Source: Sphingomonadales bacterium (lineage in GTDB: Bacteria > Pseudomonadota > Alphaproteobacteria > Sphingomonadales > Sphingomonadaceae). From it: a DNA stretch of 64,000 bases. Positions 1 through 64,000 of the stretch are shown here, in pieces. The notes beneath the pieces were generated by a model. The model ran no database searches. It saw nothing but the letters and a program-made list of their open reading frames with translations, and was not told the origin of the DNA. The translations under genes and the position numbers were made by a program. Position 1 is the first letter of the stretch, and every line of letters starts with the position of its first letter. Location: positions 1 to 64,000 of the forward strand of contig JAFKLT010000037.1 of assembly GCA_017309275.1 (NCBI GenBank), read 5' to 3'.

Positions 1-1400
1 ATCATGCTGTCCCAATGATCGAGGCCGCCATAAAAGGCCTCGACCGCAAGCCGCTCGTCGCGGCCGTGGATGCGATCGTCGTCGGGCAGGCGAAGCCAGT
101 CGCCGGACACGCCGTAGGTCGGAATCCCGGCCGCCCTGAATTCGCGCCCGTCGGTGTATCCGACCATCATCGACGGGATGACCGGCACCCCGGGAAACCG
201 GCTTTGCACCGCCTGGGTGTACGCGCGCAGAATGTCCATCTGCAGCGGCGACGCCGCCGCCGCGACGGCGCGGCCGTCCATCTCGACCCGGATATTGTCG
301 CCCACGACCTTTGCCAGTTCTTCGCGCACGGCTTCGGGGGCGGTGCCGGGAAAGATGCGGCAGTTGACCGTCGCGACCGCGCGTTGCGGCAGGGCATTGA
401 AGGCGTGGCCGGCATCTAGCCGCGTCGCGACGCAGGTCGTCCGCGTCATGACATCCTCGTCGAGGTGCGACGCGAGGAGGGCCCCGGCCGCGGCGTCGTT
501 CGGATCGTCCGCGAACCGGCGCATCGCGGCCGCGACCTCTGGCGCGCGATAGGGTGCGGCGGTGCGGAAATAGGTTCGGGTGATATCGTCGGCCTGCGGC
601 GCGAAGCGATGGGCCGCGAGCCGGGAAAGCGCGGATGCGAGGTCGTAGATCGCGTTGTCGGACCGGGGGCGCGAGGCGTGGCCGCCGGCGTTGATCGCGG
701 TGAGGGTGTAGACCGCCGATGTCTTTTCGGAGGGTTCGAAGGTGAAACCCAGCGATTTGCCGTCGCTCATCTGGAACGCGCCACCGCCGCCGTCGCTGTT
801 GAGCGCATATTCGGCGTCGATCAGGCTCCGCCAGCGGGTCGCCAGCAAGCGGGCGGATTCGGTGGTCGTCTCTTCGTCCCCGGTAAATGCCAGGATGATG
901 TCGCGGTCCGGCACGAAGCCTTCCGCCCGCAGACGGATCAGCGCAGTCGAAAGCTGTGCGACCCCCGATTTGATGTCCGCGGAACCGCGACCGTAGAAAT
1001 AGCCATTATCTTCGGTGAGCCGGAACGGTTCATAGGACCAATCCTCGCGCTTGGCCTCGACCACATCCATATGCGCGAGCAGCAGGATCGGCTTGCGCCC
1101 CGACGAGCCGTCACCACGATATCGAACCACGAAGGCCGCCGTCTCCCCATGCGGAAGGATATGGATATCCTCGCTGGGGAAGCCCGCCGTCCGAAATTGT
1201 TCGGCCAGATACGCCGCCATTCGGGGCACTTCGCCGCGCCCCGCAACGGTGGGGATCGCCATCGTCGCGGCGTAGATTTCGCGGGCCTTGGCCTGCCACT
1301 GTTGGGGCGCGGGGGATGCTGCGACAGGCGATGCCGCGAGCGCGGCCAGCCCGATGGCGAGGCCCGCCCTGGCGACGCTAACCCCAGAGCGCATTGTCAT
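1..1400 (-). CDS. M20-family metallopeptidase (partial, 3' end outside window)
   Basis: Zinc-dependent exopeptidase of the M20 (carboxypeptidase G2/ArgE/DapE) fold, probably a di- or oligopeptidase exported to the periplasm. Read on the minus strand it starts MTMRSGVSVAR, has a hydrophobic signal peptide ending near ASPVAAS, then LLLAHMDVV (metal His and Asp), YGRGSADIKSG (bridging Asp) and TGDEE (catalytic and metal Glu pair). The dimerisation domain follows and the frame is still open at base 1, so the C-terminus lies outside. The start overlaps the end of the epimerase remnant by 23 bp, an operon arrangement that fits peptide or murein-peptide catabolism. Because the upstream gene is broken, its original promoter is probably lost. 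ATG at 1394 is an alternative start; neither has a clear Shine-Dalgarno sequence. Confidence 0.85.
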   Translation of the reverse strand, partial: MTMRSGVSVARAGLAIGLAALAASPVAASPAPQQWQAKAREIYAATMAIPTVAGRGEVPRMAAYLAEQFRTAGFPSEDIHILPHGETAAFVVRYRGDGSSGRKPILLLAHMDVVEAKREDWSYEPFRLTEDNGYFYGRGSADIKSGVAQLSTALIRLRAEGFVPDRDIILAFTGDEETTTESARLLATRWRSLIDAEYALNSDGGGGAFQMSDGKSLGFTFEPSEKTSAVYTLTAINAGGHASRPRSDNAIYDLASALSRLAAHRFAPQADDITRTYFRTAAPYRAPEVAAAMRRFADDPNDAAAGALLASHLDEDVMTRTTCVATRLDAGHAFNALPQRAVATVNCRIFPGTAPEAVREELAKVVGDNIRVEMDGRAVAAAASPLQMDILRAYTQAVQSRFPGVPVIPSMMVGYTDGREFRAAGIPTYGVSGDWLRLPDDDRIHGRDERLAVEAFYGGLDHWDSM

Positions 1401-1896
1401 AGGGATGGAGAATATGCCCGTCATACCGCATGCCATCGACGATGTCCTTTTTCAGAAGCAGCGGGCAATCGAGATCCACCACCTCGCACAATTGTCCGAT
1501 GAGGAACGCCGGCGCGATGCCCAGCGAGGTCCCCTCCATGCATCCGACCATGAGCCGCAGACCCAGCGCGCGGGCCTCGTGCGCGAGGTGCAGCGCCTCG
1601 GTCAGCCCCCCGCTCTTGTCGAGCTTGATATTGATGAAGCCATATTTGCCCGTGACGGCCGCAAGCGATCGGCGGTCGCTGCAAGCCTCGTCGGCGCATA
1701 GCGGAACCGGTCCGTCATATTCGCGGAGCTGCTCGTCATCCTCCGCGGGGAGGGGCTGTTCGATCAGCTTTACGCCGATCTCGGCAAGATAGGGGCTGAG
1801 TTCGACGAGCCGCGCGAAGGACCACGCCTGGTTGGCATCGACGACCAGGTCGGCCGAGGGCACCGCGGCATGAATGGCCTGATCTCGAGGATATTT
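1378..1896 (-). pseudogene. 5'-truncated dipeptide (L-Ala-D/L-Glu type) epimerase
   Basis: C-terminal half of an enolase-superfamily dipeptide epimerase. Visible motifs are LVVDANQAW (metal Asp), EQPLPAEDDEQL (metal Glu), CADEACSDR (metal Asp), INIKLDKSGG (second catalytic Lys) and GCMEGTSLGIAPA. Homology-like sequence can be followed upstream only to about position 1885, and the frame meets a stop at 1899-1897. The lid domain and the first catalytic KxK motif, which normally lies some 25 residues before the VDAN aspartate, are missing. The longest possible product would start at GTG 1863 and lack one of the two catalytic lysines, so it is very unlikely to be active. The break coincides with the start of the SIR2-like remnant on the other strand. 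Confidence 0.8.
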
Positions 1897-2801
1897 TTAC
1901 GCTCGTCGATCTGTCCGCCAATACCGGCCATCATCTTGGCCCGCACTATTCAGCGGCCGATCTTCGCGTGGTGCGTCGTGCAATCATCGTAAGAATGATC
2001 CGGATGCTGTCCCAGGCATATAAGCGCCGACAGCGTTCGCCTGACGCTGCATGGCGGGCGCTGGAGACCTTCTTCGATGGGTTCAGAGCCGACATCAGTG
2101 CGGTCCTAAGCATGAACTGGGACACGGTATTCGAACGCGGCGTTGCACGCGCGCAGACGCTTCGGCGCGTAGAATATGGCTGTCACGCGCGGGCGGTAAT
2201 GTTCGATGGCAACAGCCTTATCAGTCGGCGGCTGACGGGCGAACCACTGCACATCCTCAAGCCACACGGCTCAGTCAACTGGCTCTATTGCGACGCGTGC
2301 CGCGAGACTTTTTGGGTGCCGCCGAGCGATACCGATCGGGTGGCACAGACGCTCTTCCGGCAGCAGGACTGGGCGGTGCTCCCAAAGCCAAAGTCCAAAC
2401 TGCCTGCGATCCGGACCCCTGCCTGCCCGCATTGCGATACGCAGAGCCTGGGTACGCGGTTCGCGACCTTCAGCTATCGCAAGGCGCTCGATTTTCCGAT
2501 GCACTCGGCAAGTTGGAGGACAGCAGAGCGGTATCTCAAAGGCACGGCCGACTGGGTCTTCATCGGCTATTCGATGCCGGCCGCCGATTTCGAATTCAAG
2601 CATCTGCTTAAGCGGGTGCAATTGACCGAAGGCGACCGGCCCAATATCACTGTTATCACAGGCGGCAGGGATGCCGACGCAACAATTGATCGCTACAAAA
2701 AGTTCTTCGGCGATGTGAAGGGCAAGCGCTTTGCCTTCAAGAACGGACTGGATGTCGAAGCACTGAGGCATCTCGAGAAAATCAAGGTGCTGAGCGCTTA
2801 G
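1873..2801 (+). pseudogene. 5'-truncated SIR2-like (NAD-binding) protein gene
   Basis: The remaining frame resembles SIR2-like domains of bacterial defence proteins: SMNWDTVFER (Asn-Asp of the NAD pocket), ILKPHGSVNW (catalytic His), a zinc-ribbon pair of cysteines in CDAC and CPHC, and FIGYSMPAADFEF near the end. Protein-like sequence continues in frame upstream of the first usable start (GTG 1968) to about 1873, reading DLEDIFTLVDLSAN, and then runs into the epimerase remnant. The N-terminal glycine-rich NAD-binding motif (GAGxS type) that should open the domain is absent, and no good start or ribosome site precedes DLEDIF. I therefore call it a broken gene; a GTG-1968 product of 277 residues could be made but would lack part of the NAD site. 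In known systems such proteins deplete NAD during phage infection. Confidence 0.65.
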
Positions 2802-2977
2802 CGATAACCAATCCGCCTCAAGATTATAGGCGTATTCGTGGTAAATCGCTAAGAGTAGTATTGTGGTACTAGCGAATGGCGGCTTTCGGCCACACCATCG
2901 GGTCTATTTCCGCAGGTGCGCTTTGATCCGTATGAAAGGGACTGGAAAATTTCTTCGGTGTCTCCCATCGAGATAGC

Positions 2978-4189
2978 ATGAGCGAGGAAACAGCCTCAGG
3001 CTTGACCAACAATGGGCAGCGCAAAGCGCTTTCGAGCGAGCTTCGCGCTGCGATATGGGAGGCGCACAAGAAGCGCTGCGCCTATACGGGCGACATGCTT
3101 GCCTTTGCGGAGCTCGAGATCGATCACGTCATCCCGGTCACTGTTTCATCGGCGGAGCTTGCGCGGCTTGTCGAAGAGAAGATCATCGCCGCGGACTTCA
3201 ATCTCAACGGGCTCGGCAATCTGCTTCCGACGAAGCGTTTCCCGAACGGCAGCAAGGGCTCTCGCGTTCGCAGCAACAATGTCCTCGTTCATTTCCTAGA
3301 CCTAGCGGAGCATAGCCGCGCCGCGATCGAGCAAAGGCTGTCCGCTTCACTCGAGGACGGGAAATTGCTGACTGCCTATCTTCAATTGAAGGCGAAGGCG
3401 GAAAACAACTCCCTCAATGTCGAGGATATCATCGATATTCATCGTCAGCAGGAAGGAATGACGCGGTTGCGCCATATTCCTGAACTCGATGGCAGCGAGG
3501 ACGTGACCCTTCTCAATGCCGAGTTGGCGCGCGAACTGATGCTCAAGCCCTTCGCGCTGGGGGGCGGGCACATTACCGAGGTGGTCGTTCAGAATGATGC
3601 CGATGAGCAGACGATCTGCGCGAACTGCGTCGAATTTATCGCGGCGCGGGAGGCGGGCCTTTGGCCACTGACGCAGTTCGACATCAACTGTTACAGTATG
3701 GCAGACCGTAACTGCGGCATGCTAACGGCGATCGAGACGGCCAGCTTCGCGCCTGAATCTGTACTGCGCTATCCGCGCGTCACCTGTCGCAATCTTGATC
3801 GCTGGTCCTCCGCTTGGGTGCGCCAGAACTGGATCGAATTCGATGATCCGGAGGACAGTGCGATGTTCAATCGTTGCGCGACCGTTGCCGATCTCATGGC
3901 GGAGGGTGTTTGTGCTCTCACCCACCAGGACGAGTGGCGGGTCGCCATTGAGCCCGCAAAGGGCTTTGCGGTGTCGATCAGCGAGCTATTCAGGGCCGAC
4001 CTCGACGGCGACGGAGAAGAGGAGATATTGGTTTTCGACCTGACCTATGCGCCGCACGGCACCCTCCGAGCCGGCAGCGTCCGGATTGCGAAGCCAGATG
4101 CGAACGGCATTCTCCAACCCGTTGACATTGACGATGGCACGGCTGACCCCATAGCCGTAGCAGCCAGCAGTCGCGGAGGACCGGGATGA
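2978..4189 (+). CDS. HNH endonuclease-domain protein with calcium-loop-like C-terminus
   Basis: 403-residue protein with an N-terminal HNH-type nuclease module. CAYTGD (34-39) marks the start of the fold, IDH (48-50) gives the general-base His, and GNLLPTKRFPNGSKG (80-94) supplies Asn81, Asn90 and Lys93, an H-N-N variant. The second cysteine of each usual zinc knuckle is missing. The middle (about 110-330) is unrecognised. Near the C-terminus DLDGDGEEE (341-349) looks like an EF-hand or FG-GAP calcium loop, unusual in a cytosolic nuclease. No signal peptide is seen. Its stop overlaps the start of the next gene (ATGA), so the two are probably co-translated. With the SIR2-like remnant upstream and the HEPN-like partner it looks like part of a defence locus; the target is unknown. 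Confidence 0.7.
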   Translation: MSEETASGLTNNGQRKALSSELRAAIWEAHKKRCAYTGDMLAFAELEIDHVIPVTVSSAELARLVEEKIIAADFNLNGLGNLLPTKRFPNGSKGSRVRSNNVLVHFLDLAEHSRAAIEQRLSASLEDGKLLTAYLQLKAKAENNSLNVEDIIDIHRQQEGMTRLRHIPELDGSEDVTLLNAELARELMLKPFALGGGHITEVVVQNDADEQTICANCVEFIAAREAGLWPLTQFDINCYSMADRNCGMLTAIETASFAPESVLRYPRVTCRNLDRWSSAWVRQNWIEFDDPEDSAMFNRCATVADLMAEGVCALTHQDEWRVAIEPAKGFAVSISELFRADLDGDGEEEILVFDLTYAPHGTLRAGSVRIAKPDANGILQPVDIDDGTADPIAVAASSRGGPG

Positions 4190-5247
4190 ACCAGAATAGC
4201 AGCCATCCCTATGCTTCCTTTGCCAGCCGCTATGCGGATCCGACCCAATCCTATCTGACGGCCTATATGGCGCTGCAGCGGGCCAATTCGCTCCTTGAGG
4301 ATGCCGAGACGGTGAATGCGGTGCTGAGTAAGGAGCATCCGCCTGAGCAACGCTGGATGCCGTGGTTTGGCGCCGAGATCGTTTCCTATTATGCTGTCGG
4401 CTATGTGACCTGCCTGGAGTGGCACGCCCGCTCGCGCGTCGTCGACCTTCTGACCTTTGATCCGGGCGTCCGGTTCGACGACTTTCGAGGGCAGATCAGT
4501 GACAAGCTGATCATCGAGATGCTGGGTCAGAAGGCTTCGGTTAGCCACTTGGTCGGAGCCTCGATCAACGTACCCAGCCTCGATCGCTACTTCTCGATCA
4601 TGGCGCGCATCCTTGGGCATTTCGGCGTTCGGGCCAGCGTCGGCGACTGGTTGACGGGAGCCGCGGACGGCGCGACCACCTGCTGGGTCCAGCCCTCAAA
4701 TATCGAGGAGCTCGAGTATCTCTTCACCTTTCGCAACGGTCTCGTGCACGAAATCGGAAGCAATGTGATGGGTCATTTCAACATCCGCGAGAACTGGAAT
4801 CCCGAAGAGGCCATTTGGGCTGGTAGGATGGTCGCGTCGGTCATTCAAGGGATCGAGGCCGTATTCGCTCGCGTCCTTCCGAAGGGGTTTCCGAACAAGC
4901 TCGATGAAAGCTCCTATCCTTTGGATCCGCTCGACAATCTTAGAGAAGACTTGGCCGCGCTCGAAGCGATTGTGGATCGCGAGATCAGGGGCGCCGAATG
5001 GCAATGGTCCGGCACCGTCGAGCTGTGGGACAGTGCGCGGAGCGCCGCCCAAGCCCATTTGACGGCCGAAGAAATGTTCATCGATCGCGCGGAAATGCTC
5101 CACTGGCGATATTGGGACGCGCGCTTTCCGCTTCGCCTGAATGCCCTGAAGTCCCGCATGGAATTCTTGCGCGGGCTGCATGACAATTTCACGGCGGCGC
5201 ATCTAGACGACCTGTCGGAAGATCCACCAGGAGCCAAGCCATCCTGA
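4186..5247 (+). CDS. Protein with HEPN-type Rx4H motif (candidate RNase partner of the HNH gene)
   Basis: 353 residues, mostly helical-looking and soluble. The segment EELEYLFTFRNGLVHEIG contains RNGLVH at 183-188, the Arg-polar-x3-His (Rx4H) signature of HEPN-domain ribonucleases, placed as expected at the end of a long helix. CLEWHARSRVVDLL (77-90) lies on an earlier helix and may complete the helical bundle. The ATG overlaps the HNH stop codon and is preceded by GGAGGA, indicating translational coupling. I do not recognise the full-length family. HEPN proteins are frequent toxins or effectors in abortive-infection and restriction loci, so a role as RNase effector or regulator is plausible but inferred from one motif and context. 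Codon use is less GC-biased than in the flanking core genes. Confidence 0.6.
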   Translation: MNQNSSHPYASFASRYADPTQSYLTAYMALQRANSLLEDAETVNAVLSKEHPPEQRWMPWFGAEIVSYYAVGYVTCLEWHARSRVVDLLTFDPGVRFDDFRGQISDKLIIEMLGQKASVSHLVGASINVPSLDRYFSIMARILGHFGVRASVGDWLTGAADGATTCWVQPSNIEELEYLFTFRNGLVHEIGSNVMGHFNIRENWNPEEAIWAGRMVASVIQGIEAVFARVLPKGFPNKLDESSYPLDPLDNLREDLAALEAIVDREIRGAEWQWSGTVELWDSARSAAQAHLTAEEMFIDRAEMLHWRYWDARFPLRLNALKSRMEFLRGLHDNFTAAHLDDLSEDPPGAKPS

Positions 5248-5669
5248 CCTAATGGGCGGGGAATTCCGTGTTTGCGGTTCTAGCGAGCCGACAGTGCGCA
5301 GATAAACCGTTCGGCGATCAGGGCGTTGTAATGCGACGCGCATGTCCGGTTTTTCCAGATCACGTCTAAAAGCCGCCCGTCCGTTAGCGGTCAGATGAAG
5401 ATGGCCAGCGCTTCAAGCGGCATCCGCCAAATTTAGAAAATCCGGCATTTGGTGCGCAATTCAGCGATTCCAACTGGCCTGCTGTCTGCCTGCCGTCTCG
5501 AAACCAGTCACGTTCGGATCGCAGCTACGCATTGCCCGCTAGATCGCTCAGCGGAGCCGTGCCAAATTGCCTTTATCGGGGCTGAAAATCGGGAGTTTGG
5601 TGCGGTAATTGGTGAATCCGACTCAAATTGCGCCAAATTCCCGAAAAAACTCAATAAAATCAATGTTCA
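5248..5669. other. Intergenic region between the accessory patch and tRNA-Leu
   Basis: About 420 bases without a convincing gene; short open frames here have neither coding composition nor ribosome sites. The segment is richer in A/T than the core genes. It carries two imperfect direct repeats (listed separately) and several CCAAATT-containing stretches (near 5428, 5562 and 5632). It lies at the 3' end of the tRNA-Leu gene, the usual target of tyrosine-recombinase integration, but no integrase gene is present in the window. Confidence 0.5.
5436..5604 (+). repeat. Pair of 21-bp imperfect direct repeats ending in TTTGGTGCG
   Basis: Copy A at 5436-5456 and copy B at 5584-5604 match at 18 of 21 positions (GAAAATC, then a variable centre, then TTTGGTGCG) and are 148 bp apart. 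After copy B comes a G, giving GGTGCGG, which is the same as the 3' end of the tRNA-Leu gene on this strand (TGGTGCGGTCG from 5670). Further limited similarity (GACTC followed by A-rich sequence) follows copy B. They may be decayed attachment-site copies or recombinase arm sites left by integration at this tRNA; this is an inference from short matches. Confidence 0.4.
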
Positions 5670-5756
5670 TGGTGCGGTCGAGAAGACTCGAACTTCCACG
5701 GCCTTTCGGCCACAACGACCTCAACGTTGCGCGTCTACCAGTTCCGCCACGACCGC
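5670..5756 (-). tRNA. tRNA-Leu (anticodon GAG)
   Basis: Reading the minus strand, the 5' acceptor strand GCGGTCG (5756-5750) pairs with CGACCGC before discriminator A and an encoded CCA (5672-5670). The anticodon arm is CAACG-TTGAGGT-CGTTG, giving anticodon GAG (codons CUC/CUU). A long variable arm (TGGCCGAAAGGCCG region) marks it as a class II tRNA, and the T loop reads GTTCGAGTC. It is transcribed towards the accessory patch, so the patch lies at its 3' end. Confidence 0.95.
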
Positions 5757-6062
5757 ACATCATGATGGTCCGGACGGGTCCGGCACCAGGTAGGAGCGGG
5801 CGCCTAGCAAAGCTTTTGGGGTGATGCAAGCGAGCATCGACCGCTTTTATTTTTTGCAGCTGCGAACGCGCGCCTCGGCGGCTTTGGCCGTTGTCATCGA
5901 AACGACTCAAAAGAGTCACCTCTCTGTCATCGCTCTGGCGTCAGACCGTCATCGAATCACCCTAGTGGCGGCGGCACCGGGGGCGAGGCGGCGATTCCTC
6001 ATCTCGTTTGCCGGTGGTTTTTCACAGCGCCCCCGGGGCGCACACCGGGAACGGAGAATTTC
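5757..6062. other. Intergenic region between tRNA-Leu and the lipoprotein gene
   Basis: About 306 bases. The left part should contain the promoter of the minus-strand tRNA gene. The right part, from 5891, contains the PHO-box-like promoter described separately, a short palindrome GACTC-AAAA-GAGTC (5904-5917) inside it, and a GC-rich leader ending with GGAG seven bases before the ATG at 6063. No gene was found in it. Confidence 0.6.
5891..5966 (+). promoter_or_regulatory. PHO-box-like array with -10 element upstream of the lipoprotein gene
   Basis: PhoB boxes are CTGTCAT-type 7-mers separated by 4 bp. Here 7-mers recur every 11 bp: TTGTCAT (5891-5897), a weak one at 5902, GAGTCAC (5913-5919), CTGTCAT (5924-5930), CTGGCGT (5935-5941) and CCGTCAT (5946-5952). 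After 8 bp comes CCTAGT (5961-5966), a possible -10; no separate -35 is apparent, as expected for PhoB-activated promoters. A second array with the same geometry precedes gspC. Predicts phosphate-starvation control of the downstream genes. Confidence 0.6.
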
Positions 6063-7682
6063 ATGGCGGCCTTTGCACGCGTTCGTTTGATCATGCTCAC
6101 CAGCGTGGCCTGTTCCACCCTCGCAGCCTGCGGCGCCGACGACATCGCGTCGCCCGGTGAAGGCGGCACCATCATCATCAATCCGACCCCGACCCCCACG
6201 CCGACCCCGACCCCCACGCCGACCCCGCCGTCGGTGACCCCCGCCGCCGGCTGCCCGACCATCTCGGCCGGCGCCCTGACCGACAGCGGCACGATCAGCA
6301 ACGCCTCGGTCGGCAGCTTCCGCGTCTGCACCCTGCCGTCGCGCATCACGGGCAGCATCACGCTGCCGAAGATCGCCGGCCTCGTCTATCGCATGAACGG
6401 CCGCGTCGATGTCGGCACCGACCAGGGTCCGACGACGACGGGCACGACCAACGTCGTGCTGACGATCGAACCGGGCGTCATCCTGTACGGTGAATCGGGT
6501 CCGTCGTGGCTTCACGTCAATCGCGGCAACTCGATCCAGGCCGTCGGTACGCCGACCCGCCCGATCATCTTCACCAGCCGCGACAACGTCCAGGGCCTGA
6601 ACACCGAAAGCTCGTCGGGCCAGTGGGGCGGCGTCGTGCTCAGCGGTCGCAGCCAGATCACGAACTGCGCCAGCGGCACCGCGACCCCCGGCACCACCGC
6701 CTGCGAACGCCAGACCGAAGGTTCGGTCGACCCGGCGCTCTACGGCGGCGCGAACAACACCGAAAGCAGCGGCCGGATGAGCTACGTCCAGATCCGCTTC
6801 TCGGGCTATATCCTGTCGGGCAACAGCGAGCTCCAGTCGCTGACGCTGCAGGGCATCGGGTCGGGCACGCAGATCGACCATATCATGTCGTACAACAGCT
6901 CGGACGACGCGATCGAAGTGTTCGGCGGCCACGCCCATGTGAAGCACTTCATTGCTGTCGGCGCCGAGGACGACAATCTCGACACCGACGTCGGCACCAA
7001 GTCGAACTGGCAATATGGCATCGTCGTACAGCGTCCGAACATCGGCGACGCACTGATCGAGGCGGACTCGGACGATGCGCTCGACGGCGACAATCCGCGC
7101 CAGAACACCCGCGTCGCGAACTATGTCTTCTATCAGAACGCACAGAACGCCTCGTCGGACCAGGCCTCGATCCTGCTGCGCGGCGGCACCGACTATGGCC
7201 TCTACAACTCGGTCGTCGTCAGCCCGAACAACCCCTGCCTGCGCATCAGCCGCGCGCAGACCGCTTCGGGTACGCAGAATGCCGCGATCGACGAATTCGG
7301 CGCGCCGATCTTCCGCTCGGTCCTGATGCAGTGCTCGGGTACCAAATATATCGGCAGCAACAGCGTGACCGCCGCCGACGTCCAGGCGATCTTCGGTTCG
7401 GGTTCGAACGGCAACAACGATGCCTACACGCCGACGCTGACCAGCCTCTACATCAACGGCGCGACCGAAACCGCGGTCACCCCGTTCAACGTGTCGACGC
7501 TGAACGGCACGACGTTCAACGGCATCGAACAGACCCGCGCAGGCTTCTTCGACAGCACGACCTACATCGGTGCGGTCAAGGATGCGGCCGACACCTGGTT
7601 CCAGGGTTGGACCTGCAACAGCGCGACCGCCAACTTCGGTACCGGCAACACGGGTCTCTGCACCTCGCTGCCGACCACCTGA
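6063..7682 (+). CDS. Outer-membrane-type lipoprotein, T2SS/TonB-associated
   Basis: 539 residues beginning with a lipoprotein signal peptide whose lipobox L20-A-A-C23 predicts lipidation of Cys23. A Pro-Thr tandem linker (about residues 41-56) then joins a large domain rich in Gly, Asn, Ser and Thr, with alternating hydrophobic strands that suggest a right-handed beta-helix or similar all-beta fold. I cannot assign an enzyme activity. The start has GGAG seven bases upstream. It lies 80 bp before a TonB-dependent receptor and upstream of a whole type II secretion operon, so it may be a surface lipoprotein delivered by that machine or a partner of the receptor in ligand capture. The PHO-box array upstream suggests phosphate-limited expression. 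Function is inferred only from context. Confidence 0.7.
   Translation: MAAFARVRLIMLTSVACSTLAACGADDIASPGEGGTIIINPTPTPTPTPTPTPTPPSVTPAAGCPTISAGALTDSGTISNASVGSFRVCTLPSRITGSITLPKIAGLVYRMNGRVDVGTDQGPTTTGTTNVVLTIEPGVILYGESGPSWLHVNRGNSIQAVGTPTRPIIFTSRDNVQGLNTESSSGQWGGVVLSGRSQITNCASGTATPGTTACERQTEGSVDPALYGGANNTESSGRMSYVQIRFSGYILSGNSELQSLTLQGIGSGTQIDHIMSYNSSDDAIEVFGGHAHVKHFIAVGAEDDNLDTDVGTKSNWQYGIVVQRPNIGDALIEADSDDALDGDNPRQNTRVANYVFYQNAQNASSDQASILLRGGTDYGLYNSVVVSPNNPCLRISRAQTASGTQNAAIDEFGAPIFRSVLMQCSGTKYIGSNSVTAADVQAIFGSGSNGNNDAYTPTLTSLYINGATETAVTPFNVSTLNGTTFNGIEQTRAGFFDSTTYIGAVKDAADTWFQGWTCNSATANFGTGNTGLCTSLPTT
6183..6227 (+). repeat. In-frame 18-bp tandem repeat encoding a Pro-Thr linker
   Basis: Two and a half copies of an 18-bp unit (CCGACC, CCGACC, CCCACG) lie just after the lipobox of the lipoprotein gene and encode alternating Pro-Thr. 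Copy-number change would keep the frame and only alter linker length. Confidence 0.85.
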
Positions 7683-7762
7683 GGCCTTTGCTTCCAATGG
7701 GAGGGAGCGGTGTGGTGCCGCTCCCTCTCGCATATTTTTCGGGTTCCTGAGGGGTGACTGTC

Positions 7763-10519
7763 ATGTCCAAGCCGATCCGGCTCGCCAGCCTGTTGTTGAT
7801 TTCCACGGCGCTTGTCGCGCCCGCCACGGCGATGGCGCAATCGGATCCCGCCGCGGAAACGCCCGCGCCGCCCGCTGTCGACCCGGCCGCTGATACCCCG
7901 GCGGAGCCCGTTGCGGAGGCACCCGCGGACGATGAGATGGATGTCTCGATCCCCGGCGGCGAGATCGTGGTGACCGGTCGCCGCAACGCCAATGTCGAGC
8001 GCACCGCGCCGCAGGTCGTCTCGGTGCTGGGCGCCGCCGACATCGCGCGCACCGGCGAAGGCAATATCGCGGGCGCATTGGGCCGCGTCACGGGCCTCAG
8101 CGTCGTCGGCAACGGTTTCGTCTATGTGCGCGGCCTCGGCGATCGCTATTCGCTCGCGCTGCTCAACGGCTCGCCGCTTCCCAGCCCCGAGCCGCTGAAG
8201 CGCGTCGTACCGCTCGATATCTTCCCCAGCGGCATCATCGCCTCGTCGCTCGTCCAGAAAAGCTATTCGGCGAACTTCCCCGGCGAATTCGGCGGCGGCG
8301 TGATCAACCTGACGACCAAGGCGGTCCCGCGCGATCCCTTCCTTCAGATCGGCGGCAGCATCGGCGGCAATTCGGAAACGACCGGCCAGCTCGGCTATAC
8401 CTATTACGGGTCCAGCACCGACTGGACCGGCTTCGGCGACGGCGAACGCAACCTGCCGCCCGCCTATAAGGCCTGGCGCGCGTCGGGCCTGCGCATCAAC
8501 GACCCCAGCGTGAACCAGCAAGCGATCGCCGGTCAGTTCGTGACCGCGCGCAACGGGATCGTTCAGCGCAACGACAACATGCCGGTCAACTGGGGCGTCA
8601 ACGTCACCGGTGGCAAGTCCTGGACGCTTGGCGACACCGAAATCGGCCTGATCGCGACCGCGGGTTACACGAACCGCTGGCGCGTCCGCGACGTGACGCA
8701 GCAGACCGCGAACGCGCTCGACCTGTCGACGCTCAACACCGACATCAACCGCGTGATCACCGACAACCGCATCGTCGTGAACGGCCTGATCGGGCTCAGC
8801 GCGGAATTCGGCGAGAACAAGATCCGCTGGACCAACCTTTATATCCGCGACACGATCAAGCAGGCACGCCTGGGGGCAGAGGACCGTCCGCTGACTTCTG
8901 ACGCCAGCCCGGGCGTCAGCTTCATGTACCAGGACACCGCCTGGTTCGCGCGCCAGCTCTTCAACACCCAGTTTGTCGGCGAATTCCAGCTGTTCGACAA
9001 TCTCGACGTCGATATCCGTGCAGGCTACGCCAATTCGCAGCGCGAGGCGCCGTTCGAACTCAGCTTTCTCTACAGCCGTTCGAACAGCCCGACCGATCCC
9101 TATGGGCAATTCTACACCAACACGCTGAACACCGGCCAGCGGCCGGGCAGCGCGACGATCGCCTTTTCGGACCTCAACGAAAATCTCTATTCGGGGGGCA
9201 TCGACTTCACCTACGAGATTTCGCCTACGGTGAAGGCGGTCTACGGCTATGCCTATAGCGACACGAACCGCGTCACCGAACGACGCGACTTCCTGTTCCA
9301 GGGCAACAACAATATCCCGCTGGCGATTTCGATCCTGCGCCCCGACCTGCTGCTGTCGCAGACGGTGATCTGTTTCCCGCCGCTCAATCCGCCGGTCAAT
9401 CCGAACTGCCCCGCCAACCCCAGCCCGACCGGCATTTCGCTGGTCGACAGCACCGGGTCGAACCCGACCTTCCGTGCGATCCTGCGCAACCATGCCGGCT
9501 ATTTCCAGATTCAGGCGGACGTGTTCGACGGGCTCAACCTGAATGTCGGCGCACGCTATGAAACCGCGGTGCAGCGGGTCGACGCGGTCCAGGTCTATAA
9601 CGTCACCCCGACCTTGCCGCCCTCGACCAACCTGTCGCGCAACTATCTGCTGCCCGCCGCGACGCTGACCTATGAGATCGAGCCGCAGATGCAGGTTCGC
9701 CTCAGCGCGTCGAAGACGATTGCCCGGCCGCAGTTCCGCGAGCTGGTGTTCCAATCCTATTACGACCCGGACACCAACCGGACCTTCCAGGGCAACCCGC
9801 AGCTTGTCGACAGCCAGCTCTACAATGCGGAAGGTCGCTTCGAATGGTATTTCGCGCCCGAACAGCGCGTGTCGATCGGCGGCTTCTGGAAAAAGATCAA
9901 AAATCCGATCGAAACCTATGCCAGCTTCGACGGTAACAGCGTGACGACCCGCTTCGCCAACGCCCCCGAAGCCACGCTCTATGGCGCCGAACTGGAGGTC
10001 CAGAAATATTTCGACCTCAGCGGTTGGGGCGGCCTTTTCGCCACGCGCCGCGGCGTGTTCATCGGCAACTACACCTATTCGAAATCGAAGCTGAAGGTCG
10101 GTCCGACCGATCCGGTCCAGGCCTTCCCCTTCACGGGCGCAACGCTGGCCAGCCAGTTCTTCCGCGACGGGGCGCCGCTGACCGGCCAGTCGGACCATCT
10201 CGTCAACGTCGAATTCGGGCTCGAAAACACCGAAAAGCTGTCGCAGCAAACGATCCTGATCTCCTATGCCTCGGATCGCATCACGCGGCGCGGTCCGTCG
10301 GGTCAGCCCGATATCTTCGAACGGCCGGGCATCCAGGTCGATTTCGTCGCCCGCCAGGGCATCCCGCTCTTTGGCAAGGAGCTGGAGCTGAAGTTCGAGG
10401 CGCGCAACATTTTCGGTACGAAGTACAAGGAAATGCAGCAGAGCGGCGACAACACCATCTATTACAATCTGTACAAGACCGGCACGACCTTCTCGCTCGG
10501 CGGGTCGCTGAAATTCTAA
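7763..10519 (+). CDS. TonB-dependent outer-membrane receptor
   Basis: 918-residue TonB-dependent receptor. A signal peptide ends at TAMAQ and is followed by an Ala/Pro-rich acidic stretch. EIVVTGRR is the TonB box-like segment. The plug domain carries VRGLGDRYSLALLNG and ends near FGGGVINLTTK, and the beta-barrel ends with the typical terminal Phe (SLGGSLKF). I chose ATG 7763 because GAGGGG lies just upstream and the signal peptide starts there; an in-frame GTG at 7754 would add three residues. It sits between the lipoprotein and gspC, and the three units share PHO-box-like control regions, so it may import a phosphate-containing or other scavenged compound. The substrate cannot be read from sequence. 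Confidence 0.9.
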   Translation: MSKPIRLASLLLISTALVAPATAMAQSDPAAETPAPPAVDPAADTPAEPVAEAPADDEMDVSIPGGEIVVTGRRNANVERTAPQVVSVLGAADIARTGEGNIAGALGRVTGLSVVGNGFVYVRGLGDRYSLALLNGSPLPSPEPLKRVVPLDIFPSGIIASSLVQKSYSANFPGEFGGGVINLTTKAVPRDPFLQIGGSIGGNSETTGQLGYTYYGSSTDWTGFGDGERNLPPAYKAWRASGLRINDPSVNQQAIAGQFVTARNGIVQRNDNMPVNWGVNVTGGKSWTLGDTEIGLIATAGYTNRWRVRDVTQQTANALDLSTLNTDINRVITDNRIVVNGLIGLSAEFGENKIRWTNLYIRDTIKQARLGAEDRPLTSDASPGVSFMYQDTAWFARQLFNTQFVGEFQLFDNLDVDIRAGYANSQREAPFELSFLYSRSNSPTDPYGQFYTNTLNTGQRPGSATIAFSDLNENLYSGGIDFTYEISPTVKAVYGYAYSDTNRVTERRDFLFQGNNNIPLAISILRPDLLLSQTVICFPPLNPPVNPNCPANPSPTGISLVDSTGSNPTFRAILRNHAGYFQIQADVFDGLNLNVGARYETAVQRVDAVQVYNVTPTLPPSTNLSRNYLLPAATLTYEIEPQMQVRLSASKTIARPQFRELVFQSYYDPDTNRTFQGNPQLVDSQLYNAEGRFEWYFAPEQRVSIGGFWKKIKNPIETYASFDGNSVTTRFANAPEATLYGAELEVQKYFDLSGWGGLFATRRGVFIGNYTYSKSKLKVGPTDPVQAFPFTGATLASQFFRDGAPLTGQSDHLVNVEFGLENTEKLSQQTILISYASDRITRRGPSGQPDIFERPGIQVDFVARQGIPLFGKELELKFEARNIFGTKYKEMQQSGDNTIYYNLYKTGTTFSLGGSLKF

Positions 10520-10532
10520 GAGGTCCCTTGCA

Positions 10533-10560
10533 CGCCATCCCGGTCATCCCCGGGATGGCG
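10533..10560 (+). terminator. Strong hairpin after the TonB receptor gene
   Basis: Perfect 11-bp inverted repeat (10533-10543 with 10550-10560, core CATCCCGG) and a 6-base loop, 13 bp after the receptor stop codon. There is no proper U-tract, so it may attenuate transcription or protect the 3' end rather than terminate fully. Confidence 0.45.
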
Positions 10561-10594
10561 TTGCGCCGAGCCGATTGCGGGCGGACTCGCCCCT

Positions 10595-10648
10595 CTGACA
10601 AAAAACTGTAATCTTCCCGTCAACTGATTGTCACCAATCGCCCCTAGG
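10595..10648 (+). promoter_or_regulatory. PHO-box-like array and -10 element upstream of gspC
   Basis: Four 7-mers at exact 11-bp steps: CTGACAA (10595), CTGTAAT (10606), CCGTCAA (10617) and TTGTCAC (10628-10634). After 8 bp comes CCTAGG (10643-10648). Geometry and -10 match the array before the lipoprotein gene, including the 8-bp spacing and a nearby AATC. This suggests that the type II secretion operon has its own PhoB-dependent promoter. Confidence 0.6.
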
Positions 10649-10693
10649 CGATTCGCGAGACCGCTTTTTCAGTTGGGGGACAGGTAGGAATTC

Positions 10694-11557
10694 ATGGCGA
10701 CGCTGATGTCCGGATCGGCTGTTCGGCTGCCGCGTGCGCTGCCGTCGTGGCTGCGTGTCGAGCGATCGCCGCGCAACGTCGCGCCGATGCTGCTCGTCGG
10801 CCTGCTCGGCATCGCCCTCGTCTGGCAATGTGTCAGCCTGCTCTGGACGCTGATCGTGCCGCTGTCGCCGCTCGGCGCATGGCAGCCGCAGACCGCGGTG
10901 ATCGCGTCCCCGGCGGAACGCCGCGCGCTCTTCTCCAGCATCGACCCCTTTTTCCGCGGCGCGGGGCAGGGGCCGGCAACCGCCACGGTGACCTCGGCGG
11001 GGCTGACGCTGTTCGGCGTCAACATCAACGAGGCGACCGGCGGCGGATCGGCGATCCTCGCGGCCGAGGACGGCATCCAGAACAGCTATGCCGTCGGCGA
11101 TGAGGTGGCGCCGGGGCTGAGGCTCGTCGGTGTCGCCTTCGACCATGTGCTGCTCGATCGGGGCGGAACGCGCGAAACATTGTTCCTCGATCAGAGCGGC
11201 GCGGCACCTGCCGTAGCGACGCCGGCCGCGCTGCCACCGCCCACGGCCGAGCCTGGCGCGGCGCCAAGCGGGGAACTGGCGCCCGATGCGCTGAAAGCGG
11301 GGGTCGGCTTCGCGCCGCGAGCCGAGGGAGGGAAGGTCACCGGCCTGACCGTCCAGCCGCAGGGCGACGGTGCAACGTTCCGTGCCGCGGGCCTGCGCCC
11401 CGGCGATGTCATCCGCTCGGTCAACGGCCGTCCCATCGGTTCGGCGGGCGACGCCGCTTCGCTGGCCAGCCAGCTTTCGCCTGGTGCCCGCATCTCGCTT
11501 GAAGTCGAACGCGGCGCCAGCGTCGTTCCCATCGCCATTTTCCTGTCGAAACAATAG
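10694..11557 (+). CDS. gspC: Type II secretion system protein GspC
   Basis: Inner-membrane clamp protein that links the periplasmic side of the secretin to the inner-membrane platform. 287 residues: a short cytosolic N-terminus, one membrane helix (about 31-55), a homology region containing LTLFGVNIN, an Ala/Pro-rich linker and a C-terminal PDZ domain (GLRPGDVIRSVNG, then SLEVERG). Length and order fit the family. The start is preceded by AGGAATTC. First gene of a 13-gene operon; gspD begins 5 bp after its stop. Confidence 0.92.
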   Translation: MATLMSGSAVRLPRALPSWLRVERSPRNVAPMLLVGLLGIALVWQCVSLLWTLIVPLSPLGAWQPQTAVIASPAERRALFSSIDPFFRGAGQGPATATVTSAGLTLFGVNINEATGGGSAILAAEDGIQNSYAVGDEVAPGLRLVGVAFDHVLLDRGGTRETLFLDQSGAAPAVATPAALPPPTAEPGAAPSGELAPDALKAGVGFAPRAEGGKVTGLTVQPQGDGATFRAAGLRPGDVIRSVNGRPIGSAGDAASLASQLSPGARISLEVERGASVVPIAIFLSKQ

Positions 11558-11562
11558 GTTTT

Positions 11563-13764
11563 ATGCGCTTCAAACTGTCCCTGATGCTCGCCGCCGCACT
11601 CGTTTCCGCGGCGCCCGCGCCTGCCTTTGCGCAATATACGCTGAACGTCCGCGATGCCGATATCCGTGCCTTCATCCAGGATGCGGCGCGGATCACCGGG
11701 CGCACCTTCGTCATCGACGGGCGCGTCAACGGCAAGGTGTCGGTGGTCACAGATCGGCCGCTTTCGCGGAGCGAGTATTTCGAAATCTTCCTGTCCACGC
11801 TCCGGTCGAACGGGCTGGTCGCAGTGCCTGGCCCCAACGGTGCCTATCGCATCCAGCCGATCGACGGTGCCGCGGCGCAGCCGGGACGGATCGGCAGCGA
11901 TCGCGCCGCGCAGAATCAGTTCGTGACCGAGATCATCCGCCTGCGGCATATCGACGCCGTCGCAGCGGTCGAAACGCTGCGCCCGCTGGTCAGCGCGCAG
12001 GGATCGCTGACCGCGAACCGCAACGCCAACAGCTTGGTCGTCGCCGATTTCGCCGACAATATTCGCCGCATCCGCGCGCTGGCCGCCAGCATCGACCGCG
12101 ACAGTTCGACCAGCCAGATCGTGACGCTGAAGAATGCGGGCGCCCGCGAGATCGCCGCTGCGCTGACTGCGCTGGTCCCGGCGGCGGGTGAGGGCGCGCG
12201 CGCGCCGCTCGCCATCGTACCGATCGACAGCAGCAACGCGATCGCGTTGCGCGGCGACCAGGCGCTGGTCGCGCGCTTTGTGTCGATGGCGAACGACCTT
12301 GATGCAAAGGCGGCGGGCGGAACCGAACTGCGCGTCTACTGGCTCGAACACGCCAACGCCGAAACGCTGCTCCCCACGCTGCAGCAGCTCGTCGGCGGCG
12401 GCAGCGATCCCGCGCAGAAGGCGGCGCTGCCTGCGGCGACCTCGTCCTCGTCGACCTCGGGCGGCAGCACGCCCGCACCCGCCGCGGCGGCTGCCACGAC
12501 GCCGACCTCGGTCAGCGGATCGGGCGGCAGCATCGCGACGCGCGGCCCCGCGATCGTCACCCGCTACGAAGGCGCAAATGCGATCATCGTCGCTGCGAAC
12601 AGCGAGGTGCAGCGCATGCTCGGCGAGCTGATCCGCCAGCTCGACAGCCGCCGCCAGCAGGTGCTGGTCGAGGCGATCGTGGTCGAGATCGGCGACGATG
12701 CGGCCAAGCGGCTGGGCGTCCAGTTCCTGCTCGGCGGCAAGAACATCCCGTTCGTCGCGACCAATTACAGCAATGCTCAGCCGAACATCTTCACGCTTGG
12801 CGGCGCTTACGCGGCGACGAAGCTGACGCAGGACACGACCACCGTCGATGGCACCACCGTCGTCACCCAGACGTCGAGCGCACTCGGCAGCACGCTGCAG
12901 GAAGCGGCGGCGGCATCGCTGCTTCAGGCGACGGGCGGCTTCGCCGGTTTCGCGGGCGACATCGGCAAGAACACCATCTTCGGCGCGATCATCAACGCGG
13001 TGAAGTCCGACACGACGTCGAACCTGCTCGCGACGCCGCATATCGTGACGCTCGACAACCAGGCTGCGAAATTCCTGGTCGGACAGGAAGTCCCGATCAC
13101 GACGGGGGAGGCGCTTTCGAAGAATTTCGACAATGCCTTCCGCACCGTCCAGCGCGAAGAGGTTGGTATCAAGCTGGAGGTGACGCCGCAGGTCAACGGC
13201 GCGGGTGAGGTCAAGCTGTTCCTCCGCCAGGAAGTGTCCAGCGTCGCCGGTCCGGTCTCGTCGCGCAACAGCGACCTCATCCTCAACAAGCGGTCGTTCG
13301 AAACGGTCCTGACAGTCGACGACGGCGAGATCCTGGCGATCGGCGGCCTGCTCAACGATGACGAGCGCAAGACGATCGAACGCATTCCGCTGCTCAGCGA
13401 CATTCCGCTGATCGGTGAGTTGTTCAAGTCGCGCAGCCGCAGCCGGTCGAAAACCAACCTGATGGTCTTCATCCGCCCGACCGTACTGAAAAGCCGCGAG
13501 GACAATGCCGCGCTCACCGCGCGTCGCTATGGCTATATCCGCGATTTCCAGCTTCGGCGGAATCCGGATGAGGAACCGGCGATCGACACGCTGGTGCGCG
13601 ACTATATGGGCACGACCCCGCCGTCGCCGCCGACCGCGGCCGACGTGACGGTCGGCCCGGTGAACCTGCCTGCGCTGCGCAGCCCCGACGGCAGCGTCAT
13701 TTCGACCGACGTGCCGCCCTCGGTTTCGCAGGCGCCCGCACCCCCGCCCGGAGATTATCCGTGA
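11563..13764 (+). CDS. gspD: Type II secretion system secretin GspD
   Basis: Outer-membrane secretin that forms the export channel. 733 residues with a signal peptide ending at PAFAQ, an N0 domain (YTLNVRDADIRAFIQDAAR), repeated N domains (EIIRLRHIDA, TLKNAGAREIA, YWLEHANAETL), a Ser/Thr/Ala-rich insertion, and the secretin core with VGQEVPITTGE, a VGIKLEVTPQV gate segment and LLNDDERKTIERIPLLSDIP. No pilotin gene (gspS) is seen nearby, so outer-membrane targeting must depend on something else. The stop overlaps the GTG start of gspE. Confidence 0.95.
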   Translation: MRFKLSLMLAAALVSAAPAPAFAQYTLNVRDADIRAFIQDAARITGRTFVIDGRVNGKVSVVTDRPLSRSEYFEIFLSTLRSNGLVAVPGPNGAYRIQPIDGAAAQPGRIGSDRAAQNQFVTEIIRLRHIDAVAAVETLRPLVSAQGSLTANRNANSLVVADFADNIRRIRALAASIDRDSSTSQIVTLKNAGAREIAAALTALVPAAGEGARAPLAIVPIDSSNAIALRGDQALVARFVSMANDLDAKAAGGTELRVYWLEHANAETLLPTLQQLVGGGSDPAQKAALPAATSSSSTSGGSTPAPAAAAATTPTSVSGSGGSIATRGPAIVTRYEGANAIIVAANSEVQRMLGELIRQLDSRRQQVLVEAIVVEIGDDAAKRLGVQFLLGGKNIPFVATNYSNAQPNIFTLGGAYAATKLTQDTTTVDGTTVVTQTSSALGSTLQEAAAASLLQATGGFAGFAGDIGKNTIFGAIINAVKSDTTSNLLATPHIVTLDNQAAKFLVGQEVPITTGEALSKNFDNAFRTVQREEVGIKLEVTPQVNGAGEVKLFLRQEVSSVAGPVSSRNSDLILNKRSFETVLTVDDGEILAIGGLLNDDERKTIERIPLLSDIPLIGELFKSRSRSRSKTNLMVFIRPTVLKSREDNAALTARRYGYIRDFQLRRNPDEEPAIDTLVRDYMGTTPPSPPTAADVTVGPVNLPALRSPDGSVISTDVPPSVSQAPAPPPGDYP

Positions 13765-15254
13765 CCGACATCGAACCGGCCGCGCCTCTCCCGGCGCCGG
13801 TTGATATTCCTTATGCCTTCGCCCGGTTGCACGGCGTCGTTATCGCGCCCGACGGCGAAGCGCGCTGGCTCGCAACGCTGCGCGAAGGCGCTGACCCTGC
13901 CGTGCTGATCGAGGTAAAGCGCTATCTGGCCCAGCCGATCCGTGTCGCGACCGCCAGCGTGGCCGATTTCGATCGGCTGCTTTCCGATCATTATGCCGTC
14001 GACGCCTCGGCGGCGGCGATGGCGGGTTCGCTCGATGGCAGCGACCTGGAACTCGGCATCCCCAGTGCGGAGGACCTGCTCGACAGCGCCGACGATGCCC
14101 CCGCGATCCGCCTGATCAACGCGATCATCGCAGAGGCGGTGCGCCAAGGTGTCAGCGACATTCATATCGAACCATATGAAAGCGGGCTCGTGGTGCGGAT
14201 GCGCACCGATGGCGTGTTGCGCGAACATTTGCGCATGCCGCCGCACGTCGCGCCGGTCGTCGTCAGCCGCATCAAGGTGATGGCGCGCCTCGACATCGCC
14301 GAACGCCGCGTACCGCAGGACGGCCGCATTGGGCTGACGCTGGCGGGCAAGGCAGTCGACGTCCGCGTTTCGACACTGCCCAGCCGCGCGGGCGAGCGCG
14401 TCGTGATGCGTATTCTCGACAAGGATACGGCGGGGATCGACTTCGACGTGCTCGGCCTGTCGGGCGAGGCCGATCGTATCCTGCGCGAGGCGCTGGCCGA
14501 ACCGAACGGCATCATCCTCGTCACCGGTCCGACGGGGTCGGGCAAGACGACGACGCTCTATGCCGCGCTGAAGCAGTTGAACGACGGACAGCGCAATATC
14601 CTGACCGTCGAGGATCCGGTCGAATATGCCGTCGACGGCATCGGCCAGACGCAGGTGAATGCCAAGGTCGGGCTGGATTTCGCCGCGGGGCTGCGCGCGA
14701 TCCTGCGCCAGGATCCCGACGTGGTGATGGTCGGCGAAATCCGCGATCGCGAAACCGCCGACATCGCGGTGCAGGCCTCGCTGACCGGCCACCTGGTCCT
14801 GTCGACGGTCCATACCAACGATGCCGTCGGGGCCATCACGCGCCTGAAGGATCTGAAGGTCGAACCCTTTCTTCTCGCCTCGACGCTTCGCGCGGTGCTG
14901 GCGCAGCGGCTGGTGCGCAAGCTTTGCGACAATTGCCGCGAACCGGTTCAGGCCGACAATGGCGTCGCGGCGATGTTGGGGCTCGACATCGGTACCGTGG
15001 TCTGGCGGCCAAAGGGTTGCGATCAGTGCGGTGGCACCGGCTACAAGGGCCGCGTCGGGGTGTTCGAGGCGATCAAGGTCGACGAGACCGTGCGCCGCTA
15101 CATTTATGCCGGCGGCGACGAAGCGATGATCGCCAAACATGCCTTTCTGAAGGCGCCGACGCTTGCGTCCGCCGCGCGGACGATGGTCGCGAAGGGGCTG
15201 ACGACGCCCGAGGAGGCGATCCGCATCGCGCGGCGCGAGGATGTCGATGCCTGA
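13761..15254 (+). CDS. gspE: Type II secretion system ATPase GspE
   Basis: Cytosolic hexameric ATPase that powers pseudopilus assembly. 497 residues; Walker A GPTGSGKTTT near residue 255, Walker B VMVGEIRD near 322, a His box TGHLVLSTVHTN near 342, and the zinc-binding cysteine pairs CDNC and CDQC (about 390-425). The start is GTG, overlapping the gspD stop (GTGA). The end overlaps gspF by 8 bp. Expected to bind the cytosolic domain of GspL. Confidence 0.95.
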   Translation: MTDIEPAAPLPAPVDIPYAFARLHGVVIAPDGEARWLATLREGADPAVLIEVKRYLAQPIRVATASVADFDRLLSDHYAVDASAAAMAGSLDGSDLELGIPSAEDLLDSADDAPAIRLINAIIAEAVRQGVSDIHIEPYESGLVVRMRTDGVLREHLRMPPHVAPVVVSRIKVMARLDIAERRVPQDGRIGLTLAGKAVDVRVSTLPSRAGERVVMRILDKDTAGIDFDVLGLSGEADRILREALAEPNGIILVTGPTGSGKTTTLYAALKQLNDGQRNILTVEDPVEYAVDGIGQTQVNAKVGLDFAAGLRAILRQDPDVVMVGEIRDRETADIAVQASLTGHLVLSTVHTNDAVGAITRLKDLKVEPFLLASTLRAVLAQRLVRKLCDNCREPVQADNGVAAMLGLDIGTVVWRPKGCDQCGGTGYKGRVGVFEAIKVDETVRRYIYAGGDEAMIAKHAFLKAPTLASAARTMVAKGLTTPEEAIRIARREDVDA

Positions 15255-16464
15255 TTATCGCTATGTGGCGATCGATCCGCAGGGCCGCGAGCGCAAGGGG
15301 CGGCTGACCGCCGCCAACGACGATGCCGCCCGCGCCGACCTGGTCCGCCGCAAGTTTCATATCGTCGCGGTCGAGGAAGCGGGGGCGCGGCCCGCCCCCG
15401 GCCGATCGTTGTTGGCGTTTCGCAAGGGTAGGTTGGGGCACAAGGAACTTGCTCTCTTCACCCGCCAGCTCGCGACGCTGGTCGAGGTGGCACCGCTGGA
15501 GGAGGCGCTGCGCACGCTGACCCGCCAAAGCGAGGCCGAAAGCGCACGCGCCGTGATCGGCGACGTCCACGCCGGGCTGCTCGAGGGGCGCCGGCTCGCC
15601 GACGCGATGGCGCGCCAGCCCGACAGCTTTCCGCCGCTCTATCGCGCGATGGTCGCGGCGGGCGAAACGACCGGCAGCCTGACCGTCATCCTCGCGCGGC
15701 TTGCCGACCTGCTGGAACGCCAGGCGGAAGTGCGCGGCAAGCTGATCGCGGCGCTGGCCTATCCAGTGGTGCTCGCGGTCGTCGCGATCGGGGTCGTCGC
15801 GGCGCTGATGATCTTCGTCGTCCCGCGCGTCGTCGAACAATTCACCGATGTCGGACAACAGCTTCCCTTTCTGACCCGCGCGGTCATCGCGATTTCCGGC
15901 TTTGCCGCGTCATGGTGGTGGCTCATTGCCCTGCTGATCGCAGCGGGCATCTTTGGCTGGGTGACGGCGATGCGTCGTCCGGCATTCAAGGCGGCGGTCG
16001 ATGCGCGCCTGCTGCGCCTGCCGCTTCTCGGCCGTCTGCTTCGCGATCTTTATGCCGCGCGCTTCGCGCGCACGTTGTCGACGATGGTGTCGAGCCGCCT
16101 GCCGCTCGTCGAGGGTCTTCGGCTGACCCTCCCGACGATCCGCAACGCCGCGCTCGCCGGCGCGACGGCCGCGATCGTCGATCAGGTCCGCGCCGGGGGC
16201 AGCCTGTCGGCCGCGCTCCGCGATGCCGGCGTCTTTCCGCCCCTGCTCGTCTACATGACCGCCAGCGGCGAAAGCGCGGGCCGGCTGGAACAGATGCTGG
16301 AACGCGCCGCCGACTATCTGGAGCGCGAGTTCGACCGTTTTACCGCCGCGTCCATGGCCCTTCTCGAACCTGTCATAATTGTCGTTATGGGGTCTTGCGT
16401 CGCACTCATCATTCTTTCCATCCTGCTCCCGATCCTCCAGTTGCAGAACCTTGCAGGGCTATAA
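15247..16464 (+). CDS. gspF: Type II secretion inner-membrane platform protein GspF
   Basis: Polytopic platform protein of the T2SS. About 405 residues: an N-terminal Y-x-Y-x-A motif region (MPDYRYVAIDPQGRERKG), two repeated GspF helical domains (ELALFTRQLATLVE and ARFARTLSTMVSSRLPLVEG) and three membrane segments, including ALAYPVVLAVVAIG and the C-terminal PVIIVVMGSCVALIIL. ATG 15247 is chosen as the family-like start; ATG 15241 would add two residues. Overlaps gspE. Confidence 0.93.
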   Translation: MPDYRYVAIDPQGRERKGRLTAANDDAARADLVRRKFHIVAVEEAGARPAPGRSLLAFRKGRLGHKELALFTRQLATLVEVAPLEEALRTLTRQSEAESARAVIGDVHAGLLEGRRLADAMARQPDSFPPLYRAMVAAGETTGSLTVILARLADLLERQAEVRGKLIAALAYPVVLAVVAIGVVAALMIFVVPRVVEQFTDVGQQLPFLTRAVIAISGFAASWWWLIALLIAAGIFGWVTAMRRPAFKAAVDARLLRLPLLGRLLRDLYAARFARTLSTMVSSRLPLVEGLRLTLPTIRNAALAGATAAIVDQVRAGGSLSAALRDAGVFPPLLVYMTASGESAGRLEQMLERAADYLEREFDRFTAASMALLEPVIIVVMGSCVALIILSILLPILQLQNLAGL

Positions 16465-16468
16465 TAAT

Positions 16469-16972
16469 ATGTCGCTCATGAAGCTCTTTTTCCGCCTGAT
16501 GCTCGATCCGTCCTTTTCCAACCAGGCGCGCCCCGCCGCGCGAGGACGCAAGGGGGATGAGAGAGGCTTTACGCTCACCGAACTGATGGTCGTGATCTTC
16601 ATCATCGGTCTGCTCGCGACGGTGGTGATGATCAACGTTCTGCCCAGCCAGGACAAGGCGATGGTGACGAAGGCAAGGGCCGATATCGCGACGCTGGAAA
16701 GCGCGCTCGAACAATATCGGCTCGACAATCTTACCTATCCGGCGTCGACCGACGGACTGAACGCGCTCGTCACCGCGCCGCCGGCGCTGGCGCAGCCCGA
16801 ACGCTATCGCCGTGGCGGCTACATCAAGAAACTGCCGCAGGACCCATGGGGCCGCCCCTATAATTATCAGGCGCCCGGTGCGAACGGAAAGGCGTTCGAT
16901 GTCTGGTCGATGGGTGCCGACGGCGCGCCCGGTGGGACCGACGACAATGCGGATATTCGCTCGGACGGCTGA
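16469..16972 (+). CDS. gspG: Major pseudopilin GspG
   Basis: Main subunit of the T2SS pseudopilus. 167 residues with the prepilin site ERG-FTLTELMVV; cleavage after Gly33 leaves Phe at +1 and Glu at +5. The GspG C-terminal signature LPQDPWGRPYNY and the calcium-site region MGADGAPGGTDDNADI are present. The leader before the cleavage site is about 33 residues, longer than the usual 6-10; later in-frame ATGs at residues 4 and 11 would shorten it but none gives a normal length. Processed by the prepilin peptidase at the end of this operon. Confidence 0.94.
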   Translation: MSLMKLFFRLMLDPSFSNQARPAARGRKGDERGFTLTELMVVIFIIGLLATVVMINVLPSQDKAMVTKARADIATLESALEQYRLDNLTYPASTDGLNALVTAPPALAQPERYRRGGYIKKLPQDPWGRPYNYQAPGANGKAFDVWSMGADGAPGGTDDNADIRSDG

Positions 16973-16973
16973 G

Positions 16974-17447
16974 ATGCCCGCTTTCGCCGCGGGACGCGCG
17001 CCGAAGGGCGAACGCGGTTTTACTCTCGTCGAACTCATGGTCGTGCTCGCCATCATGGCGCTCGCGGCGACCGTCGTCGTGCTGACCATTCCGGGTGAAG
17101 AACGCAACGTGCGGAGCGAAGCCGACCGGCTTGCCGCGCGTCTTGCCGCCGCGCGCGACGTCGCGGTGATCGAGGGGCGCAGCGTCTCGGTCAATTTCGC
17201 GCCATCGGGCTATGGCTTCGAGCGGCGCGTCGAGGGGGTGTGGCAACCGCTGCCGGGCCGCGCTTTCGAACAGCGCAACTGGCCCGCCGACATCCGATTC
17301 ACCGCCGGCGACGGCCAAGCGACCGCGCGCATCCTGTTCGACCGCGTCGGGACAAGCCCGAACCCGCAGTCCGTCGCGCTGTCGGGCGGTGACGCGCGCG
17401 AGATCGTACGCATCTCGGCGACTGGGGAGGTCAGCCGTGGCGAGTGA
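16974..17447 (+). CDS. gspH: Minor pseudopilin GspH
   Basis: 157-residue minor pseudopilin with prepilin site ERG-FTLVELMVVLAIM after a 15-residue leader and Glu at +5, followed by a GspH-type beta-rich domain (RSVSVNFAPSGYGFERRV). The ATG at 16974 comes one base after the gspG stop. Part of the pseudopilus tip or shaft. The stop lies in the gspI start region, with an 11-bp overlap. Confidence 0.85.
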   Translation: MPAFAAGRAPKGERGFTLVELMVVLAIMALAATVVVLTIPGEERNVRSEADRLAARLAAARDVAVIEGRSVSVNFAPSGYGFERRVEGVWQPLPGRAFEQRNWPADIRFTAGDGQATARILFDRVGTSPNPQSVALSGGDAREIVRISATGEVSRGE

Positions 17448-17799
17448 CCAGCGCGGCTTTACCCTGCTCGAAATGCTGGTCGCGCTCAGCATCATCAGCA
17501 TTGCGGCGCTCACGCTGGTGCGGCTCGACGCCTATGCGGTGCGGACCGCGGGCGACCTCGACGAAAGCACCATGGCGGGGATCGTCGCGCAGAACCGCGC
17601 CGTCGAAATCTGGACCGATCCGTCGCCGCCGACGATCGGCAACAGCGCGGGCGACGTCGCCAACGCCGGACGCAACTGGCGCATCGAACAGCGCGTGTCG
17701 AAGACCGCGGACGACAGTCTGCTGCGCATCGACCTGATCGTTCGCCCCGAAAGCGGCAATGGGCAGGCGGCGCTGACGATCATCAGGCCGTCGCGATGA
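17437..17799 (+). CDS. gspI: Minor pseudopilin GspI
   Basis: 120-residue tip pseudopilin. Prepilin site QRG-FTLLEMLVALSI after a 7-residue leader, Glu at +5, and the QNRAVEIW segment typical of GspI. GTG start at 17437 with GGGGAGG just upstream; the overlap with gspH indicates coupling. Overlaps gspJ (ATGA). Confidence 0.88.
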   Translation: MASDQRGFTLLEMLVALSIISIAALTLVRLDAYAVRTAGDLDESTMAGIVAQNRAVEIWTDPSPPTIGNSAGDVANAGRNWRIEQRVSKTADDSLLRIDLIVRPESGNGQAALTIIRPSR

Positions 17800-18410
17800 G
17801 GGATGAGCGCGGCTTCACCTTGGTCGAGATGCTTGTCGCGCTGTCGATCTTTGCCGTGATCGCGGCGATGGGCGTCGGCCTGCTTCGCTCCAGCGTCGAT
17901 ACGCAGGATGCCGTGCAACAGCGGCTGAAGGGAATGAGCGGGATCAACCGCCTGCGTGCGGTGATGGCGAACGACCTCGCGCAGGCGGTCCAGCGGTCGA
18001 CGCGCGGACAGGCGGGGGAAGCGGTGCCAGCCTTCATCGGCTCCTCGACCGGCTTTGCCTTCGTCCATGCGGGTGCGGCGGCGCTCGACGGCAGTCCGCG
18101 TCCGGGCGTCGAGCGCGTCGGCTATGCCCTGACCGGCGGCGAGTGGCGACGGGCGACGCAGCCGATGCTCGACGGGACGGCGCTTTCCGACGGCGACCGG
18201 CTGATCGGCGATGTGACCGGTGCGGCGGTGCGCTATCGCGACGATCGCGGCAATTGGGCCGAAAGCTGGACCAGCGATCCAGGCGACCGCCTTCCGCGCG
18301 CGGTCGAGGTGCGGCTGACGCGCAGCGGCCGCGCGCCGTTGACGATGCTCTTTCTGACCGGGCCGACGCCTCCGCCGCCGCCCGCGCCGCCGGGGGCGCC
18401 CCCGGCATGA
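17796..18410 (+). CDS. gspJ: Minor pseudopilin GspJ
   Basis: 204-residue minor pseudopilin with prepilin site ERG-FTLVEMLVALSIF after a 6-residue leader and Glu at +5. The GspJ-like domain includes RLRAVMANDLAQAVQR. The tail is Pro-rich. ATGA overlaps on both sides with gspI and gspK. Forms the tip complex with GspI and GspK. Confidence 0.88.
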   Translation: MRDERGFTLVEMLVALSIFAVIAAMGVGLLRSSVDTQDAVQQRLKGMSGINRLRAVMANDLAQAVQRSTRGQAGEAVPAFIGSSTGFAFVHAGAAALDGSPRPGVERVGYALTGGEWRRATQPMLDGTALSDGDRLIGDVTGAAVRYRDDRGNWAESWTSDPGDRLPRAVEVRLTRSGRAPLTMLFLTGPTPPPPPAPPGAPPA

Positions 18411-19414
18411 TGAAACGCCCCGAGGATGAACGCGGTGCGGCGCTGCTCAGCGTGCTGCTGCTTGTCGCGGTCATGGCGGTGATCGCCGCGACCGCGCTCG
18501 ACCGGCTGACGCTCGCGACGCGCATCGCGGGTAGCGCGGCGACGGTCGACCAGGGACGCGCCTATACCTTCGCCGCCGAACAGATCGCGCTGCGGCGGGT
18601 GAACAGCCTGATGTCGCGCGATGCGACGCGCCTGACGCTCGACGGCGGGTGGCTTGGGCGCGATTTCACCCTGCCGCTGCCCGGAGGACAAGGACGAGCG
18701 CGGCTGACCGACGCCAATAACTGCTTCAACCTCAACAGCCTGGGTGCCGAAACCGCGCCGGGCAAGATCAGCCAGCGTGCGGGTGCGATGGCGCAATTCG
18801 TCGCGCTGATGACGCTGACCGGCATTGCCGACAATCAGGCGCAACAGATCGCGGGCGCCGCCGCCGATTGGATCGACAGTGATAGCAATGACGGTCCACT
18901 CGGTGCCGAGGACAATGTGTATCGCGGGATGCAGACCAGTTATCTCGCGGCGAATCGCAAGATGGTCGACGTCAGCGAACTTCGCGCGGTGCGTGGGGTG
19001 ACGCCAAAGATATATGCGCAGCTCAAGCCCTGGATTTGCGTGCTTCCGGTCGCCGAGCCGGTCAAGCTCAACGTCAACACGCTGACCCCCGAACAGGCAC
19101 CACTGATTGCGATGCTGATTCCAGGGCAAATCACTATCGCCGACGCGCGGGCGGCGCTGGCGGCACGGCCTGCGGGCGGCTATGGCAGCAGCATGCGATT
19201 CTGGGAGGCGCGGGCGTTCGAAGGGCTCGATCCGCCGCAGGACATCGCCGAACAGGCCGGCGTGACCAGCCGCTGGCTCGCGCTGACGACGAATGTGACG
19301 ATGGGGGACGGGGTTTTGACGGCTAGATCGCTCATCGACGCGAACGGCGGCGCAGCCGGTGCCGGCCAAGCCGCGCCGATGATCGTCCGCCGCGATTGGG
19401 GCGACAGCGACTGA
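18407..19414 (+). CDS. gspK: Minor pseudopilin GspK
   Basis: 335 residues. Prepilin-type leader MMKRPEDERG then AALLSVLLLVAVMAV; the +5 Glu is absent, as is normal for GspK at the pseudopilus tip. The family features NCFNLNSL, DWIDSDSN and KLNVNTLTPEQ (SAM-like alpha domain) are clear. Start ATG 18407 overlaps the gspJ stop. A larger upstream reading frame in another frame of gspJ is ignored. Confidence 0.9.
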   Translation: MMKRPEDERGAALLSVLLLVAVMAVIAATALDRLTLATRIAGSAATVDQGRAYTFAAEQIALRRVNSLMSRDATRLTLDGGWLGRDFTLPLPGGQGRARLTDANNCFNLNSLGAETAPGKISQRAGAMAQFVALMTLTGIADNQAQQIAGAAADWIDSDSNDGPLGAEDNVYRGMQTSYLAANRKMVDVSELRAVRGVTPKIYAQLKPWICVLPVAEPVKLNVNTLTPEQAPLIAMLIPGQITIADARAALAARPAGGYGSSMRFWEARAFEGLDPPQDIAEQAGVTSRWLALTTNVTMGDGVLTARSLIDANGGAAGAGQAAPMIVRRDWGDSD

Positions 19415-19415
19415 C

Positions 19416-20540
19416 ATGGCGCGAACACTGCTTGTCTGGCTGCCCTCGCTGGCCGCGCTCGCGAATGAAGACGCGGACCATCGTCCGCCGTGGCTGCTCG
19501 TCGACGATGGCGTGATCGTCGACTCCGGCCAGGACGACATCTGGGACGAGGCATGGGAAAATCCCCCCCTGGCTCTGGCCCCTGCCACCGATGTTCCGGT
19601 GCGCTGGCATCACTATCCCGACGCTGCACCGGCGCAGGCCGCCGCTGCGGCGCGGCTCGATGCGTTGCGCGACAGCTTGGGCGATGCCGCGGCGTTGCAT
19701 ATCGTCGCGGGGCAACCGGCCGAGGCTGGGCAATCGGTTCCGGTCGCGGTAACGACGCACGCCGCCATGGAGGCCTGGACCGGCTGGCTTAAAATGCGCG
19801 GATTGAGCGCGGCGGCGATTATCCCGTCGGCTGCGACGGTGCCGCCGCCCGAACCCGAGGCGCTGTGGCTGGCGGAGGTCGGCGGCGAAGCCATCGTTCG
19901 CACGGCGGACCGCGCATTCTTGTCGGATCCCGACCTCAACCCGCTGATCGCCGGCGATCGGACGATCGCGCCGCTCGACGCGGAACGGATGCGCCAGTCT
20001 CTGCTGCTGTCGCTGGTGGCGCCGCCGCTCGATCTTTTGAGCGGCGCGTGGAAGCCGAAGCGTAGCTGGTCGATCGATGCGGGGTTGGTCACGCTCGCCA
20101 AGCGCCTGCTGATCGCGCTCGTCATCGTGAGCGTGATGATCCCGGTCATTTACGCGGTGCGCCTGATCGCCGATACGAACCGCGCCGACGAAACGTCTGT
20201 AGCCATTGCGAAAAGGGCCGGCATCACGGCCGCCGATGCGGAAGCGGCGGAAACAGAACTCGACCGGCGGCTCGCGACGGCCGGGGGCGGTCCGCTTGCC
20301 TTTTCGGTGCCGGCTTCGGCCTTGTACGACGCGATGCGCGACACGCCCGGCGTGTCGCTGAAGTCGTTGTCGCACCGCGTCGACGGAACGTTGAGCACGA
20401 CCCTGGCGGCGCCGCGCATCGACGATGTCAACAAGGTGTTGCTCGCGCTCCAGGCGCGGGGCTATCGCATCACGGCGCAGCCGATGGCCGGAACCGACGG
20501 GCAGCAGATGGCCAATGTGACGATCCGGGCGGTGCCATGA
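19416..20540 (+). CDS. gspL: Type II secretion protein GspL
   Basis: 374-residue inner-membrane protein: an N-terminal cytosolic actin-like domain (RTLLVWLPS...WLLVDDG) that recruits GspE, one membrane helix (about 231-250, RLLIALVIVSVMIPVIY) and a periplasmic ferredoxin-like domain that pairs with GspM. Sequence conservation is low, as usual; position between gspK and gspM supports the call. ATGA overlap with gspM. Confidence 0.85.
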   Translation: MARTLLVWLPSLAALANEDADHRPPWLLVDDGVIVDSGQDDIWDEAWENPPLALAPATDVPVRWHHYPDAAPAQAAAAARLDALRDSLGDAAALHIVAGQPAEAGQSVPVAVTTHAAMEAWTGWLKMRGLSAAAIIPSAATVPPPEPEALWLAEVGGEAIVRTADRAFLSDPDLNPLIAGDRTIAPLDAERMRQSLLLSLVAPPLDLLSGAWKPKRSWSIDAGLVTLAKRLLIALVIVSVMIPVIYAVRLIADTNRADETSVAIAKRAGITAADAEAAETELDRRLATAGGGPLAFSVPASALYDAMRDTPGVSLKSLSHRVDGTLSTTLAAPRIDDVNKVLLALQARGYRITAQPMAGTDGQQMANVTIRAVP

Positions 20541-21019
20541 TGGATGCGGTGAAGAATTGGTGGGGCGGGCTGTCGATGCGCGAGCGCTGGCTCGTAGGTG
20601 TGGCGGGCGCTTTGGCGGTGGCCGTGCTCGGATGGGCGCTCGGACGGCCCACGGTGGCGGCATTTCTGGACCTTGAGAGCCGGCACCGCGCTGCCGTCGA
20701 ACGCGAGGGGCGGGTTGCGGCAAAGGCGCAGCTTCTGAGTCAGCGTCCGGCGAAGGCGGTTGCGGCGGCGGTCGATGCCGTCGCGATGGACCAGTATCTG
20801 GCGCAGTCGGCGGGCGAGATCGGCCTGACGCTCGATCGCAACGAACCGCGCGGCGACCGACAGGCGACGATCGCCATCGCGAAAGCCAAGGCCCCGACGC
20901 TGACCGATTGGCTGGCTTCGCTCGAAGCGCGAGGTTTCGTCGTCGACCAGCTTACCATCACGCCGGCCGCCGATGGAACCGTCGGCATGACGGCCGAACT
21001 TCGGAAGGGTGGGCAATGA
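20537..21019 (+). CDS. gspM: Type II secretion protein GspM
   Basis: 160-residue bitopic protein with a membrane helix near residues 16-36 (RWLVGVAGALAVAVLGWALG) and a small periplasmic domain. It forms the platform with GspL, GspC and GspF. Identified by size, topology and position between gspL and gspN; overlaps both neighbours. Confidence 0.82.
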   Translation: MMDAVKNWWGGLSMRERWLVGVAGALAVAVLGWALGRPTVAAFLDLESRHRAAVEREGRVAAKAQLLSQRPAKAVAAAVDAVAMDQYLAQSAGEIGLTLDRNEPRGDRQATIAIAKAKAPTLTDWLASLEARGFVVDQLTITPAADGTVGMTAELRKGGQ

Positions 21020-21732
21020 GCGGCCGTCGGCGCTGGATCATCGGGGTCGCCGCACTCGCTTTGGCGCTGATTGTGGCGACTTTTCCCATGCGGCTCGCGC
21101 TTTCGCTTTCGGGTGCGGCCGATGCGGGCGTCTCGGCGCGCGAGGTTCGGGGATCGGTTTGGTCGGGGGCCTTGGTCGACGCGCGTCTCGGGGCATTGCC
21201 GCTCGGCACGGTGCGCGCGAGCCTGTCGCCGATCGCGCTGCTTGGCGGCAACACCGAACTGACGTTCGAGCGCGCCGACGAGCGGCTCGGGGCGTTGGCG
21301 GGCAGGCTGCAAGGCAGCAACCCGCGGGGCATTTCGGACGTCAACGGAACGACCTCGCTATCGGGTGGCCTCGGGCTGATCCCCGCCGACACGATCCGCT
21401 TCGAGGGCGCAACGGTGCGGTTCGGGGGCGATGGAAAATGCGTCGAGGCGGCGGGACGTCTTCAGCTTTCGGTCGCGGCGCCGATTGCGGGACTGGATCT
21501 GTCGCAGGGGCTTTCGGGGCCGCTTAGCTGCGCCAACGGCCGCGCGCAGGCCGCGCTGGCAAGCCAGTCGGGGATGGAGCGGCTGACGCTCGCATTCGAC
21601 GGGCAGGGCAATTATCGCGCGCAGTTCGCGATCAATGTCGATCGCGATCCGGCGATGGCGGCGGCGCTCGCGGTGCTTGGATTCAAGGCCGGGTCGAACG
21701 GGTTCGTGCTGGCGACCTCGGGCCGCTTCTGA
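21016..21732 (+). CDS. gspN: Type II secretion protein GspN
   Basis: 238 residues: an N-terminal membrane helix (RRWIIGVAALALALIVATF) and a periplasmic beta-rich domain (REVRGSVWSGAL, LPLGTVRASL) typical of GspN. This component is present in only some T2SS and its exact role is unsettled. Start ATG 21016 overlaps the gspM stop. Confidence 0.82.
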   Translation: MSGRRRWIIGVAALALALIVATFPMRLALSLSGAADAGVSAREVRGSVWSGALVDARLGALPLGTVRASLSPIALLGGNTELTFERADERLGALAGRLQGSNPRGISDVNGTTSLSGGLGLIPADTIRFEGATVRFGGDGKCVEAAGRLQLSVAAPIAGLDLSQGLSGPLSCANGRAQAALASQSGMERLTLAFDGQGNYRAQFAINVDRDPAMAAALAVLGFKAGSNGFVLATSGRF

Positions 21733-21733
21733 C

Positions 21734-22504
21734 GTGGCCGCCATCGACGCCTTGCCGATCGGCGCGGGCGTTTTCCTCGCGGTGGTCGTCGGCCTGGTCG
21801 CCGGCAGCTTCATCGCGACGTTGGTCCTTCGCTGGCCGGCAGGGCGTTCGGTGCTGGGGCGATCACAATGCGATGGTTGCGGGCGTACACTTGGTCCGCT
21901 CGATCTGGTTCCGCTGGTTTCCGCGCTCCTGTCGCGGGGCCGATGTCGCATATGCGATCAGCCGATCGATAGCTTCCATTGGCGGGTAGAGCTCGGTTCC
22001 GCATTGATCGGTGCTACCGCGCTCGTATCGATGCCCGGCGTTCAGGGCTGGCTTTGGGCGTTGTTCGGTTGGCTGCTGCTGCCGCTAGCGCTTCTCGACG
22101 TGCGGCATTTCTGGTTGCCCGATCGCCTGAATGCCATGCTTGCGATTACAGGCCTGATCGTCGCGGGACCGATGCTGGACACGAGGTTGATCGACCGATG
22201 GGTCGGCGCCGTCATCTGCGGGCTGACGCTTGCCGCGATTGCGGCCTTGTATCGCAAGATAAGGTTGCGGGACGGGATGGGCGGCGGCGACCCGAAGCTG
22301 GTCGCGGCGATCGGCGCCTGGATCGGATGGCAGGCGCTGCCGCTGATGCTGCTCCTTGCAAGCCTTGGCGGAATCGTCTGGGCGTTTATCGGCCAACGAA
22401 AAGGGGACCAGACGCTCGGCGAGCGGCGGGTCCCCTTCGGTTTCTTTGCCTGCATCGCGGCATGGGCCGCGGTGCCTTTATGGCTGCTTATCAGTTCCCG
22501 ATAA
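21734..22504 (+). CDS. gspO: Prepilin peptidase GspO (A24 family)
   Basis: 256-residue polytopic aspartyl protease that cleaves and N-methylates pseudopilins GspG-K. Two zinc-binding cysteine pairs (C46/C49 and C71/C74) precede the catalytic aspartates D122 (LALLDVRHFWLPD) and D186 (GMGGGDPKL). The GTG start lies one base after the gspN stop. Last gene of the T2SS operon; its 3' end overlaps the convergent pal gene by 14 bp. Confidence 0.93.
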   Translation: MAAIDALPIGAGVFLAVVVGLVAGSFIATLVLRWPAGRSVLGRSQCDGCGRTLGPLDLVPLVSALLSRGRCRICDQPIDSFHWRVELGSALIGATALVSMPGVQGWLWALFGWLLLPLALLDVRHFWLPDRLNAMLAITGLIVAGPMLDTRLIDRWVGAVICGLTLAAIAALYRKIRLRDGMGGGDPKLVAAIGAWIGWQALPLMLLLASLGGIVWAFIGQRKGDQTLGERRVPFGFFACIAAWAAVPLWLLISSR

Positions 22505-23000
22505 CGACGGTCACCGCGCGGCGGTTCTGCGCCCAGGCTTCCTCGTTCGAACCGAGCGCCGCGGGCCGTTCCTTGCCGTAGCTGATTACCTGAATCCGGT
22601 TCGGATCGACGCCGATCGAAGCGAGATAGTTCTTCGCGGCGTTCGCACGACGCTCGCCGAGCGCAATGTTGTAGTCACGCGTACCGCGCTCGTCGGCGTG
22701 GCCTTCAAGCGTGACGCGCACCGCCGGATAGCGGGCAAGCCATTGAGCCTGGCTCTGCAGCGTCGCCTGATCCTGCGCATCGACATTATATTGGTCGAGA
22801 TCGAAGAAAATCCGGTCCGACGAAACATTGGCGATAAAGTCTTGCTGCGATCCGGGGACCACGCCGCCGGTATTCGAACCAGTATCGGTGCCCGTTCCCT
22901 CGGGTGCCGGCGGAAGCGTATCGGGAGCTTTTTTTGCACAAGCCCCAACAGTCAGCATGGTGATCGCCGCGATCATCGCGGTTGTTTTACGTATCGTCAT
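22491..23000 (-). CDS. pal: Peptidoglycan-associated lipoprotein Pal
   Basis: 169-residue outer-membrane lipoprotein of the Tol-Pal system, needed for envelope constriction at division. Lipobox TVGAC puts the lipidated Cys at position 21. The OmpA-like domain contains IFFDLDQYNVD, TLEGHADERGTRDYN, LGERRANAAKNYL and SYGKERP. Last gene of the tolQRAB-pal cluster, 93 bp after tolB. Its stop codon lies inside the 3' end of gspO. Confidence 0.97.
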   Translation of the reverse strand: MTIRKTTAMIAAITMLTVGACAKKAPDTLPPAPEGTGTDTGSNTGGVVPGSQQDFIANVSSDRIFFDLDQYNVDAQDQATLQSQAQWLARYPAVRVTLEGHADERGTRDYNIALGERRANAAKNYLASIGVDPNRIQVISYGKERPAALGSNEEAWAQNRRAVTVVIGN

Positions 23001-23093
23001 GATTTCTGTCCTCTTGTTGTTGCGATTTCAGTCGTGAGCGTAGGGGATGAACATAAGTTGAACCCCGCCGATTTCCTTTGGTTCCGCCCGTGA

Positions 23094-24467
23094 TCAGGGC
23101 AGGATCGGGCCCCAGCTCGGGTCCGATCCGTCCTGCGGTGTCGGCAGACGGCGCAGGTTCACGCCCGTCAGGTCGACCTGCCACAGCTGCGACTTGCCAT
23201 CCTTGCCCGGCGAGGTGCGGAAGAACTGGATGACGCGGCCATTCGGCGACCAGGTCGGCGCTTCGTCCTGCCAGCTATTGGTGAGCAGGCGCGCGCCGCC
23301 GCCCGATGGCGTCATCACGCCGATACGGAACTCGCCGCCGCCCATTTTAGTGAAGGCGATCAGGTCGCCGCGCGGCGACCATTCGGGGGTGGCGAAGCGT
23401 CCGCCGCCAAAGCTGATCCGCTGCTGGTTCGATCCGTCGATGTTCATCGTGTAGATTTGCTGGCTGCCCGAGCGGTCGCTTTCGAACACGATCTTCTTGC
23501 CGTCGGGCGAGAAGCTGCCGCCGACATCGATGCCCGGCGTGCTCGTCAGTCGTACAGGCGTGCCGCCCTCCGTCGAGATGCGATAGATGTCGGTGTTGCC
23601 GCCAACCGCCATCGAATAGAGGATCTGCCGTCCGTCGGGCGACCAGCGCGGCGCGAAGGTGGCATTGGGACTTTCGGTGACCAGCTTTTGCGAACCGGTC
23701 GTCACGTCATAGATGAAGACGCGAACGCGGTTGTTCAAATAGCTGACGTAGACGATCCTTTTGTAATCGGGCGAAAAGCGGGGGCTGATCGCGAGCGCCT
23801 GACCATTGGTGATGAAGCGGTGGTTTCCGCCATCGCTGTCCATGATTGCCAGCCGCTTGATACGGTTCCCCTTCGGGCCGCTCTCCGCGATGTAGGCGAC
23901 GCGGCTGTCGAAGAAGGGCGATTCCCCCGACAGGCGTGAATAGATGGCGTCGGCGCATTTATGCGCGGCGCGGCGCCAGTCGCCCGGCTGGATTTCGAAG
24001 CCCTGACGCACCAGCTCGGTGCCGAGCGCGGTGTCGTAGAGATAGCAGCCGACGACGAGCCCGCCGGTGCTGTTCGCCTGCACGAAGCCGTGGACGACAT
24101 TGTCAGCGTTCTTCGCCTGCCAGTCCGCGAACAGCGGCGCGCGCACCTCTGCCATCGTGATGGCGCGAACGCTGCCCGGGCCGAGCGGGGCGTAAAGGCC
24201 GCTGCGCTCGAGGTCGGCGGCGATGACTTCGGCGATCTGGCGACCCAGGCTGTCGGTACGGAGGCCCGCGACATTGGTTACTGCGGGAGTTGCCAGTGCC
24301 GGAACGGCGATGACGGTGCGCTCGGTCGAAACCTCGGCAACGACTTCGGCGGTGCGCGGGCCTTCACCCGTCGTGGCGGGCGGCGTCTGCGCGCTGACGG
24401 AGACCGTCGAGAGCGCGCCAAGTGCCGAAGCGAGCAAGGCGAGCCGGAGAGGCAGCGAGGGTTTCAT
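23094..24467 (-). CDS. tolB: Tol-Pal system beta-propeller protein TolB
   Basis: Periplasmic protein that shuttles between Pal and the TolQRA motor. About 457 residues: signal peptide (MKPSLPLRLALLASALGALS), an N-terminal TolB domain, then five PD40 propeller blades (SPDYKRIVY, SPDGRQILY, SPDGKKIVFESD, SPRGDLIAF, SPNGRVIQF). I place the start at ATG 24467, which shares its A with the tolA stop (TGATG) and has AGGA upstream; an earlier in-frame ATG would spoil the signal peptide. Confidence 0.96.
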   Translation of the reverse strand: MKPSLPLRLALLASALGALSTVSVSAQTPPATTGEGPRTAEVVAEVSTERTVIAVPALATPAVTNVAGLRTDSLGRQIAEVIAADLERSGLYAPLGPGSVRAITMAEVRAPLFADWQAKNADNVVHGFVQANSTGGLVVGCYLYDTALGTELVRQGFEIQPGDWRRAAHKCADAIYSRLSGESPFFDSRVAYIAESGPKGNRIKRLAIMDSDGGNHRFITNGQALAISPRFSPDYKRIVYVSYLNNRVRVFIYDVTTGSQKLVTESPNATFAPRWSPDGRQILYSMAVGGNTDIYRISTEGGTPVRLTSTPGIDVGGSFSPDGKKIVFESDRSGSQQIYTMNIDGSNQQRISFGGGRFATPEWSPRGDLIAFTKMGGGEFRIGVMTPSGGGARLLTNSWQDEAPTWSPNGRVIQFFRTSPGKDGKSQLWQVDLTGVNLRRLPTPQDGSDPSWGPILP

Positions 24468-25312
24468 CACATTCCTTTCGCTCGGAAGGTCACATCCCAG
24501 ACCTTCCATTGATCATAATATTCATCGGGCAAATCGAAGGGCGCCGCCTGGCGGATGGAGCGTTCCGCGCGTTCGACGAACAGTTTCTGCTGCGGCGCGT
24601 TACTCTCGGTCTTGCCCGACAATTCGCCGACCTGATCGACGCTCGTTACGCGGCCTTCACGACTGAGCTGGATGCGCAGGACGACGCGCAACTGGTCGAT
24701 ATCGACACCCGAGGGAACGTTGCGTCGCCAATAGGGCAGGATCTTCCCGTCGATCGCCACGTCGATCGAGCGCTTGACCTCCGCGGCGGACACGGCGGCG
24801 GGCGCTCCCCTTGTCTGCGTCGATTTCGTGGGCGCCCTACTCAGACCATCGACGATCCCGTCGAGGCGCCCGGTGGGGCGCGTCGGGGTCGTCTTCGTCG
24901 GGGTGGTCGCCTTCGGCGTCGCCTTGGGCACCGCCTTTTGAGCGGCGGGAGGGCTCGCCTTCGGCGTCACGACCGGACGCGCCACCTGTTTCGGTGCTGG
25001 TGCCGGGGTCGGGCGCACGACGGGTTCGGGCCGCGGCGGCGTCGGAACAGGTTCGGGCGCGGCGATATCCTCCGAATATTCGTCGCCCAGTCGGGCCGCC
25101 GGCGGCGTCTCCGTAATGACCGGCGCGCTCGATTGCGGCGCGGTCTCGGCGACCAGGTCGACCTCCATCGGCGGATTGTCGAAACGGCGGTCGCCGGCGG
25201 TCCATTGCACCGAAAGCAGGCCGATCACCAGAATGTGCAGCACCACCGCGATGGCGATGCCGGCATTCTGGTTTGCCGTTGGTGTCCTTTCTGATGCGAT
25301 GTTCGCAACCAT
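24467..25312 (-). CDS. tolA: Cell envelope protein TolA
   Basis: 281 residues: an N-terminal membrane helix (GIAIAVVLHILVIGLLSV), a long Pro/Ala/Lys/Thr-rich extended region (about 75-170) and a C-terminal TonB/TolA domain (KRSIDVAIDGKILPYWRRN...VVLRIQLSREGRVTSV). The middle is Pro-rich instead of a long helical coil, as in many alphaproteobacteria. It transmits proton-motive force from TolQR to TolB-Pal. Confidence 0.92.
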   Translation of the reverse strand: MVANIASERTPTANQNAGIAIAVVLHILVIGLLSVQWTAGDRRFDNPPMEVDLVAETAPQSSAPVITETPPAARLGDEYSEDIAAPEPVPTPPRPEPVVRPTPAPAPKQVARPVVTPKASPPAAQKAVPKATPKATTPTKTTPTRPTGRLDGIVDGLSRAPTKSTQTRGAPAAVSAAEVKRSIDVAIDGKILPYWRRNVPSGVDIDQLRVVLRIQLSREGRVTSVDQVGELSGKTESNAPQQKLFVERAERSIRQAAPFDLPDEYYDQWKVWDVTFRAKGM

Positions 25313-25321
25313 TGCCTATGC

Positions 25322-25828
25322 CTATTGACCGGTATCTGAACCGTCGGTGACCGCTGTTCGGGCCGGGGCCTTGCCGTCGGCGCCGGTCGTTACCAGCGCG
25401 ATGCGCGTCAGGCCCGCGCGATTGAGCTCTCCCATCACCGACATCACGCGTCCGTAATCAAGGCCTCGGTCGGCGCGCAGCATGATCTGGCGCGGCCGGT
25501 CCTGACCCTCGTTCTCGCGCGCGATCACATCCAGGCGCGCGGCCAATTCCGCCTCCGGGACGACCTGATCGCCGAGATAGATGGTGTCGTCAGCGTTGAT
25601 CGACAGCTGGACCGGCTCCTGCTCCTCCGTCTCGACCGGCTTCGCCCGGCTTTCGGGCAGGTCGATCGGCACGGCGGAGGCGAGCAGCGGTGCGGTGATC
25701 ATGAAGATGATCAGCAACACGAGCATCACGTCGACAAGCGGCGTGACGTTGATTTCGGACACTGGCGCGCGGCGTGCGCCGCGGCCACGCCGCCGGCTGG
25801 TGCCGCCGGAGGGACCGGACATCGCCAT
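25322..25828 (-). CDS. tolR: TolR/ExbD-family protein
   Basis: 168 residues with a basic N-terminus, the INVTPLVDVMLVLLIIFMI membrane segment carrying the essential Asp, and a periplasmic ExbD/TolR domain (QIMLRADRGLDYGRVMSVM). Subunit of the TolQR proton channel. The start overlaps the tolQ stop (TGATG). The Arg-rich N-terminal stretch (RRRGRGARR) is typical of alphaproteobacterial TolR. Confidence 0.94.
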   Translation of the reverse strand: MAMSGPSGGTSRRRGRGARRAPVSEINVTPLVDVMLVLLIIFMITAPLLASAVPIDLPESRAKPVETEEQEPVQLSINADDTIYLGDQVVPEAELAARLDVIARENEGQDRPRQIMLRADRGLDYGRVMSVMGELNRAGLTRIALVTTGADGKAPARTAVTDGSDTGQ

Positions 25829-26526
25829 CAGGCGTCGACCTCCAGCTCTCGGCTGAACGTCGCGTGCAGCCCGTCGGCAAACCGGCCAAGTCGCGATTCA
25901 AGGCGATTCAGGCGCTGCGAAAAGGCATTATATGCGATGACCGCCGGGATGGCCGCGAACAGGCCGATTGCGGTCGCGAACAGCGCCTCGGCAATGCCCG
26001 GTGCAACGACGGCAAGGCTGCTGTTATTCTCCGCCGCGATCGCCGTGAAGCTTCGCATGATGCCCCAGACGGTGCCGAACAAGCCGACGAAGGGGGCAAC
26101 CGAACCGATGGTGGCGAGCGTGCCGATCTTTTCGGCGAGCCGGTCGACTTCGCCCTCGACCGCCGAATTCATCGCAATGCCCAGCCGCTCGCGCGTGCCG
26201 TCGCGATCGACATTCTTGCCCTTCGTCGAACGGCGCCACTCGCTGATCCCGGCTGCCAGAACTTTTGTGCTGGGTAGGTCTTCGTCACCATTCTTGTCGA
26301 AGAACTTGTCGATGTTGTCCGCGCGCCAGACGTCGCGTTCGAACCGTTCCGACGCCCGCATCGTCCGGCCGACGCCGGTGCCGTGGGTGAAGATCACCGC
26401 CCAGACATAGATGGACGCGAGCAAAAGCCCGATCATGACGCCTTTGACGATCCAGTCGGCCTGCAGGAACAGCGCCACCGGGGACAGCGTCGCCGCGTCG
26501 GCGGCCAGCTTGATATTGTCTAGCAA
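25828..26526 (-). CDS. tolQ: TolQ/ExbB-family proton channel protein
   Basis: 232-residue three-helix channel subunit of the Tol-Pal motor, with FVGLFGTVWGIMRSF and GIAEALFATAIGLFAAIPAVIAYN as family signatures. Start is TTG at 26526, overlapping the end of ybgC by 7 bp, with GGAG about 10 bases upstream; no ATG occurs before the first membrane helix. Confidence 0.94.
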   Translation of the reverse strand: MLDNIKLAADAATLSPVALFLQADWIVKGVMIGLLLASIYVWAVIFTHGTGVGRTMRASERFERDVWRADNIDKFFDKNGDEDLPSTKVLAAGISEWRRSTKGKNVDRDGTRERLGIAMNSAVEGEVDRLAEKIGTLATIGSVAPFVGLFGTVWGIMRSFTAIAAENNSSLAVVAPGIAEALFATAIGLFAAIPAVIAYNAFSQRLNRLESRLGRFADGLHATFSRELEVDA

Positions 26527-26984
26527 GGGATAATCTCTCCATTCATGATGGCGGTAAAGCGTTCGGCCCAGCCCGCGGGCTGGCGGCGCGGACGGCCTTC
26601 GGGTGACAGGAAGGCCGCGGTAACACGCCCGTTCGTTAACTCATCCTGACCGCGAAGGATGCGCTGCGCGATGATCACGCTCGCGCCGCGCACGGCCTCC
26701 ACGGTGCTGACGACAAGGATATCGTCGTCGAGCTTGGCAGGACTGCGGTATTTGATGGTCAGATCGGTGACCGCCCACGCGCCTTCGCCGCCCTCCATCG
26801 CCGCGCGCTGGTCGATGCCGGCCAGGCGCAGCATGTCGGAGCGCGCGCGCTCCATATAGCGCAGATAATTGGCGTGATAGACGATGCCCGACAGATCGGT
26901 GTCCTCGAAATAGATGCGCGCGCGATAATAGTGCGCGGCCCCGACGAAAGCGCCGGGGATGAAAGGGGGAGGTGCATCAACCAT
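26520..26984 (-). CDS. ybgC: YbgC-type acyl-CoA thioesterase
   Basis: About 154 residues, hot-dog fold. RIYFEDTDLSGIVYHANYLRYMERARSDML contains the catalytic Asp and the YbgC/4HBT signature. Conserved first gene of tol-pal clusters and thought to act on acyl-CoA or acyl-ACP at the membrane. I chose ATG 26984 (MVDAPPP); the frame continues upstream but without family-like sequence. Confidence 0.92.
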   Translation of the reverse strand: MVDAPPPFIPGAFVGAAHYYRARIYFEDTDLSGIVYHANYLRYMERARSDMLRLAGIDQRAAMEGGEGAWAVTDLTIKYRSPAKLDDDILVVSTVEAVRGASVIIAQRILRGQDELTNGRVTAAFLSPEGRPRRQPAGWAERFTAIMNGEIIPC

Positions 26985-27086
26985 CTTTAAGACCGATAGC
27001 GACGCAACGACTCGTCGCAAACCCCTCTTCAACGGTTCATCGCACCCTGGGGCCGGCTGGTGGAATGAAAGGCGCAGAAATCCGGC

Positions 27087-28115
27087 CTATTTTCCCTGGT
27101 CGAAAAGTCCGTCCTGAACGCCGGGCGGCGGATTCAGCCCCAGATGCTTCCAGGCGCTGGCATTCAGCATGCGTCCACGGGCGGTTCGGGCGATGAGGCC
27201 GACCTGGAGCAGATAGGGCTCGATGACATCCTCGATCGTGTCCCGCGGCTCGCTGAGCCCCGCGGCGAGCGTCTCCACGCCGACGGGGCCGCCGCGATAG
27301 ATATCGGCGATCATCGTCAGATAACGCCGGTCCATCGCGTCGAGCCCGAGGGCGTCGACCTCGAGCCGGTTGAGCGCGGTATCGGCCGCGCGGGCATCGA
27401 CGATCTCATGTCCCGCCACCGTCGCGAAATCGCGCACGCGGCGTAGCAGGCGGCCGGCGATGCGCGGCGTTCCGCGCGACCTTTTGGCGATTTCCAGCGC
27501 CCCGTCGGACGCGATCGGCAGTGCGAGCAGGCGGGCGGCGCGGGTGATGACCTGTTCCAGCTCGCCATGCGTATAGAAATTGAGCCGCACCGGGATACCG
27601 AACCGGTCGCGCAGCGGCGTGGTCAGCAGGCCTTGCCGCGTCGTCGCGCCGACGAGCGTGAATTTGGGCAGGTCGATGCGGACGCTGCGCGCCGACGGCC
27701 CTTCGCCGATCATGATGTCGAGCGCGCGGTCCTCCATCGCGGGATAGAGGATTTCCTCGACCGCGGGCGACAGGCGATGAATTTCGTCGATGAACAGGAC
27801 GTCGCCGTCCTCGAGATTGGTGAGCAGGGCGGCGAGGTCGCCGGCCTTGGCGATCACCGGACCGCTGGTCGAACGAAAGCCGACACCCAGCTCGCGCGCG
27901 ACGATCTGCGCCAGCGTCGTCTTGCCGAGCCCTGGCGGCCCATAGAAGAGTACGTGGTCGAGCGCGTCGGACCGCGCTTTGGCCGCCTCGATGAATATGC
28001 GCAGATTCTCGCGCGCCGCCGCCTGCCCGACAAACTCGGCGAGCGATTTGGGGCGCAGCGCGGCGTCGGCATCCTCGGGGGTACGGATGGGAGTGGTCAG
28101 GGCGGGCTCAGTCAT
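27087..28115 (-). CDS. ruvB: Holliday junction branch migration helicase RuvB
   Basis: 342-residue AAA+ motor of RuvABC. N-terminal [18 protein letters not shown], Walker [10 protein letters not shown], Walker [10 protein letters not shown], sensor 1 [10 protein letters not shown], arginine-finger region [14 protein letters not shown] and the C-terminal winged helix ([17 protein letters not shown]). Its start overlaps the GFA-like gene by 8 bp, which separates it from ruvA. Confidence 0.97.
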
Positions 28116-28512
28116 AGCGCTCTACTGCATCGCCGATGATCGAAACCCAAGGCTCCTGCCGTTCTTCGTAAACCGAAAATTGCAGGTCGAAGCCGTGACC
28201 GGGCTCGAAATTGCCGAGCGGCACCGCGCACGTGTCGAGCTGCGGGCGGTTGCGGAACCAGAGGGTCGAACCGCATTCGCCGCAAAAGAAAAAGTCCGCG
28301 ACATTGCCGCTGTCGCCCGCCTGTTGCCACATCTTCGCCTCACCCTCGGTGCGGACGCACTCGGCCGGGAAGCGCGCCTGTACCGCGAAGGCGCTGCCGC
28401 TGCGCGCCTTGCAGTTGCGGCAATGGCAGACCGAAACGCGCACCGGCTCGCCCGTACAGGTGATGCGAAGCTGGCCACAGCGACAGGCGGCGCGGCGTAT
28501 CCGATCGGTCAT
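28108..28512 (-). CDS. GFA/CENP-V family zinc protein
   Basis: 134 residues. Cysteine motifs CRCGQL, CHCRNC and CGECGS bind the zinc ions of the GFA fold (glutathione-dependent formaldehyde-activating enzyme family), and FAVQARFP and TLWFRNRP are typical surroundings. The substrate is uncertain; most family members are not true formaldehyde enzymes. It overlaps ruvA (ATGA) and ruvB (8 bp), so it is co-translated inside a ruv operon, an odd place for it. Confidence 0.85.
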
Positions 28513-29108
28513 TTCGCGGCCTTTTTGAGCGCGGCGCGGACGAGGGCGTCGAGGCTGGCGTCGGCTCCCAGTTCTTCGCTTGCCGCCGCGACGGCCGCAC
28601 TCGCCTCGGCCGGCTTGAAGCCGAGGCCGGTGAGCGCGGCGACGGCGTCGCCGACCGGGCCGGACGTGGCGGACAGGGAGGGGCCCGAGCCGGCGATGCC
28701 GCCGAGCGCGCCGGCCTTGTCCTTTAACTCGTGCGTGATCCGCTGCGCCAGTTTCGGCCCCACGCCGTTCGCGCGCGCGATCATCGCGCTGTCGCTGCTC
28801 GCGAGTGCGCGTTGCAGGTCGCCGATCTCCAGCGCCGACAGGATCGCGAGCGCGACCTTTGCGCCGACACCCTGCACGCTGGTCAGCAGGCGGAACCAGT
28901 CGCGTTCTTCGGCGCGCGCGAAGCCCAGCAGACGCATGAAATCCTCGCCGACCAGCATTTCGGTATGGACGGTGACATCGCCGCCGACAGGGCCGAGCGC
29001 GTCGAGCGTTCGTGCGGAAGCCTCGACCAGATAACCGACGCCGCCGACGTCGATCACCGCATGCCCTGCGCCGCTTGAATCGAGCCGTCCCGTCAGTTTC
29101 GCGATCAT
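28509..29108 (-). CDS. ruvA: Holliday junction branch migration protein RuvA
   Basis: 199 residues: N-terminal OB fold ([29 protein letters not shown] begins it), helix-hairpin-helix pair ([16 protein letters not shown] and [14 protein letters not shown]) and a C-terminal domain III ([16 protein letters not shown]) that contacts RuvB. Forms the tetrameric junction clamp. Downstream of ruvC with a 39-bp gap. Confidence 0.96.
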
Positions 29109-29147
29109 GACCCGTGCCTAGCGCGGGGAGAACGAAAAGGGAATCAA

Positions 29148-29618
29148 TTATCGCGGGCGATGGTTCGCGTGACAGATCGCGACGGCCAGCGCGTCGGCTG
29201 CATCGGCGCCCGCGACCTTCGCGCCGGGAAGCAGGACGCGCAGCATCGCCTGCACCTGTTCCTTCGCCGCACCGCCGGTGCCGACGATCGCTTTCTTGAC
29301 CAGTCGCGGCGCATATTCGGTGACGGTCAGGCCCCCGCGCGCGCAGCCGAGCAACACCACGCCGCGGGCATGCGCCAGCTTCAGCGTCGACTGCGGATTG
29401 TCGTTGACGAAAACTTCCTCGACCGCCGCGCACGCAGGCGCATGATCCGCGATCACCGCCGCGAGCACGGTATCGAGATGCGCGAGCCGATCGGGCAGGG
29501 GAATCTTTGCGTCGGTCTTCACCTGCCCGTTGGCGATGTGGCTGATCCGGCTTCCCTCGACGCGGATGACGCCCCAGCCGGTGCAGCTGAGCGAGGGATC
29601 GAGGCCGAGGATGATCAG
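29148..29618 (-). CDS. ruvC: Holliday junction resolvase RuvC (probable CTG start)
   Basis: Crossover junction endonuclease of about 156 residues. [17 protein letters not shown] carries the first catalytic Asp, VEEVF the Glu, and [15 protein letters not shown] the C-terminal acidic pair. There is no ATG, GTG or TTG at the expected N-terminus: the frame reads CGG-CTG-ATC-ATC before LGLDPS. CTG at 29618 overlaps the yebC stop (CTGA) and has GGAG eight bases upstream, so initiation at CTG coupled to yebC is likely. The only upstream ATG in frame (29765) would add about 49 residues with no homology. Confidence 0.9.
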
Positions 29619-30361
29619 CCGAGCTTCTCCATCACCGCATCGGGGATTTCGTAATTGCCCCAAACGGTCTGGACGTCGTCGTCGTCGTCGAGGGTATCGA
29701 TGAGCTTGAACAGCGTTTGCGCCAGCGCCTCGTCGGCGACTTCGCTCTTGAGCGTGGGTCTCCACGCCAGCTTGACGCCTTCGGCTTCGCCGAGCTTGGC
29801 CTCGAGCGCCTTGGCGACTTCGTGCAGGCTGTCGACGCTGGTCCAGATGTCGTGGCCGTCCTCGGACGATTCGACATCGTCGGCCCCCGCATCGAGCGCG
29901 GCCTCGAACACCGTGTCGGCATCGCCGGCACCGGCGCCGTAGTTGATCAGGCCCAGGCGGTCGAAGCCGTGGCTGACGCTGCCCGACGTGCCCAGGTTGC
30001 CGCCATTCTTGCTGAAGGCGGTGCGGACGTTGGTCGCGGTGCGGTTGCGGTTGTCGGTCAGCGCCTCGACGATCAGCGAAACGCCGCCGGGGCCATAGCC
30101 TTCGTAGCGGATTTCTTCGTAATTATCGCCGTCGTTGCCCGCCGCCTTGTCGATCGCGCGCTGGATATTGTCCTTGGGCATCGACTGCGCCTTGGCCGCG
30201 TTCACCGCTGCGCGCAGGCGTGCGTTGGCGTCGGGATCGGGCAGGCCCATCTTTGCGGCGACGGTGATTTCGCGGCTGAGCTTCGAGAAGAGGCTGCTGC
30301 GCTTTTTGTCCTGCGCACCCTTGCGGTGCATGATGTTCTTGAATTTACTATGGCCGGCCAC
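29615..30361 (-). CDS. yebC: YebC/PmpR-family protein
   Basis: 248 residues. N-terminus [31 protein letters not shown], then [12 protein letters not shown] and [22 protein letters not shown] are diagnostic. The family acts as transcription regulators or, as reported for some members, in ribosome rescue at proline stretches. I chose GTG 30361, which gives the family N-terminus MAGHSKF and sits 5 bases after GGAGGG; GTG 30367 is too close to that site. The last residues overlap the ruvC start. Confidence 0.95.
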
Positions 30362-30414
30362 AGCCACCCTCCATCGGAATTGAATGTGGCGCCGCCCTAG
30401 CGCGGCGCCGTCTT

Positions 30415-30732
30415 TCAGACAACCACGGCGGTTCCGCTGGCCGAAACCATCAGCATCGAACCGTTCTGCCCGAGCACTTCATAGTCGAGGTCGACGCCGA
30501 TCACGGCATTCCCGCCCAGACGCGCGGCCTCGGCCTCCATTTCCTGGATCGCTTCTTTCCGCGCGCGGGCGAGGACATCCTCGTATTTGCCCGAGCGTCC
30601 GCCGACGATGTCGGTGATGCTGGCGAAGAGGTCGCGGAACAGGTTGGCGCCGACGATCACCTCGCCGGTGACGATGCCCAGATATTCGCGAACCGGATGG
30701 CCTTCGACATTGTTGGTCGTCGTGCTGAACAT
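30415..30732 (-). CDS. YbjQ-family (DUF74) heavy-metal-binding-domain protein
   Basis: 105 residues. [26 protein letters not shown], then [18 protein letters not shown] and [15 protein letters not shown] are characteristic of the YbjQ/UPF0145 family, which forms a pentameric beta/alpha fold of unknown role. ATG 30732 follows GGGAGAG at good spacing. Lies between gapR and yebC. Confidence 0.9.
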
Positions 30733-30772
30733 CGTCACTCTCCCTGATTTGGTCCAGAATTGATGGCTGGCG

Positions 30773-31015
30773 TCAGGCGATGCCCAGCGCCGATTTATAG
30801 ACGTCCAGGATCGCTTCCATTTCCTTGCGGTCGTGGATGGGCATTTTGCGCAGACGCACGATCTGGCGCATGATCTTGGGATCATAGCCCTGCGATTTCG
30901 ATTCCAGATAGACGTCGCGAATATCGTCGGCGATGCCCTTCTTTTCTTCTTCCAGCCGTTCGATGCGCTCGATGAAAAGGCGCAGTTGTTCGTCGGACAC
31001 GGTGGCTTCGCTCAT
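30773..31015 (-). CDS. gapR: GapR-like nucleoid-associated protein (DUF2312)
   Basis: 80 residues, almost all helical: [22 protein letters not shown], then [23 protein letters not shown], then [12 protein letters not shown]. This matches GapR of Caulobacter, a dimeric or tetrameric clamp that prefers overtwisted, AT-rich DNA ahead of replication and transcription complexes. The coiled coil and the basic DNA-contact segment are intact. Slightly shorter than the Caulobacter protein at the N-terminus. Confidence 0.9.
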
Positions 31016-31078
31016 TTTATACTCCGCTGAGATGGATGATCGGGTGGCGAGAATCGCCTCGGCGCCCGATTAGCGGCG

Positions 31079-31399
31079 TCAGGGATTCTTGGCCATGCTT
31101 TCTTCCATGCGACGAAGCTGTTCCGGGGTGGCCGGCGTATGAAAGCGCGCTTTCCAATCGGCAGTGGGCATGCCGTGCACGATGGCGCGGCCGGTTTCCT
31201 TGTCCATGTCGCCGGCCTCGGCGATCCAGTCGCCCAGGCAGTTGCGGCAAAACCCGGCGAGTCCCATCAGGTCGATGTTCGCCGCGTCGCCGCGATGCTG
31301 GAGCAGGCGGACGAGGCGGCGGAAGGCCGCGGCCGCGACGGCGTCGTCGAGGGTTTCGAGTGCGTCGGTCGAGATGGCCTGATCATCGCTGCAAGACAT
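31079..31399 (-). CDS. DUF1244 family protein
   Basis: 106-residue protein. AAFRRLVRLLQHRGDAANIDLMGLAGFCRNCLGDWI and the GMPTADWKARF segment define DUF1244, a small helical family common in proteobacteria; the FCRNCL motif may bind metal. No function is established. It may be the first gene of the long minus-strand operon towards pal, and its promoter must lie in the region shared with pyk. Confidence 0.85.
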   Translation of the reverse strand: MSCSDDQAISTDALETLDDAVAAAAFRRLVRLLQHRGDAANIDLMGLAGFCRNCLGDWIAEAGDMDKETGRAIVHGMPTADWKARFHTPATPEQLRRMEESMAKNP

Positions 31400-31440
31400 G
31401 GCGGCATTCCTTCGGCTGAGCTATGAATAGCTATACGCCG

Positions 31441-31473
31441 CTTGCCTTGGCGCGGACAGTGCGCCTAGGCAAG
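31441..31473 (+). promoter_or_regulatory. Perfect interrupted hairpin upstream of pyk
   Basis: CTTGCCT (31441-31447) pairs with AGGCAAG (31467-31473), and GGCGC (31449-31453) with GCGCC (31461-31465), leaving a T-T mismatch and loop GGACAGT. It lies 36 bp before the chosen pyk start, in the divergent DUF1244-pyk region. It may be an operator or a leader hairpin. Confidence 0.4.
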
Positions 31474-31509
31474 CGGTCAGCATTTTCCCCCAAACCGTTC
31501 GGAGCATCT

Positions 31510-32964
31510 GTGGTCCAGAGTTTTGCCCCCCGCCAGCGCAAGGTGCGCATCTTGGCGACCCTCGGCCCTGCAAGTGCGAATCCGGAGATGATCGCGGCGC
31601 TTCATGTCGCCGGTGCCGACGCCTTTCGCGTCAACATGAGCCATGGCGACCATGCCGGACACGCGAAGGTGATCGCGGCGATCCGCGCGCTGGAAAAGGA
31701 AACCGGGCGCCCGACGACGATCCTCGTCGATCTGCAGGGGCCGAAGCTGCGCGTCGGCACCTTCAAGGACGGGCCGGTCGAGCTGGTCAAGGGCAAGCCC
31801 TTTGTCCTCGATGCCGACAAGGCACCCGGCGATGTCGGCCGCGTCCACTTGCCGCACCCCGAACTCTTCGCCGCGCTCGAACCCGGTACGCGCCTGCTTG
31901 TCGACGATGGCAAGCTGGTGCTGCGCGTGAAGGCGGTCGAGCCCGGCCGCATCGAGACGATCGTCGAGGTCGGCGGCAAGATTTCGGACCGCAAGGGCGT
32001 CAATGTCCCCGACGTCGTCGTGCCGCTGGCCGCGCTGACCGAAAAGGACCGAAAGGACCTGGCCTTCGCGCTGGAGCAGCATGTCGACTGGATCGCGCTG
32101 TCGTTCGTGCAGCGTCCCGAAGACGTCGCCGAGGCACGGCGACTGATCGGCGGGAAGGCCGCGTTGCTGGTGAAGTTCGAAAAGCCTTCAGGCGTTCAGC
32201 GTCTGGAAGAAATATTGGAGATCGCCGACGCCGCGATGGTCGCGCGCGGCGACCTGGGCGTCGAGCTGCCGCCCGAGGCGGTGCCGCCGTTGCAGAAGCG
32301 GATCGTGGCGACCGCGCGCCGCATGGGCAAGCCGGTGGTCGTGGCGACGCAGATGCTGGAATCGATGATCGTGTCGCCGTCGCCGACGCGGGCGGAAGTT
32401 TCCGATGTTGCCACGGCGGTGTACGACGGGGCGGACGCCATCATGCTGTCGGCCGAGACTGCGGCGGGCGCATGGCCGGTGGAAGCTGTCACCATGATGG
32501 ATTCGATCGCGCGTTCGGTCGAGAGCGACCCCGATTATTTCCGCCGCCTGCATTTCACCGAGACCGCGCCCGATGCGACGACCGCCGACGCGCTGGCCGA
32601 GGCGGCGGGCGGAATCATTTCGACCATCGCCGCCGATGCGATCATCTGTTTCACCGCCTCGGGATCGACCGCACGCCGCGTCGCGCGCGAACGGCCGGGC
32701 GCGCCGTTGCTCGTCCTGACGCCGAAGCGCGATGCCGCGCGGCGCATGGGGCTGCTCTGGGGCGCGCATGCGGTGCCGACCAAGGACATCGGCAGCTTTG
32801 AAGAGATGATCGCCAAGGGCAAGCGCATGGCGCTGCGCCACGGCATCTGCAGGGCGGGGGCAAAGCTGGTTATGATGGCCGGCGTCCCGTTCGGCACGCC
32901 GGGATCGACGAACGTGCTGCACGTCGCGACTCTGACGGGCGACGAGCTGCGCGGATACGTCTGA
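31510..32964 (+). CDS. pyk: Pyruvate kinase
   Basis: Final ATP-forming step of glycolysis (phosphoenolpyruvate plus ADP to pyruvate). About 484 residues; RKVRILATLGPAS, FRVNMSHGDH, TILVDLQGPKLRVG, MVARGDLGVELP (Mg-binding Glu/Asp) and PVVVATQMLESM with a C-terminal regulatory domain. GTG 31510 is preferred because CGGAG lies 6 bases upstream and the length fits the family. An in-frame ATG at 31423 would add 29 residues covering the hairpin at 31441-31473. Confidence 0.93.
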   Translation: MVQSFAPRQRKVRILATLGPASANPEMIAALHVAGADAFRVNMSHGDHAGHAKVIAAIRALEKETGRPTTILVDLQGPKLRVGTFKDGPVELVKGKPFVLDADKAPGDVGRVHLPHPELFAALEPGTRLLVDDGKLVLRVKAVEPGRIETIVEVGGKISDRKGVNVPDVVVPLAALTEKDRKDLAFALEQHVDWIALSFVQRPEDVAEARRLIGGKAALLVKFEKPSGVQRLEEILEIADAAMVARGDLGVELPPEAVPPLQKRIVATARRMGKPVVVATQMLESMIVSPSPTRAEVSDVATAVYDGADAIMLSAETAAGAWPVEAVTMMDSIARSVESDPDYFRRLHFTETAPDATTADALAEAAGGIISTIAADAIICFTASGSTARRVARERPGAPLLVLTPKRDAARRMGLLWGAHAVPTKDIGSFEEMIAKGKRMALRHGICRAGAKLVMMAGVPFGTPGSTNVLHVATLTGDELRGYV

Positions 32965-33148
32965 TCGATTCAAATCGGCACAAAAGTTACCGGGCGATTC
33001 AGAAAATTTCCAAGCTGAATCAGAACGGGACGACCAAAAATGGTAAATCCCCTTTGCACCATTGACGGCGCGCGGCATAACCGCTGCATGTAGCGCGTCG
33101 GACCCGCGTCGGGGGGCTCCGCAACGCAAATCCGGAGGTTCTTCACGC

Positions 33149-33922
33149 GTGTCCGCACCGTTCCGTTTCCCGCGCTTTTTCGTCACGAGCCCGGCGCCAT
33201 GCCCCTATATCGAGGGCAGGACCGAGCGGAAGGTGTTTACCGAACTCAGCGGGAACAATGCGAACGAGCTGAACGATGCGCTGGGCCGCATCGGATTTCG
33301 CCGCAGCCAGTCGGTCGCCTATCGCCCGAGCTGTGCCGACTGTTCGGCCTGTGTGTCGGTGCGCGTCTGCGCGAGCGAGTTCGCACCCAGCAATTCGCAG
33401 AAGCGCACGATCCGCCGCAACCGCGACCTGGTCGCCACCGCGTGCAAGCCGTGGGCGACCGAAGAGCAATATACGCTGCTTCGTTCCTATCTGGGGTCGC
33501 GCCATCCGAACGGCGGCATGGCCGACATGGACGAACAGGATTTCGCCGACATGGTCGAACAGACCCCGGTCGACAGCTATATGATCGAATATCGCGAACC
33601 CGCCGCCTATGGCGAGAAGGGGCGCCTGGTCGGTTGCTGCCTGACCGACCGGCAGGGCGACGGGCTGTCGATGATCTATAGCTTCTTCGACGCGGCGCAT
33701 CCGCTGCGCGAGGGGTTGGGCACTTATATCATCGCCGACCATGTGTTGCGCGCCGCCAACGCCGGACTGCCGTACGTCTATCTTGGCTATTGGATCGAGG
33801 GTTCGTCGCGCATGGCGTACAAGGCGCGCTTTCGCCCGCTGGAAAAGCTGGGCCCCGATGGCTGGACGCGCTTTGAGCCGGCGACGTCGGACCGTATCGC
33901 GGCGATGTTCGAACTCGCCTGA
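33149..33922 (+). CDS. bpt: Aminoacyl-tRNA--protein transferase Bpt
   Basis: 257-residue N-degron transferase that adds Leu (bacterial Bpt) to N-terminal Asp/Glu of substrates, marking them for ClpAP degradation. [43 protein letters not shown] and [24 protein letters not shown] are family hallmarks. GTG 33149 with CCGGAGG about 11 bases upstream; upstream in-frame sequence is not family-like. Confidence 0.92.
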
Positions 33923-34149
33923 ATCCCCTGCTGTTGCGAACGTCTCGCATCAGCCAGAATCTGCCGTGTCGCCGGTTGACCTTTTCCCGCTTTCAAGGGC
34001 ATAGCTCTTCGTCCAGGACATAAGTCCGGGTCGCATCCAGTTTTGGTGGTCGTCTAGGGGTAGGCGATTAGGGGGAATAGGATGCCCGTTCGCGCGTGCT
34101 TCAGCTTCAGGGCCGGGAATGATCGCCTGCATCGCGGGGGCGAGGGCGC

Positions 34150-36585
34150 ATGAGCGAGCCCGTCAAGGTCGCGATCATCGGTTCGGGGCCCGCGGGGCTG
34201 AGCGCGGCGTCGCGCGCGGGACAGCTCGGCCTCAGCCATGTGCTGCTGGAAAAGACGGACCATCTGTCCGACACCATCTATAAATATCAGAAGGGCAAGC
34301 GCGTCCTGGCGACGCCCGAACGGCTCGACCTGCGTTCCGACTGCCGCTTCGCCGAAGGCGCGCGCGAATATATCCTGGGCAACTGGGACGAGGATGCGGT
34401 CAACAACAAGGTCAATGTCGTCAAGCATGCCGACGTGACCGAGGTGACCGGCCAAAAGGGCGCGTTCGAAATCAAGACCGCCCGTGGCGACGTCTATCAT
34501 GCCGAGAATATCGTCCTTGCCATCGGCACGCAGGGCAACCCGAACCGCATGCGCTGCGAAGGCTATGACCTGCCGCACATCATCTATCAGGTCGACGATC
34601 CGGAAGATTTCAAGGACAAGCACATCACCGTCGTCGGATCGGGCGACGCCGGGATCGAGAATGCGCTGGGCGTGGCCGAAGAGGCGCTGGAAAACACCGT
34701 GACCATCCTCAACCGGTCAAAGGATTTCGCGCGCGCCAAGGCCAAGAACGTCTCCGACATGATGGAGGCGGGCGAGAATGGCTTCATGTCGATCCGCACC
34801 GAGACGCAGCCGAAGAAGGTCGAACCCGGCTGGCTGACGCTGGAGACGCCGACGGGCGACGAGAAGATCCAGTGCGACGTGATCGTCGCGCGCCTGGGTT
34901 CGGTCGCGCCGCGCGGTTTCGTCGAATCGATGGGGATCGAGTTCACCGGTCCCGACCGCGAAGCCTTTCCCAAGCTGTCGCCGACTTTTGAATCGACCGT
35001 CCCCGGCATCTTCGTGATCGGTGCGCTCGCGGGCTATCCGCTGATCAAGCATTGCATGAACCAGGGCTATGACGTCGTCGAGTTCCTGGGCGGCAACACC
35101 AATCTGACCCCGGCCGACGAAAAGGATCTGGCGGCGATCTTTGCCGGCCTGCCGCAGAAGAAGTCGGTTTCCGAATGGCTGGAATTCTTCCGCGAGCGCG
35201 TGCGCATCTTTGCCGACGTGTCGCCGCTGCAGATGCGCGAGTTCATGCTCGATTCGAAGGTCGCCTATTATCCCAAGGGCGAAGTGGTCTTTGAAAAGGA
35301 TGATCCGGGTTCCTCGCTTTTCGCGATCGCCGACGGCAGCGCGGTCGTCGACATCGGCGGCGGGATGACGGTGCCGATCGAACAGGGATCGATCTTTGGC
35401 GAGGTCGGCCTGATCTCCGGCCGCAAGCGCGGCGCCACGATCCGCGCGGGTGAAGACAGCATCTTCGTCGAAGTGTCGCGCACCGCGGCGCTGAAGCTGA
35501 TGGCCGCGGTTCCGGGCGCGAAGCGCGTGATCAACCGCATCTCGCTCGAACGCCAGCTTCTGCAGATTTTCAAGGGCGGACTGACGGTCGAGGACCTCCA
35601 GCCGATCGTCGAGGATCCCGCGATCGAGCGCGTCCCGGCCGGCAAGGTCGTGCTTGCCGAAGGCGACGAGGGCGACGACGTCTATGTCGTGCGTTCGGGC
35701 TCGATGGTCGTCGAGAAGGATATCGGCGGCAAGTCGATCTTTCTCCGCTATCTGCCCGCCGGCAGCTATTTCGGCGAAATGGCGGTGCTGAGCGGCGCGC
35801 CGCGCAACGCGACGGTCAAGGCGGCGGTGGCGAGCGAGGTCATCCGGCTGAAGGGGCAGCAGTTCAAGGAAATGCTGGCCAAGCGCCCGCAGGTGCGCGC
35901 CGCGACCGAAGCCGCGGTGGCCGAACGCGCGGCGATGAACAGCTTCATCGAATCGCGCAAGGCAAGCTATTCGAGCGCGGTCGATCTCTATTCGGACACC
36001 GCAGGCTTCATCATGAAGGAAGGCCTGGGCGAGGCGACCGACGCGCTGCTGATCGACGAGAATCTGTGCGTCGGGTGCGACAATTGCGAAAAGGCCTGCG
36101 CCGACAGCCACGAAGGCCTGTCGCGGCTCGACCGCGAAGCCGGCAAGACCTTTGCGCATTTGCATGTGCCGACGAGTTGCCGTCACTGCGAGCATCCGCA
36201 TTGCATGGCCGACTGTCCGCCGAACGTGATCCACCGCGGCCCGGACGGCGAAGTCTTCATGGAGCCGGGCTGCATCGGCTGCGGCAACTGCATGCGCAAC
36301 TGCCCCTATGGCGTGATCCGCATGGAGGCAGCACCGCCCGAGAAGCCGGGTCTGCTGCGCTGGTTGCTCACCGGCTTTGGACCAGGGCCGGGCGAACCGT
36401 CGCCCAAGTGGACCAAGAAAAAGCTGGGCGAGGAAAAGCCCAAGAAGATCGCGGTCAAATGCGACATGTGCAAGGGCATCGCCGGCGGACCCGCATGCGT
36501 GCGCGCTTGCCCGACCGGCGCCGCGATCCGTGTTTCGCCGGAAGAATTCCTGTCGATCGCGCGGCTTGAGGAGGATGCCGGCTGA
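34150..36585 (+). CDS. FAD oxidoreductase / dual cNMP-binding / four-cluster ferredoxin fusion
   Basis: 811-residue soluble fusion. Residues 1-320: pyridine-nucleotide-disulphide-reductase-like flavoprotein with FAD motif GSGPAGLSAA (11-20) and NAD(P) motif GSGDAG (163-168), but no CxxC redox pair. Residues about 355-470 and 475-600: two cyclic-nucleotide-binding domains, whose phosphate cassettes keep FGE (417-419; 541-543) and Arg (R427 region; R552). Residues about 635-795: four cysteine quartets (from C640, C677, C708, C771) for four [4Fe-4S] clusters, as in DmsB/HybA electron-transfer subunits. It should take electrons from NAD(P)H through FAD to Fe-S clusters in a cNMP-dependent way and pass them to the membrane protein whose gene overlaps its stop (TGATG). 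GAGGG precedes the start. The biological acceptor is unknown. Confidence 0.88.
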   Translation: MSEPVKVAIIGSGPAGLSAASRAGQLGLSHVLLEKTDHLSDTIYKYQKGKRVLATPERLDLRSDCRFAEGAREYILGNWDEDAVNNKVNVVKHADVTEVTGQKGAFEIKTARGDVYHAENIVLAIGTQGNPNRMRCEGYDLPHIIYQVDDPEDFKDKHITVVGSGDAGIENALGVAEEALENTVTILNRSKDFARAKAKNVSDMMEAGENGFMSIRTETQPKKVEPGWLTLETPTGDEKIQCDVIVARLGSVAPRGFVESMGIEFTGPDREAFPKLSPTFESTVPGIFVIGALAGYPLIKHCMNQGYDVVEFLGGNTNLTPADEKDLAAIFAGLPQKKSVSEWLEFFRERVRIFADVSPLQMREFMLDSKVAYYPKGEVVFEKDDPGSSLFAIADGSAVVDIGGGMTVPIEQGSIFGEVGLISGRKRGATIRAGEDSIFVEVSRTAALKLMAAVPGAKRVINRISLERQLLQIFKGGLTVEDLQPIVEDPAIERVPAGKVVLAEGDEGDDVYVVRSGSMVVEKDIGGKSIFLRYLPAGSYFGEMAVLSGAPRNATVKAAVASEVIRLKGQQFKEMLAKRPQVRAATEAAVAERAAMNSFIESRKASYSSAVDLYSDTAGFIMKEGLGEATDALLIDENLCVGCDNCEKACADSHEGLSRLDREAGKTFAHLHVPTSCRHCEHPHCMADCPPNVIHRGPDGEVFMEPGCIGCGNCMRNCPYGVIRMEAAPPEKPGLLRWLLTGFGPGPGEPSPKWTKKKLGEEKPKKIAVKCDMCKGIAGGPACVRACPTGAAIRVSPEEFLSIARLEEDAG

Positions 36586-37466
36586 TGGCCAGTCTCTTCC
36601 AGCGTCGTCGCAGCAAGGCGACCCAGACCGAGCGCGTCCGCGAACGGCGGCACGAGGGTTTCCTCCGCTACGCCAATTTCCGCTGGGCCAAGATTTCGGG
36701 CGGACTCTGCCTGCTGATCATCGTCAGCTATGCACTGATCGACGTGACGCCGCGGCACAATGGCGGCAGCTGGTACGGCTATACGCTGGGGACGATCGGC
36801 GCGGGCCTGATCCTGTGGCTGACGGCGCTCGGCTATCGCAAGCGCAAGATGACGAGCGATTACTGGTCGCTGAAGGCCTGGACGTCGGCGCACGTCTATC
36901 TGGGCCTCAGCCTGATCATCATCGGGACCTGGCACACCGGCTTTCAGCTCGGCTGGAATGTTCACACGCTCGCTTGGGCGCTGATGATATTGGTGATCCT
37001 GTCGGGGCTCTATGGCGTCATCGTCTATGCGACCTTGCCCGCCGCGCTGTCGAACAACCGCGACGAGATGACGCAGATGCAGATGCTCGAAGCGATCCGC
37101 GCGTTCGACCGTCAGCTTCACGCCGCCGCGCAGCCGCTGACGCCGGAGGATACCGCGCCGGTGCTGGCGGCGCTCGACGAGGATCCGTTTGCGGGCGGTA
37201 TCGGCGCGCGCCTGTCGGGTCGTTACCCCCGGTGCGCCACCGCGGCGGCGCTCCGCACGCTGGGCATGTCGCGAAGCAGCGATGCGGAGGCGCGCGAAAA
37301 GGTGATCGGCCTGCTGTCACAAAAGGAGGCGGCGCTTGCCAGGCTGCGCAAGCATCTTCGTATCCGGGCGCTGCTCGAAATCTGGCTTTATGTGCATGTG
37401 CCGCTGACCTTTGCGCTGATCGCGGCGCTGTCGGCGCACATCATCAGCGTCTTCTTCTACTGGTAA
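36585..37466 (+). CDS. Di-haem b-type cytochrome membrane subunit
   Basis: 293 residues, about five membrane helices with a cytosolic insertion at roughly 155-260. Helix 3 contains H103 and H117, and the last helix H271 and H285. Both pairs are 14 residues apart, the spacing used by cytochrome b proteins to hold two stacked haems. TWHTGF and SAHII flank the sites. It should carry electrons across the inner membrane from the Fe-S fusion protein upstream to the decahaem protein downstream; the genes overlap or lie 16 bp apart, so one operon. I do not recognise a named family; NapC/NrfD-like and ferric-reductase-like anchors are alternatives, but their motifs do not fit as well. Confidence 0.75.
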   Translation: MASLFQRRRSKATQTERVRERRHEGFLRYANFRWAKISGGLCLLIIVSYALIDVTPRHNGGSWYGYTLGTIGAGLILWLTALGYRKRKMTSDYWSLKAWTSAHVYLGLSLIIIGTWHTGFQLGWNVHTLAWALMILVILSGLYGVIVYATLPAALSNNRDEMTQMQMLEAIRAFDRQLHAAAQPLTPEDTAPVLAALDEDPFAGGIGARLSGRYPRCATAAALRTLGMSRSSDAEAREKVIGLLSQKEAALARLRKHLRIRALLEIWLYVHVPLTFALIAALSAHIISVFFYW

Positions 37467-37482
37467 GGCGGGAGAGGGGACC

Positions 37483-39417
37483 ATGAGCTTCATCCTGCGC
37501 CGAATCTCGACGACGAAGACGGGCAAGCAGATCATCCGCGACCAGGCGCTGCCCGGCGACGCGATCACGCTTGGCCGCGAGGGCAGCAACGTCATCCACA
37601 TCGCCGACCTGGCGGTGAACCCGCACCATGCGACGATCACCAGCGCCGACGGGCGTCATGTCCGCGTGCAGGCGAGCGAGGGGCTGGGTTTCGACATCAA
37701 CGGCCGCACGGTCGATGCAGCGGACGTCGACAGCGCAGCGGGGGCCGAGCTGCGCTTTGGCGGGCACCGCCTGACGATCGCACGCGAAGGCGACAATATC
37801 ATCCTGCTCGTCGAACGGATCGACGAACTGTCGCAATCGTCGAAGGACGTCGACGAAGCGAAGGCCTTTTCGCTTGCGGGCGTCATGCCCGGCAAGCGCG
37901 TGGGGGCATGGACGTTCGGCATATTGATGCTGCTCGCCTTCCTCGTCGGCCCGATCTGGGCGTGGTACAGCTACAAGAATGTCGATGAGCGGCCCGAGGG
38001 CTATCATGCCGACACGGCGTGGCTTTCCGGCCCGTTGTCGAGCGCGCACGCGAACCTCAAGAACGATTGCCAGTCGTGCCACGTCGAACCCTTCGTCGCG
38101 GTGACCGACAAGGCATGCGTCGGCTGTCACACCGGCGAGCACAAGGCGATGAGCACGGCGCATGCCAATGCGCCGGCGGCGATGCTGCTGGCCGCGCGGC
38201 ATCCGCCGGGCATAGGCGAAAAGGTGCTCGCGGGTTTCGCCAAGACCTTCAACCGGCCGCAGGGGCGCTGCGTCGACTGCCACACCGAGCATGAGGGGGC
38301 GGGGCCGATGCCCGCGACGCCGCAGAAATTCTGCGCCGACTGCCACGATGGCATGTCCGCGCGGTTGCTCGATGCCGGGTTCAAGTCGACGGTCGCCGAC
38401 GCCGCCGATTTCGGCACCAGCCACCCCGAATTCCGCCCGCTGGTCCGTGCGGCACCCGGTGCGAAGCCCGTGCGCACGACGCTGACCAAGGGAGTGGTGG
38501 ATTATAACGGGCTGAAATTCCCGCACGACATCCACCTGCAGGCGACAGGCGGCGTCGCGCGCATGGCCGCGAGTTTCCGCGGACGCTATGACTTCGGCAA
38601 CAAGCTGGAATGCGAGAATTGCCACCGCGTCGAATCTGACGGCGTGCGGGTGAAGCCGGTCGAGATGGAGCGCGACTGCGCAATGTGCCACAGCCTGGCG
38701 TTCGAGACCGTCGGCGGCGTGACGCGCACGCTGCGTCACGGCGAGCCCGACCAGGTGGTCGCCGACCTGACCGCCTATTATCGATCGACACCCCCGTCGC
38801 GCCCGCTGCAGCTTGGCGGGATGGAACGGCGGCGGCCGGGCGCCTATGCCGAGGGGCAGGTCTATAACATCTATTTCCGCGAGGTCGCGGTTCGCCCAAA
38901 CCGTGCAGAGGATGCGGTGCGCGCGGTCTTTTCGAAGGGCGGGGCCTGTTACGATTGCCATACGATCTTCGCGCCGCAGGCGGGCAAGAGCTGGCGCGTG
39001 ATGGCGGTCGACCAGACGCCGCGGTTCCTGCAGAAGGGCTGGTTCGACCATGACGCGCACAAGGAAACCGATTGCGCCGACTGTCACACCGCAGCGCCCG
39101 GCTCCAAGCAGGCGACCGATTTCCTGGTCCCCGGCGTTCGCCAGTGCCGCGATTGTCACGTGGGCGAGAGCGGGGCGCGGGTGGTAAAGGTAAAGACCGC
39201 GACCGAATCGCCTTGCGCAATGTGTCACGAATATCATTCGGATGGGGGCAAACCGTGGATGCCAGCGCGTCAGCGTAAGGTAAACGCCGCGGCAATCACA
39301 AATAAACCTCTTGGCGCTATCTATGGTGTGAGCATGGTCACAGGCTCGCAGGGGCGGGGCCTCTATGATGTGACTTGGCGCACACCCGCCCTGCACGGGG
39401 CACGGCGGGGCGGCTAG
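37483..39417 (+). CDS. FHA-like domain / transmembrane / decahaem cytochrome c fusion
   Basis: 644 residues. Residues 1-110: cytosolic FHA-like domain with LGRE (30-33) and NPHHATI (46-52); the usual phosphothreonine-contact Ser is replaced by Asn46, so phosphopeptide binding is uncertain. Residues about 142-163: one membrane helix. The rest should be periplasmic and has ten CxxCH haem motifs (from CQSCH at 196-200 to CAMCHEY near 580), plus extra His residues (FPHDIH, FDHDAH) suited as distal ligands. It resembles c3/NrfH-type multihaem carriers. The last 50 residues lack haem motifs and look unconstrained. GGAGAGGGG precedes ATG 37483. Probable terminal electron carrier of the operon; the partner in the periplasm or outer membrane is not encoded here. 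Confidence 0.85.
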   Translation: MSFILRRISTTKTGKQIIRDQALPGDAITLGREGSNVIHIADLAVNPHHATITSADGRHVRVQASEGLGFDINGRTVDAADVDSAAGAELRFGGHRLTIAREGDNIILLVERIDELSQSSKDVDEAKAFSLAGVMPGKRVGAWTFGILMLLAFLVGPIWAWYSYKNVDERPEGYHADTAWLSGPLSSAHANLKNDCQSCHVEPFVAVTDKACVGCHTGEHKAMSTAHANAPAAMLLAARHPPGIGEKVLAGFAKTFNRPQGRCVDCHTEHEGAGPMPATPQKFCADCHDGMSARLLDAGFKSTVADAADFGTSHPEFRPLVRAAPGAKPVRTTLTKGVVDYNGLKFPHDIHLQATGGVARMAASFRGRYDFGNKLECENCHRVESDGVRVKPVEMERDCAMCHSLAFETVGGVTRTLRHGEPDQVVADLTAYYRSTPPSRPLQLGGMERRRPGAYAEGQVYNIYFREVAVRPNRAEDAVRAVFSKGGACYDCHTIFAPQAGKSWRVMAVDQTPRFLQKGWFDHDAHKETDCADCHTAAPGSKQATDFLVPGVRQCRDCHVGESGARVVKVKTATESPCAMCHEYHSDGGKPWMPARQRKVNAAAITNKPLGAIYGVSMVTGSQGRGLYDVTWRTPALHGARRGG

Positions 39418-39457
39418 CTATTTGGACCGGGTCGGCCGGCGGGGAGCAGGAACGGAT

Positions 39458-40306
39458 ATGCTGATCGCGCAGATCACCGATATCCATATCGGGTTCGATC
39501 CCGACAATCCGGCGGAGTATAACCGCAAACGGCTCGATGACGTCCTCGACGTGCTTATCGAGGGGCCGAACCGTCCCGACTTGTTGCTCGCGACGGGCGA
39601 TATCACCGACCGCGGCGATCCCGACAGCTATCGGCGCTTGTCGACCGCCTTTTCGCGCTGCCCTTTCCCGGTGTGGCCCAGCGTCGGCAATCATGACCTG
39701 CGCGACAATTTCCACGCCCAATTCCCAGGCTTCGATGATGGCAACGGCTTCATCCAATATGTGATCGAACTGCCCGAACTACGGCTGGTCACCGTCGACA
39801 CGCTGGAGGAAGGGCGGCACGGCGGCGCGTTCTGCGAGCAAAGGTCGGCGTGGCTGGATGCCGAGCTGTCGAAGGATCCGACGAAGCCGACCTATATCGT
39901 GATGCACCACCCGCCGGTCGAAAGCGGCATCGAGTGGATGAACACCGATCCCAACGAACCGTGGGTCGCCGCCTTTACCGCGGTCATCCGGCGCCATCCG
40001 CAAGTGCGCGGCCTGATCTGCGGTCATCTTCACCGCAGCGTCACCGTGTCGTGGGAAGGGCGCACCGTCGCCATCTGTTCGTCGACCGCGCCGCAGGTCT
40101 CGCTCGACCTGCGCCCGATCGACGAGAACAAGCCCGACGACCGCCCGATGATCGTCGCCGAAGACCCCGCCTATGCGCTGCACCGCTGGAACGGGCGCGA
40201 ACTGGTCAGTTTCTATGACCATGCCGGCGCGCACACGATGCTCGCCAAATATGACGAGCGGCTGCAGCCGCTGGTGCGCGAATTGAAGGCCGAACGGCCG
40301 GCCTAA
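39458..40306 (+). CDS. CpdA-like cyclic-nucleotide phosphodiesterase
   Basis: 282-residue calcineurin-like metallophosphoesterase. ITDIHIG (Asp, His), ATGDITD, VGNHD, MHHPP and CGHLHR supply the dinuclear metal site in the order typical of class III cAMP phosphodiesterases (CpdA family). The start is ATG 39458 with AGGA nearby. It follows the cNMP-binding redox operon by 40 bp on the same strand, so it may switch off the signal sensed there. Hydrolysis of other phosphodiesters cannot be excluded. Converges with the dehydrogenase gene, 4 bp overlap. Confidence 0.85.
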   Translation: MLIAQITDIHIGFDPDNPAEYNRKRLDDVLDVLIEGPNRPDLLLATGDITDRGDPDSYRRLSTAFSRCPFPVWPSVGNHDLRDNFHAQFPGFDDGNGFIQYVIELPELRLVTVDTLEEGRHGGAFCEQRSAWLDAELSKDPTKPTYIVMHHPPVESGIEWMNTDPNEPWVAAFTAVIRRHPQVRGLICGHLHRSVTVSWEGRTVAICSSTAPQVSLDLRPIDENKPDDRPMIVAEDPAYALHRWNGRELVSFYDHAGAHTMLAKYDERLQPLVRELKAERPA

Positions 40307-41247
40307 TATCCCAGCGACAGGTCGACGCGCGGCTCGACGTCGCCGCCTTGCCGCCAGCGATCCAGATTCTCCAGGAAGCGGGCGGCGGCGCGGACGAACA
40401 TCTTGTCCTGCGCGCGGCCCGACAGGTGCATCGTGATATGCGCGTTGTCGAGGCTCCAAAGCGGATCGTCGGAAGGGAGCGGCTCCGGCGTCGTCACGTC
40501 GAGAAAGGCCGCGGCGATCTGCTGCGTGTCGAGCGCGCTGACCAAGGCCGCCTGGTCGACCACGGCGCCGCGCGCGATGTTGATCAGCGTCGCAGTCGGC
40601 TTCATCGCGGCAAGCTCTGCCGCCCCGATCATGCCGTCGGTCTCGGCCGTCGCGGGCACGGCCAGAATGACCCAGTCGAACTCGCCCAGCCGGCCGCGCC
40701 ACTGGTCGGGCGTCAGCGTGTTCGCGCCGGGCGAACGGCGCACGACGGTCACGTCGACGGCAAAGGCCGCCAGCCGTTCCTCGATCAGCTTGCCGATCGC
40801 GCCATAGCCGAGCAGCAGCGCCTTCGACCCGAACAGTTCGACCTTGCCGGGCGAATCGATCAGCCACTCGCGCCGTTCCTGCGCGCGCACGACGTCGCGA
40901 TACCCCTTGGCGACGGTCAGCATCCCCATCACCACATATTCGGCGATGGTGATCGCATTGATCCCCGCGCCGTTGGTCAGCACCGTTCCGCGCTCGCGGA
41001 GCAAGTCGAGCGGAAGGCCGTCGACCCCGGCGTAGATGGAGTTCAGCCACTTCATCTGCGTCGCCGCGGTGACCGCCGCCGCCATGTCGCGCTTGTCGTA
41101 CATGTCGAACCAGCCGATCTCGGCCTCGGGCGCCAGCTCCATCGCCTCTTCCTTGGACATGAAGAAACGGGGTTCGACCCAGTCGGGAAGGCGGCCTTCG
41201 ACCAGCGGGCGGATCATGCCGGACAGGACAGTGATGGTCTTTGTCAT
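40303..41247 (-). CDS. D-isomer-specific 2-hydroxyacid dehydrogenase
   Basis: 314-residue NAD(P)-dependent oxidoreductase. The Rossmann motif LLGYGAIGKLIEERL, catalytic Arg in NIARGAVVDQ, Glu in DVTTPEPLPSDDPLW and His in AHITMHLSG are in the expected order. The substrate (glyoxylate, hydroxypyruvate or another 2-oxoacid) cannot be decided. Start ATG 41247, 7 bp after the stop of the small membrane protein gene, so co-transcribed. Confidence 0.9.
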   Translation of the reverse strand: MTKTITVLSGMIRPLVEGRLPDWVEPRFFMSKEEAMELAPEAEIGWFDMYDKRDMAAAVTAATQMKWLNSIYAGVDGLPLDLLRERGTVLTNGAGINAITIAEYVVMGMLTVAKGYRDVVRAQERREWLIDSPGKVELFGSKALLLGYGAIGKLIEERLAAFAVDVTVVRRSPGANTLTPDQWRGRLGEFDWVILAVPATAETDGMIGAAELAAMKPTATLINIARGAVVDQAALVSALDTQQIAAAFLDVTTPEPLPSDDPLWSLDNAHITMHLSGRAQDKMFVRAAARFLENLDRWRQGGDVEPRVDLSLGY

Positions 41248-41254
41248 GGTCTTC

Positions 41255-41611
41255 CTATTGTTGAAAAGCGTGCCAGCCCGCCCACGCGAGCGGCGCCAGG
41301 CCGATCGTGTCGGCAAGCGCGATCGTGCTTAGCGAAGCCGGACGCCGATTCCGGTGATAGAGAAACAGGAAACTGAGCATGCTGATCGCCGCGAGCAGCG
41401 TCGCCAACTTGCGTCCGTCGGGGTCGAAGGCGGCCCACAGGCACGCGACGAGCACGGCAAAGAACAGCGCCGCGCGGTGGTGCATCAAAAGGAAGACGGG
41501 GCTGTCGGGCGCGACGCCGTAAAGCCGCGTGATCAATCCGGGCCGGAACAGCGCCAGCGCCGGGACCAGATGGACAAGACCGACGAGAAGCCAGCAGATC
41601 AGTTGCGACAT
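41255..41611 (-). CDS. Small four-helix membrane protein
   Basis: 118 residues, about four membrane segments: the N-terminal LICWLLVGLVHLVPALALF, a middle one around AALFFAVLVACLWAAF, a third near LLAAISMLSFLFLY and a C-terminal one near TIGLAPLAWAGW. No motif identifies a function; it resembles small uncharacterised integral membrane proteins. It directly precedes the 2-hydroxyacid dehydrogenase gene. Confidence 0.75.
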   Translation of the reverse strand: MSQLICWLLVGLVHLVPALALFRPGLITRLYGVAPDSPVFLLMHHRAALFFAVLVACLWAAFDPDGRKLATLLAAISMLSFLFLYHRNRRPASLSTIALADTIGLAPLAWAGWHAFQQ

Positions 41612-41649
41612 GCAATGAAGCTAACAGCCGGCGGCATCGGAGCAAGCCT

Positions 41650-43101
41650 CTAATTTCCTTCCGGCCGCCAATCCCAGCCGAGCGGGTCGCCGTCCATGAC
41701 CTCGACCCCCGCAGCGATCAGTTCGTCCCGCAGGGCATCCGATGCGGCGAAATCCTTGGCCGCGCGCGCGTCGCGGCGCCGGGCGAGCGTCGCCTCGATC
41801 GCGTCGGCATCGATCGTCGCGGCCTTTGGCCGGACGCGCAGATCCTGGCGCGACAGCGTGAGAAGCTGGAGGCCGAGTACCGCGTCCATCGCCTCGATCG
41901 CCGCGCGCTTCTGGCCCGCGTCGACCTTTTTCATCGCCACCGCTTCCTCGAGCAGGGTGAGGGCGATCGGCGTGTTGAGGTCGTCCGACATGGCGGCGTC
42001 GAATTTCCCCAGCAAGTCGGCAAGGCGGCGGTCGTCGACGACGGCGGCGGAGGCGGCGTCGCACACCGATGCGGCGGCCATCACCAGACGCTTCAGCCGC
42101 GTCAGCGCCGCGCCCAGACCGTCCCAATTGAACTCCAGCTCGCTGCGATAATGCGCCTGCAGGCACATCAGGCGATAGGCGAGCGGGTGATAGCCCCCGT
42201 CGATCAGCAACTGGACGCGCAGGAAATTCCCGCTCGACTTCGACATCTTGCCGCTGCGTTCGACCAGGAAGTTGTTGTGCATCCACATGCGCGCGCCACT
42301 GTCGGTCGAGCAGCTATGCGCCTGGTTTTGCGCGATCTCGTTCGGATGGTGAATCTCGCGGTGATCGATGCCGCCGGTGTGAATGTCGAAGGGGAAGCCA
42401 AGCAACGCCTCCGACATGACCGAGCATTCGAGGTGCCAGCCCGGCGCGCCGCGGCCCCAGGGCGAGTCCCACTCCATCTGGCGCTTTTCGCCCGGCGGCG
42501 TCCTGCGCCAGATGGCGAAGTCGGCGGGGTGGCGCTTGCCGTCGACGGGGTCGATGCGGCTTTCGCCCTCGTCGGTGCCGTGGCGCGCGAGGCGGCCGTA
42601 ATCGGTGACCGTCGTCGTGTCGAAATAGAGACCGCTTTCCAGTTCGTAGCAATGCTCGTCGGCGATCGCCTTCGCAAATTCGATCATCTGCGGGACATAG
42701 TCGGTCGCGATCGACCAGTGCGCCGGCTGGCGAATGCCGAGCGCCTTGATGTCGGCCCAATAGGCCTCGGTATAATGGCGCGCGATGTCCCAGATCGACT
42801 GGGCGCGTTCCGCCGCCGCCTTTTCCAGCTTGTCCTCGCCGGCGTCGGCGTCGTCGGTCAGGTGGCCGACGTCGGTGATGTTGATGACGTGGGTGAGCCT
42901 GTACCCCTTGTACGACAGCGTCCGCCCGAGCGTGTCGGCAAAGACATAGGCGCGCATATTGCCGATATGCGAGTAATTATAGACCGTCGGCCCGCAGCTG
43001 TAGACGCGCGCCTCGCCAGGGTGGACGGGCTGGAATTCTTCCAGGCTGCGCGTCAGGCTGTTGAACAGCTTCAGCGGCGTCGGGGCATGGGCGTCAGTCA
43101 T
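41650..43101 (-). CDS. cysS: Cysteinyl-tRNA synthetase
   Basis: 483-residue class I synthetase. YSCGPTVYNYSHIGNMR contains the zinc Cys and HIGN motif, and SGKMSKSSGNFL the KMSKS loop. GAPGWHLECSVMS and HHPNEIAQNQA complete the zinc site and active site. ATG 43101 is chosen (MTDAHAPTPLKL); ATG 43113 would add four residues. It lies 46 bp downstream of the tpsA-like gene on the same strand but is presumably independent of it. Confidence 0.96.
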   Translation of the reverse strand: MTDAHAPTPLKLFNSLTRSLEEFQPVHPGEARVYSCGPTVYNYSHIGNMRAYVFADTLGRTLSYKGYRLTHVINITDVGHLTDDADAGEDKLEKAAAERAQSIWDIARHYTEAYWADIKALGIRQPAHWSIATDYVPQMIEFAKAIADEHCYELESGLYFDTTTVTDYGRLARHGTDEGESRIDPVDGKRHPADFAIWRRTPPGEKRQMEWDSPWGRGAPGWHLECSVMSEALLGFPFDIHTGGIDHREIHHPNEIAQNQAHSCSTDSGARMWMHNNFLVERSGKMSKSSGNFLRVQLLIDGGYHPLAYRLMCLQAHYRSELEFNWDGLGAALTRLKRLVMAAASVCDAASAAVVDDRRLADLLGKFDAAMSDDLNTPIALTLLEEAVAMKKVDAGQKRAAIEAMDAVLGLQLLTLSRQDLRVRPKAATIDADAIEATLARRRDARAAKDFAASDALRDELIAAGVEVMDGDPLGWDWRPEGN

Positions 43102-43147
43102 GACCGCGCCCATGCCTTGCGCCGGGGTAATCCGTCAACCGAAAGGG

Positions 43148-46100
43148 TCAGGGCGTCTGACTGTCGGTGGTCGGGGTCCACAGGTCGTCGTTGCCCGCGC
43201 CCGTCACCGGATCGTCGAGCAAGGGCTCGCCGGTCAGCGGATCTAGGTCGCGCATGGTGATCAGCGCGGTGGGCAGCGTCGTGCCGTCGCCGCTGTCGTC
43301 GCTGTCCTCGTCCTCGATCACATCCTGAACGGGGAACATGCGGTCGATCTCGACCGACGACATGCTGCAGGAGGTGACATTGGCGATGAAGCAGCCGTTC
43401 AGCGTCGATCGCGGATCAAAGCCGAGCGAACCCGTCGCGCCGGTCGGCACCGGGCTGCCGCCGATCGTCAGCAGCGAGATCGTGTCGATCCCGGTCACCT
43501 GGCCGTTGGCGCCAAGATGGACGCCGTTCAGAACGATCCGCGACGGCCCCTCCGTCAGCACATCGAGCCCGCCGGCACCGAAGGTCAGGCCGCGGCGCTG
43601 GCCGAAATCGGTGCCCGCGCCGCTGTTCTGGACATAGACGCCGCCGACGACGTCGAACGCGATACGGCGAGCGAACAGCGCACCCTCGTCCAGTACGACG
43701 CCGTCGTTCTGGGCAAGGCGGCTGCTGATCGCATCGATCGAGGTCGCGTTGGCGACATCGGTGATCGCGGCGGTGGTTGCGACGATGATATCGTCCGATT
43801 CCATCGTGAGCACGCCGCCCGGTGCGTTGTTGGCGCCGAGCAGGCGTATCGTGCCCTGGCCCAGAATGACCTCCAGCGCATTGTCGGCGACCAGGTTCAG
43901 GGCGTTCGTGTCGGTCAGGCCGGTAAGCTGGACATTGCCGATCACGCGCATCTTGCCGGGCGTCGAGATGGTCAGCGAACCGTTCGCGCCGATGTTCGAC
44001 CCCGAACTGCCGCCCGTCATTGTGAAGGTGTCGACGACGACGTCGGGCAGCGCGCTGCCGCCCAGCGACGCCGGCTGGATCGCGCTGACTTCGGGCGCGA
44101 AGATCTGGACGTCGCGGCCGAAGATGCGCGTCAGTTCGTCGGCGTCGATATGGAAGCCGTTGCGCGTGCCGGTCCCGCCGACAAAGGTCTGGTTGTCATT
44201 GTCGTTGTTTTCGATCGACAGCGCCTGCGTCACGCCCGCGGTCCCGACGCGGCCGTTCGAGGCGATCGTGATGTCACCCGATGCCAGAGAAATATTCTGG
44301 CCGGTGACGACGCCGTTGACCAGGATCATCCCGCCCGCATCCGCATCGATATTGTTCGTCGCGGTGACGTTGGTCATCGTGATCATCTCGTTCGCGTCGA
44401 AATCGACATTCGCCGCATTGAGGCTGACGATGATCATATGTTCGCCGGTGTTGCTGAAGCGTGCCGTGCCGGCGATGCTGGCGCTGTCGACGATGAGACG
44501 GTTGTTTGATCGGATGACGGCATCGCCGACATCGGTGACGATGCTGGCGAATTCGATCGGGCCGTTGGTCCCGATGTTCAGGCTGTCTGCGATGACGCTG
44601 ACATTACCGAGCGAATTCAGGTTATTGACCTGAATGGCGCCGTCGTTGGCGGTCAATGTGGTGACGCCGCGGCTGTATAGTTGGTCGGCGGATATGCCCG
44701 TCGCGCCGGTCAGGGTCATCGAGGCGCCGTCGCCGGATTCGCCCTGGTTGATCGCGATCATGCCGTCGGCGGTCAGCGTCAGGTCGCCCCCGGCTGTGAG
44801 CGCGCCGCCGGTGATGTCGTTGGCCGAAGTGATCGCGATGCTGCCGCCGGCGGCGATCGTGTCGAACACCTGGCTGCTCACGACGATGTCGGCGATCGTC
44901 ACGTCGTTGGCGTCGATCGTGACGTCGCGGCCCGCATCGACCGTGCCCGCGATATTTGCCGTGCCGGTCGAGTTGACCACGACGTCGGAAAAGGCGTCGA
45001 GGTTCGCCAGCGTCGTGTCGCCGCCGGTGGTGCGGATGCTGCTGTCGCCGCCGGTCGTTCCGAAGCCGAGCGTCGTTGCGCCGTTGACGCCGATCGTTCC
45101 GTTCGCGCTCAACAGGATGTCATCGCCCGCCGAGAGGCCGGTGGCGTCGATCGAGCCGGCCGAAGAGGTCAGCGTCAGGTCGGATCCGTTGATGGCGGAG
45201 TTGCCTTCGCCCTGCGAGATCGTGAAGCCGCTTGCCGGCAGATAGCTGAGGATATGGGTGTCGGGCCCCGAACCGGTCGTGCGCACGTTCGTCGCGGTTA
45301 TGTTGCCGACGGCCCGAACGTCGAGATCGTCGCCGACCGAGACGTTGGCGAGCGTCGCCGTGCCCTGCGACAGGATCAACATATCCTCGCCGACGGCCGC
45401 GCCGTCGATATCGACCGATCCGCCCGCGTTCACGCCGAACATGCCCGTTGCCTGGCTGTTCGTCATGATGATGTCGCCCCCGGCGGTCGCGTACACGCTG
45501 GCCGTGGTGGGGAAGCCGCTGCTGCTGCTGCTGCCGTTGCCGATGGCGGCGGCGCTGGCGATGATGTCGCCGCCCGCGCTGAGGAAGATATCCTCGCCGC
45601 CGGCATAACTGCCGGTAATGTCGCCCTGCGCCTGGACGCCGATACCGAACCTGGCCGTCGCCTGATCGATGGCGACATTGCCGCCGCTAGCGGTCGCCGA
45701 CAGGAAGCCGTCGGAGTCGACGAGGTCGATATCGATGCTGTTGCCGCTGAGGAAGACGCTGCTTCCCGAGTTTATCGCTGCGCCGCGAATACCCTCGGCA
45801 CCGGTGGCGGTGCCGTTTGCGGTGAGGTCGACGAAGAAGCCCGCATTGATGTTGTTGAAGACGATCGACTGGCCGTCGACCCGGACATATCCGCCCGCTG
45901 TCGAATTGCCGAGGTCCACGGCGCCGACCGAGGTGATGTCGATGTCGCCGCCGGTGATGATCGAATTGAGCCCGGTCCGGAAGCTGCCGACATTGGCGGT
46001 GAAGTCGTTGACCGCCTCGGAATGTTCGACGCTGACGCTGCCGCCGGCCGTTATGCTGATGTCGGTACCGTCGAGCCGGTCGACTGCAATGCGGCCGGTC

Positions 46101-49100
46101 GGCGTCGTCGTCGCGAGCGTCAGCGTGTTGCCGGCGCCGAGCAGCGAGCCCTGTCCGCCGACGATGCTGTTCGCGGCCGAAATCGACAGGTTGCCCGTCG
46201 CATAAAGCGTCGGGTTCGCTGCGTCGCCGCGCATGTCATGCCGCAGGTGGACCTGGTCGCCTGCTTCGATGGTCAGGTTGCCGCCGGCGTTCACACGTCC
46301 GCTGCCTTGCATATAGGCGCCGACCGAGCTGCCCGTCCGCAGCGTCATGTCGCCGGTCGCGCGGATCGTGCCGCCATTGGCGCTGAGGAAAATGCCGGCG
46401 GGCTGCACGTCGATGTCGTTGTTCGTCGCGAAGGCGAAGCCGAAGGCGTCGGCCGCCAGGCTGGCCATCGTGATGTTGCCCTGCGCAAACATGTCGATCC
46501 GGCCGGCAAGTCCGCCGTTCGCCTGGATGACCGTATCGCCCAGCAGAATGCTGCCCGTGCCGCCGGACGTCGTAAGCGCCTGGAAAACAACGCGTCCGCC
46601 GGTGTCGATGAAGCGGGTGCAGCAGTTGCCGGCGCCGGCAAGTCCGCTGCCGCCATCGCCGCCATTGCCCGAAACGCCGCTGACCGCGATGTTGACCGGG
46701 GCGCCGTTCGACGTGATCGTGCCGCCGTTGGCGATCAGCGAGACGATACCGCCGGTGCCGCCGCCGCCGATGCCGCCGTTACCGCCGCGAAGGCCCTGGG
46801 TCACGTCGTCCGGGGTGCCGGGGATGCCGTCGGGGCCGGGCAGGGTGATCGTACCCGGATTGTCGGCGCCGCGACCGCCGGTGCCGCCCGTGCCGATGCT
46901 GTTGAAGGTGCCGCCGCTGCTGGAGACTTCGCCGAGGCCGACCGTCGCGCCGTTGGTCGCGACGATCTCTATCTCGCCGCCGATGCCGTCGCCGCCGTTG
47001 CCGCCGCTGCCGCCGACCGCGGGACGGGAGAAGAAGTCGGTGTAGGCCGTGCCGCCGTTGCCGCCGGTGCCGCCGGTTTCGAAGTTCGATTGCGAGACGC
47101 GGATCGATGCGTTCGGTCCGATCGCTTCGATCCGCGAGCGTCCGCCTTGTGCAAGGCCGCCGCCGCCGGCATCGCCATCGAAGCCGTCGCCGCCATTGCC
47201 GCCGAATGCGCTGGTGTCGAGTATCAGCGCGAGCGAGCCGGCATCATAATCGTTGACGATCGCCTGAGCCACGCCACCGAATGCATTGCCGCCGTTTCCA
47301 CCGACGGAGCCGGAACCGCCGTTGCCGCCGCTGGCGCCCGATCGGCTGCCCAGGCTTTCGCTGACGTTGAGCAGCGTGCCGCCGAGGTTCACCGTCGCAG
47401 TGCCACCCTGGCCGTTGCCGCCGCTGCCGCCGACCCCCGCGCCGGTCGAGAAGCCCGAGCTGCTCGAAACCAGGATGCTGCCGCCGCGACCGCCGAAGCC
47501 GCCCGCATCGGCGAAGGCGGCGTCGGTGTCGAGTTCGCCCGCGATGAGGTTGATCGTCGCCGTGCCGCCGGTTCCCGTACCGCCGATTCCGCCGGTGCCC
47601 GGCGTGCCGTTGAAGCTGAAGAAATTGCCGCCAACGCCGCCGTTGCCGCTGGCATAAGCGGCAAGAACGGCCGTATCGACGACCGCGTCGCCATCGATGT
47701 TGATCGTGGCGGTGCCGCCCTGGCCATTGCCCGCGCTGCCCGGCGTCAGGGGATTGGCGGAATCGAAGTCGTCGCCGTTGAAGCCGTCACCACCGATGCC
47801 GCTTGCCGACACGCTGACGTCGGATCCGGTGAAGGTGCCGCCCTGCAGCGTCAGCGTCGCGGTGCCGCCGAAGCCATCGCCGGACTGCGTCATCGCAAAG
47901 CCGCCATAGCCGTTGGCGCTGATCGACAGGTCGCCGACCTGCACCGCGCCGCCGATCTGGGTGAAGGTCGCGGTGCCGCCGCGGCCGGTCGTTCCGCGTC
48001 CGATGCCGCCGGTGCCGTCGGCCGACAGGTTCATCGGGCCAAAGGCCGTGAAGCCACCGCCATTCGCCTCGACCGTGATGGTGCCGCCCTGGCCGTCGCC
48101 AGCGGGTTCGAATTCGTTGCCGGCGCCTTCGACGAAGGCCTGGGTCAGGCCGTCGGCTTCCGCGTTGAGGCTGCCGAAGCTGATCTGGCTGCTTGAATCG
48201 AAGCCGGTTCGGATGATGATGTTGCCGCCGGTCCCGATCGGAATGGCCGCGTTGGGACCCAATGCGCCGCCCGAGACGCCGCTGGCTTGGATATCGGGAT
48301 TCGCAAGGGCGATGCTGCCTTCGTTCGCGAAAATGGTGATGTCGCCACCGTTCGCCGAGCTGCCCGTGTTGCTGTAGCCCGTCTGAGCACTGACGCTGAA
48401 GAAGTCGATTCCGTCGCTGGTCGATTCGATCAGGCCGCCGTTGAGCGAGGTCAGCGTGATCCGGCCACCGCGCGCGGCGCCGTTGGTGCCCACGACATTG
48501 GCGACGCCGCCGCGCGCATCGACGCTGTAATTGGCGGCGCTGATCGTTCCGCTGAGGTCGGCAAGGAAATCGACGTTACCGCCGGTTCCGGTGCCCGCGG
48601 ACTGGGGCAGGCCCGCAGCGAAGCTGCCGCCGAAGACATTCACCGAAAGCACGTCGTTGATGGTGATCGCCGAACCGCCGGTCGCGGTGATCGCGACGTT
48701 CCCTCCGGCGCCGCTACCGCTATTCTCTCCATTCGACGTGTTGCCGCTGGCGTCGATGAAGACGGCGTTGCCCACCTGGAGCGTCGATCCGCCCTGTACC
48801 GTGACATCGACGTTGCCGCCGATGCCATTGCCCGAGCGTCCCGTCAGCCCGGTCGGACTCGTCGCGCTGCCGCCATCGGCGCGGGCGTTGATACCGAGCC
48901 CCGTAAGCTGGACATTCGCGCCGCCATCAATCGAGACATTCGCCGTGCCGGCCTCTGCGTCGCCGGCGGTCGTGTTTTCCGCATTGCCCGCGCCGCCACC
49001 GGCCGCGACGACATTCAGCCCGACGTCGCCCAGGCTGAGCGACGTGCTCGCGTTGGTGTTGATCAGCAGTTCGGCGGTGCCGCCGGTCCCGTCACCGCCA

Positions 49101-51019
49101 TTGGCCGAGAAAAGCCCGCTGGGTGAGCGCTGCGATACGCCGCCGCCATAGCCGGCGGCATTGATCAGCGTGCTCGGCGTAGTGAACGCGGTGCCTGCAC
49201 CGTTGATGCTGACGCGGCCGGTGCCGCCGGTGCCGTTGCCTGACTGGACATTGCCGATTTCGCCGAAGCCGCTGGCGTCCACGTTGACGCTTGTCGATGC
49301 GTTCAGGCTTCCGGCCGTATCGACCGTCAGAAGCGCGGTGCCGCCGACCCCGTCGCCGCCATTGTCCGCCGCTGTCGTCACGCCCGACACATCCGTCGTC
49401 AGGCCGCCGCCGAAGCCGCGCGCGTCGACCGAAAGCGAGCTCGCGCTGAGCTGGGTACCCGTGCCGCTGACGTTGATCCGCGCGGTGCCGCCGGTGCCGG
49501 TGCCGCCCGCGCCCGTCGCTGAAACGCCGCCGTTGCCGACCGCTGAAACCAGCAGGGCGTTGGTGATCGCCGTCGCGCCGCCGCTGACCGTAAGCGCGGC
49601 GGTGCCGCCGCGGCCATTGCCCGTCGTTGCGTCGGCCGCCCCGTCGGCGATCACCGACAGGCCGCCGACCGTCAGCAGCAGGCCGCCGTCAACGTTGACG
49701 CTGGCGTTGCCGGGCACGCCGCCGCGGCCGCCGGACTGGATCGTCAGCACCCCGCTCGCCCCCGCAAGGCGATTACCGGTGATGTTCAGCGTCGAGCTTG
49801 CGTCGCCGATGAAGGTGCCGTTGCCCTGGACAAGGAAGCGGCCGAGGTGCGGTGGCGGTACCGCGGTGACCGGGCCGCCGACCGCCGGCAATGTCGCAAG
49901 CGGTTGCGCCAGGAAAGCGCCGCTTGCGTGGGCCAGCGTGTTGCTGCGCAGGATGATGTCGTTGATCGTGATGTTCGCGGCGGTTGCGTTGACCGGCGTC
50001 GTGTTGATCGCGCCGGCGCTGACATTGTAACCGGCTGAAAGGACGATCGAGCCGTCGGAATTGGTGATGGCAGTGGTGGCGCCATCCTGATAGCCGACCT
50101 GGCCCGACACCAGCATGCCGACCGCGACATTCTTCGGAATGGCGACCATGTAGATGCGCTGCGCGAGGCCGCCCGTCTGTTGTTCGGGGCCGGTCGTCGT
50201 CCCGGTGTGCGTGATGACGTTTCCGCCCTCGGCCCCGACAAGCACGTTGATGTCGAAAAGGCCGCCGTTGATGCGGATGTCGGCCTGTTCGGCCGCGACA
50301 TAGGCGGCCGATCCGTTGACGCTGACCGCGCCTGCCTGGACGATGCGCGGCGCGACGAGCGCGACGTAGCTGCTGCCAGCCTGGGCGAGCGCCTGTTCCG
50401 CGTTGATCGCGCCGTTGACCGTTACGGTCGAGTTGCTGCCCGACGCGCCGCGGAAGCGGATCGCGCCGGTCGTGGGGTCGAGCAGGCCACCGGTCGTTTG
50501 AATGTCGTTGCTGGTCAGGACCAGGCTGCCGACGTTGATCACGCCGGTGTTGCCGATCAGGAGGCCGCCGGCATTATAGAACCAGATGCTGCCGCCCTGC
50601 CCACCCGAAGTGGCAGTGTTCGTGCTGTTGATCGTGCCGTTGAGCGCGACCTGGCGGCTGAGCGCACCGCCCGCGCCGTTTACGAAGCGGTTGAGGACGA
50701 TGTAACTGCCGCTGCCGTTGAAGTTCCAAATGCTGTCGGAGGGCAGGACGTTGATATCGCCGCCGGTCGCCGCCGTGTCGGTCGGGATCCAGTTGATGAT
50801 GGTTTGCGCCGCCGTGACGTTGACCGTCGTCGTCTTTGTGCCGCCGTTGCTGTTGATCGAAGTGCCCGCGCCGGCGCTGACGTAAACCGGATTGGCCGCG
50901 ACCTGCGCCAGCGCCGGGCCACCATAGGCGAGCGCCATCATGCCGGCGGTTATCGCGCAGCCGTTCAGCAGCCGCTGTTTGCCTTTGCGGACGAGCGAGG
51001 GTGTGGCGGTGGCACGCAT
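43148..51019 (-). CDS. TpsA-type filamentous-haemagglutinin-like exoprotein
   Basis: About 2,620 residues, the secreted partner of the adjacent TpsB. A long basic signal peptide (MRATATPSLVRKGKQRLLNG then a hydrophobic core ending PALAQ) precedes the TPS secretion domain, with NGTINST, IWFYNAGGLLIGNTGVINVG and LVLTSNDI. Residues about 430-1500 are Gly-rich imperfect repeats built on GxGxGGTA; the rest is beta-helix-like. Two Cys lie near the end (NGCFIANVTSC). No toxin, CdiA or membrane-anchor domain is visible, so adhesion or biofilm matrix is the likeliest use. I prefer ATG 51019, which has GAGGA nine bases upstream; ATG 51046, 3 bp after the tpsB stop, adds nine residues. Confidence 0.88.
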   Translation of the reverse strand: MRATATPSLVRKGKQRLLNGCAITAGMMALAYGGPALAQVAANPVYVSAGAGTSINSNGGTKTTTVNVTAAQTIINWIPTDTAATGGDINVLPSDSIWNFNGSGSYIVLNRFVNGAGGALSRQVALNGTINSTNTATSGGQGGSIWFYNAGGLLIGNTGVINVGSLVLTSNDIQTTGGLLDPTTGAIRFRGASGSNSTVTVNGAINAEQALAQAGSSYVALVAPRIVQAGAVSVNGSAAYVAAEQADIRINGGLFDINVLVGAEGGNVITHTGTTTGPEQQTGGLAQRIYMVAIPKNVAVGMLVSGQVGYQDGATTAITNSDGSIVLSAGYNVSAGAINTTPVNATAANITINDIILRSNTLAHASGAFLAQPLATLPAVGGPVTAVPPPHLGRFLVQGNGTFIGDASSTLNITGNRLAGASGVLTIQSGGRGGVPGNASVNVDGGLLLTVGGLSVIADGAADATTGNGRGGTAALTVSGGATAITNALLVSAVGNGGVSATGAGGTGTGGTARINVSGTGTQLSASSLSVDARGFGGGLTTDVSGVTTAADNGGDGVGGTALLTVDTAGSLNASTSVNVDASGFGEIGNVQSGNGTGGTGRVSINGAGTAFTTPSTLINAAGYGGGVSQRSPSGLFSANGGDGTGGTAELLINTNASTSLSLGDVGLNVVAAGGGAGNAENTTAGDAEAGTANVSIDGGANVQLTGLGINARADGGSATSPTGLTGRSGNGIGGNVDVTVQGGSTLQVGNAVFIDASGNTSNGENSGSGAGGNVAITATGGSAITINDVLSVNVFGGSFAAGLPQSAGTGTGGNVDFLADLSGTISAANYSVDARGGVANVVGTNGAARGGRITLTSLNGGLIESTSDGIDFFSVSAQTGYSNTGSSANGGDITIFANEGSIALANPDIQASGVSGGALGPNAAIPIGTGGNIIIRTGFDSSSQISFGSLNAEADGLTQAFVEGAGNEFEPAGDGQGGTITVEANGGGFTAFGPMNLSADGTGGIGRGTTGRGGTATFTQIGGAVQVGDLSISANGYGGFAMTQSGDGFGGTATLTLQGGTFTGSDVSVSASGIGGDGFNGDDFDSANPLTPGSAGNGQGGTATINIDGDAVVDTAVLAAYASGNGGVGGNFFSFNGTPGTGGIGGTGTGGTATINLIAGELDTDAAFADAGGFGGRGGSILVSSSSGFSTGAGVGGSGGNGQGGTATVNLGGTLLNVSESLGSRSGASGGNGGSGSVGGNGGNAFGGVAQAIVNDYDAGSLALILDTSAFGGNGGDGFDGDAGGGGLAQGGRSRIEAIGPNASIRVSQSNFETGGTGGNGGTAYTDFFSRPAVGGSGGNGGDGIGGEIEIVATNGATVGLGEVSSSGGTFNSIGTGGTGGRGADNPGTITLPGPDGIPGTPDDVTQGLRGGNGGIGGGGTGGIVSLIANGGTITSNGAPVNIAVSGVSGNGGDGGSGLAGAGNCCTRFIDTGGRVVFQALTTSGGTGSILLGDTVIQANGGLAGRIDMFAQGNITMASLAADAFGFAFATNNDIDVQPAGIFLSANGGTIRATGDMTLRTGSSVGAYMQGSGRVNAGGNLTIEAGDQVHLRHDMRGDAANPTLYATGNLSISAANSIVGGQGSLLGAGNTLTLATTTPTGRIAVDRLDGTDISITAGGSVSVEHSEAVNDFTANVGSFRTGLNSIITGGDIDITSVGAVDLGNSTAGGYVRVDGQSIVFNNINAGFFVDLTANGTATGAEGIRGAAINSGSSVFLSGNSIDIDLVDSDGFLSATASGGNVAIDQATARFGIGVQAQGDITGSYAGGEDIFLSAGGDIIASAAAIGNGSSSSSGFPTTASVYATAGGDIIMTNSQATGMFGVNAGGSVDIDGAAVGEDMLILSQGTATLANVSVGDDLDVRAVGNITATNVRTTGSGPDTHILSYLPASGFTISQGEGNSAINGSDLTLTSSAGSIDATGLSAGDDILLSANGTIGVNGATTLGFGTTGGDSSIRTTGGDTTLANLDAFSDVVVNSTGTANIAGTVDAGRDVTIDANDVTIADIVVSSQVFDTIAAGGSIAITSANDITGGALTAGGDLTLTADGMIAINQGESGDGASMTLTGATGISADQLYSRGVTTLTANDGAIQVNNLNSLGNVSVIADSLNIGTNGPIEFASIVTDVGDAVIRSNNRLIVDSASIAGTARFSNTGEHMIIVSLNAANVDFDANEMITMTNVTATNNIDADAGGMILVNGVVTGQNISLASGDITIASNGRVGTAGVTQALSIENNDNDNQTFVGGTGTRNGFHIDADELTRIFGRDVQIFAPEVSAIQPASLGGSALPDVVVDTFTMTGGSSGSNIGANGSLTISTPGKMRVIGNVQLTGLTDTNALNLVADNALEVILGQGTIRLLGANNAPGGVLTMESDDIIVATTAAITDVANATSIDAISSRLAQNDGVVLDEGALFARRIAFDVVGGVYVQNSGAGTDFGQRRGLTFGAGGLDVLTEGPSRIVLNGVHLGANGQVTGIDTISLLTIGGSPVPTGATGSLGFDPRSTLNGCFIANVTSCSMSSVEIDRMFPVQDVIEDEDSDDSGDGTTLPTALITMRDLDPLTGEPLLDDPVTGAGNDDLWTPTTDSQTP
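46620..49730 (-). repeat. Gly-rich GxGxGGTA repeat region of the TpsA-like protein
   Basis: Inside the exoprotein gene, segments of roughly 35-50 codons recur with a shared core of Gly-x-Gly-x-Gly-Gly-Thr-Ala followed by a short hydrophobic strand. Copies have diverged at DNA level (CCGCCGGT-CCC-type stretches on the plus strand), so they are old protein repeats, not recent tandem duplication. They fit coils of a beta-helix. The antisense strand shows long spurious reading frames because of this composition. Confidence 0.7.
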
Positions 51020-51049
51020 GGCAAGGGTCCTCGATGCAAAAGTCATGGG

Positions 51050-52867
51050 TCAGCGCGCCTTCACGCCGAATTGGGTAGTGAACGACACCAGAAAGCGGGG
51101 GTCGGGTTTCTGGGCCAGGAAGCCGCCCTTGTTGAGCGGGGCCGCAACGGTCAGGTCGAGCCGCGCGACGTCGCCATAGGCGACGCGCAGGCCGCCGCCC
51201 GCCGAATAGAGTTTCTGCGGATTGATGCCGTTGAACGCCGTATCCTTGTTCCACACCCACGCGGCATCGAAGAAGACGAAGGGCTGGACCGCGAATGCCT
51301 TGGTATTGGCGGGAACGAACGAGCCATAACGCGCCTCGACCGCGACGCCGACGCCGCTGTCGCCGATGATCGTGCCGGGGTCGAAACCGCGTCCGACCGT
51401 GAAGTTGCCGCCCGAAAATTCTTCATAGGCGACGAGCAGATCGCTGGCCCATTGTGCGCGCGGCGCGACGGCGAGGGTGAACAGCTTGTGCGGCCGCCAT
51501 TCCGCCTGCGCCTGCGCGCGGACAAGGAAGGCGTCGGGCTTGGCCTCGATGCGGGTCAGCGGGACCGCGCCGGGCAGGAAGCAGCTTGCGCCGCCCGGGC
51601 CGCAATCGTCGCTGGCGCCAAGGAAGTTCACGCCCTGACGCGCCTCGATCGAGGTCGCGATGCCCCAGCGGGGTTCGGACGGGCTGTACCCGCCCTTGCC
51701 CGCGACTGAGGCCGGGTCGACCCAGCTTGCATCGGCGCGCAGGTTGAAGACGCGGATGCGGTCGCGGTTCAGCGGCACGCCGCCAAGCTTGATATCCTGG
51801 TCGATGATGTCGAGCCCGCCTCCTACCGTCAGGCGCCGCGCCTGGGTCAGAACCAGCGGATAAGAGGCGAACAGGCTGACGATCTGGGTGTTCGACTTGA
51901 CCGGAAAATTGGCAATGTCGGGCCGCGTCCAGGCATAGGTATAGCTGGCGCCGAGCCGCAGCCCTTCGCCGCCCACGCGAACCTCATGCGCGAGTTGCAG
52001 CACATTCTGCTCGTCGAAATCGGGGGTCGAATAGAAGCTGGCGGTCGTCAGGTCGCCCATGCCGGTCAGCCCCGCAAAGCGAACCCGCGCGACCCCGCCC
52101 CAACGGCCGACATCCTTCGACCCGAAGTTCTGGATGTTGGTGTCGAGGAGGAGGGGGGTTTGGGTTATGGTTATTTCGCCAACGACCTCTCCTGGAACCG
52201 CGCCGGGGCGGAGCGTCAGGCGGGCGTCCATGCCGGGAATGTCCCGCGCGAGAAGGAGATAGCGTTCGGCGTCGACGATGTTGAACACCGGCTGGTCATC
52301 GAGCCGCGAGAGGTAGCGTTGCAAAAGTCGTTCGTTTGCACCCGCATTGCCGCGCACTTCGATGCGAGTCATGCGCGCCGAGAGGATTTCGAGCTGGACG
52401 ACGCCGTCGCTGCCGATCGTCTGCGGCGGGACGCGGACGGCGGCGAGATAGCCCTTTGCGCGCAGCATGGTCGCCGCGCGGTCGCGAATGTCGCAGACGA
52501 CCGAGATCGGCAGGTCCTGGCCGACCTTGTCCGACCAGCTGGCGGTCAGCATCGACGTGTCGATCCCCTCGACCGGGGTGAACCGGACGTCGCGGACGGT
52601 CACGCGGACATTGGCGAATTCGGGATTGGCGAGCGGGCAGGGCGCGCGTTCGATGCTATCGTCAGCGGTGACCACCTGTTCGCCGGGCGGGCTGGCGGGC
52701 GGCAGATTCGGGCGCTGGATTTCCTCGCGGGTCGGAACGACCTGGGCCTGGGCGACGGCGGAGAGCGACAGGGCGGCGAGTCCGACCGAGCAGCCAAGCG
52801 TCGTACGGATCGCCACTCGCGTGCGCGCCGCGCAACCGATAGCGTCGAAAAACCCCATCTTGATCAT
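51050..52867 (-). CDS. TpsB/FhaC-family outer-membrane transporter
   Basis: 605-residue two-partner-secretion pore. A signal peptide ends at SAVAQAQ, followed by a Pro-rich segment, two POTRA-like domains (VRVTVRDVRFTPVEGIDTSML... and ARMTRIEVRGNAGANE) and a 16-strand barrel. GNFTVGRGFDPGTIIGDSG is the conserved L6-loop VRGF-type motif. The last residues (FTTQFGVKAR) end the barrel. ATG 52867 is preferred (AAGGGG upstream); the frame runs on upstream to 52960. It should export the TpsA-like protein encoded 30 bp downstream. Confidence 0.9.
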   Translation of the reverse strand: MIKMGFFDAIGCAARTRVAIRTTLGCSVGLAALSLSAVAQAQVVPTREEIQRPNLPPASPPGEQVVTADDSIERAPCPLANPEFANVRVTVRDVRFTPVEGIDTSMLTASWSDKVGQDLPISVVCDIRDRAATMLRAKGYLAAVRVPPQTIGSDGVVQLEILSARMTRIEVRGNAGANERLLQRYLSRLDDQPVFNIVDAERYLLLARDIPGMDARLTLRPGAVPGEVVGEITITQTPLLLDTNIQNFGSKDVGRWGGVARVRFAGLTGMGDLTTASFYSTPDFDEQNVLQLAHEVRVGGEGLRLGASYTYAWTRPDIANFPVKSNTQIVSLFASYPLVLTQARRLTVGGGLDIIDQDIKLGGVPLNRDRIRVFNLRADASWVDPASVAGKGGYSPSEPRWGIATSIEARQGVNFLGASDDCGPGGASCFLPGAVPLTRIEAKPDAFLVRAQAQAEWRPHKLFTLAVAPRAQWASDLLVAYEEFSGGNFTVGRGFDPGTIIGDSGVGVAVEARYGSFVPANTKAFAVQPFVFFDAAWVWNKDTAFNGINPQKLYSAGGGLRVAYGDVARLDLTVAAPLNKGGFLAQKPDPRFLVSFTTQFGVKAR

Positions 52868-53001
52868 TACCACCCCTTGTGTACGCGCACGTCCGCAACC
52901 GCTGACGCACAAAAAATCCGGTGCCCGCCGCTGGTCCGGCGATGCGAATTTTCGACCCAAGGAAAGGAGCTACCGCTTTCTTGCGGCAGCTTTTCTTACA
53001 A

Positions 53002-53030
53002 TTGTTATCAGATGGTCAGAGTGGGTTCAA
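53002..53030 (-). promoter_or_regulatory. Candidate promoter for the tpsB-tpsA pair
   Basis: On the minus strand TTGAAC (53030-53025) and TAACAA (53007-53002) are separated by 17 bp, in a visibly AT-rich 200-bp gap between the small exported protein and tpsB. This would allow the transporter and exoprotein to be expressed apart from the CHAT-cyclase part of the cluster. Weak -10 match. Confidence 0.35.
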
Positions 53031-53066
53031 TGCCCGCCCAATTTTGTTAACCACCATTAATCGGCA

Positions 53067-53825
53067 TTAGCCACCACTTGTTTCAGCTTCGGACATCGAC
53101 TCGGCCAGACGGTTGATCTGCGCCGTGCAGCCCTTTGCCATCAGCATGTCGACCGACCCCTCGACCGTGTCCGGGATCGCGCCCATTTCGGTGAAGCGAA
53201 CGGTGATCGGACCGGCCAGGCCCGCGCCCGAAAGCCGGTAGTCTACGCCATATTGCAGGGCCAGCGTGTCGGTCGGCCATTTGCGGAAGTTCGCGCCGTC
53301 GGGAATGTCGGCATAGGCGCTTTTCGAACCCTGATCGATGCGCAGGATCTCCTTGCTCTCCATGTCAGGGCGCCACAGCATCAGCGTCGCGGGATTGGCG
53401 ACGCAGAAGGTGCCGCCTTCGCGATAGTCGAGCAGCCAGATGTTCGGCGCGCGCGCGTCGACCGGCAGGTCGCCGGGGCCGCGGGTGGCCCCGCCGCGGG
53501 GACGCATCGGGCTGGGCGAGAGCATCCGCGTAACGGTGGCACCCATCGTGTTGCTGGCCTGGATCGTACCGGTCGCGCCAAAGGTGCCGGGCCCCGACAG
53601 CGTGCGGGTCTTGCCCGCCTGCATCAGGATCACACGGTCGCCGGCCGCCAAGGTGAGCTTGTCGGTCGACTTCAGCTTGGTGCCGGTCGGATATTTGCTG
53701 GCCGACGGTCCGGTTGAACGAACCACCATGGATTGGGCGGCGGCGGTTCCGGTTACGGCGATCGCCATGACGGCAGCGGCGGCGGTCAGGCTGATGCGGC
53801 GCATCGAGATATCAGGAAAGGACAT
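53067..53825 (-). CDS. Exported FecR-like protein of the CHAT/cyclase/TPS cluster
   Basis: About 252 residues with a signal peptide (RRISLTAAAAVMAIAVTGTAAAQ). The next part, YPTGTKLKSTDKLTLAAGDRVILMQAGKTRTLSGPGTF, resembles the beta-rich FecR or prc-barrel-like repeat in which a glycine turn follows LxxGDxV. The C-terminal half is unrecognised and has Cys at about 138 and near the end. Start ATG 53825 with GGAG upstream, overlapping the cyclase gene by 14 bp. It may link the envelope sensor parts to the secreted part, but this is only suggested by position. Confidence 0.65.
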   Translation of the reverse strand: MSFPDISMRRISLTAAAAVMAIAVTGTAAAQSMVVRSTGPSASKYPTGTKLKSTDKLTLAAGDRVILMQAGKTRTLSGPGTFGATGTIQASNTMGATVTRMLSPSPMRPRGGATRGPGDLPVDARAPNIWLLDYREGGTFCVANPATLMLWRPDMESKEILRIDQGSKSAYADIPDGANFRKWPTDTLALQYGVDYRLSGAGLAGPITVRFTEMGAIPDTVEGSVDMLMAKGCTAQINRLAESMSEAETSGG

Positions 53826-55899
53826 AGCTTTCTCCACTTTCGGTCTCGTTCAGTCGTTCTATCAGAAACATTATGGATGGTTCCTGACTGAATTCTTTGC
53901 CCAGCGCTGTGGCGCAGGTCACATAGGCCTTTTTATCGCCTGATGCGTGCACGGCGACAAGGTCCGCGACCCGCGCGCGCTGTTCGGGCGAGAGGTCGGG
54001 GCGCGGCGTCAGGACGTCGACCGGCTGCGCGCGGCCGCGCAGCGTGACGCGGCCCATCTGGACCAGGTCGTCGCGCTCGGCACGGGCGGCCGCCTCGGCC
54101 GAAATCAGGACGCCGGTCTTGAGGCTCTTGTTCGCCGATTCCAGGCGCGAGGCGGTGTTCATGCTGTCGCCGAGCGCGGTATATTGAATGCGATCCTCGC
54201 CGCCGAAATTGCCGACGATCGCATCGCCGACATGCAGGCCGACGCGCGTCATGCCCAGCGGCGGTACATCCTCGCCGGCCAGATCGACCCGGAACTTCTC
54301 GCCGGCTTCGTACATGGCGAGTGCGGCGGCGGCGGCCTGCGGGCCGTCGTTCGGCCGGCTGAGCGGCGCGCCCCAAAAGGCGACGACCGCGTCGCCGACG
54401 AATTTGTCGATCGTCCCGCCATGTTCGAGCACGACGTCGGACAGACGGTCGAGATATTCGTTGAGCAGGCGCGCGACGGTTTCCGGCGTCGTCGCATGGC
54501 TGAGCTTCGTGAACCCCTCCAGGTCGGTGAAGACGCAGAAGATGTTGCGCCGTTCGCCGTGGAGCGAAAGCTGGTCGGGATCGCGCATGATCTGCGCGGC
54601 GACGTCGGCGGGCAGATATTTGCCGAGCGCCGACTGGGCAAAGGCGCGCTGGCGCGACCCGACCGTGCGCGCCGCGGTGCCCACCGCCGCATAGCCGAGC
54701 AGCCAGCCGAGCGCCCATCCGAACGCCGGAAGCGTCGTCGTGTCGACGCCATGCCCCTGCAGCCAGAAGGGGAAGGCGACGAAGAAGGCCATCTGGCCGA
54801 GAAAGGCGACCGCGACCCAGCGCGCGCGCATGTCGACCAGGCTGGTCAGCCCGCCCGCCAGCACGACGAGCGCGGCGAGCAGCCACAGCGACGGACCGGG
54901 AAGCTTGGTCGACCAATCCTTGTCGAGCTGCTGCGCCAGCATATTGGCGTGCACTTCCAGCCCGATCATCGTTTCATGCTGGCCGGTGATCGCGTCGACG
55001 AAGCGGCTGAGCGGCGTATTGAACTGGTCGGTGTCGATGATGTCGCCGCCGATCAGGACATAGCGGTCCTTGATCAGGTCGGCGAAGCCCGCGCGCATTT
55101 CCGCATCCATCGGCACCGCGAAGGTATCGATCGGAATATTGGCGAACACGGGTTCCTCCTGTCCCTTCGCCGCGCGGGCGGGGAGCAGGAAACGGATATT
55201 GCCCTGATAGGCGGCGTGCGCGGGATCGACCGGCGCCATCGCATTGGCCATCAGCGGCGGCAGATTCTTGGGCCGGTCGGGCCAGCTTCGGATCACGCTA
55301 TCGGAATCGGTGCTGAAGCGGACCGAGGTCGGCTTCGTCTTGGCCGTCGTCACCTCGGCCAGATAGGATTCCAGATATTTCTGCTGTTCGAAGAAGATGG
55401 TGTTCGGATTGCTCGCCTGTTCGACATAGGCGAGCCAGGTCGGCGTCTGCATCGCGCGCAACTGCGCCTTCAGCAGGTCGTCGTCGGGACGCGGCGAGTC
55501 GAGCAGAATATCGATCCCGATCGCCTTTGCCCCCATCTGGTCGAGGTTGGCGAGCGCATTGGTCAGCAGCGTGCGGTCCAGCGGCGAGCGGATGCCGGTA
55601 TTGAACAGCGTTTCGTCGTTATAGGTGATCATGATGATGCGCTTGTCCTGTCCGACATGCGGCGCCATCACCATCGCGCGTGCGTCGTAGAGCGCGCGTT
55701 CGGCATCGCCGACGAGCGGCATCTGCCAGCTGAAACGTGCGATCAGCGTCGCGACGATCAGGAACAGGATCGTCGCGGCCATGCGCGACGGCCCAAGCTG
55801 CATCACCAGCCGGCGCAACCGCTTGCGCAGCGGAACGGCGGCGGGCCGCCCGTCGGACGTCGCGGTGTCCGGCGCGATATCGATTGCCTTCGTCGCCAT
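53812..55899 (-). CDS. CHASE2-domain class III adenylate cyclase
   Basis: About 695 residues: N-terminal helix (ILFLIVATLIARFSW), periplasmic CHASE2 sensor (DAERALYDARAMV..., IGIDILLDSPRPDDDL, DRYVLIGGDIIDTDQF), a block of about three membrane helices, and a cytosolic class III cyclase domain. FTDLEGFTKLS and KFVGDAVVAFWG give the two metal Asp residues, and NTASRLE the Asn and Arg of catalysis. Lys in IDKFVGD and Asp in ALGDSMN are the residues expected for ATP rather than GTP, so cAMP is the predicted product. Start ATG 55899 lies four bases after the CHAT gene stop; an upstream ATG at 55980 would add an Arg-rich stretch. Confidence 0.9.
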   Translation of the reverse strand: MATKAIDIAPDTATSDGRPAAVPLRKRLRRLVMQLGPSRMAATILFLIVATLIARFSWQMPLVGDAERALYDARAMVMAPHVGQDKRIIMITYNDETLFNTGIRSPLDRTLLTNALANLDQMGAKAIGIDILLDSPRPDDDLLKAQLRAMQTPTWLAYVEQASNPNTIFFEQQKYLESYLAEVTTAKTKPTSVRFSTDSDSVIRSWPDRPKNLPPLMANAMAPVDPAHAAYQGNIRFLLPARAAKGQEEPVFANIPIDTFAVPMDAEMRAGFADLIKDRYVLIGGDIIDTDQFNTPLSRFVDAITGQHETMIGLEVHANMLAQQLDKDWSTKLPGPSLWLLAALVVLAGGLTSLVDMRARWVAVAFLGQMAFFVAFPFWLQGHGVDTTTLPAFGWALGWLLGYAAVGTAARTVGSRQRAFAQSALGKYLPADVAAQIMRDPDQLSLHGERRNIFCVFTDLEGFTKLSHATTPETVARLLNEYLDRLSDVVLEHGGTIDKFVGDAVVAFWGAPLSRPNDGPQAAAAALAMYEAGEKFRVDLAGEDVPPLGMTRVGLHVGDAIVGNFGGEDRIQYTALGDSMNTASRLESANKSLKTGVLISAEAAARAERDDLVQMGRVTLRGRAQPVDVLTPRPDLSPEQRARVADLVAVHASGDKKAYVTCATALGKEFSQEPSIMFLIERLNETESGESYVLS

Positions 55900-55903
55900 C
55901 AGA

Positions 55904-58900
55904 TCAGCGAGCCGCGCGGCCTGCTGTCTCTCCGGTTTGCGCGGTCGCGGTCGCGCCATGCAGCAGCGCCTGGCCGCCATCGCCGATGATCGCGAAGCCC
56001 GCCCAATAATATGGATGCGACGTCTGCTTTTCGTCCATCAGCTTGGTCTGCGTCGCCCACAGCGCGTCGGCGATGCTTTCCCCCTGCCGGGCCTCGAACA
56101 GCCCGCCGATCAGGCGCGTGGTCGCGTCGAAATCGTCGGGCGCCGGCCAGTGGCTGGCGATGACCGAACGGCCGCCCGCGCCGATGAAGCTGCGCACCAG
56201 CCCGTCGAGCGCATTGCCGCCGCCGCTGGCGACGCCGGCTTCGCGCGTTGCGGCGACCGAGGCTGCGCCGGCGGTGTCGCAGGCCGACAGGATGACCAGA
56301 TCGGCGTTGATCTTGAGGTCGAAGATTTCCTGGAAGGTCAGCAGACCGTCCGAATCCTGATCGCCGAACGAGGTGACGAGGGCCGGGCGGGCCGGGCACG
56401 ACGGGCGCGGCGCGGTGACCAGGCCGTGGGTCGCGAAATGGATGATGCGATAGTCGGACAGGTCGGTCCGATTCTTGACCGCCGTGTCGGTGAACGCCCC
56501 GCCGGTCAGCAGCGTCGCCGCGTCGCGGTTCATCGTGCGGCTGGCGGTGACCAGTTCGTCGGCGGAGATCGGACGGCTCCACTGGCTGACGTCCCAGTGG
56601 CAATTGCCATCGACGCCGCCGGTAACGGCGCCGCGCGTGCCGGTCGACGGCAGGACGCCGCCGACGACGGGCAGGTTCTGGCCCAGGCCGAAATATTCGC
56701 GGGTTCCGGTCGACGGCGCCGTCTGGCGCGCGTTGCGGAACGACAGTGCCGACACTGCGGTGCTCGGCCGCGTCGCCCGGCCGAGCCAGGCGATGTTGCG
56801 CATGTCGAAGGCGTCGGCATTCGGATCGGTGATCCGCTGCTCATATTCGGCGAGCCCCGCGTCCGAGGTGATCAGCAGGTTGATCGGCAGACGCAGCATC
56901 GCGCCGTCGGGTTCGAAGATCAGGTGCGGCACCGACGGCAGGCGGTCGGCGACGGGGGCGAAAAGCTGCGTATAGAGTTTGCGCGCGGTCGCGGCGTCGA
57001 AGGGATAGGTGACGCGGCGGCCGTTCTCGACGATCGAGATGGTCGACCGGATGCTGTCGACCGCATTTTCAAGGCCCTGGTTGCTGACGTCGGCGCGCCA
57101 GAGCTGCGCATCCTTGTTGCCGATCAACATGCCGTACACCGAATCGCCGACGACGAGCATCTTCAGATAGGCCTCGTCGGGTTTTAGCACCTGCTGCAGT
57201 TCGGCGAGGTCGAGCTTGCCCGGCGCAACGACGCGATATTGCGGATAGGCTGACAGCTTCACCACGGTTTCGGACTGCTGGAACGACAGATTGTCGAGCT
57301 GGGTCTTGAGGTCGGCGCGCAGCGCGTTGACTTCGGGCGAAACGGGAAGCTGCGCCAGGCGGGCATCCTCGATCCGCGCGCGTTCGATGTCGCGATTGAG
57401 CGTCGTCGCCTGGCGGAAGAGGCGCGCGCCATCGTCGCTGCCCGCCGACAGTTCGCGTGCCAGCACCGCCTGCGTATCGGCGACGCCGGGGCGAACCTGA
57501 AGCTGGCTGGCGACGAAGAAGTCGCTCACCGCCGACGGATCGGTCGCGGCGCGGCTGGCGAGCAGCCGGTAATAGGGCGCCATCATGTTCGCCATGCCGG
57601 TGGTCGAACGCTGCGACCCCGCGAGCGCGGTCACGACATCGCGGTAGATGCCGAGTGCCTTGTCGTCCTGGCCATGCCGCGTGAGAAAGGCGGCGTAGCG
57701 CGCACGGGCCGAGGCGAGGGCATTGGTTTCGGGATATTCGACCGCAAGCGCGTTGATCGATTCCTGGAAGCGCGCGTCGGCGGAGGCGGTGTCGCCAAGC
57801 GCTTCTTCGGCAAGCGCCAGTTCGCCGAGCATCTGCGACCGCAGGCGGACGATCGAGGTGACGCGGCCTTCGCGGACCGCCAGCGCATCGCCGAGCCCCT
57901 TGATCTGGGCCGCCTTCGCCGCCTGGGGATTGCCGCGCAGCCGTTCGACCGTACCGAGCAGATGGACCGCCTGCGCGTCGATGATCTGCGCGCGCTCGAG
58001 CGGGGTCAGCCGTTCGCGATCGCCGGTCTGGCGTACCGCGCGGGCGCTGCTGCCGCTGTTGACGCCGGCGACGATCTCCGGCGTCAGCGTGACCGCGCCT
58101 TGCTCGATCGTCACGGCGTTGGTCAGCGGCGGGATCGGCGTCTGCAGCAGCGCCGCCGCGCCGTCATAGTCGCGCTGGTTGAGCGCGTGGATGGCGCGGA
58201 AATTGCGGCGCAGGCGAAGCTGGACCGGATCGCTGGTGGGGATCGCCTCGACCTCTGCGAACAGGCGCTCGGCCTCGGCGAATTCGCCCAGGTTCGAACG
58301 TTGCAGCGCGCGGTTCAGCGTGAATTCGGTGGGATCGAGGTCGGCTGCGGCCTGTTCCTCGACCGCGCGGCGCGACAGTGCCTCGAAAAACTCGGCGGCC
58401 TCGGCATAGTCGCCGCTGTGGTTGCGGCGATATCCCTCGGCCAGCGCCTTGTCGACGTCGATGGTGCCGGCGAGGGTGCGGGCGAAACCGTCGTTGCCGC
58501 CGACCGATGTCGTCGCGACCTTGATCTGTCCGGGCACGACCTTGCGCTGGCGGATCGATTCGAGCGCGATGTTGAGCGCGTCATTATAAGCGGTGAAGCC
58601 CTCGACCGCATAAGCGGTGTTGCCGTCGACCTCGATTCGCGTCGTCCAGCCGATATTGCCGTCCTTGACCGTGCACGCGTCGGGGGCGGTGCAGACGATC
58701 GTGCCGCTGCGCCCCTGGTCGATCCGCGCGCGCGCATCGGCCGCGTCGGCGCGAAGCATGCGGACATAGCCGACCGGCTGGCTCGCGTCGCGGCAGACGA
58801 TCAGCCACGCGCGGTCGAACATGCCCTTGATCACGGAATCGCGAACGGTCGCCTGCACCTCGCACAGCGAGCCGCCCTGATCGCCGATCGAAAAACTGTT

Positions 58901-59011
58901 GCGGAGCGTCGGGTCGCTGACCTGCGCCTGCGCGCTTCCCGGCACGGCCAGCGCCAACATGGGCACCAGCGCAGCCAGAATCGGCGCAAAATACGGACGT
59001 CGAGCGGTCAT
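55904..59011 (-). CDS. Exported TPR/CHAT-domain protease-like protein
   Basis: About 1,035 residues. A signal peptide (MTARRPYFAPILAALVPMLALAVPGSAQAQ) follows a good GGGGGA site, so ATG 59011 is chosen over upstream ATGs. An N-terminal part of about 190 residues contains cysteine-bearing beta segments; tetratricopeptide-like helices run from about 200 to 590 (EGYRRNHSGDYAEAAEFFEAL and others). The C-terminal CHAT caspase-like domain carries the dyad His in IIHFATHG (near 857) and Cys in LVILSACDTA (near 910). Export would place a CHAT protease in the periplasm, where it might sense or process the secreted partners. First gene of the cluster; cyclase follows at once. Confidence 0.88.
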   Translation of the reverse strand: MTARRPYFAPILAALVPMLALAVPGSAQAQVSDPTLRNSFSIGDQGGSLCEVQATVRDSVIKGMFDRAWLIVCRDASQPVGYVRMLRADAADARARIDQGRSGTIVCTAPDACTVKDGNIGWTTRIEVDGNTAYAVEGFTAYNDALNIALESIRQRKVVPGQIKVATTSVGGNDGFARTLAGTIDVDKALAEGYRRNHSGDYAEAAEFFEALSRRAVEEQAAADLDPTEFTLNRALQRSNLGEFAEAERLFAEVEAIPTSDPVQLRLRRNFRAIHALNQRDYDGAAALLQTPIPPLTNAVTIEQGAVTLTPEIVAGVNSGSSARAVRQTGDRERLTPLERAQIIDAQAVHLLGTVERLRGNPQAAKAAQIKGLGDALAVREGRVTSIVRLRSQMLGELALAEEALGDTASADARFQESINALAVEYPETNALASARARYAAFLTRHGQDDKALGIYRDVVTALAGSQRSTTGMANMMAPYYRLLASRAATDPSAVSDFFVASQLQVRPGVADTQAVLARELSAGSDDGARLFRQATTLNRDIERARIEDARLAQLPVSPEVNALRADLKTQLDNLSFQQSETVVKLSAYPQYRVVAPGKLDLAELQQVLKPDEAYLKMLVVGDSVYGMLIGNKDAQLWRADVSNQGLENAVDSIRSTISIVENGRRVTYPFDAATARKLYTQLFAPVADRLPSVPHLIFEPDGAMLRLPINLLITSDAGLAEYEQRITDPNADAFDMRNIAWLGRATRPSTAVSALSFRNARQTAPSTGTREYFGLGQNLPVVGGVLPSTGTRGAVTGGVDGNCHWDVSQWSRPISADELVTASRTMNRDAATLLTGGAFTDTAVKNRTDLSDYRIIHFATHGLVTAPRPSCPARPALVTSFGDQDSDGLLTFQEIFDLKINADLVILSACDTAGAASVAATREAGVASGGGNALDGLVRSFIGAGGRSVIASHWPAPDDFDATTRLIGGLFEARQGESIADALWATQTKLMDEKQTSHPYYWAGFAIIGDGGQALLHGATATAQTGETAGRAAR

Positions 59012-59223
59012 TACCAATCCCCCAAAGCCAAGCCTAGAGGCGCCCTGCCGGCGATGTCGGCGGCAAGGCGCAGTCTTCAATGCTGCGGTACGACCCATTC
59101 CCGTCGGCGCGGACCCTAACTCCATCGTTTGAAAAAGGGAAGTGATCTGCGGCACACCGCCTTGCGCCCTTCGGCGCGGGGACCTATCTGGACGGGGACA
59201 CCATATTTCCTGCGAGGACAAAA

Positions 59224-59550
59224 ATGAGCGGATTCGACGATCGTGAACGGGCATTCGAGGCAAAGTTCGCCCGCGACCAGGAAGTGCAGTTCCGCATCAC
59301 GGCCCGCCGCAACCGGCTGGTCGGCGAATGGGCGGCCGCGCGCATGGGGCTGACCCCCGAAGAAACCGACGCCTATGCCAAGGCGGTCGTGCAGGCCGAT
59401 TTCGAGGAAGCGGGCGACGAGGACGTCATCCGCAAGCTGGCCGGCGACCTGACCGCCGCGCAGGTCGAGATCAGCGATGCCGAGATTCGCGGGGTCCTGA
59501 ACGACAAGACCGCCGAGGCGCGGCGCCAGTTCATGGACAGCCAGAACTGA
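59224..59550 (+). CDS. ATPase inhibitor subunit zeta (DUF1476)
   Basis: 108-residue helical protein; FDDRERAFEAKFARDQEVQFRITARRNRLVGEWAA is the alphaproteobacterial zeta-subunit signature. In Paracoccus this protein inserts into F1-ATPase and blocks ATP hydrolysis. GAGGAC precedes the ATG. Divergent from the CHAT gene and 10 bp upstream of bolA. Confidence 0.9.
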   Translation: MSGFDDRERAFEAKFARDQEVQFRITARRNRLVGEWAAARMGLTPEETDAYAKAVVQADFEEAGDEDVIRKLAGDLTAAQVEISDAEIRGVLNDKTAEARRQFMDSQN

Positions 59551-59560
59551 GGCGGTCGAC

Positions 59561-59794
59561 ATGGGCATGCGCGAAGACGATCTGAAGGCGATGATCGAGG
59601 CGGCGTTTCCGGGCGCCATCGTCTCGATCACCGACCTGGCGGGCGACAACGACCATTATTCGGCGCATGTCGTCAGCGAATCCTTTCGCGGCATGACGCG
59701 CGTCGCGCAGCACAAGGCGGTCTATGCCGCGCTCGGCGGACGCATGGGCGGCGAACTTCATGCCTTGCAATTGACGACCGCCGTTCCTTCATAG
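59561..59794 (+). CDS. BolA/IbaG-family protein
   Basis: 77 residues: LKAMIEAAFPGAIVSITDLAGDNDHYSAHVVSESFRG begins the fold and HKAVYAALGGRMGGELHALQL ends it, with the His ligands used for a shared [2Fe-2S] cluster. BolA proteins pair with monothiol glutaredoxins, and grxD follows 49 bp downstream, so the two probably act together in iron homeostasis or Fe-S trafficking. Confidence 0.93.
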   Translation: MGMREDDLKAMIEAAFPGAIVSITDLAGDNDHYSAHVVSESFRGMTRVAQHKAVYAALGGRMGGELHALQLTTAVPS

Positions 59795-59843
59795 GGACGA
59801 GAAGCGAAACATTTTCGGCGCGACGCGCCACCGGAGACGAATA

Positions 59844-60176
59844 ATGAGCGATCCCGCCACCCACGACCGCATTGCCAAGCTGGTCGCCGATCACCCCGTG
59901 CTGCTCTTCATGAAGGGCACGCCGCTTTTTCCGCAGTGCGGATTCTCGTCGCGCGCGATCGCGATGCTCGACCGCCTGGGCGTCGAATATGACAGCGTCG
60001 ACGTGCTGCAGGACATGGAAATCCGCCAGGGCATCAAGGAATTCTCCGACTGGCCGACGATCCCCCAGCTTTATGTGAAGGGCGAATTCGTCGGCGGCAG
60101 CGACATCATGATGGAGATGTGGGAAGCCGGCGAGCTGCACCAGCTCGTCGACGGCATCCCGACGCGCGCGGAATAA
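59844..60176 (+). CDS. grxD: Monothiol glutaredoxin (Grx4 family)
   Basis: 110 residues. LFMKGTPLFPQCGFSSRA contains the CGFS active site, with WPTIPQLYVKGEFVGGSDIMMEM for glutathione binding. Binds and transfers [2Fe-2S] clusters, usually with a BolA partner (upstream gene). GGAGAC precedes the ATG. A terminator follows 27 bp after the stop. Confidence 0.95.
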   Translation: MSDPATHDRIAKLVADHPVLLFMKGTPLFPQCGFSSRAIAMLDRLGVEYDSVDVLQDMEIRQGIKEFSDWPTIPQLYVKGEFVGGSDIMMEMWEAGELHQLVDGIPTRAE

Positions 60177-60203
60177 GGGCGGCCCCTCAAGGCTGAGACA
60201 AAA

Positions 60204-60227
60204 GGGCGGCCGCGTGCCGCCCTTTTT
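60204..60227 (+). terminator. Rho-independent terminator after grxD
   Basis: GGGCGGC (60204-60210) pairs with GCCGCCC (60216-60222), five-base loop, followed by TTTTT. An A-run on the left side could help termination in the other direction. Confidence 0.85.
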
Positions 60228-60345
60228 CATGCGCGGCGTCAAATTCCTGGCGAGGCGATGGAAATGCATCCGGGGGGCGGGGCCATCGGGCCGCTCCGCC
60301 CCCCGTTTGCGTCGGGGGCAAGTGGGGATTTCCTGAGTGGGGGCA

Positions 60346-60375
60346 GGGGACATCAGGGACCAGACTGATGTCCCC
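60346..60375 (+). repeat. 11-bp perfect inverted repeat upstream of blaI
   Basis: GGGGACATCAG (60346-60356) and CTGATGTCCCC (60365-60375) flank GGACCAGA. No U-tract follows. Could be an operator for another regulator or an RNA hairpin; there is no gene between it and the BlaI operator. Confidence 0.6.
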
Positions 60376-60553
60376 CACCGCTCCATTGAGCGGAACACTC
60401 GGGAACGATGAATACCATACAAGGTGCGTGCCAATTCGCGGGCTTCGCGGTTTCCGGCGGGGGACGCTGGTTAGCGATTCCTTACCGGCCCGCGACCCTG
60501 TCAAAATTCCCGACACTCCCCCGTTCCGTTTCGTTCAGGGAGCGTTCAGCCGA

Positions 60554-60582
60554 TTGACTACATTTGTAGTCGTATTGCAGAT
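60554..60582 (+). promoter_or_regulatory. BlaI/MecI-type operator overlapping a promoter
   Basis: A perfect palindrome GACTACA-TT-TGTAGTC (60556-60571) matches the TACA/TGTA half-sites bound by BlaI/MecI repressors. A TTGACT -35-like hexamer (60554-60559) overlaps its left arm, so repressor binding would block RNA polymerase. It lies 37 bp before the blaI start and predicts autoregulation of the blaI-M56 pair. Confidence 0.75.
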
Positions 60583-60608
60583 CAGCGCCGAAGGGAGGGG
60601 TTTCCGAC

Positions 60609-60977
60609 ATGGCGGAGCGAGCAAGCGAGTCCGAGATGCAGGTGCTGTCGGCGCTGTGGGAGGAAGCCCCGCAGACCGCGGCCGACCTGACCCAACGCAT
60701 CGGCAAGATCAACGGCTGGACGCAGGCGACGGTGAAGACGTTGCTGGCGCGGCTGGTCCAGAAGGGCGCGGTGACGGCAGAGGCCGACGGCCGCCGATAC
60801 CTCTATCGCCCCGCGGTCGAGCGCGCCGACGCCGTCGGTGAGGAATCGCAGCGCTTCGTCGACCGCCTCTTCGGCGGCCGGGTGAGCCCGCTGATCGCCC
60901 ACCTGGCTGAGCGCGAGGCCCTGTCCGACAGCGACATCGCCGAGATCGAGGCGCTGCTCCGGAAGCTCAAGTCATGA
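60609..60977 (+). CDS. blaI: BlaI/MecI/CopY-family transcriptional repressor
   Basis: 122 residues with a winged helix: SEMQVLSALWEEAPQTAADLTQRI, then QATVKTLLARLVQKGAVTAEADGRRYLYRP, followed by the dimerisation helices (RFVDRLFGGRVSPLIAHL). Acts as a dimeric repressor inactivated by proteolysis. GGAGGGG precedes the ATG. Stop overlaps the M56 gene (ATGA), the classical blaI-blaR arrangement; operator just upstream. Confidence 0.93.
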   Translation: MAERASESEMQVLSALWEEAPQTAADLTQRIGKINGWTQATVKTLLARLVQKGAVTAEADGRRYLYRPAVERADAVGEESQRFVDRLFGGRVSPLIAHLAEREALSDSDIAEIEALLRKLKS

Positions 60978-62674
60978 GCGCCGACATGATCATGCAGGTG
61001 TGGGGTGACACGATGATCACCACCGCCGCGCTCGTCCTTGCGGTGCTTCTGATCCGCAAGCCCTTTGCCCGCCATTTCGGCCCGCAGCTCACTTATATGC
61101 TGTGGCTGGTGCCCGCGTTGCGGCTTTTCCTGCCGCCGCTGCCCTTTGCCGACCCGGTTCCCGCCGCCAGCGCGCCAGGGCTGAGCGACGCGCTGTACCT
61201 GGTACCGGTCGACGCGATGACCGAGACGGTAACGACGACCGCCGAACCGCTGTGGTCGTTCGCCGACCTTTTGCCCTATGTTTTCGCGCTGTGGGTCGCG
61301 GGCGTCGCCTTCGTGCTCGTCTCGGCCTGGGTATCGCACCGGCGTTTCCGCCGCGAGGTGCTGGGCGGCGCGGTCGAGCTGGAGCCGATCGGCAAGGTCC
61401 GGCTGGTGATGACCGGCGCGGTCGACGGCCCGGTAGCATTCGGCCTATGGCGGCGTTTCGTCGCCGTGCCGCACGACTTTTTCGCCCGCTATGCCGCCGA
61501 GGAGCGCGCCCTCGCGATCGATCACGAGCTGGCGCACCATCGCCACGGCGACCTGTGGGCGAATGCCGCCGCGCTGCTGCTGCTCGCGTCGCAATGGTTC
61601 AACCCCTTTGCCTGGCGGGCGATCCGCGCCTTTCGTTTCGACCAGGAGGCGGCGTGCGACGCCCGCGTCCTGACCATGGCCGACGAGGCCCCCCGCGACC
61701 TGCGTACCGCCCGCTATGCCACGGCCATTGCCAAGGCGGCGGTCGGATCGCGGCTGTCGCTGGCGGCGCCGATGGCGGTCCACGACAATCTGCAGGAGAG
61801 ACTGACGATGCTGACGAGGGAGGATATTTCGAAGAAGCGCGGCCTGATCGGCAAGCTGCTGGTCGGCGGCGCGACGCTGGCGGTGCTGGCGACGACCGCG
61901 ACGCTGGTGCCGGCGGCCACGGCAAGTGTGCAGGCCGACATCGCGCCGCCCGCGCCGCCGTCCGCTCCGGATGCGCCGACCCCGCCCGATGCGCCGACGC
62001 CGCCCGAAGCGCCCGGCTTCATGATCTTCACCGAACGGCAGGACGGCGATGCCGCCGCCAAGGATGGCAAGAAGCGCGAGGTCCACCGCATCGTGATCCG
62101 CCGCGACGGCGAGGGTGAGGGGCATCCGGCGATGCTGTTCGCACCCGGCGACAACAAGGACGGCAAGGCGCGCCGGATCGAAATCCGGACCCCCGGCGGC
62201 CTGTCGCGCGACGATGTGATCGCGACGCTGAAGGAACAGGGCATCACTGGCGCAAAGGCCGAGGCGATCGCCGACAAGCTGGAGGCACGGCGCAAGGAAC
62301 GCATCCGCACGGCAATGGCGCCGATGCCGCCGATGCCCCCGATGCCGTCCATGCCGCCGATGGCCGCGATGCCGCACGCCGCCTGGGGCACGATGGATGG
62401 CAAGGCGATGATCGTCCACAAATGCGGCGACGGCACGAAGACGGCGCCGGTGGTCAATCGCGAGGAAGTCGACGGCAACAAGCGCCAGCGGATCGTGATG
62501 ATCCAGTGCGGCGACACGGCCGAAAACAGGGCGGCCCGCCTGAACGCGCTCAAGAAGGCGCGCGACAGTTTCGGCAAGGGACAATCGGCGCGCGGCCTGT
62601 CCGAAGAGATGCGCGCAAAGGTGGCCGCCGATCTCGACAAGGCCATCGCGGACCTGGAAAAACCGGCCGAATAA
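60974..62674 (+). CDS. M56-family (BlaR1-like) membrane metallopeptidase
   Basis: 566 residues: several N-terminal membrane helices, a cytosolic gluzincin site HELAHHRHGD (near residue 182) with DQEAACDARV as the third-ligand region, and another membrane helix around 300 (LVGGATLAVLATTATLVPA). The C-terminal periplasmic part has Pro-rich runs and a Met-Pro repeat (MPPMPPMPSMPPM), with no penicillin-binding sensor domain. It should cleave the partner repressor when a signal is sensed, but the signal is probably not a beta-lactam bound as in BlaR1; metal ions or envelope stress are possible. Confidence 0.88.
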   Translation: MSADMIMQVWGDTMITTAALVLAVLLIRKPFARHFGPQLTYMLWLVPALRLFLPPLPFADPVPAASAPGLSDALYLVPVDAMTETVTTTAEPLWSFADLLPYVFALWVAGVAFVLVSAWVSHRRFRREVLGGAVELEPIGKVRLVMTGAVDGPVAFGLWRRFVAVPHDFFARYAAEERALAIDHELAHHRHGDLWANAAALLLLASQWFNPFAWRAIRAFRFDQEAACDARVLTMADEAPRDLRTARYATAIAKAAVGSRLSLAAPMAVHDNLQERLTMLTREDISKKRGLIGKLLVGGATLAVLATTATLVPAATASVQADIAPPAPPSAPDAPTPPDAPTPPEAPGFMIFTERQDGDAAAKDGKKREVHRIVIRRDGEGEGHPAMLFAPGDNKDGKARRIEIRTPGGLSRDDVIATLKEQGITGAKAEAIADKLEARRKERIRTAMAPMPPMPPMPSMPPMAAMPHAAWGTMDGKAMIVHKCGDGTKTAPVVNREEVDGNKRQRIVMIQCGDTAENRAARLNALKKARDSFGKGQSARGLSEEMRAKVAADLDKAIADLEKPAE

Positions 62675-62691
62675 CGGTCCACATCTTCCTA

Positions 62692-62720
62692 GCCGACCCC
62701 CATTCCCCGGTGGGGTCGGC
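62692..62720 (+). terminator. Hairpin after the M56 gene
   Basis: GCCGACCCC (62692-62700) pairs with GGGGTCGGC (62712-62720), 18 bp after the M56 stop. No T-run follows; a stronger terminator comes 17 bp later. Confidence 0.5.
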
Positions 62721-62736
62721 GGCAGGGGCGGGGAAA

Positions 62737-62765
62737 GGGAGCGGCGTCATGACCGCTCCCTTTTT
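62737..62765 (+). terminator. Rho-independent terminator
   Basis: GGGAGCGG (62737-62744) pairs with CCGCTCCC (62753-62760), eight-base loop, then TTTTT. Ends the blaI-M56 transcript. Confidence 0.88.
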
Positions 62766-62803
62766 CGCATCCTGCCCTTTTCCTTTGCCGGGTGCGATGC
62801 CAC

Positions 62804-63733
62804 ATGGCCGATATGAGCGAAGAAAAGCCCTGGCCCGACACGATCCGCGCCGGCGATTGCGAACAGCATGAGCCGCTCGTCCGCCGCGTGCTCGCGCCGA
62901 ACCCGTCGCCCTATACCTTCACCGGCACGCAGACGTGGATCGTCGGCGCGGGCAGCGATGTCGCGGTGATCGATCCCGGCCCGACCGGCAGCGGCATGAG
63001 CATCGGCGATCCGCCCGACGCCAATGGCACCGGGCATGTCGATGCGATCCTGCGCGCGACCCAGGGCCAGCGGATCGTCGCGATCCTCTGTACGCACACG
63101 CACCGCGACCATTCGCCCGCCGCCGCGCCGCTGAAAGCCGCGACCGGCGCGCCGATCGTCGGATGCGCCCCGCTGGCGCTGTCCGACGACGGGCCGCGCG
63201 CCGATTCCGCCTTCGACCCCGATTATGCGCCCGATCGCGTGCTGGCCGACGGCGAACGGATTTCGGGCGACGGCTGGACGCTCGAGGCGGTCGCGACGCC
63301 GGGCCACACGTCGAACCATCTTTGCTTTGGGCTGGTCGAAAGCGGCGCGCTGTTCACCGGCGACCATGTGATGGCCTGGTCGACCAGCGTCGTCAGCCCG
63401 CCCGACGGCGACATGGCGGCCTATATGGCCAGCCTGTCGAAGCTCTACGATCGCGACGACCGCGTCTATTATCCCGCGCACGGCCCGGCGGTGACCAAGC
63501 CGAAGCAGCTCGTCCGCGGGATGCTGGGGCACCGCAAGCAGCGCGAACGACAGATTCTTCGGGAACTCGAAAAGGGGACGAACGTCATCCCCGACATGGT
63601 AACGCATATGTACAAGGGCCTGGACCCGCGCCTGACGGGCGCCGCGGGCCGTTCGGTGCTCGCGCATCTTCTCGATCTGGAAAATCGCGGCCGCGTCGCG
63701 CGCGACGAGGATCGCTGGAGGCTGGTCGCATGA
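62804..63733 (+). CDS. Metallo-beta-lactamase-fold hydrolase (LACTB2-like)
   Basis: About 309 residues. THTHRDHS supplies the HxHxDH metal motif, and VATPGHTSNHLCFG, LFTGDHVM and YPAHGPAV the other metal ligands. The C-terminal GMLGHRKQRERQILREL...RSVLAHLLDLENRGRVAR is the winged-helix tail found in LACTB2-like proteins, some of which act on RNA. Starts at 62792, 62804 and 62813 are all possible; 62804 is a compromise. Overlaps the next gene (ATGA). Confidence 0.85.
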   Translation: MADMSEEKPWPDTIRAGDCEQHEPLVRRVLAPNPSPYTFTGTQTWIVGAGSDVAVIDPGPTGSGMSIGDPPDANGTGHVDAILRATQGQRIVAILCTHTHRDHSPAAAPLKAATGAPIVGCAPLALSDDGPRADSAFDPDYAPDRVLADGERISGDGWTLEAVATPGHTSNHLCFGLVESGALFTGDHVMAWSTSVVSPPDGDMAAYMASLSKLYDRDDRVYYPAHGPAVTKPKQLVRGMLGHRKQRERQILRELEKGTNVIPDMVTHMYKGLDPRLTGAAGRSVLAHLLDLENRGRVARDEDRWRLVA

Positions 63734-64000
63734 GCAAGGGCGTGTTCCGTTTCGCCATCGTCGCGGTCCTCGCGCTGGCGCTTTTCCTTGGCTGGCGCGC
63801 GTGGGACGGCTGGCAACGAAGCTATGATCCCGAAACGGTCGTCGCCGCCAGCCTGCAGGGACTGCAGGAACAGAATGTCCTGGTTCCCTTCACCGCGCGC
63901 TATGTCGCGGTCGTCACCTCGACGCAGACGCGGCTGGGGCTGGAGGCGAAGAAGACGCTGATCATGCCTGGCACGGTGCGATACGAGCTGGATCTGGCAA
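63730..64000 (+). CDS. DUF4230 family protein (partial, 3' end outside window)
   Basis: The first 90 residues are visible. One N-terminal membrane helix (FRFAIVAVLALALFLGW) is followed by DPETVVAASLQGLQEQNVLVPFTARYVAVVTS and LGLEAKKTLIMPGTVRYELDL, typical of DUF4230 membrane-anchored proteins of unknown function. Its ATG overlaps the upstream stop, so the two genes are probably co-translated. Truncated by the window end. Confidence 0.75.
   Translation, partial: MSKGVFRFAIVAVLALALFLGWRAWDGWQRSYDPETVVAASLQGLQEQNVLVPFTARYVAVVTSTQTRLGLEAKKTLIMPGTVRYELDLA

Follow-up and report, generated by a model that had tools for sequence, protein, structure and literature searches.

How would an operon behave in which cyclic-nucleotide-binding (CNB) domains and electron-carrying cofactors are encoded in the same protein? 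A locus of this kind lies in the 64,000-nucleotide stretch of DNA analysed here (the window). On balance, we think that the operon is probably a PCC4-type inner-membrane electron conduit with a built-in cyclic-nucleotide sensor that switches or tunes its flow, PCC4 being a porin-cytochrome conduit predicted by He et al. in 2017 (PMC5566968).

A tight operon encodes a redox fusion protein, a membrane protein, a cytochrome and a phosphodiesterase

34150..36585, + strand: gene A, 811 aa, flavoprotein with two CNB domains and four [4Fe-4S] clusters
36585..37466, + strand: gene B, 293 aa, five-helix membrane protein, proposed to hold two haems b on H103/H117 and H271/H285
37483..39417, + strand: gene C, 644 aa, cytochrome with ten haems c, a single membrane helix and an FHA-like domain
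39458..40306, + strand: gene D, 282 aa, class III (metallo) phosphodiesterase
53812..55980, - strand: class III adenylate/guanylate cyclase with a CHASE2 domain, proposed to supply the messenger

Genes A and B share 1 base, and gaps of 16 and 40 bases separate B from C and C from D, the likely start of D being the ATG at 39458 rather than the TTG at 39422. A sequence-only reading of this DNA had placed a tight three-gene operon followed by a phosphodiesterase gene here, and all four genes were indeed found at that position. Its descriptions of the first three, namely, a flavoprotein/dual cNMP-binding/four-[4Fe-4S] fusion, a membrane protein with two histidine pairs 14 residues apart and a protein that joins an FHA-like domain and a single membrane helix to ten CxxCH motifs, also held up in the domain matches and alignments reported below, although the FHA match of the window's own protein was under the cut-off. 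The ten CxxCH motifs of C are not a product of chance, since only one of the 299 window frames of at least 100 aa (stop to stop) contains ten; one other frame contains a single motif, and 297 contain none.

Gene A combines flavin, CNB and Fe-S parts

34150..35109, + strand: A residues 1-320, YpdA/thioredoxin-reductase-like FAD and NAD(P) part, with Ala15 in place of the YpdA cysteine
35245..35559, + strand: A residues 366-470, CNB-A, pocket residues Glu418 and Arg427 (conserved in 39/39)
35590..35949, + strand: A residues 481-600, CNB-B, pocket residues Glu543 and Arg552 (conserved in 39/39)
36046..36534, + strand: A residues 633-795, four [4Fe-4S] clusters, HycB/NrfC-like

When A was compared with Pfam, it matched Pyr_redox_3 (E 1.4e-31), cNMP_binding in two stretches (E 3.7e-34), several Fer4 models and PF13247 (E 7.6e-10). 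Its 16 Fe-S cysteines and its FAD motif were invariant in all 39 homologues, whose identity ranged down to 42%. A Glu and an Arg in the phosphate-binding cassette are the hallmark of a CNB domain, and these residues were retained in both pockets (E418, R427, E543 and R552) of all 39 proteins; within CNB-B (residues 471-600), the sole invariant residues were G517, G542, E543 and R552. The invariant pockets fit a role of the tandem CNB domains as putative cyclic-nucleotide receivers.

YpdA carries its active-site Cys within the FAD motif. While A has the YpdA fold, the 39 homologues carry Ala (24), Gly (12) or Cys (3) at this position. A thus differs from the bacillithiol disulfide reductase YpdA (Bdr) in lacking the active-site Cys and in being fused to CNB and Fe-S parts, and it scored only 128 bits against the curated YpdA family, the cut-off of which is 340 bits.

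Predicted haem ligands of B and C are conserved

The histidine pairs of B (H103/H117 and H271/H285, forming two HX13H motifs) were invariant in 33/33 homologues. The structure model of B (pLDDT 87) has five membrane helices, with long helices at residues 33-51, 63-86, 96-118, 126-159 and 234-292, and the His pairs lie on the third and the fifth. The motifs W99-H103-H117, S140-G141-G144 and W267-H271-H285 were invariant in the 33 homologues except for S140, which was kept in 90% or more of them.

Gene C divides into three parts.

37483..37818, + strand: C residues 1-112, FHA-like domain, presumably cytoplasmic
37903..37971, + strand: C residues 141-163, membrane helix (range read from sequence)
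38008..39282, + strand: C residues 176-600, ten CxxCH motifs and ten other conserved His residues, the proposed distal ligands

A scripted scan detected a single hydrophobic segment in 17/17 C orthologues. Each of the ten motifs kept both Cys and its His in 37/37 homologues, and the strict CxxCH count was nine in the C proteins of two loci (L178 and L179). Nine of the ten additional His residues were kept in all 37 homologues and H229 in 36, which fits one distal ligand per haem. The FHA match of the window's C was weak (E 0.007; 17.2 bits, against a Pfam cut-off of 20.7 bits); at E 0.01, the FHA model matched 15 of 18 C orthologues and the FHA-like Yop-YscD model matched 16. In FHA domains, a Ser contacts phosphothreonine; the window's C has Asn at this position, and only 4/37 homologues have Ser. 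Since the Ser is mostly absent, it is doubtful that the FHA-like domain of C would act as a phospho-switch.

The conduit half of the operon resembles PCC4

As described by He et al., PCC4 consists of an inner-membrane protein, an Fe-S gene, a porin and cytochromes that carry 4, 5 or 10 haem motifs, and its inner-membrane protein has five helices, with WX3HX13H on helices 3 and 5 and SGXXG on helix 4 (PMC5566968). When compared through these published motifs, B looks like the same kind of five-helix protein, with two WX3HX13H motifs and SGXXG. Further likenesses are the pfam13247 Fe-S gene, which in PCC4 subgroup II precedes the gene for the membrane protein, and the 10-haem cytochrome; in addition, the Fe-S and membrane genes are annotated as one in a single PCC4 genome, and A and B are fused into a single protein in two genomes of our set (G718 and G823). 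Whereas the 4- and 5-haem cytochromes are missing from the window, in which only the 10-haem frame has more than one CxxCH motif, the 4-, 5- and 10-haem cytochromes occur together in the related loci L195, L196 and L197. Given that B carries the published motifs and that some relatives hold the 4- and 5-haem partners or a predicted porin, the conduit half is already known as a published prediction, as far as the PCC4 text describes it.

The cyclic-nucleotide half, in contrast, is absent from the texts searched. The main text of the PCC4 paper mentions neither a flavoprotein nor a cyclic-nucleotide or FHA component, and the phosphodiesterase that the window's family adds to the conduit set is likewise a departure from PCC4 as described there. 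Among the open-licence PMC articles listed by the searches, which covered main texts, none was seen to join cyclic-nucleotide domains to such clusters. The earlier statement that no characterised system has this make-up therefore needs qualification: a predicted system of this kind, PCC4, exists, although the main text on it mentions neither cNMP nor FHA parts.

PCC3 (He et al. 2017; Gallionellaceae survey, PMC10734462) is probably a second related conduit; the PCC3-like locus L066 encodes a membrane protein homologous to B (hhalign probability, 98.5). The loci L065-L068, L070-L074 and L076, which we read as PCC3, encode a flavoprotein related to A, with the Fe-S part shown in L066 and L070; unlike the window operon, no CNB or FHA domain was seen in them, and their cytochromes have many more haem motifs than C. 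The same survey lists under "Other" a cluster 403, "Forkhead-associated protein," with 10 haem motifs and present in 27/87 iron oxidisers; this description also fits C, and the term appears once in that text (PMC10734462).

The predicted conduit is co-inherited with a cyclase, a phosphodiesterase and a multihaem protein

In a gene-neighbourhood comparison, B followed A in 125 of the 129 loci with room, and C then followed in 122/122. An A gene without B, found at the other four loci, was rejected as a candidate arrangement; all four genomes encode B elsewhere. The conservation of cofactor ligands, gene order and the A-B fusion across Alphaproteobacteria and beyond supports the conduit reading.

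D matched Metallophos (E 3e-17) and carries the metal motifs DxH, GD, GNHD, H and GHxH, which mark SpdA/CpdA-type phosphodiesterases. The earlier label "CpdA-like" is loose, since SpdA is the nearest named family (138 bits; cut-off, 400), CpdA comes next (79 bits; cut-off, 225), and both scores are under the cut-off.

For the co-inheritance analysis within the window's family, 30 conduit-positive genomes spanning genera were hand-picked from 75 strong matches and set against the 20 negative genomes listed. A class III cyclase was encoded in 30/30 carriers versus 2/20 non-carriers, D in 30/30 versus the same two non-carriers, and the multihaem LVIVD protein MHC-LVIVD in 30/30 versus 0/20, whereas the control cytochrome bd had no such link (21/30 versus 12/20). 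These counts ignore the tree apart from a genus-matched contrast: in the six genera that include both carriers and non-carriers, all 12 non-carriers lack the cyclase, D and MHC-LVIVD.

In three genomes (G127, G176 and G207), no more than 1.6 kb separates D from a cyclase, and in G217 a CHASE2 cyclase precedes A by about 1.4 kb. In the window, 13.5 kb separates the cyclase from D, and the cyclase is next to a two-partner secretion pair, so its role may be in secretion instead. Outside the family, 2 of 10 genomes of the order that lack A's CNB architecture have a cyclase (G028 and G033), which implies that the link between cyclase and conduit does not hold everywhere. Six patterns for CRP, FNR and similar boxes each occurred in 0 or 1 of 112 regions upstream of A, giving no sign of transcriptional cAMP/FNR control through them.

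A model for a nucleotide-responsive conduit

We infer that A binds B from the cytoplasmic side and would exchange electrons with NAD(P)H through its FAD and four [4Fe-4S] clusters. The two haems b of B would ferry electrons across the membrane, and C, anchored by its single helix, would lead them through ten bis-His haems into the periplasm. Their next stop would be further cytochromes and, in bacteria with a porin, they would go on across the outer membrane. The CHASE2 cyclase would make cAMP or cGMP and D would degrade it, while nucleotide bound to the tandem CNB domains, which lie between the flavin and Fe-S parts, could switch or tune the flow. An outward direction is favoured.

In Sphingopyxis, electrons might instead go no further than the periplasm, where a soluble reductase or detoxification enzyme would use them; this is a real if lesser possibility. 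No predicted porin gene was found near the operon in the loci L097-L116, 20 in all and from Sphingopyxis or close to it, in flanks of at most 8 kb and sometimes less; MHC-LVIVD had no match in the genome of the window itself; and He et al. consider extracellular transfer a less likely role for clusters that have such membrane proteins but no porin (PMC5566968). This reading is weakened by the presence of MHC-LVIVD in 14/14 conduit-bearing Sphingopyxis relatives as well as in all 30 other family carriers and by a predicted porin, a sequence reading with no Pfam match, near MHC-LVIVD in 16 of 38 loci (L177-L214).

Since the conduit is inherited with enzymes that make and break the messenger, the signal may well switch it. 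Cyclic-nucleotide control is thus supported indirectly, by the invariant pockets and by the co-inheritance of the cyclase and D in the window's family. It is quite possible, though tentative, that a circuit of CHASE2 cyclase (on), D (off) and tandem CNB receiver gates a trans-envelope conduit at the protein level in much of the Sphingomonadaceae. The conduit may even be the chief target of the nucleotide in these bacteria, given that 18 of the 20 sampled non-carriers lack both the class III cyclase and D. Alternatively, the conduit could be real and its CNB domains not gating, with the nucleotide needed for assembly or stability only and the cyclase and D acting elsewhere. CNB domains do occur in non-signalling proteins (a family 2B encapsulin was among the matches), PCC3-like relatives manage without them, the window's cyclase has secretion genes as neighbours, and cyclases without a conduit exist in G125 and G134 as well as in G028 and G033. 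This alternative nonetheless appears rather unlikely, as the pocket Glu and Arg are invariant although most of CNB-B has drifted, and as the cyclase and D are nearly missing from family genomes without the conduit.

Flavoproteins of the YpdA-like fold can run either way. The named conduit carriers include Sphingopyxis, Novosphingobium and Sphingomonas, which are aerobic heterotrophs; this argues against the reverse direction, in which a periplasmic or extracellular donor would feed C, then B and then quinone or NAD(P)+, with the nucleotide tuning uptake, and we regard it as unlikely even though He et al. modelled PCC4 as a donor to the quinone pool in iron oxidisers (PMC5566968).

If the model of a nucleotide-gated conduit is correct, the cyclic-nucleotide receiver built into its redox protein would allow a respiratory or extracellular electron pathway to be switched quickly and reversibly. 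The widespread, unstudied PCC4-type cytochromes would gain a regulator and an electron partner, NAD(P)H, and the cyclase, phosphodiesterase, A-B-C and MHC-LVIVD would form a testable genetic set. To our knowledge, messenger control of electron export is known mainly through gene expression and sensory networks. The electrode conduits of Geobacter link a second messenger to extracellular electron transfer, as proposed here, but through a cyclic dinucleotide and a sensory network (PMC5585712), whereas the candidate receiver in the window lies inside the redox protein itself. ATII-TrxR also joins a CNB domain to a pyridine-nucleotide flavoprotein; it differs from A in that the CNB domain is single and N-terminal, the flavoprotein is a thioredoxin reductase with redox-centre cysteines, and the text consulted on it names no Fe-S or cytochrome part (PMC6544261).

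Conservation and distribution of the A-B-C operon

Gene A (an 811-aa flavoprotein with two CNB domains and an Fe-S part), gene B (a membrane protein), gene C (a cytochrome with an FHA-like domain), and gene D (a metallophosphodiesterase) were found at 34150 to 40306, where the sequence-only reading had placed them, all on one strand and with intergenic gaps of -1, 16, and 40 bases. Among the 299 window open frames of at least 100 aa, one carries ten CxxCH motifs and one a single motif. The nearest named relative of gene A is from Sphingopyxis sp. H050 (95% identity), and the nearest named relatives assign the window's genome to Sphingopyxis.

Strong gene B matches (E below 1e-80) occurred in 75 of 296 genomes of the order, the window's included, and all fell within its family; 17 additional genomes of the order had weak matches. 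Gene A matches covering the CNB and Fe-S parts were found in 36 of 385 class genomes, a count that includes two partial matches (G319 and G676), and in three further class genomes the match was limited to the flavoprotein part. Gene B was detected in 15 of 398 phylum genomes, five of them outside the class.

Of the A genes in the 135 loci inspected, we could score 132; the other three were truncated at the end of a contig. Gene B directly follows A in 125 of the 129 loci with room, and it is present elsewhere in the genome for the remaining four; gene C then follows B in 122 of 122 loci with room (three more were cut). The FHA model matched gene C in 114 of these 122 loci. In two genomes, A and B are fused into a single frame (1118 aa in G718 and 1123 aa in G823). 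In the first set (L050 to L176, largely Sphingomonadaceae), 83 of 87 loci have gene D next after C; in the second set (L177 to L214), 0 of 29 do, with six loci cut in this count. Upstream of A, frames resembling cytochrome c maturation genes were observed (e.g., L159, L165, L167, and L172); their names (CcmF-like and CcmH/TPR-like) are our own, assigned from sequence.

The proposed conduit resembles the predicted PCC4 system

Gene B is predicted to form five membrane helices (model pLDDT 87), and W99, H103, H117, H127, G141, G144, W267, H271, and H285 are invariant in 33 homologues. It shares its motifs, WX3HX13H twice and SGXXG, with the inner-membrane proteins described for the predicted porin-cytochrome conduits PCC3 and PCC4 by He et al. 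(2017, PMC5566968). A profile built from gene B also matches the membrane protein encoded in L066, which is a PCC3-like cluster (hhalign probability 98.5, E 1.9e-15).

Each of the ten heme motifs of gene C keeps both Cys and the His without exception in 37 homologues, down to 22% identity. Since gene C of L178 and L179 has nine strict CxxCH each yet keeps all ten sets of these residues, one motif is spaced otherwise. Ten further His are conserved (nine in 37/37 and H229 in 36/37), the number that ten bis-His hemes would require, and we infer that these residues pair with the hemes. A "Forkhead-associated protein" with ten heme motifs, reported in 27 of 87 iron oxidizers in a Gallionellaceae survey (PMC10734462), is probably gene C.

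Second-set loci often encode, downstream of the operon, an HbpS-like protein, a predicted porin (619 aa, barrel-like, with no Pfam match, and named a porin by us), and an LVIVD multiheme protein, or have 4-heme and 5-heme cytochromes alongside the operon. Cytochromes with 4, 5, and 10 hemes occur together in L195, L196, and L197, the set given for PCC4 by He et al. These neighbors and this shared set suggest that A-B-C forms the part of a PCC4-type conduit that resides in the inner membrane. The window locus differs from PCC4 in that the 4- and 5-heme genes are absent. No porin was found beside the operon in loci L097 to L116, and porin-less clusters were judged less likely to serve extracellular transfer (He et al. 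2017). For the sister system PCC3, an extracellular role is likewise putative, as both Sideroxydans PCC3 clusters were down-regulated with Fe(II).

The main parts of the conduit are an already published prediction, and the earlier statement that no characterized system of like make-up was known is qualified by the predicted PCC4. The interpretation as a cyclic-nucleotide-gated conduit is partly supported: the conduit stands, as a prediction, and a phosphothreonine switch at the FHA-like domain is doubtful. G31 and R32 of this domain are invariant in 37 homologues, but just 4 of the 37 have Ser where phosphothreonine would be bound. What is new, and partly supported by sequence comparison, is a putative nucleotide sensor built into the conduit, together with a cyclase and a phosphodiesterase that are inherited with it. 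Unlike gene A, PCC3-like relatives lack CNB domains, which counts against nucleotide control. Two same-genus genomes (G006 and G014) contributed loci L070 and L071: L070 holds a second, PCC3-like cluster without CNB or FHA, in which an Fe-S flavoprotein is accompanied by a large multiheme cytochrome and by a membrane frame that looks five-helical, and L071 is known from the flavoprotein match alone.

A cyclase and gene D are co-inherited with the conduit

Within the window's family, we compared 30 B-positive genomes, chosen across genera from the 75 strong matches, with the 20 B-negative genomes listed (184 further negatives of the order lay outside the sample). A class III cyclase was present in 30/30 positives versus 2/20 negatives, as was the gene D family (Fisher P of 1e-11 for each), and the multiheme LVIVD protein (MHC-LVIVD) was present in 30/30 versus 0/20 (2e-14), P values that ignore ancestry; the control, cytochrome bd, was present in 21/30 versus 12/20 (0.55). 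Since the same two negatives, G125 and G134, carry both cyclase and D, these two genes are concordant in 50/50 genomes. Within the six genera with both states, all three genes occurred in 11/11 positives and none in 12/12 negatives.

Cyclases were also found in 16/16 conduit carriers of other families and classes, where only carriers were sampled, and in 15/16 same-genus genomes, the sole exception (G015) also lacking A. Ten genomes from other families of the order, none with the CNB architecture of A, included two with a cyclase (G028 and G033). In G127, G176, and G207, no more than 1.6 kb separates gene D from a cyclase, and G217 encodes a CHASE2 cyclase about 1.4 kb upstream of A. G125 and G134 are the only conduit-negative genomes (of 20) having cyclase and D; another use of the circuit or recent loss of A-B-C is possible.

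The MHC-LVIVD protein and the window's cyclase region

Features of these regions:
L176, 14013-18431, minus strand: MHC-LVIVD (LVIVD repeat by Pfam)
Window, 43148-55980, minus strand: CHASE2 cyclase, 256-aa frame, ShlB/FhaC transporter, and 2632-aa exoprotein-like frame in a row
Window, 60974-62674, plus strand: BlaR1-type M56 peptidase gene

MHC-LVIVD frames of L176 and relatives span about 1320 to 1475 aa, and ten CxxCH motifs occur in 13 of 14 long frames among those listed; a literature search on LVIVD and multiheme found no report. MHC-LVIVD had no match in the window's genome but was matched in 14/14 conduit-bearing relatives; this absence counts against the conduit reading and may reflect loss or an assembly gap.

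The catalytic motifs of the window's CHASE2 cyclase look intact. This gene is located 13.5 kb past D and adjoins a two-partner secretion pair. The 256-aa frame is "FecR-like" by our own reading; neither it nor the 2632-aa frame has a Pfam match. The order cyclase, 256-aa frame, ShlB, and exoprotein is repeated in L228, L231, L233, L237, and L238.
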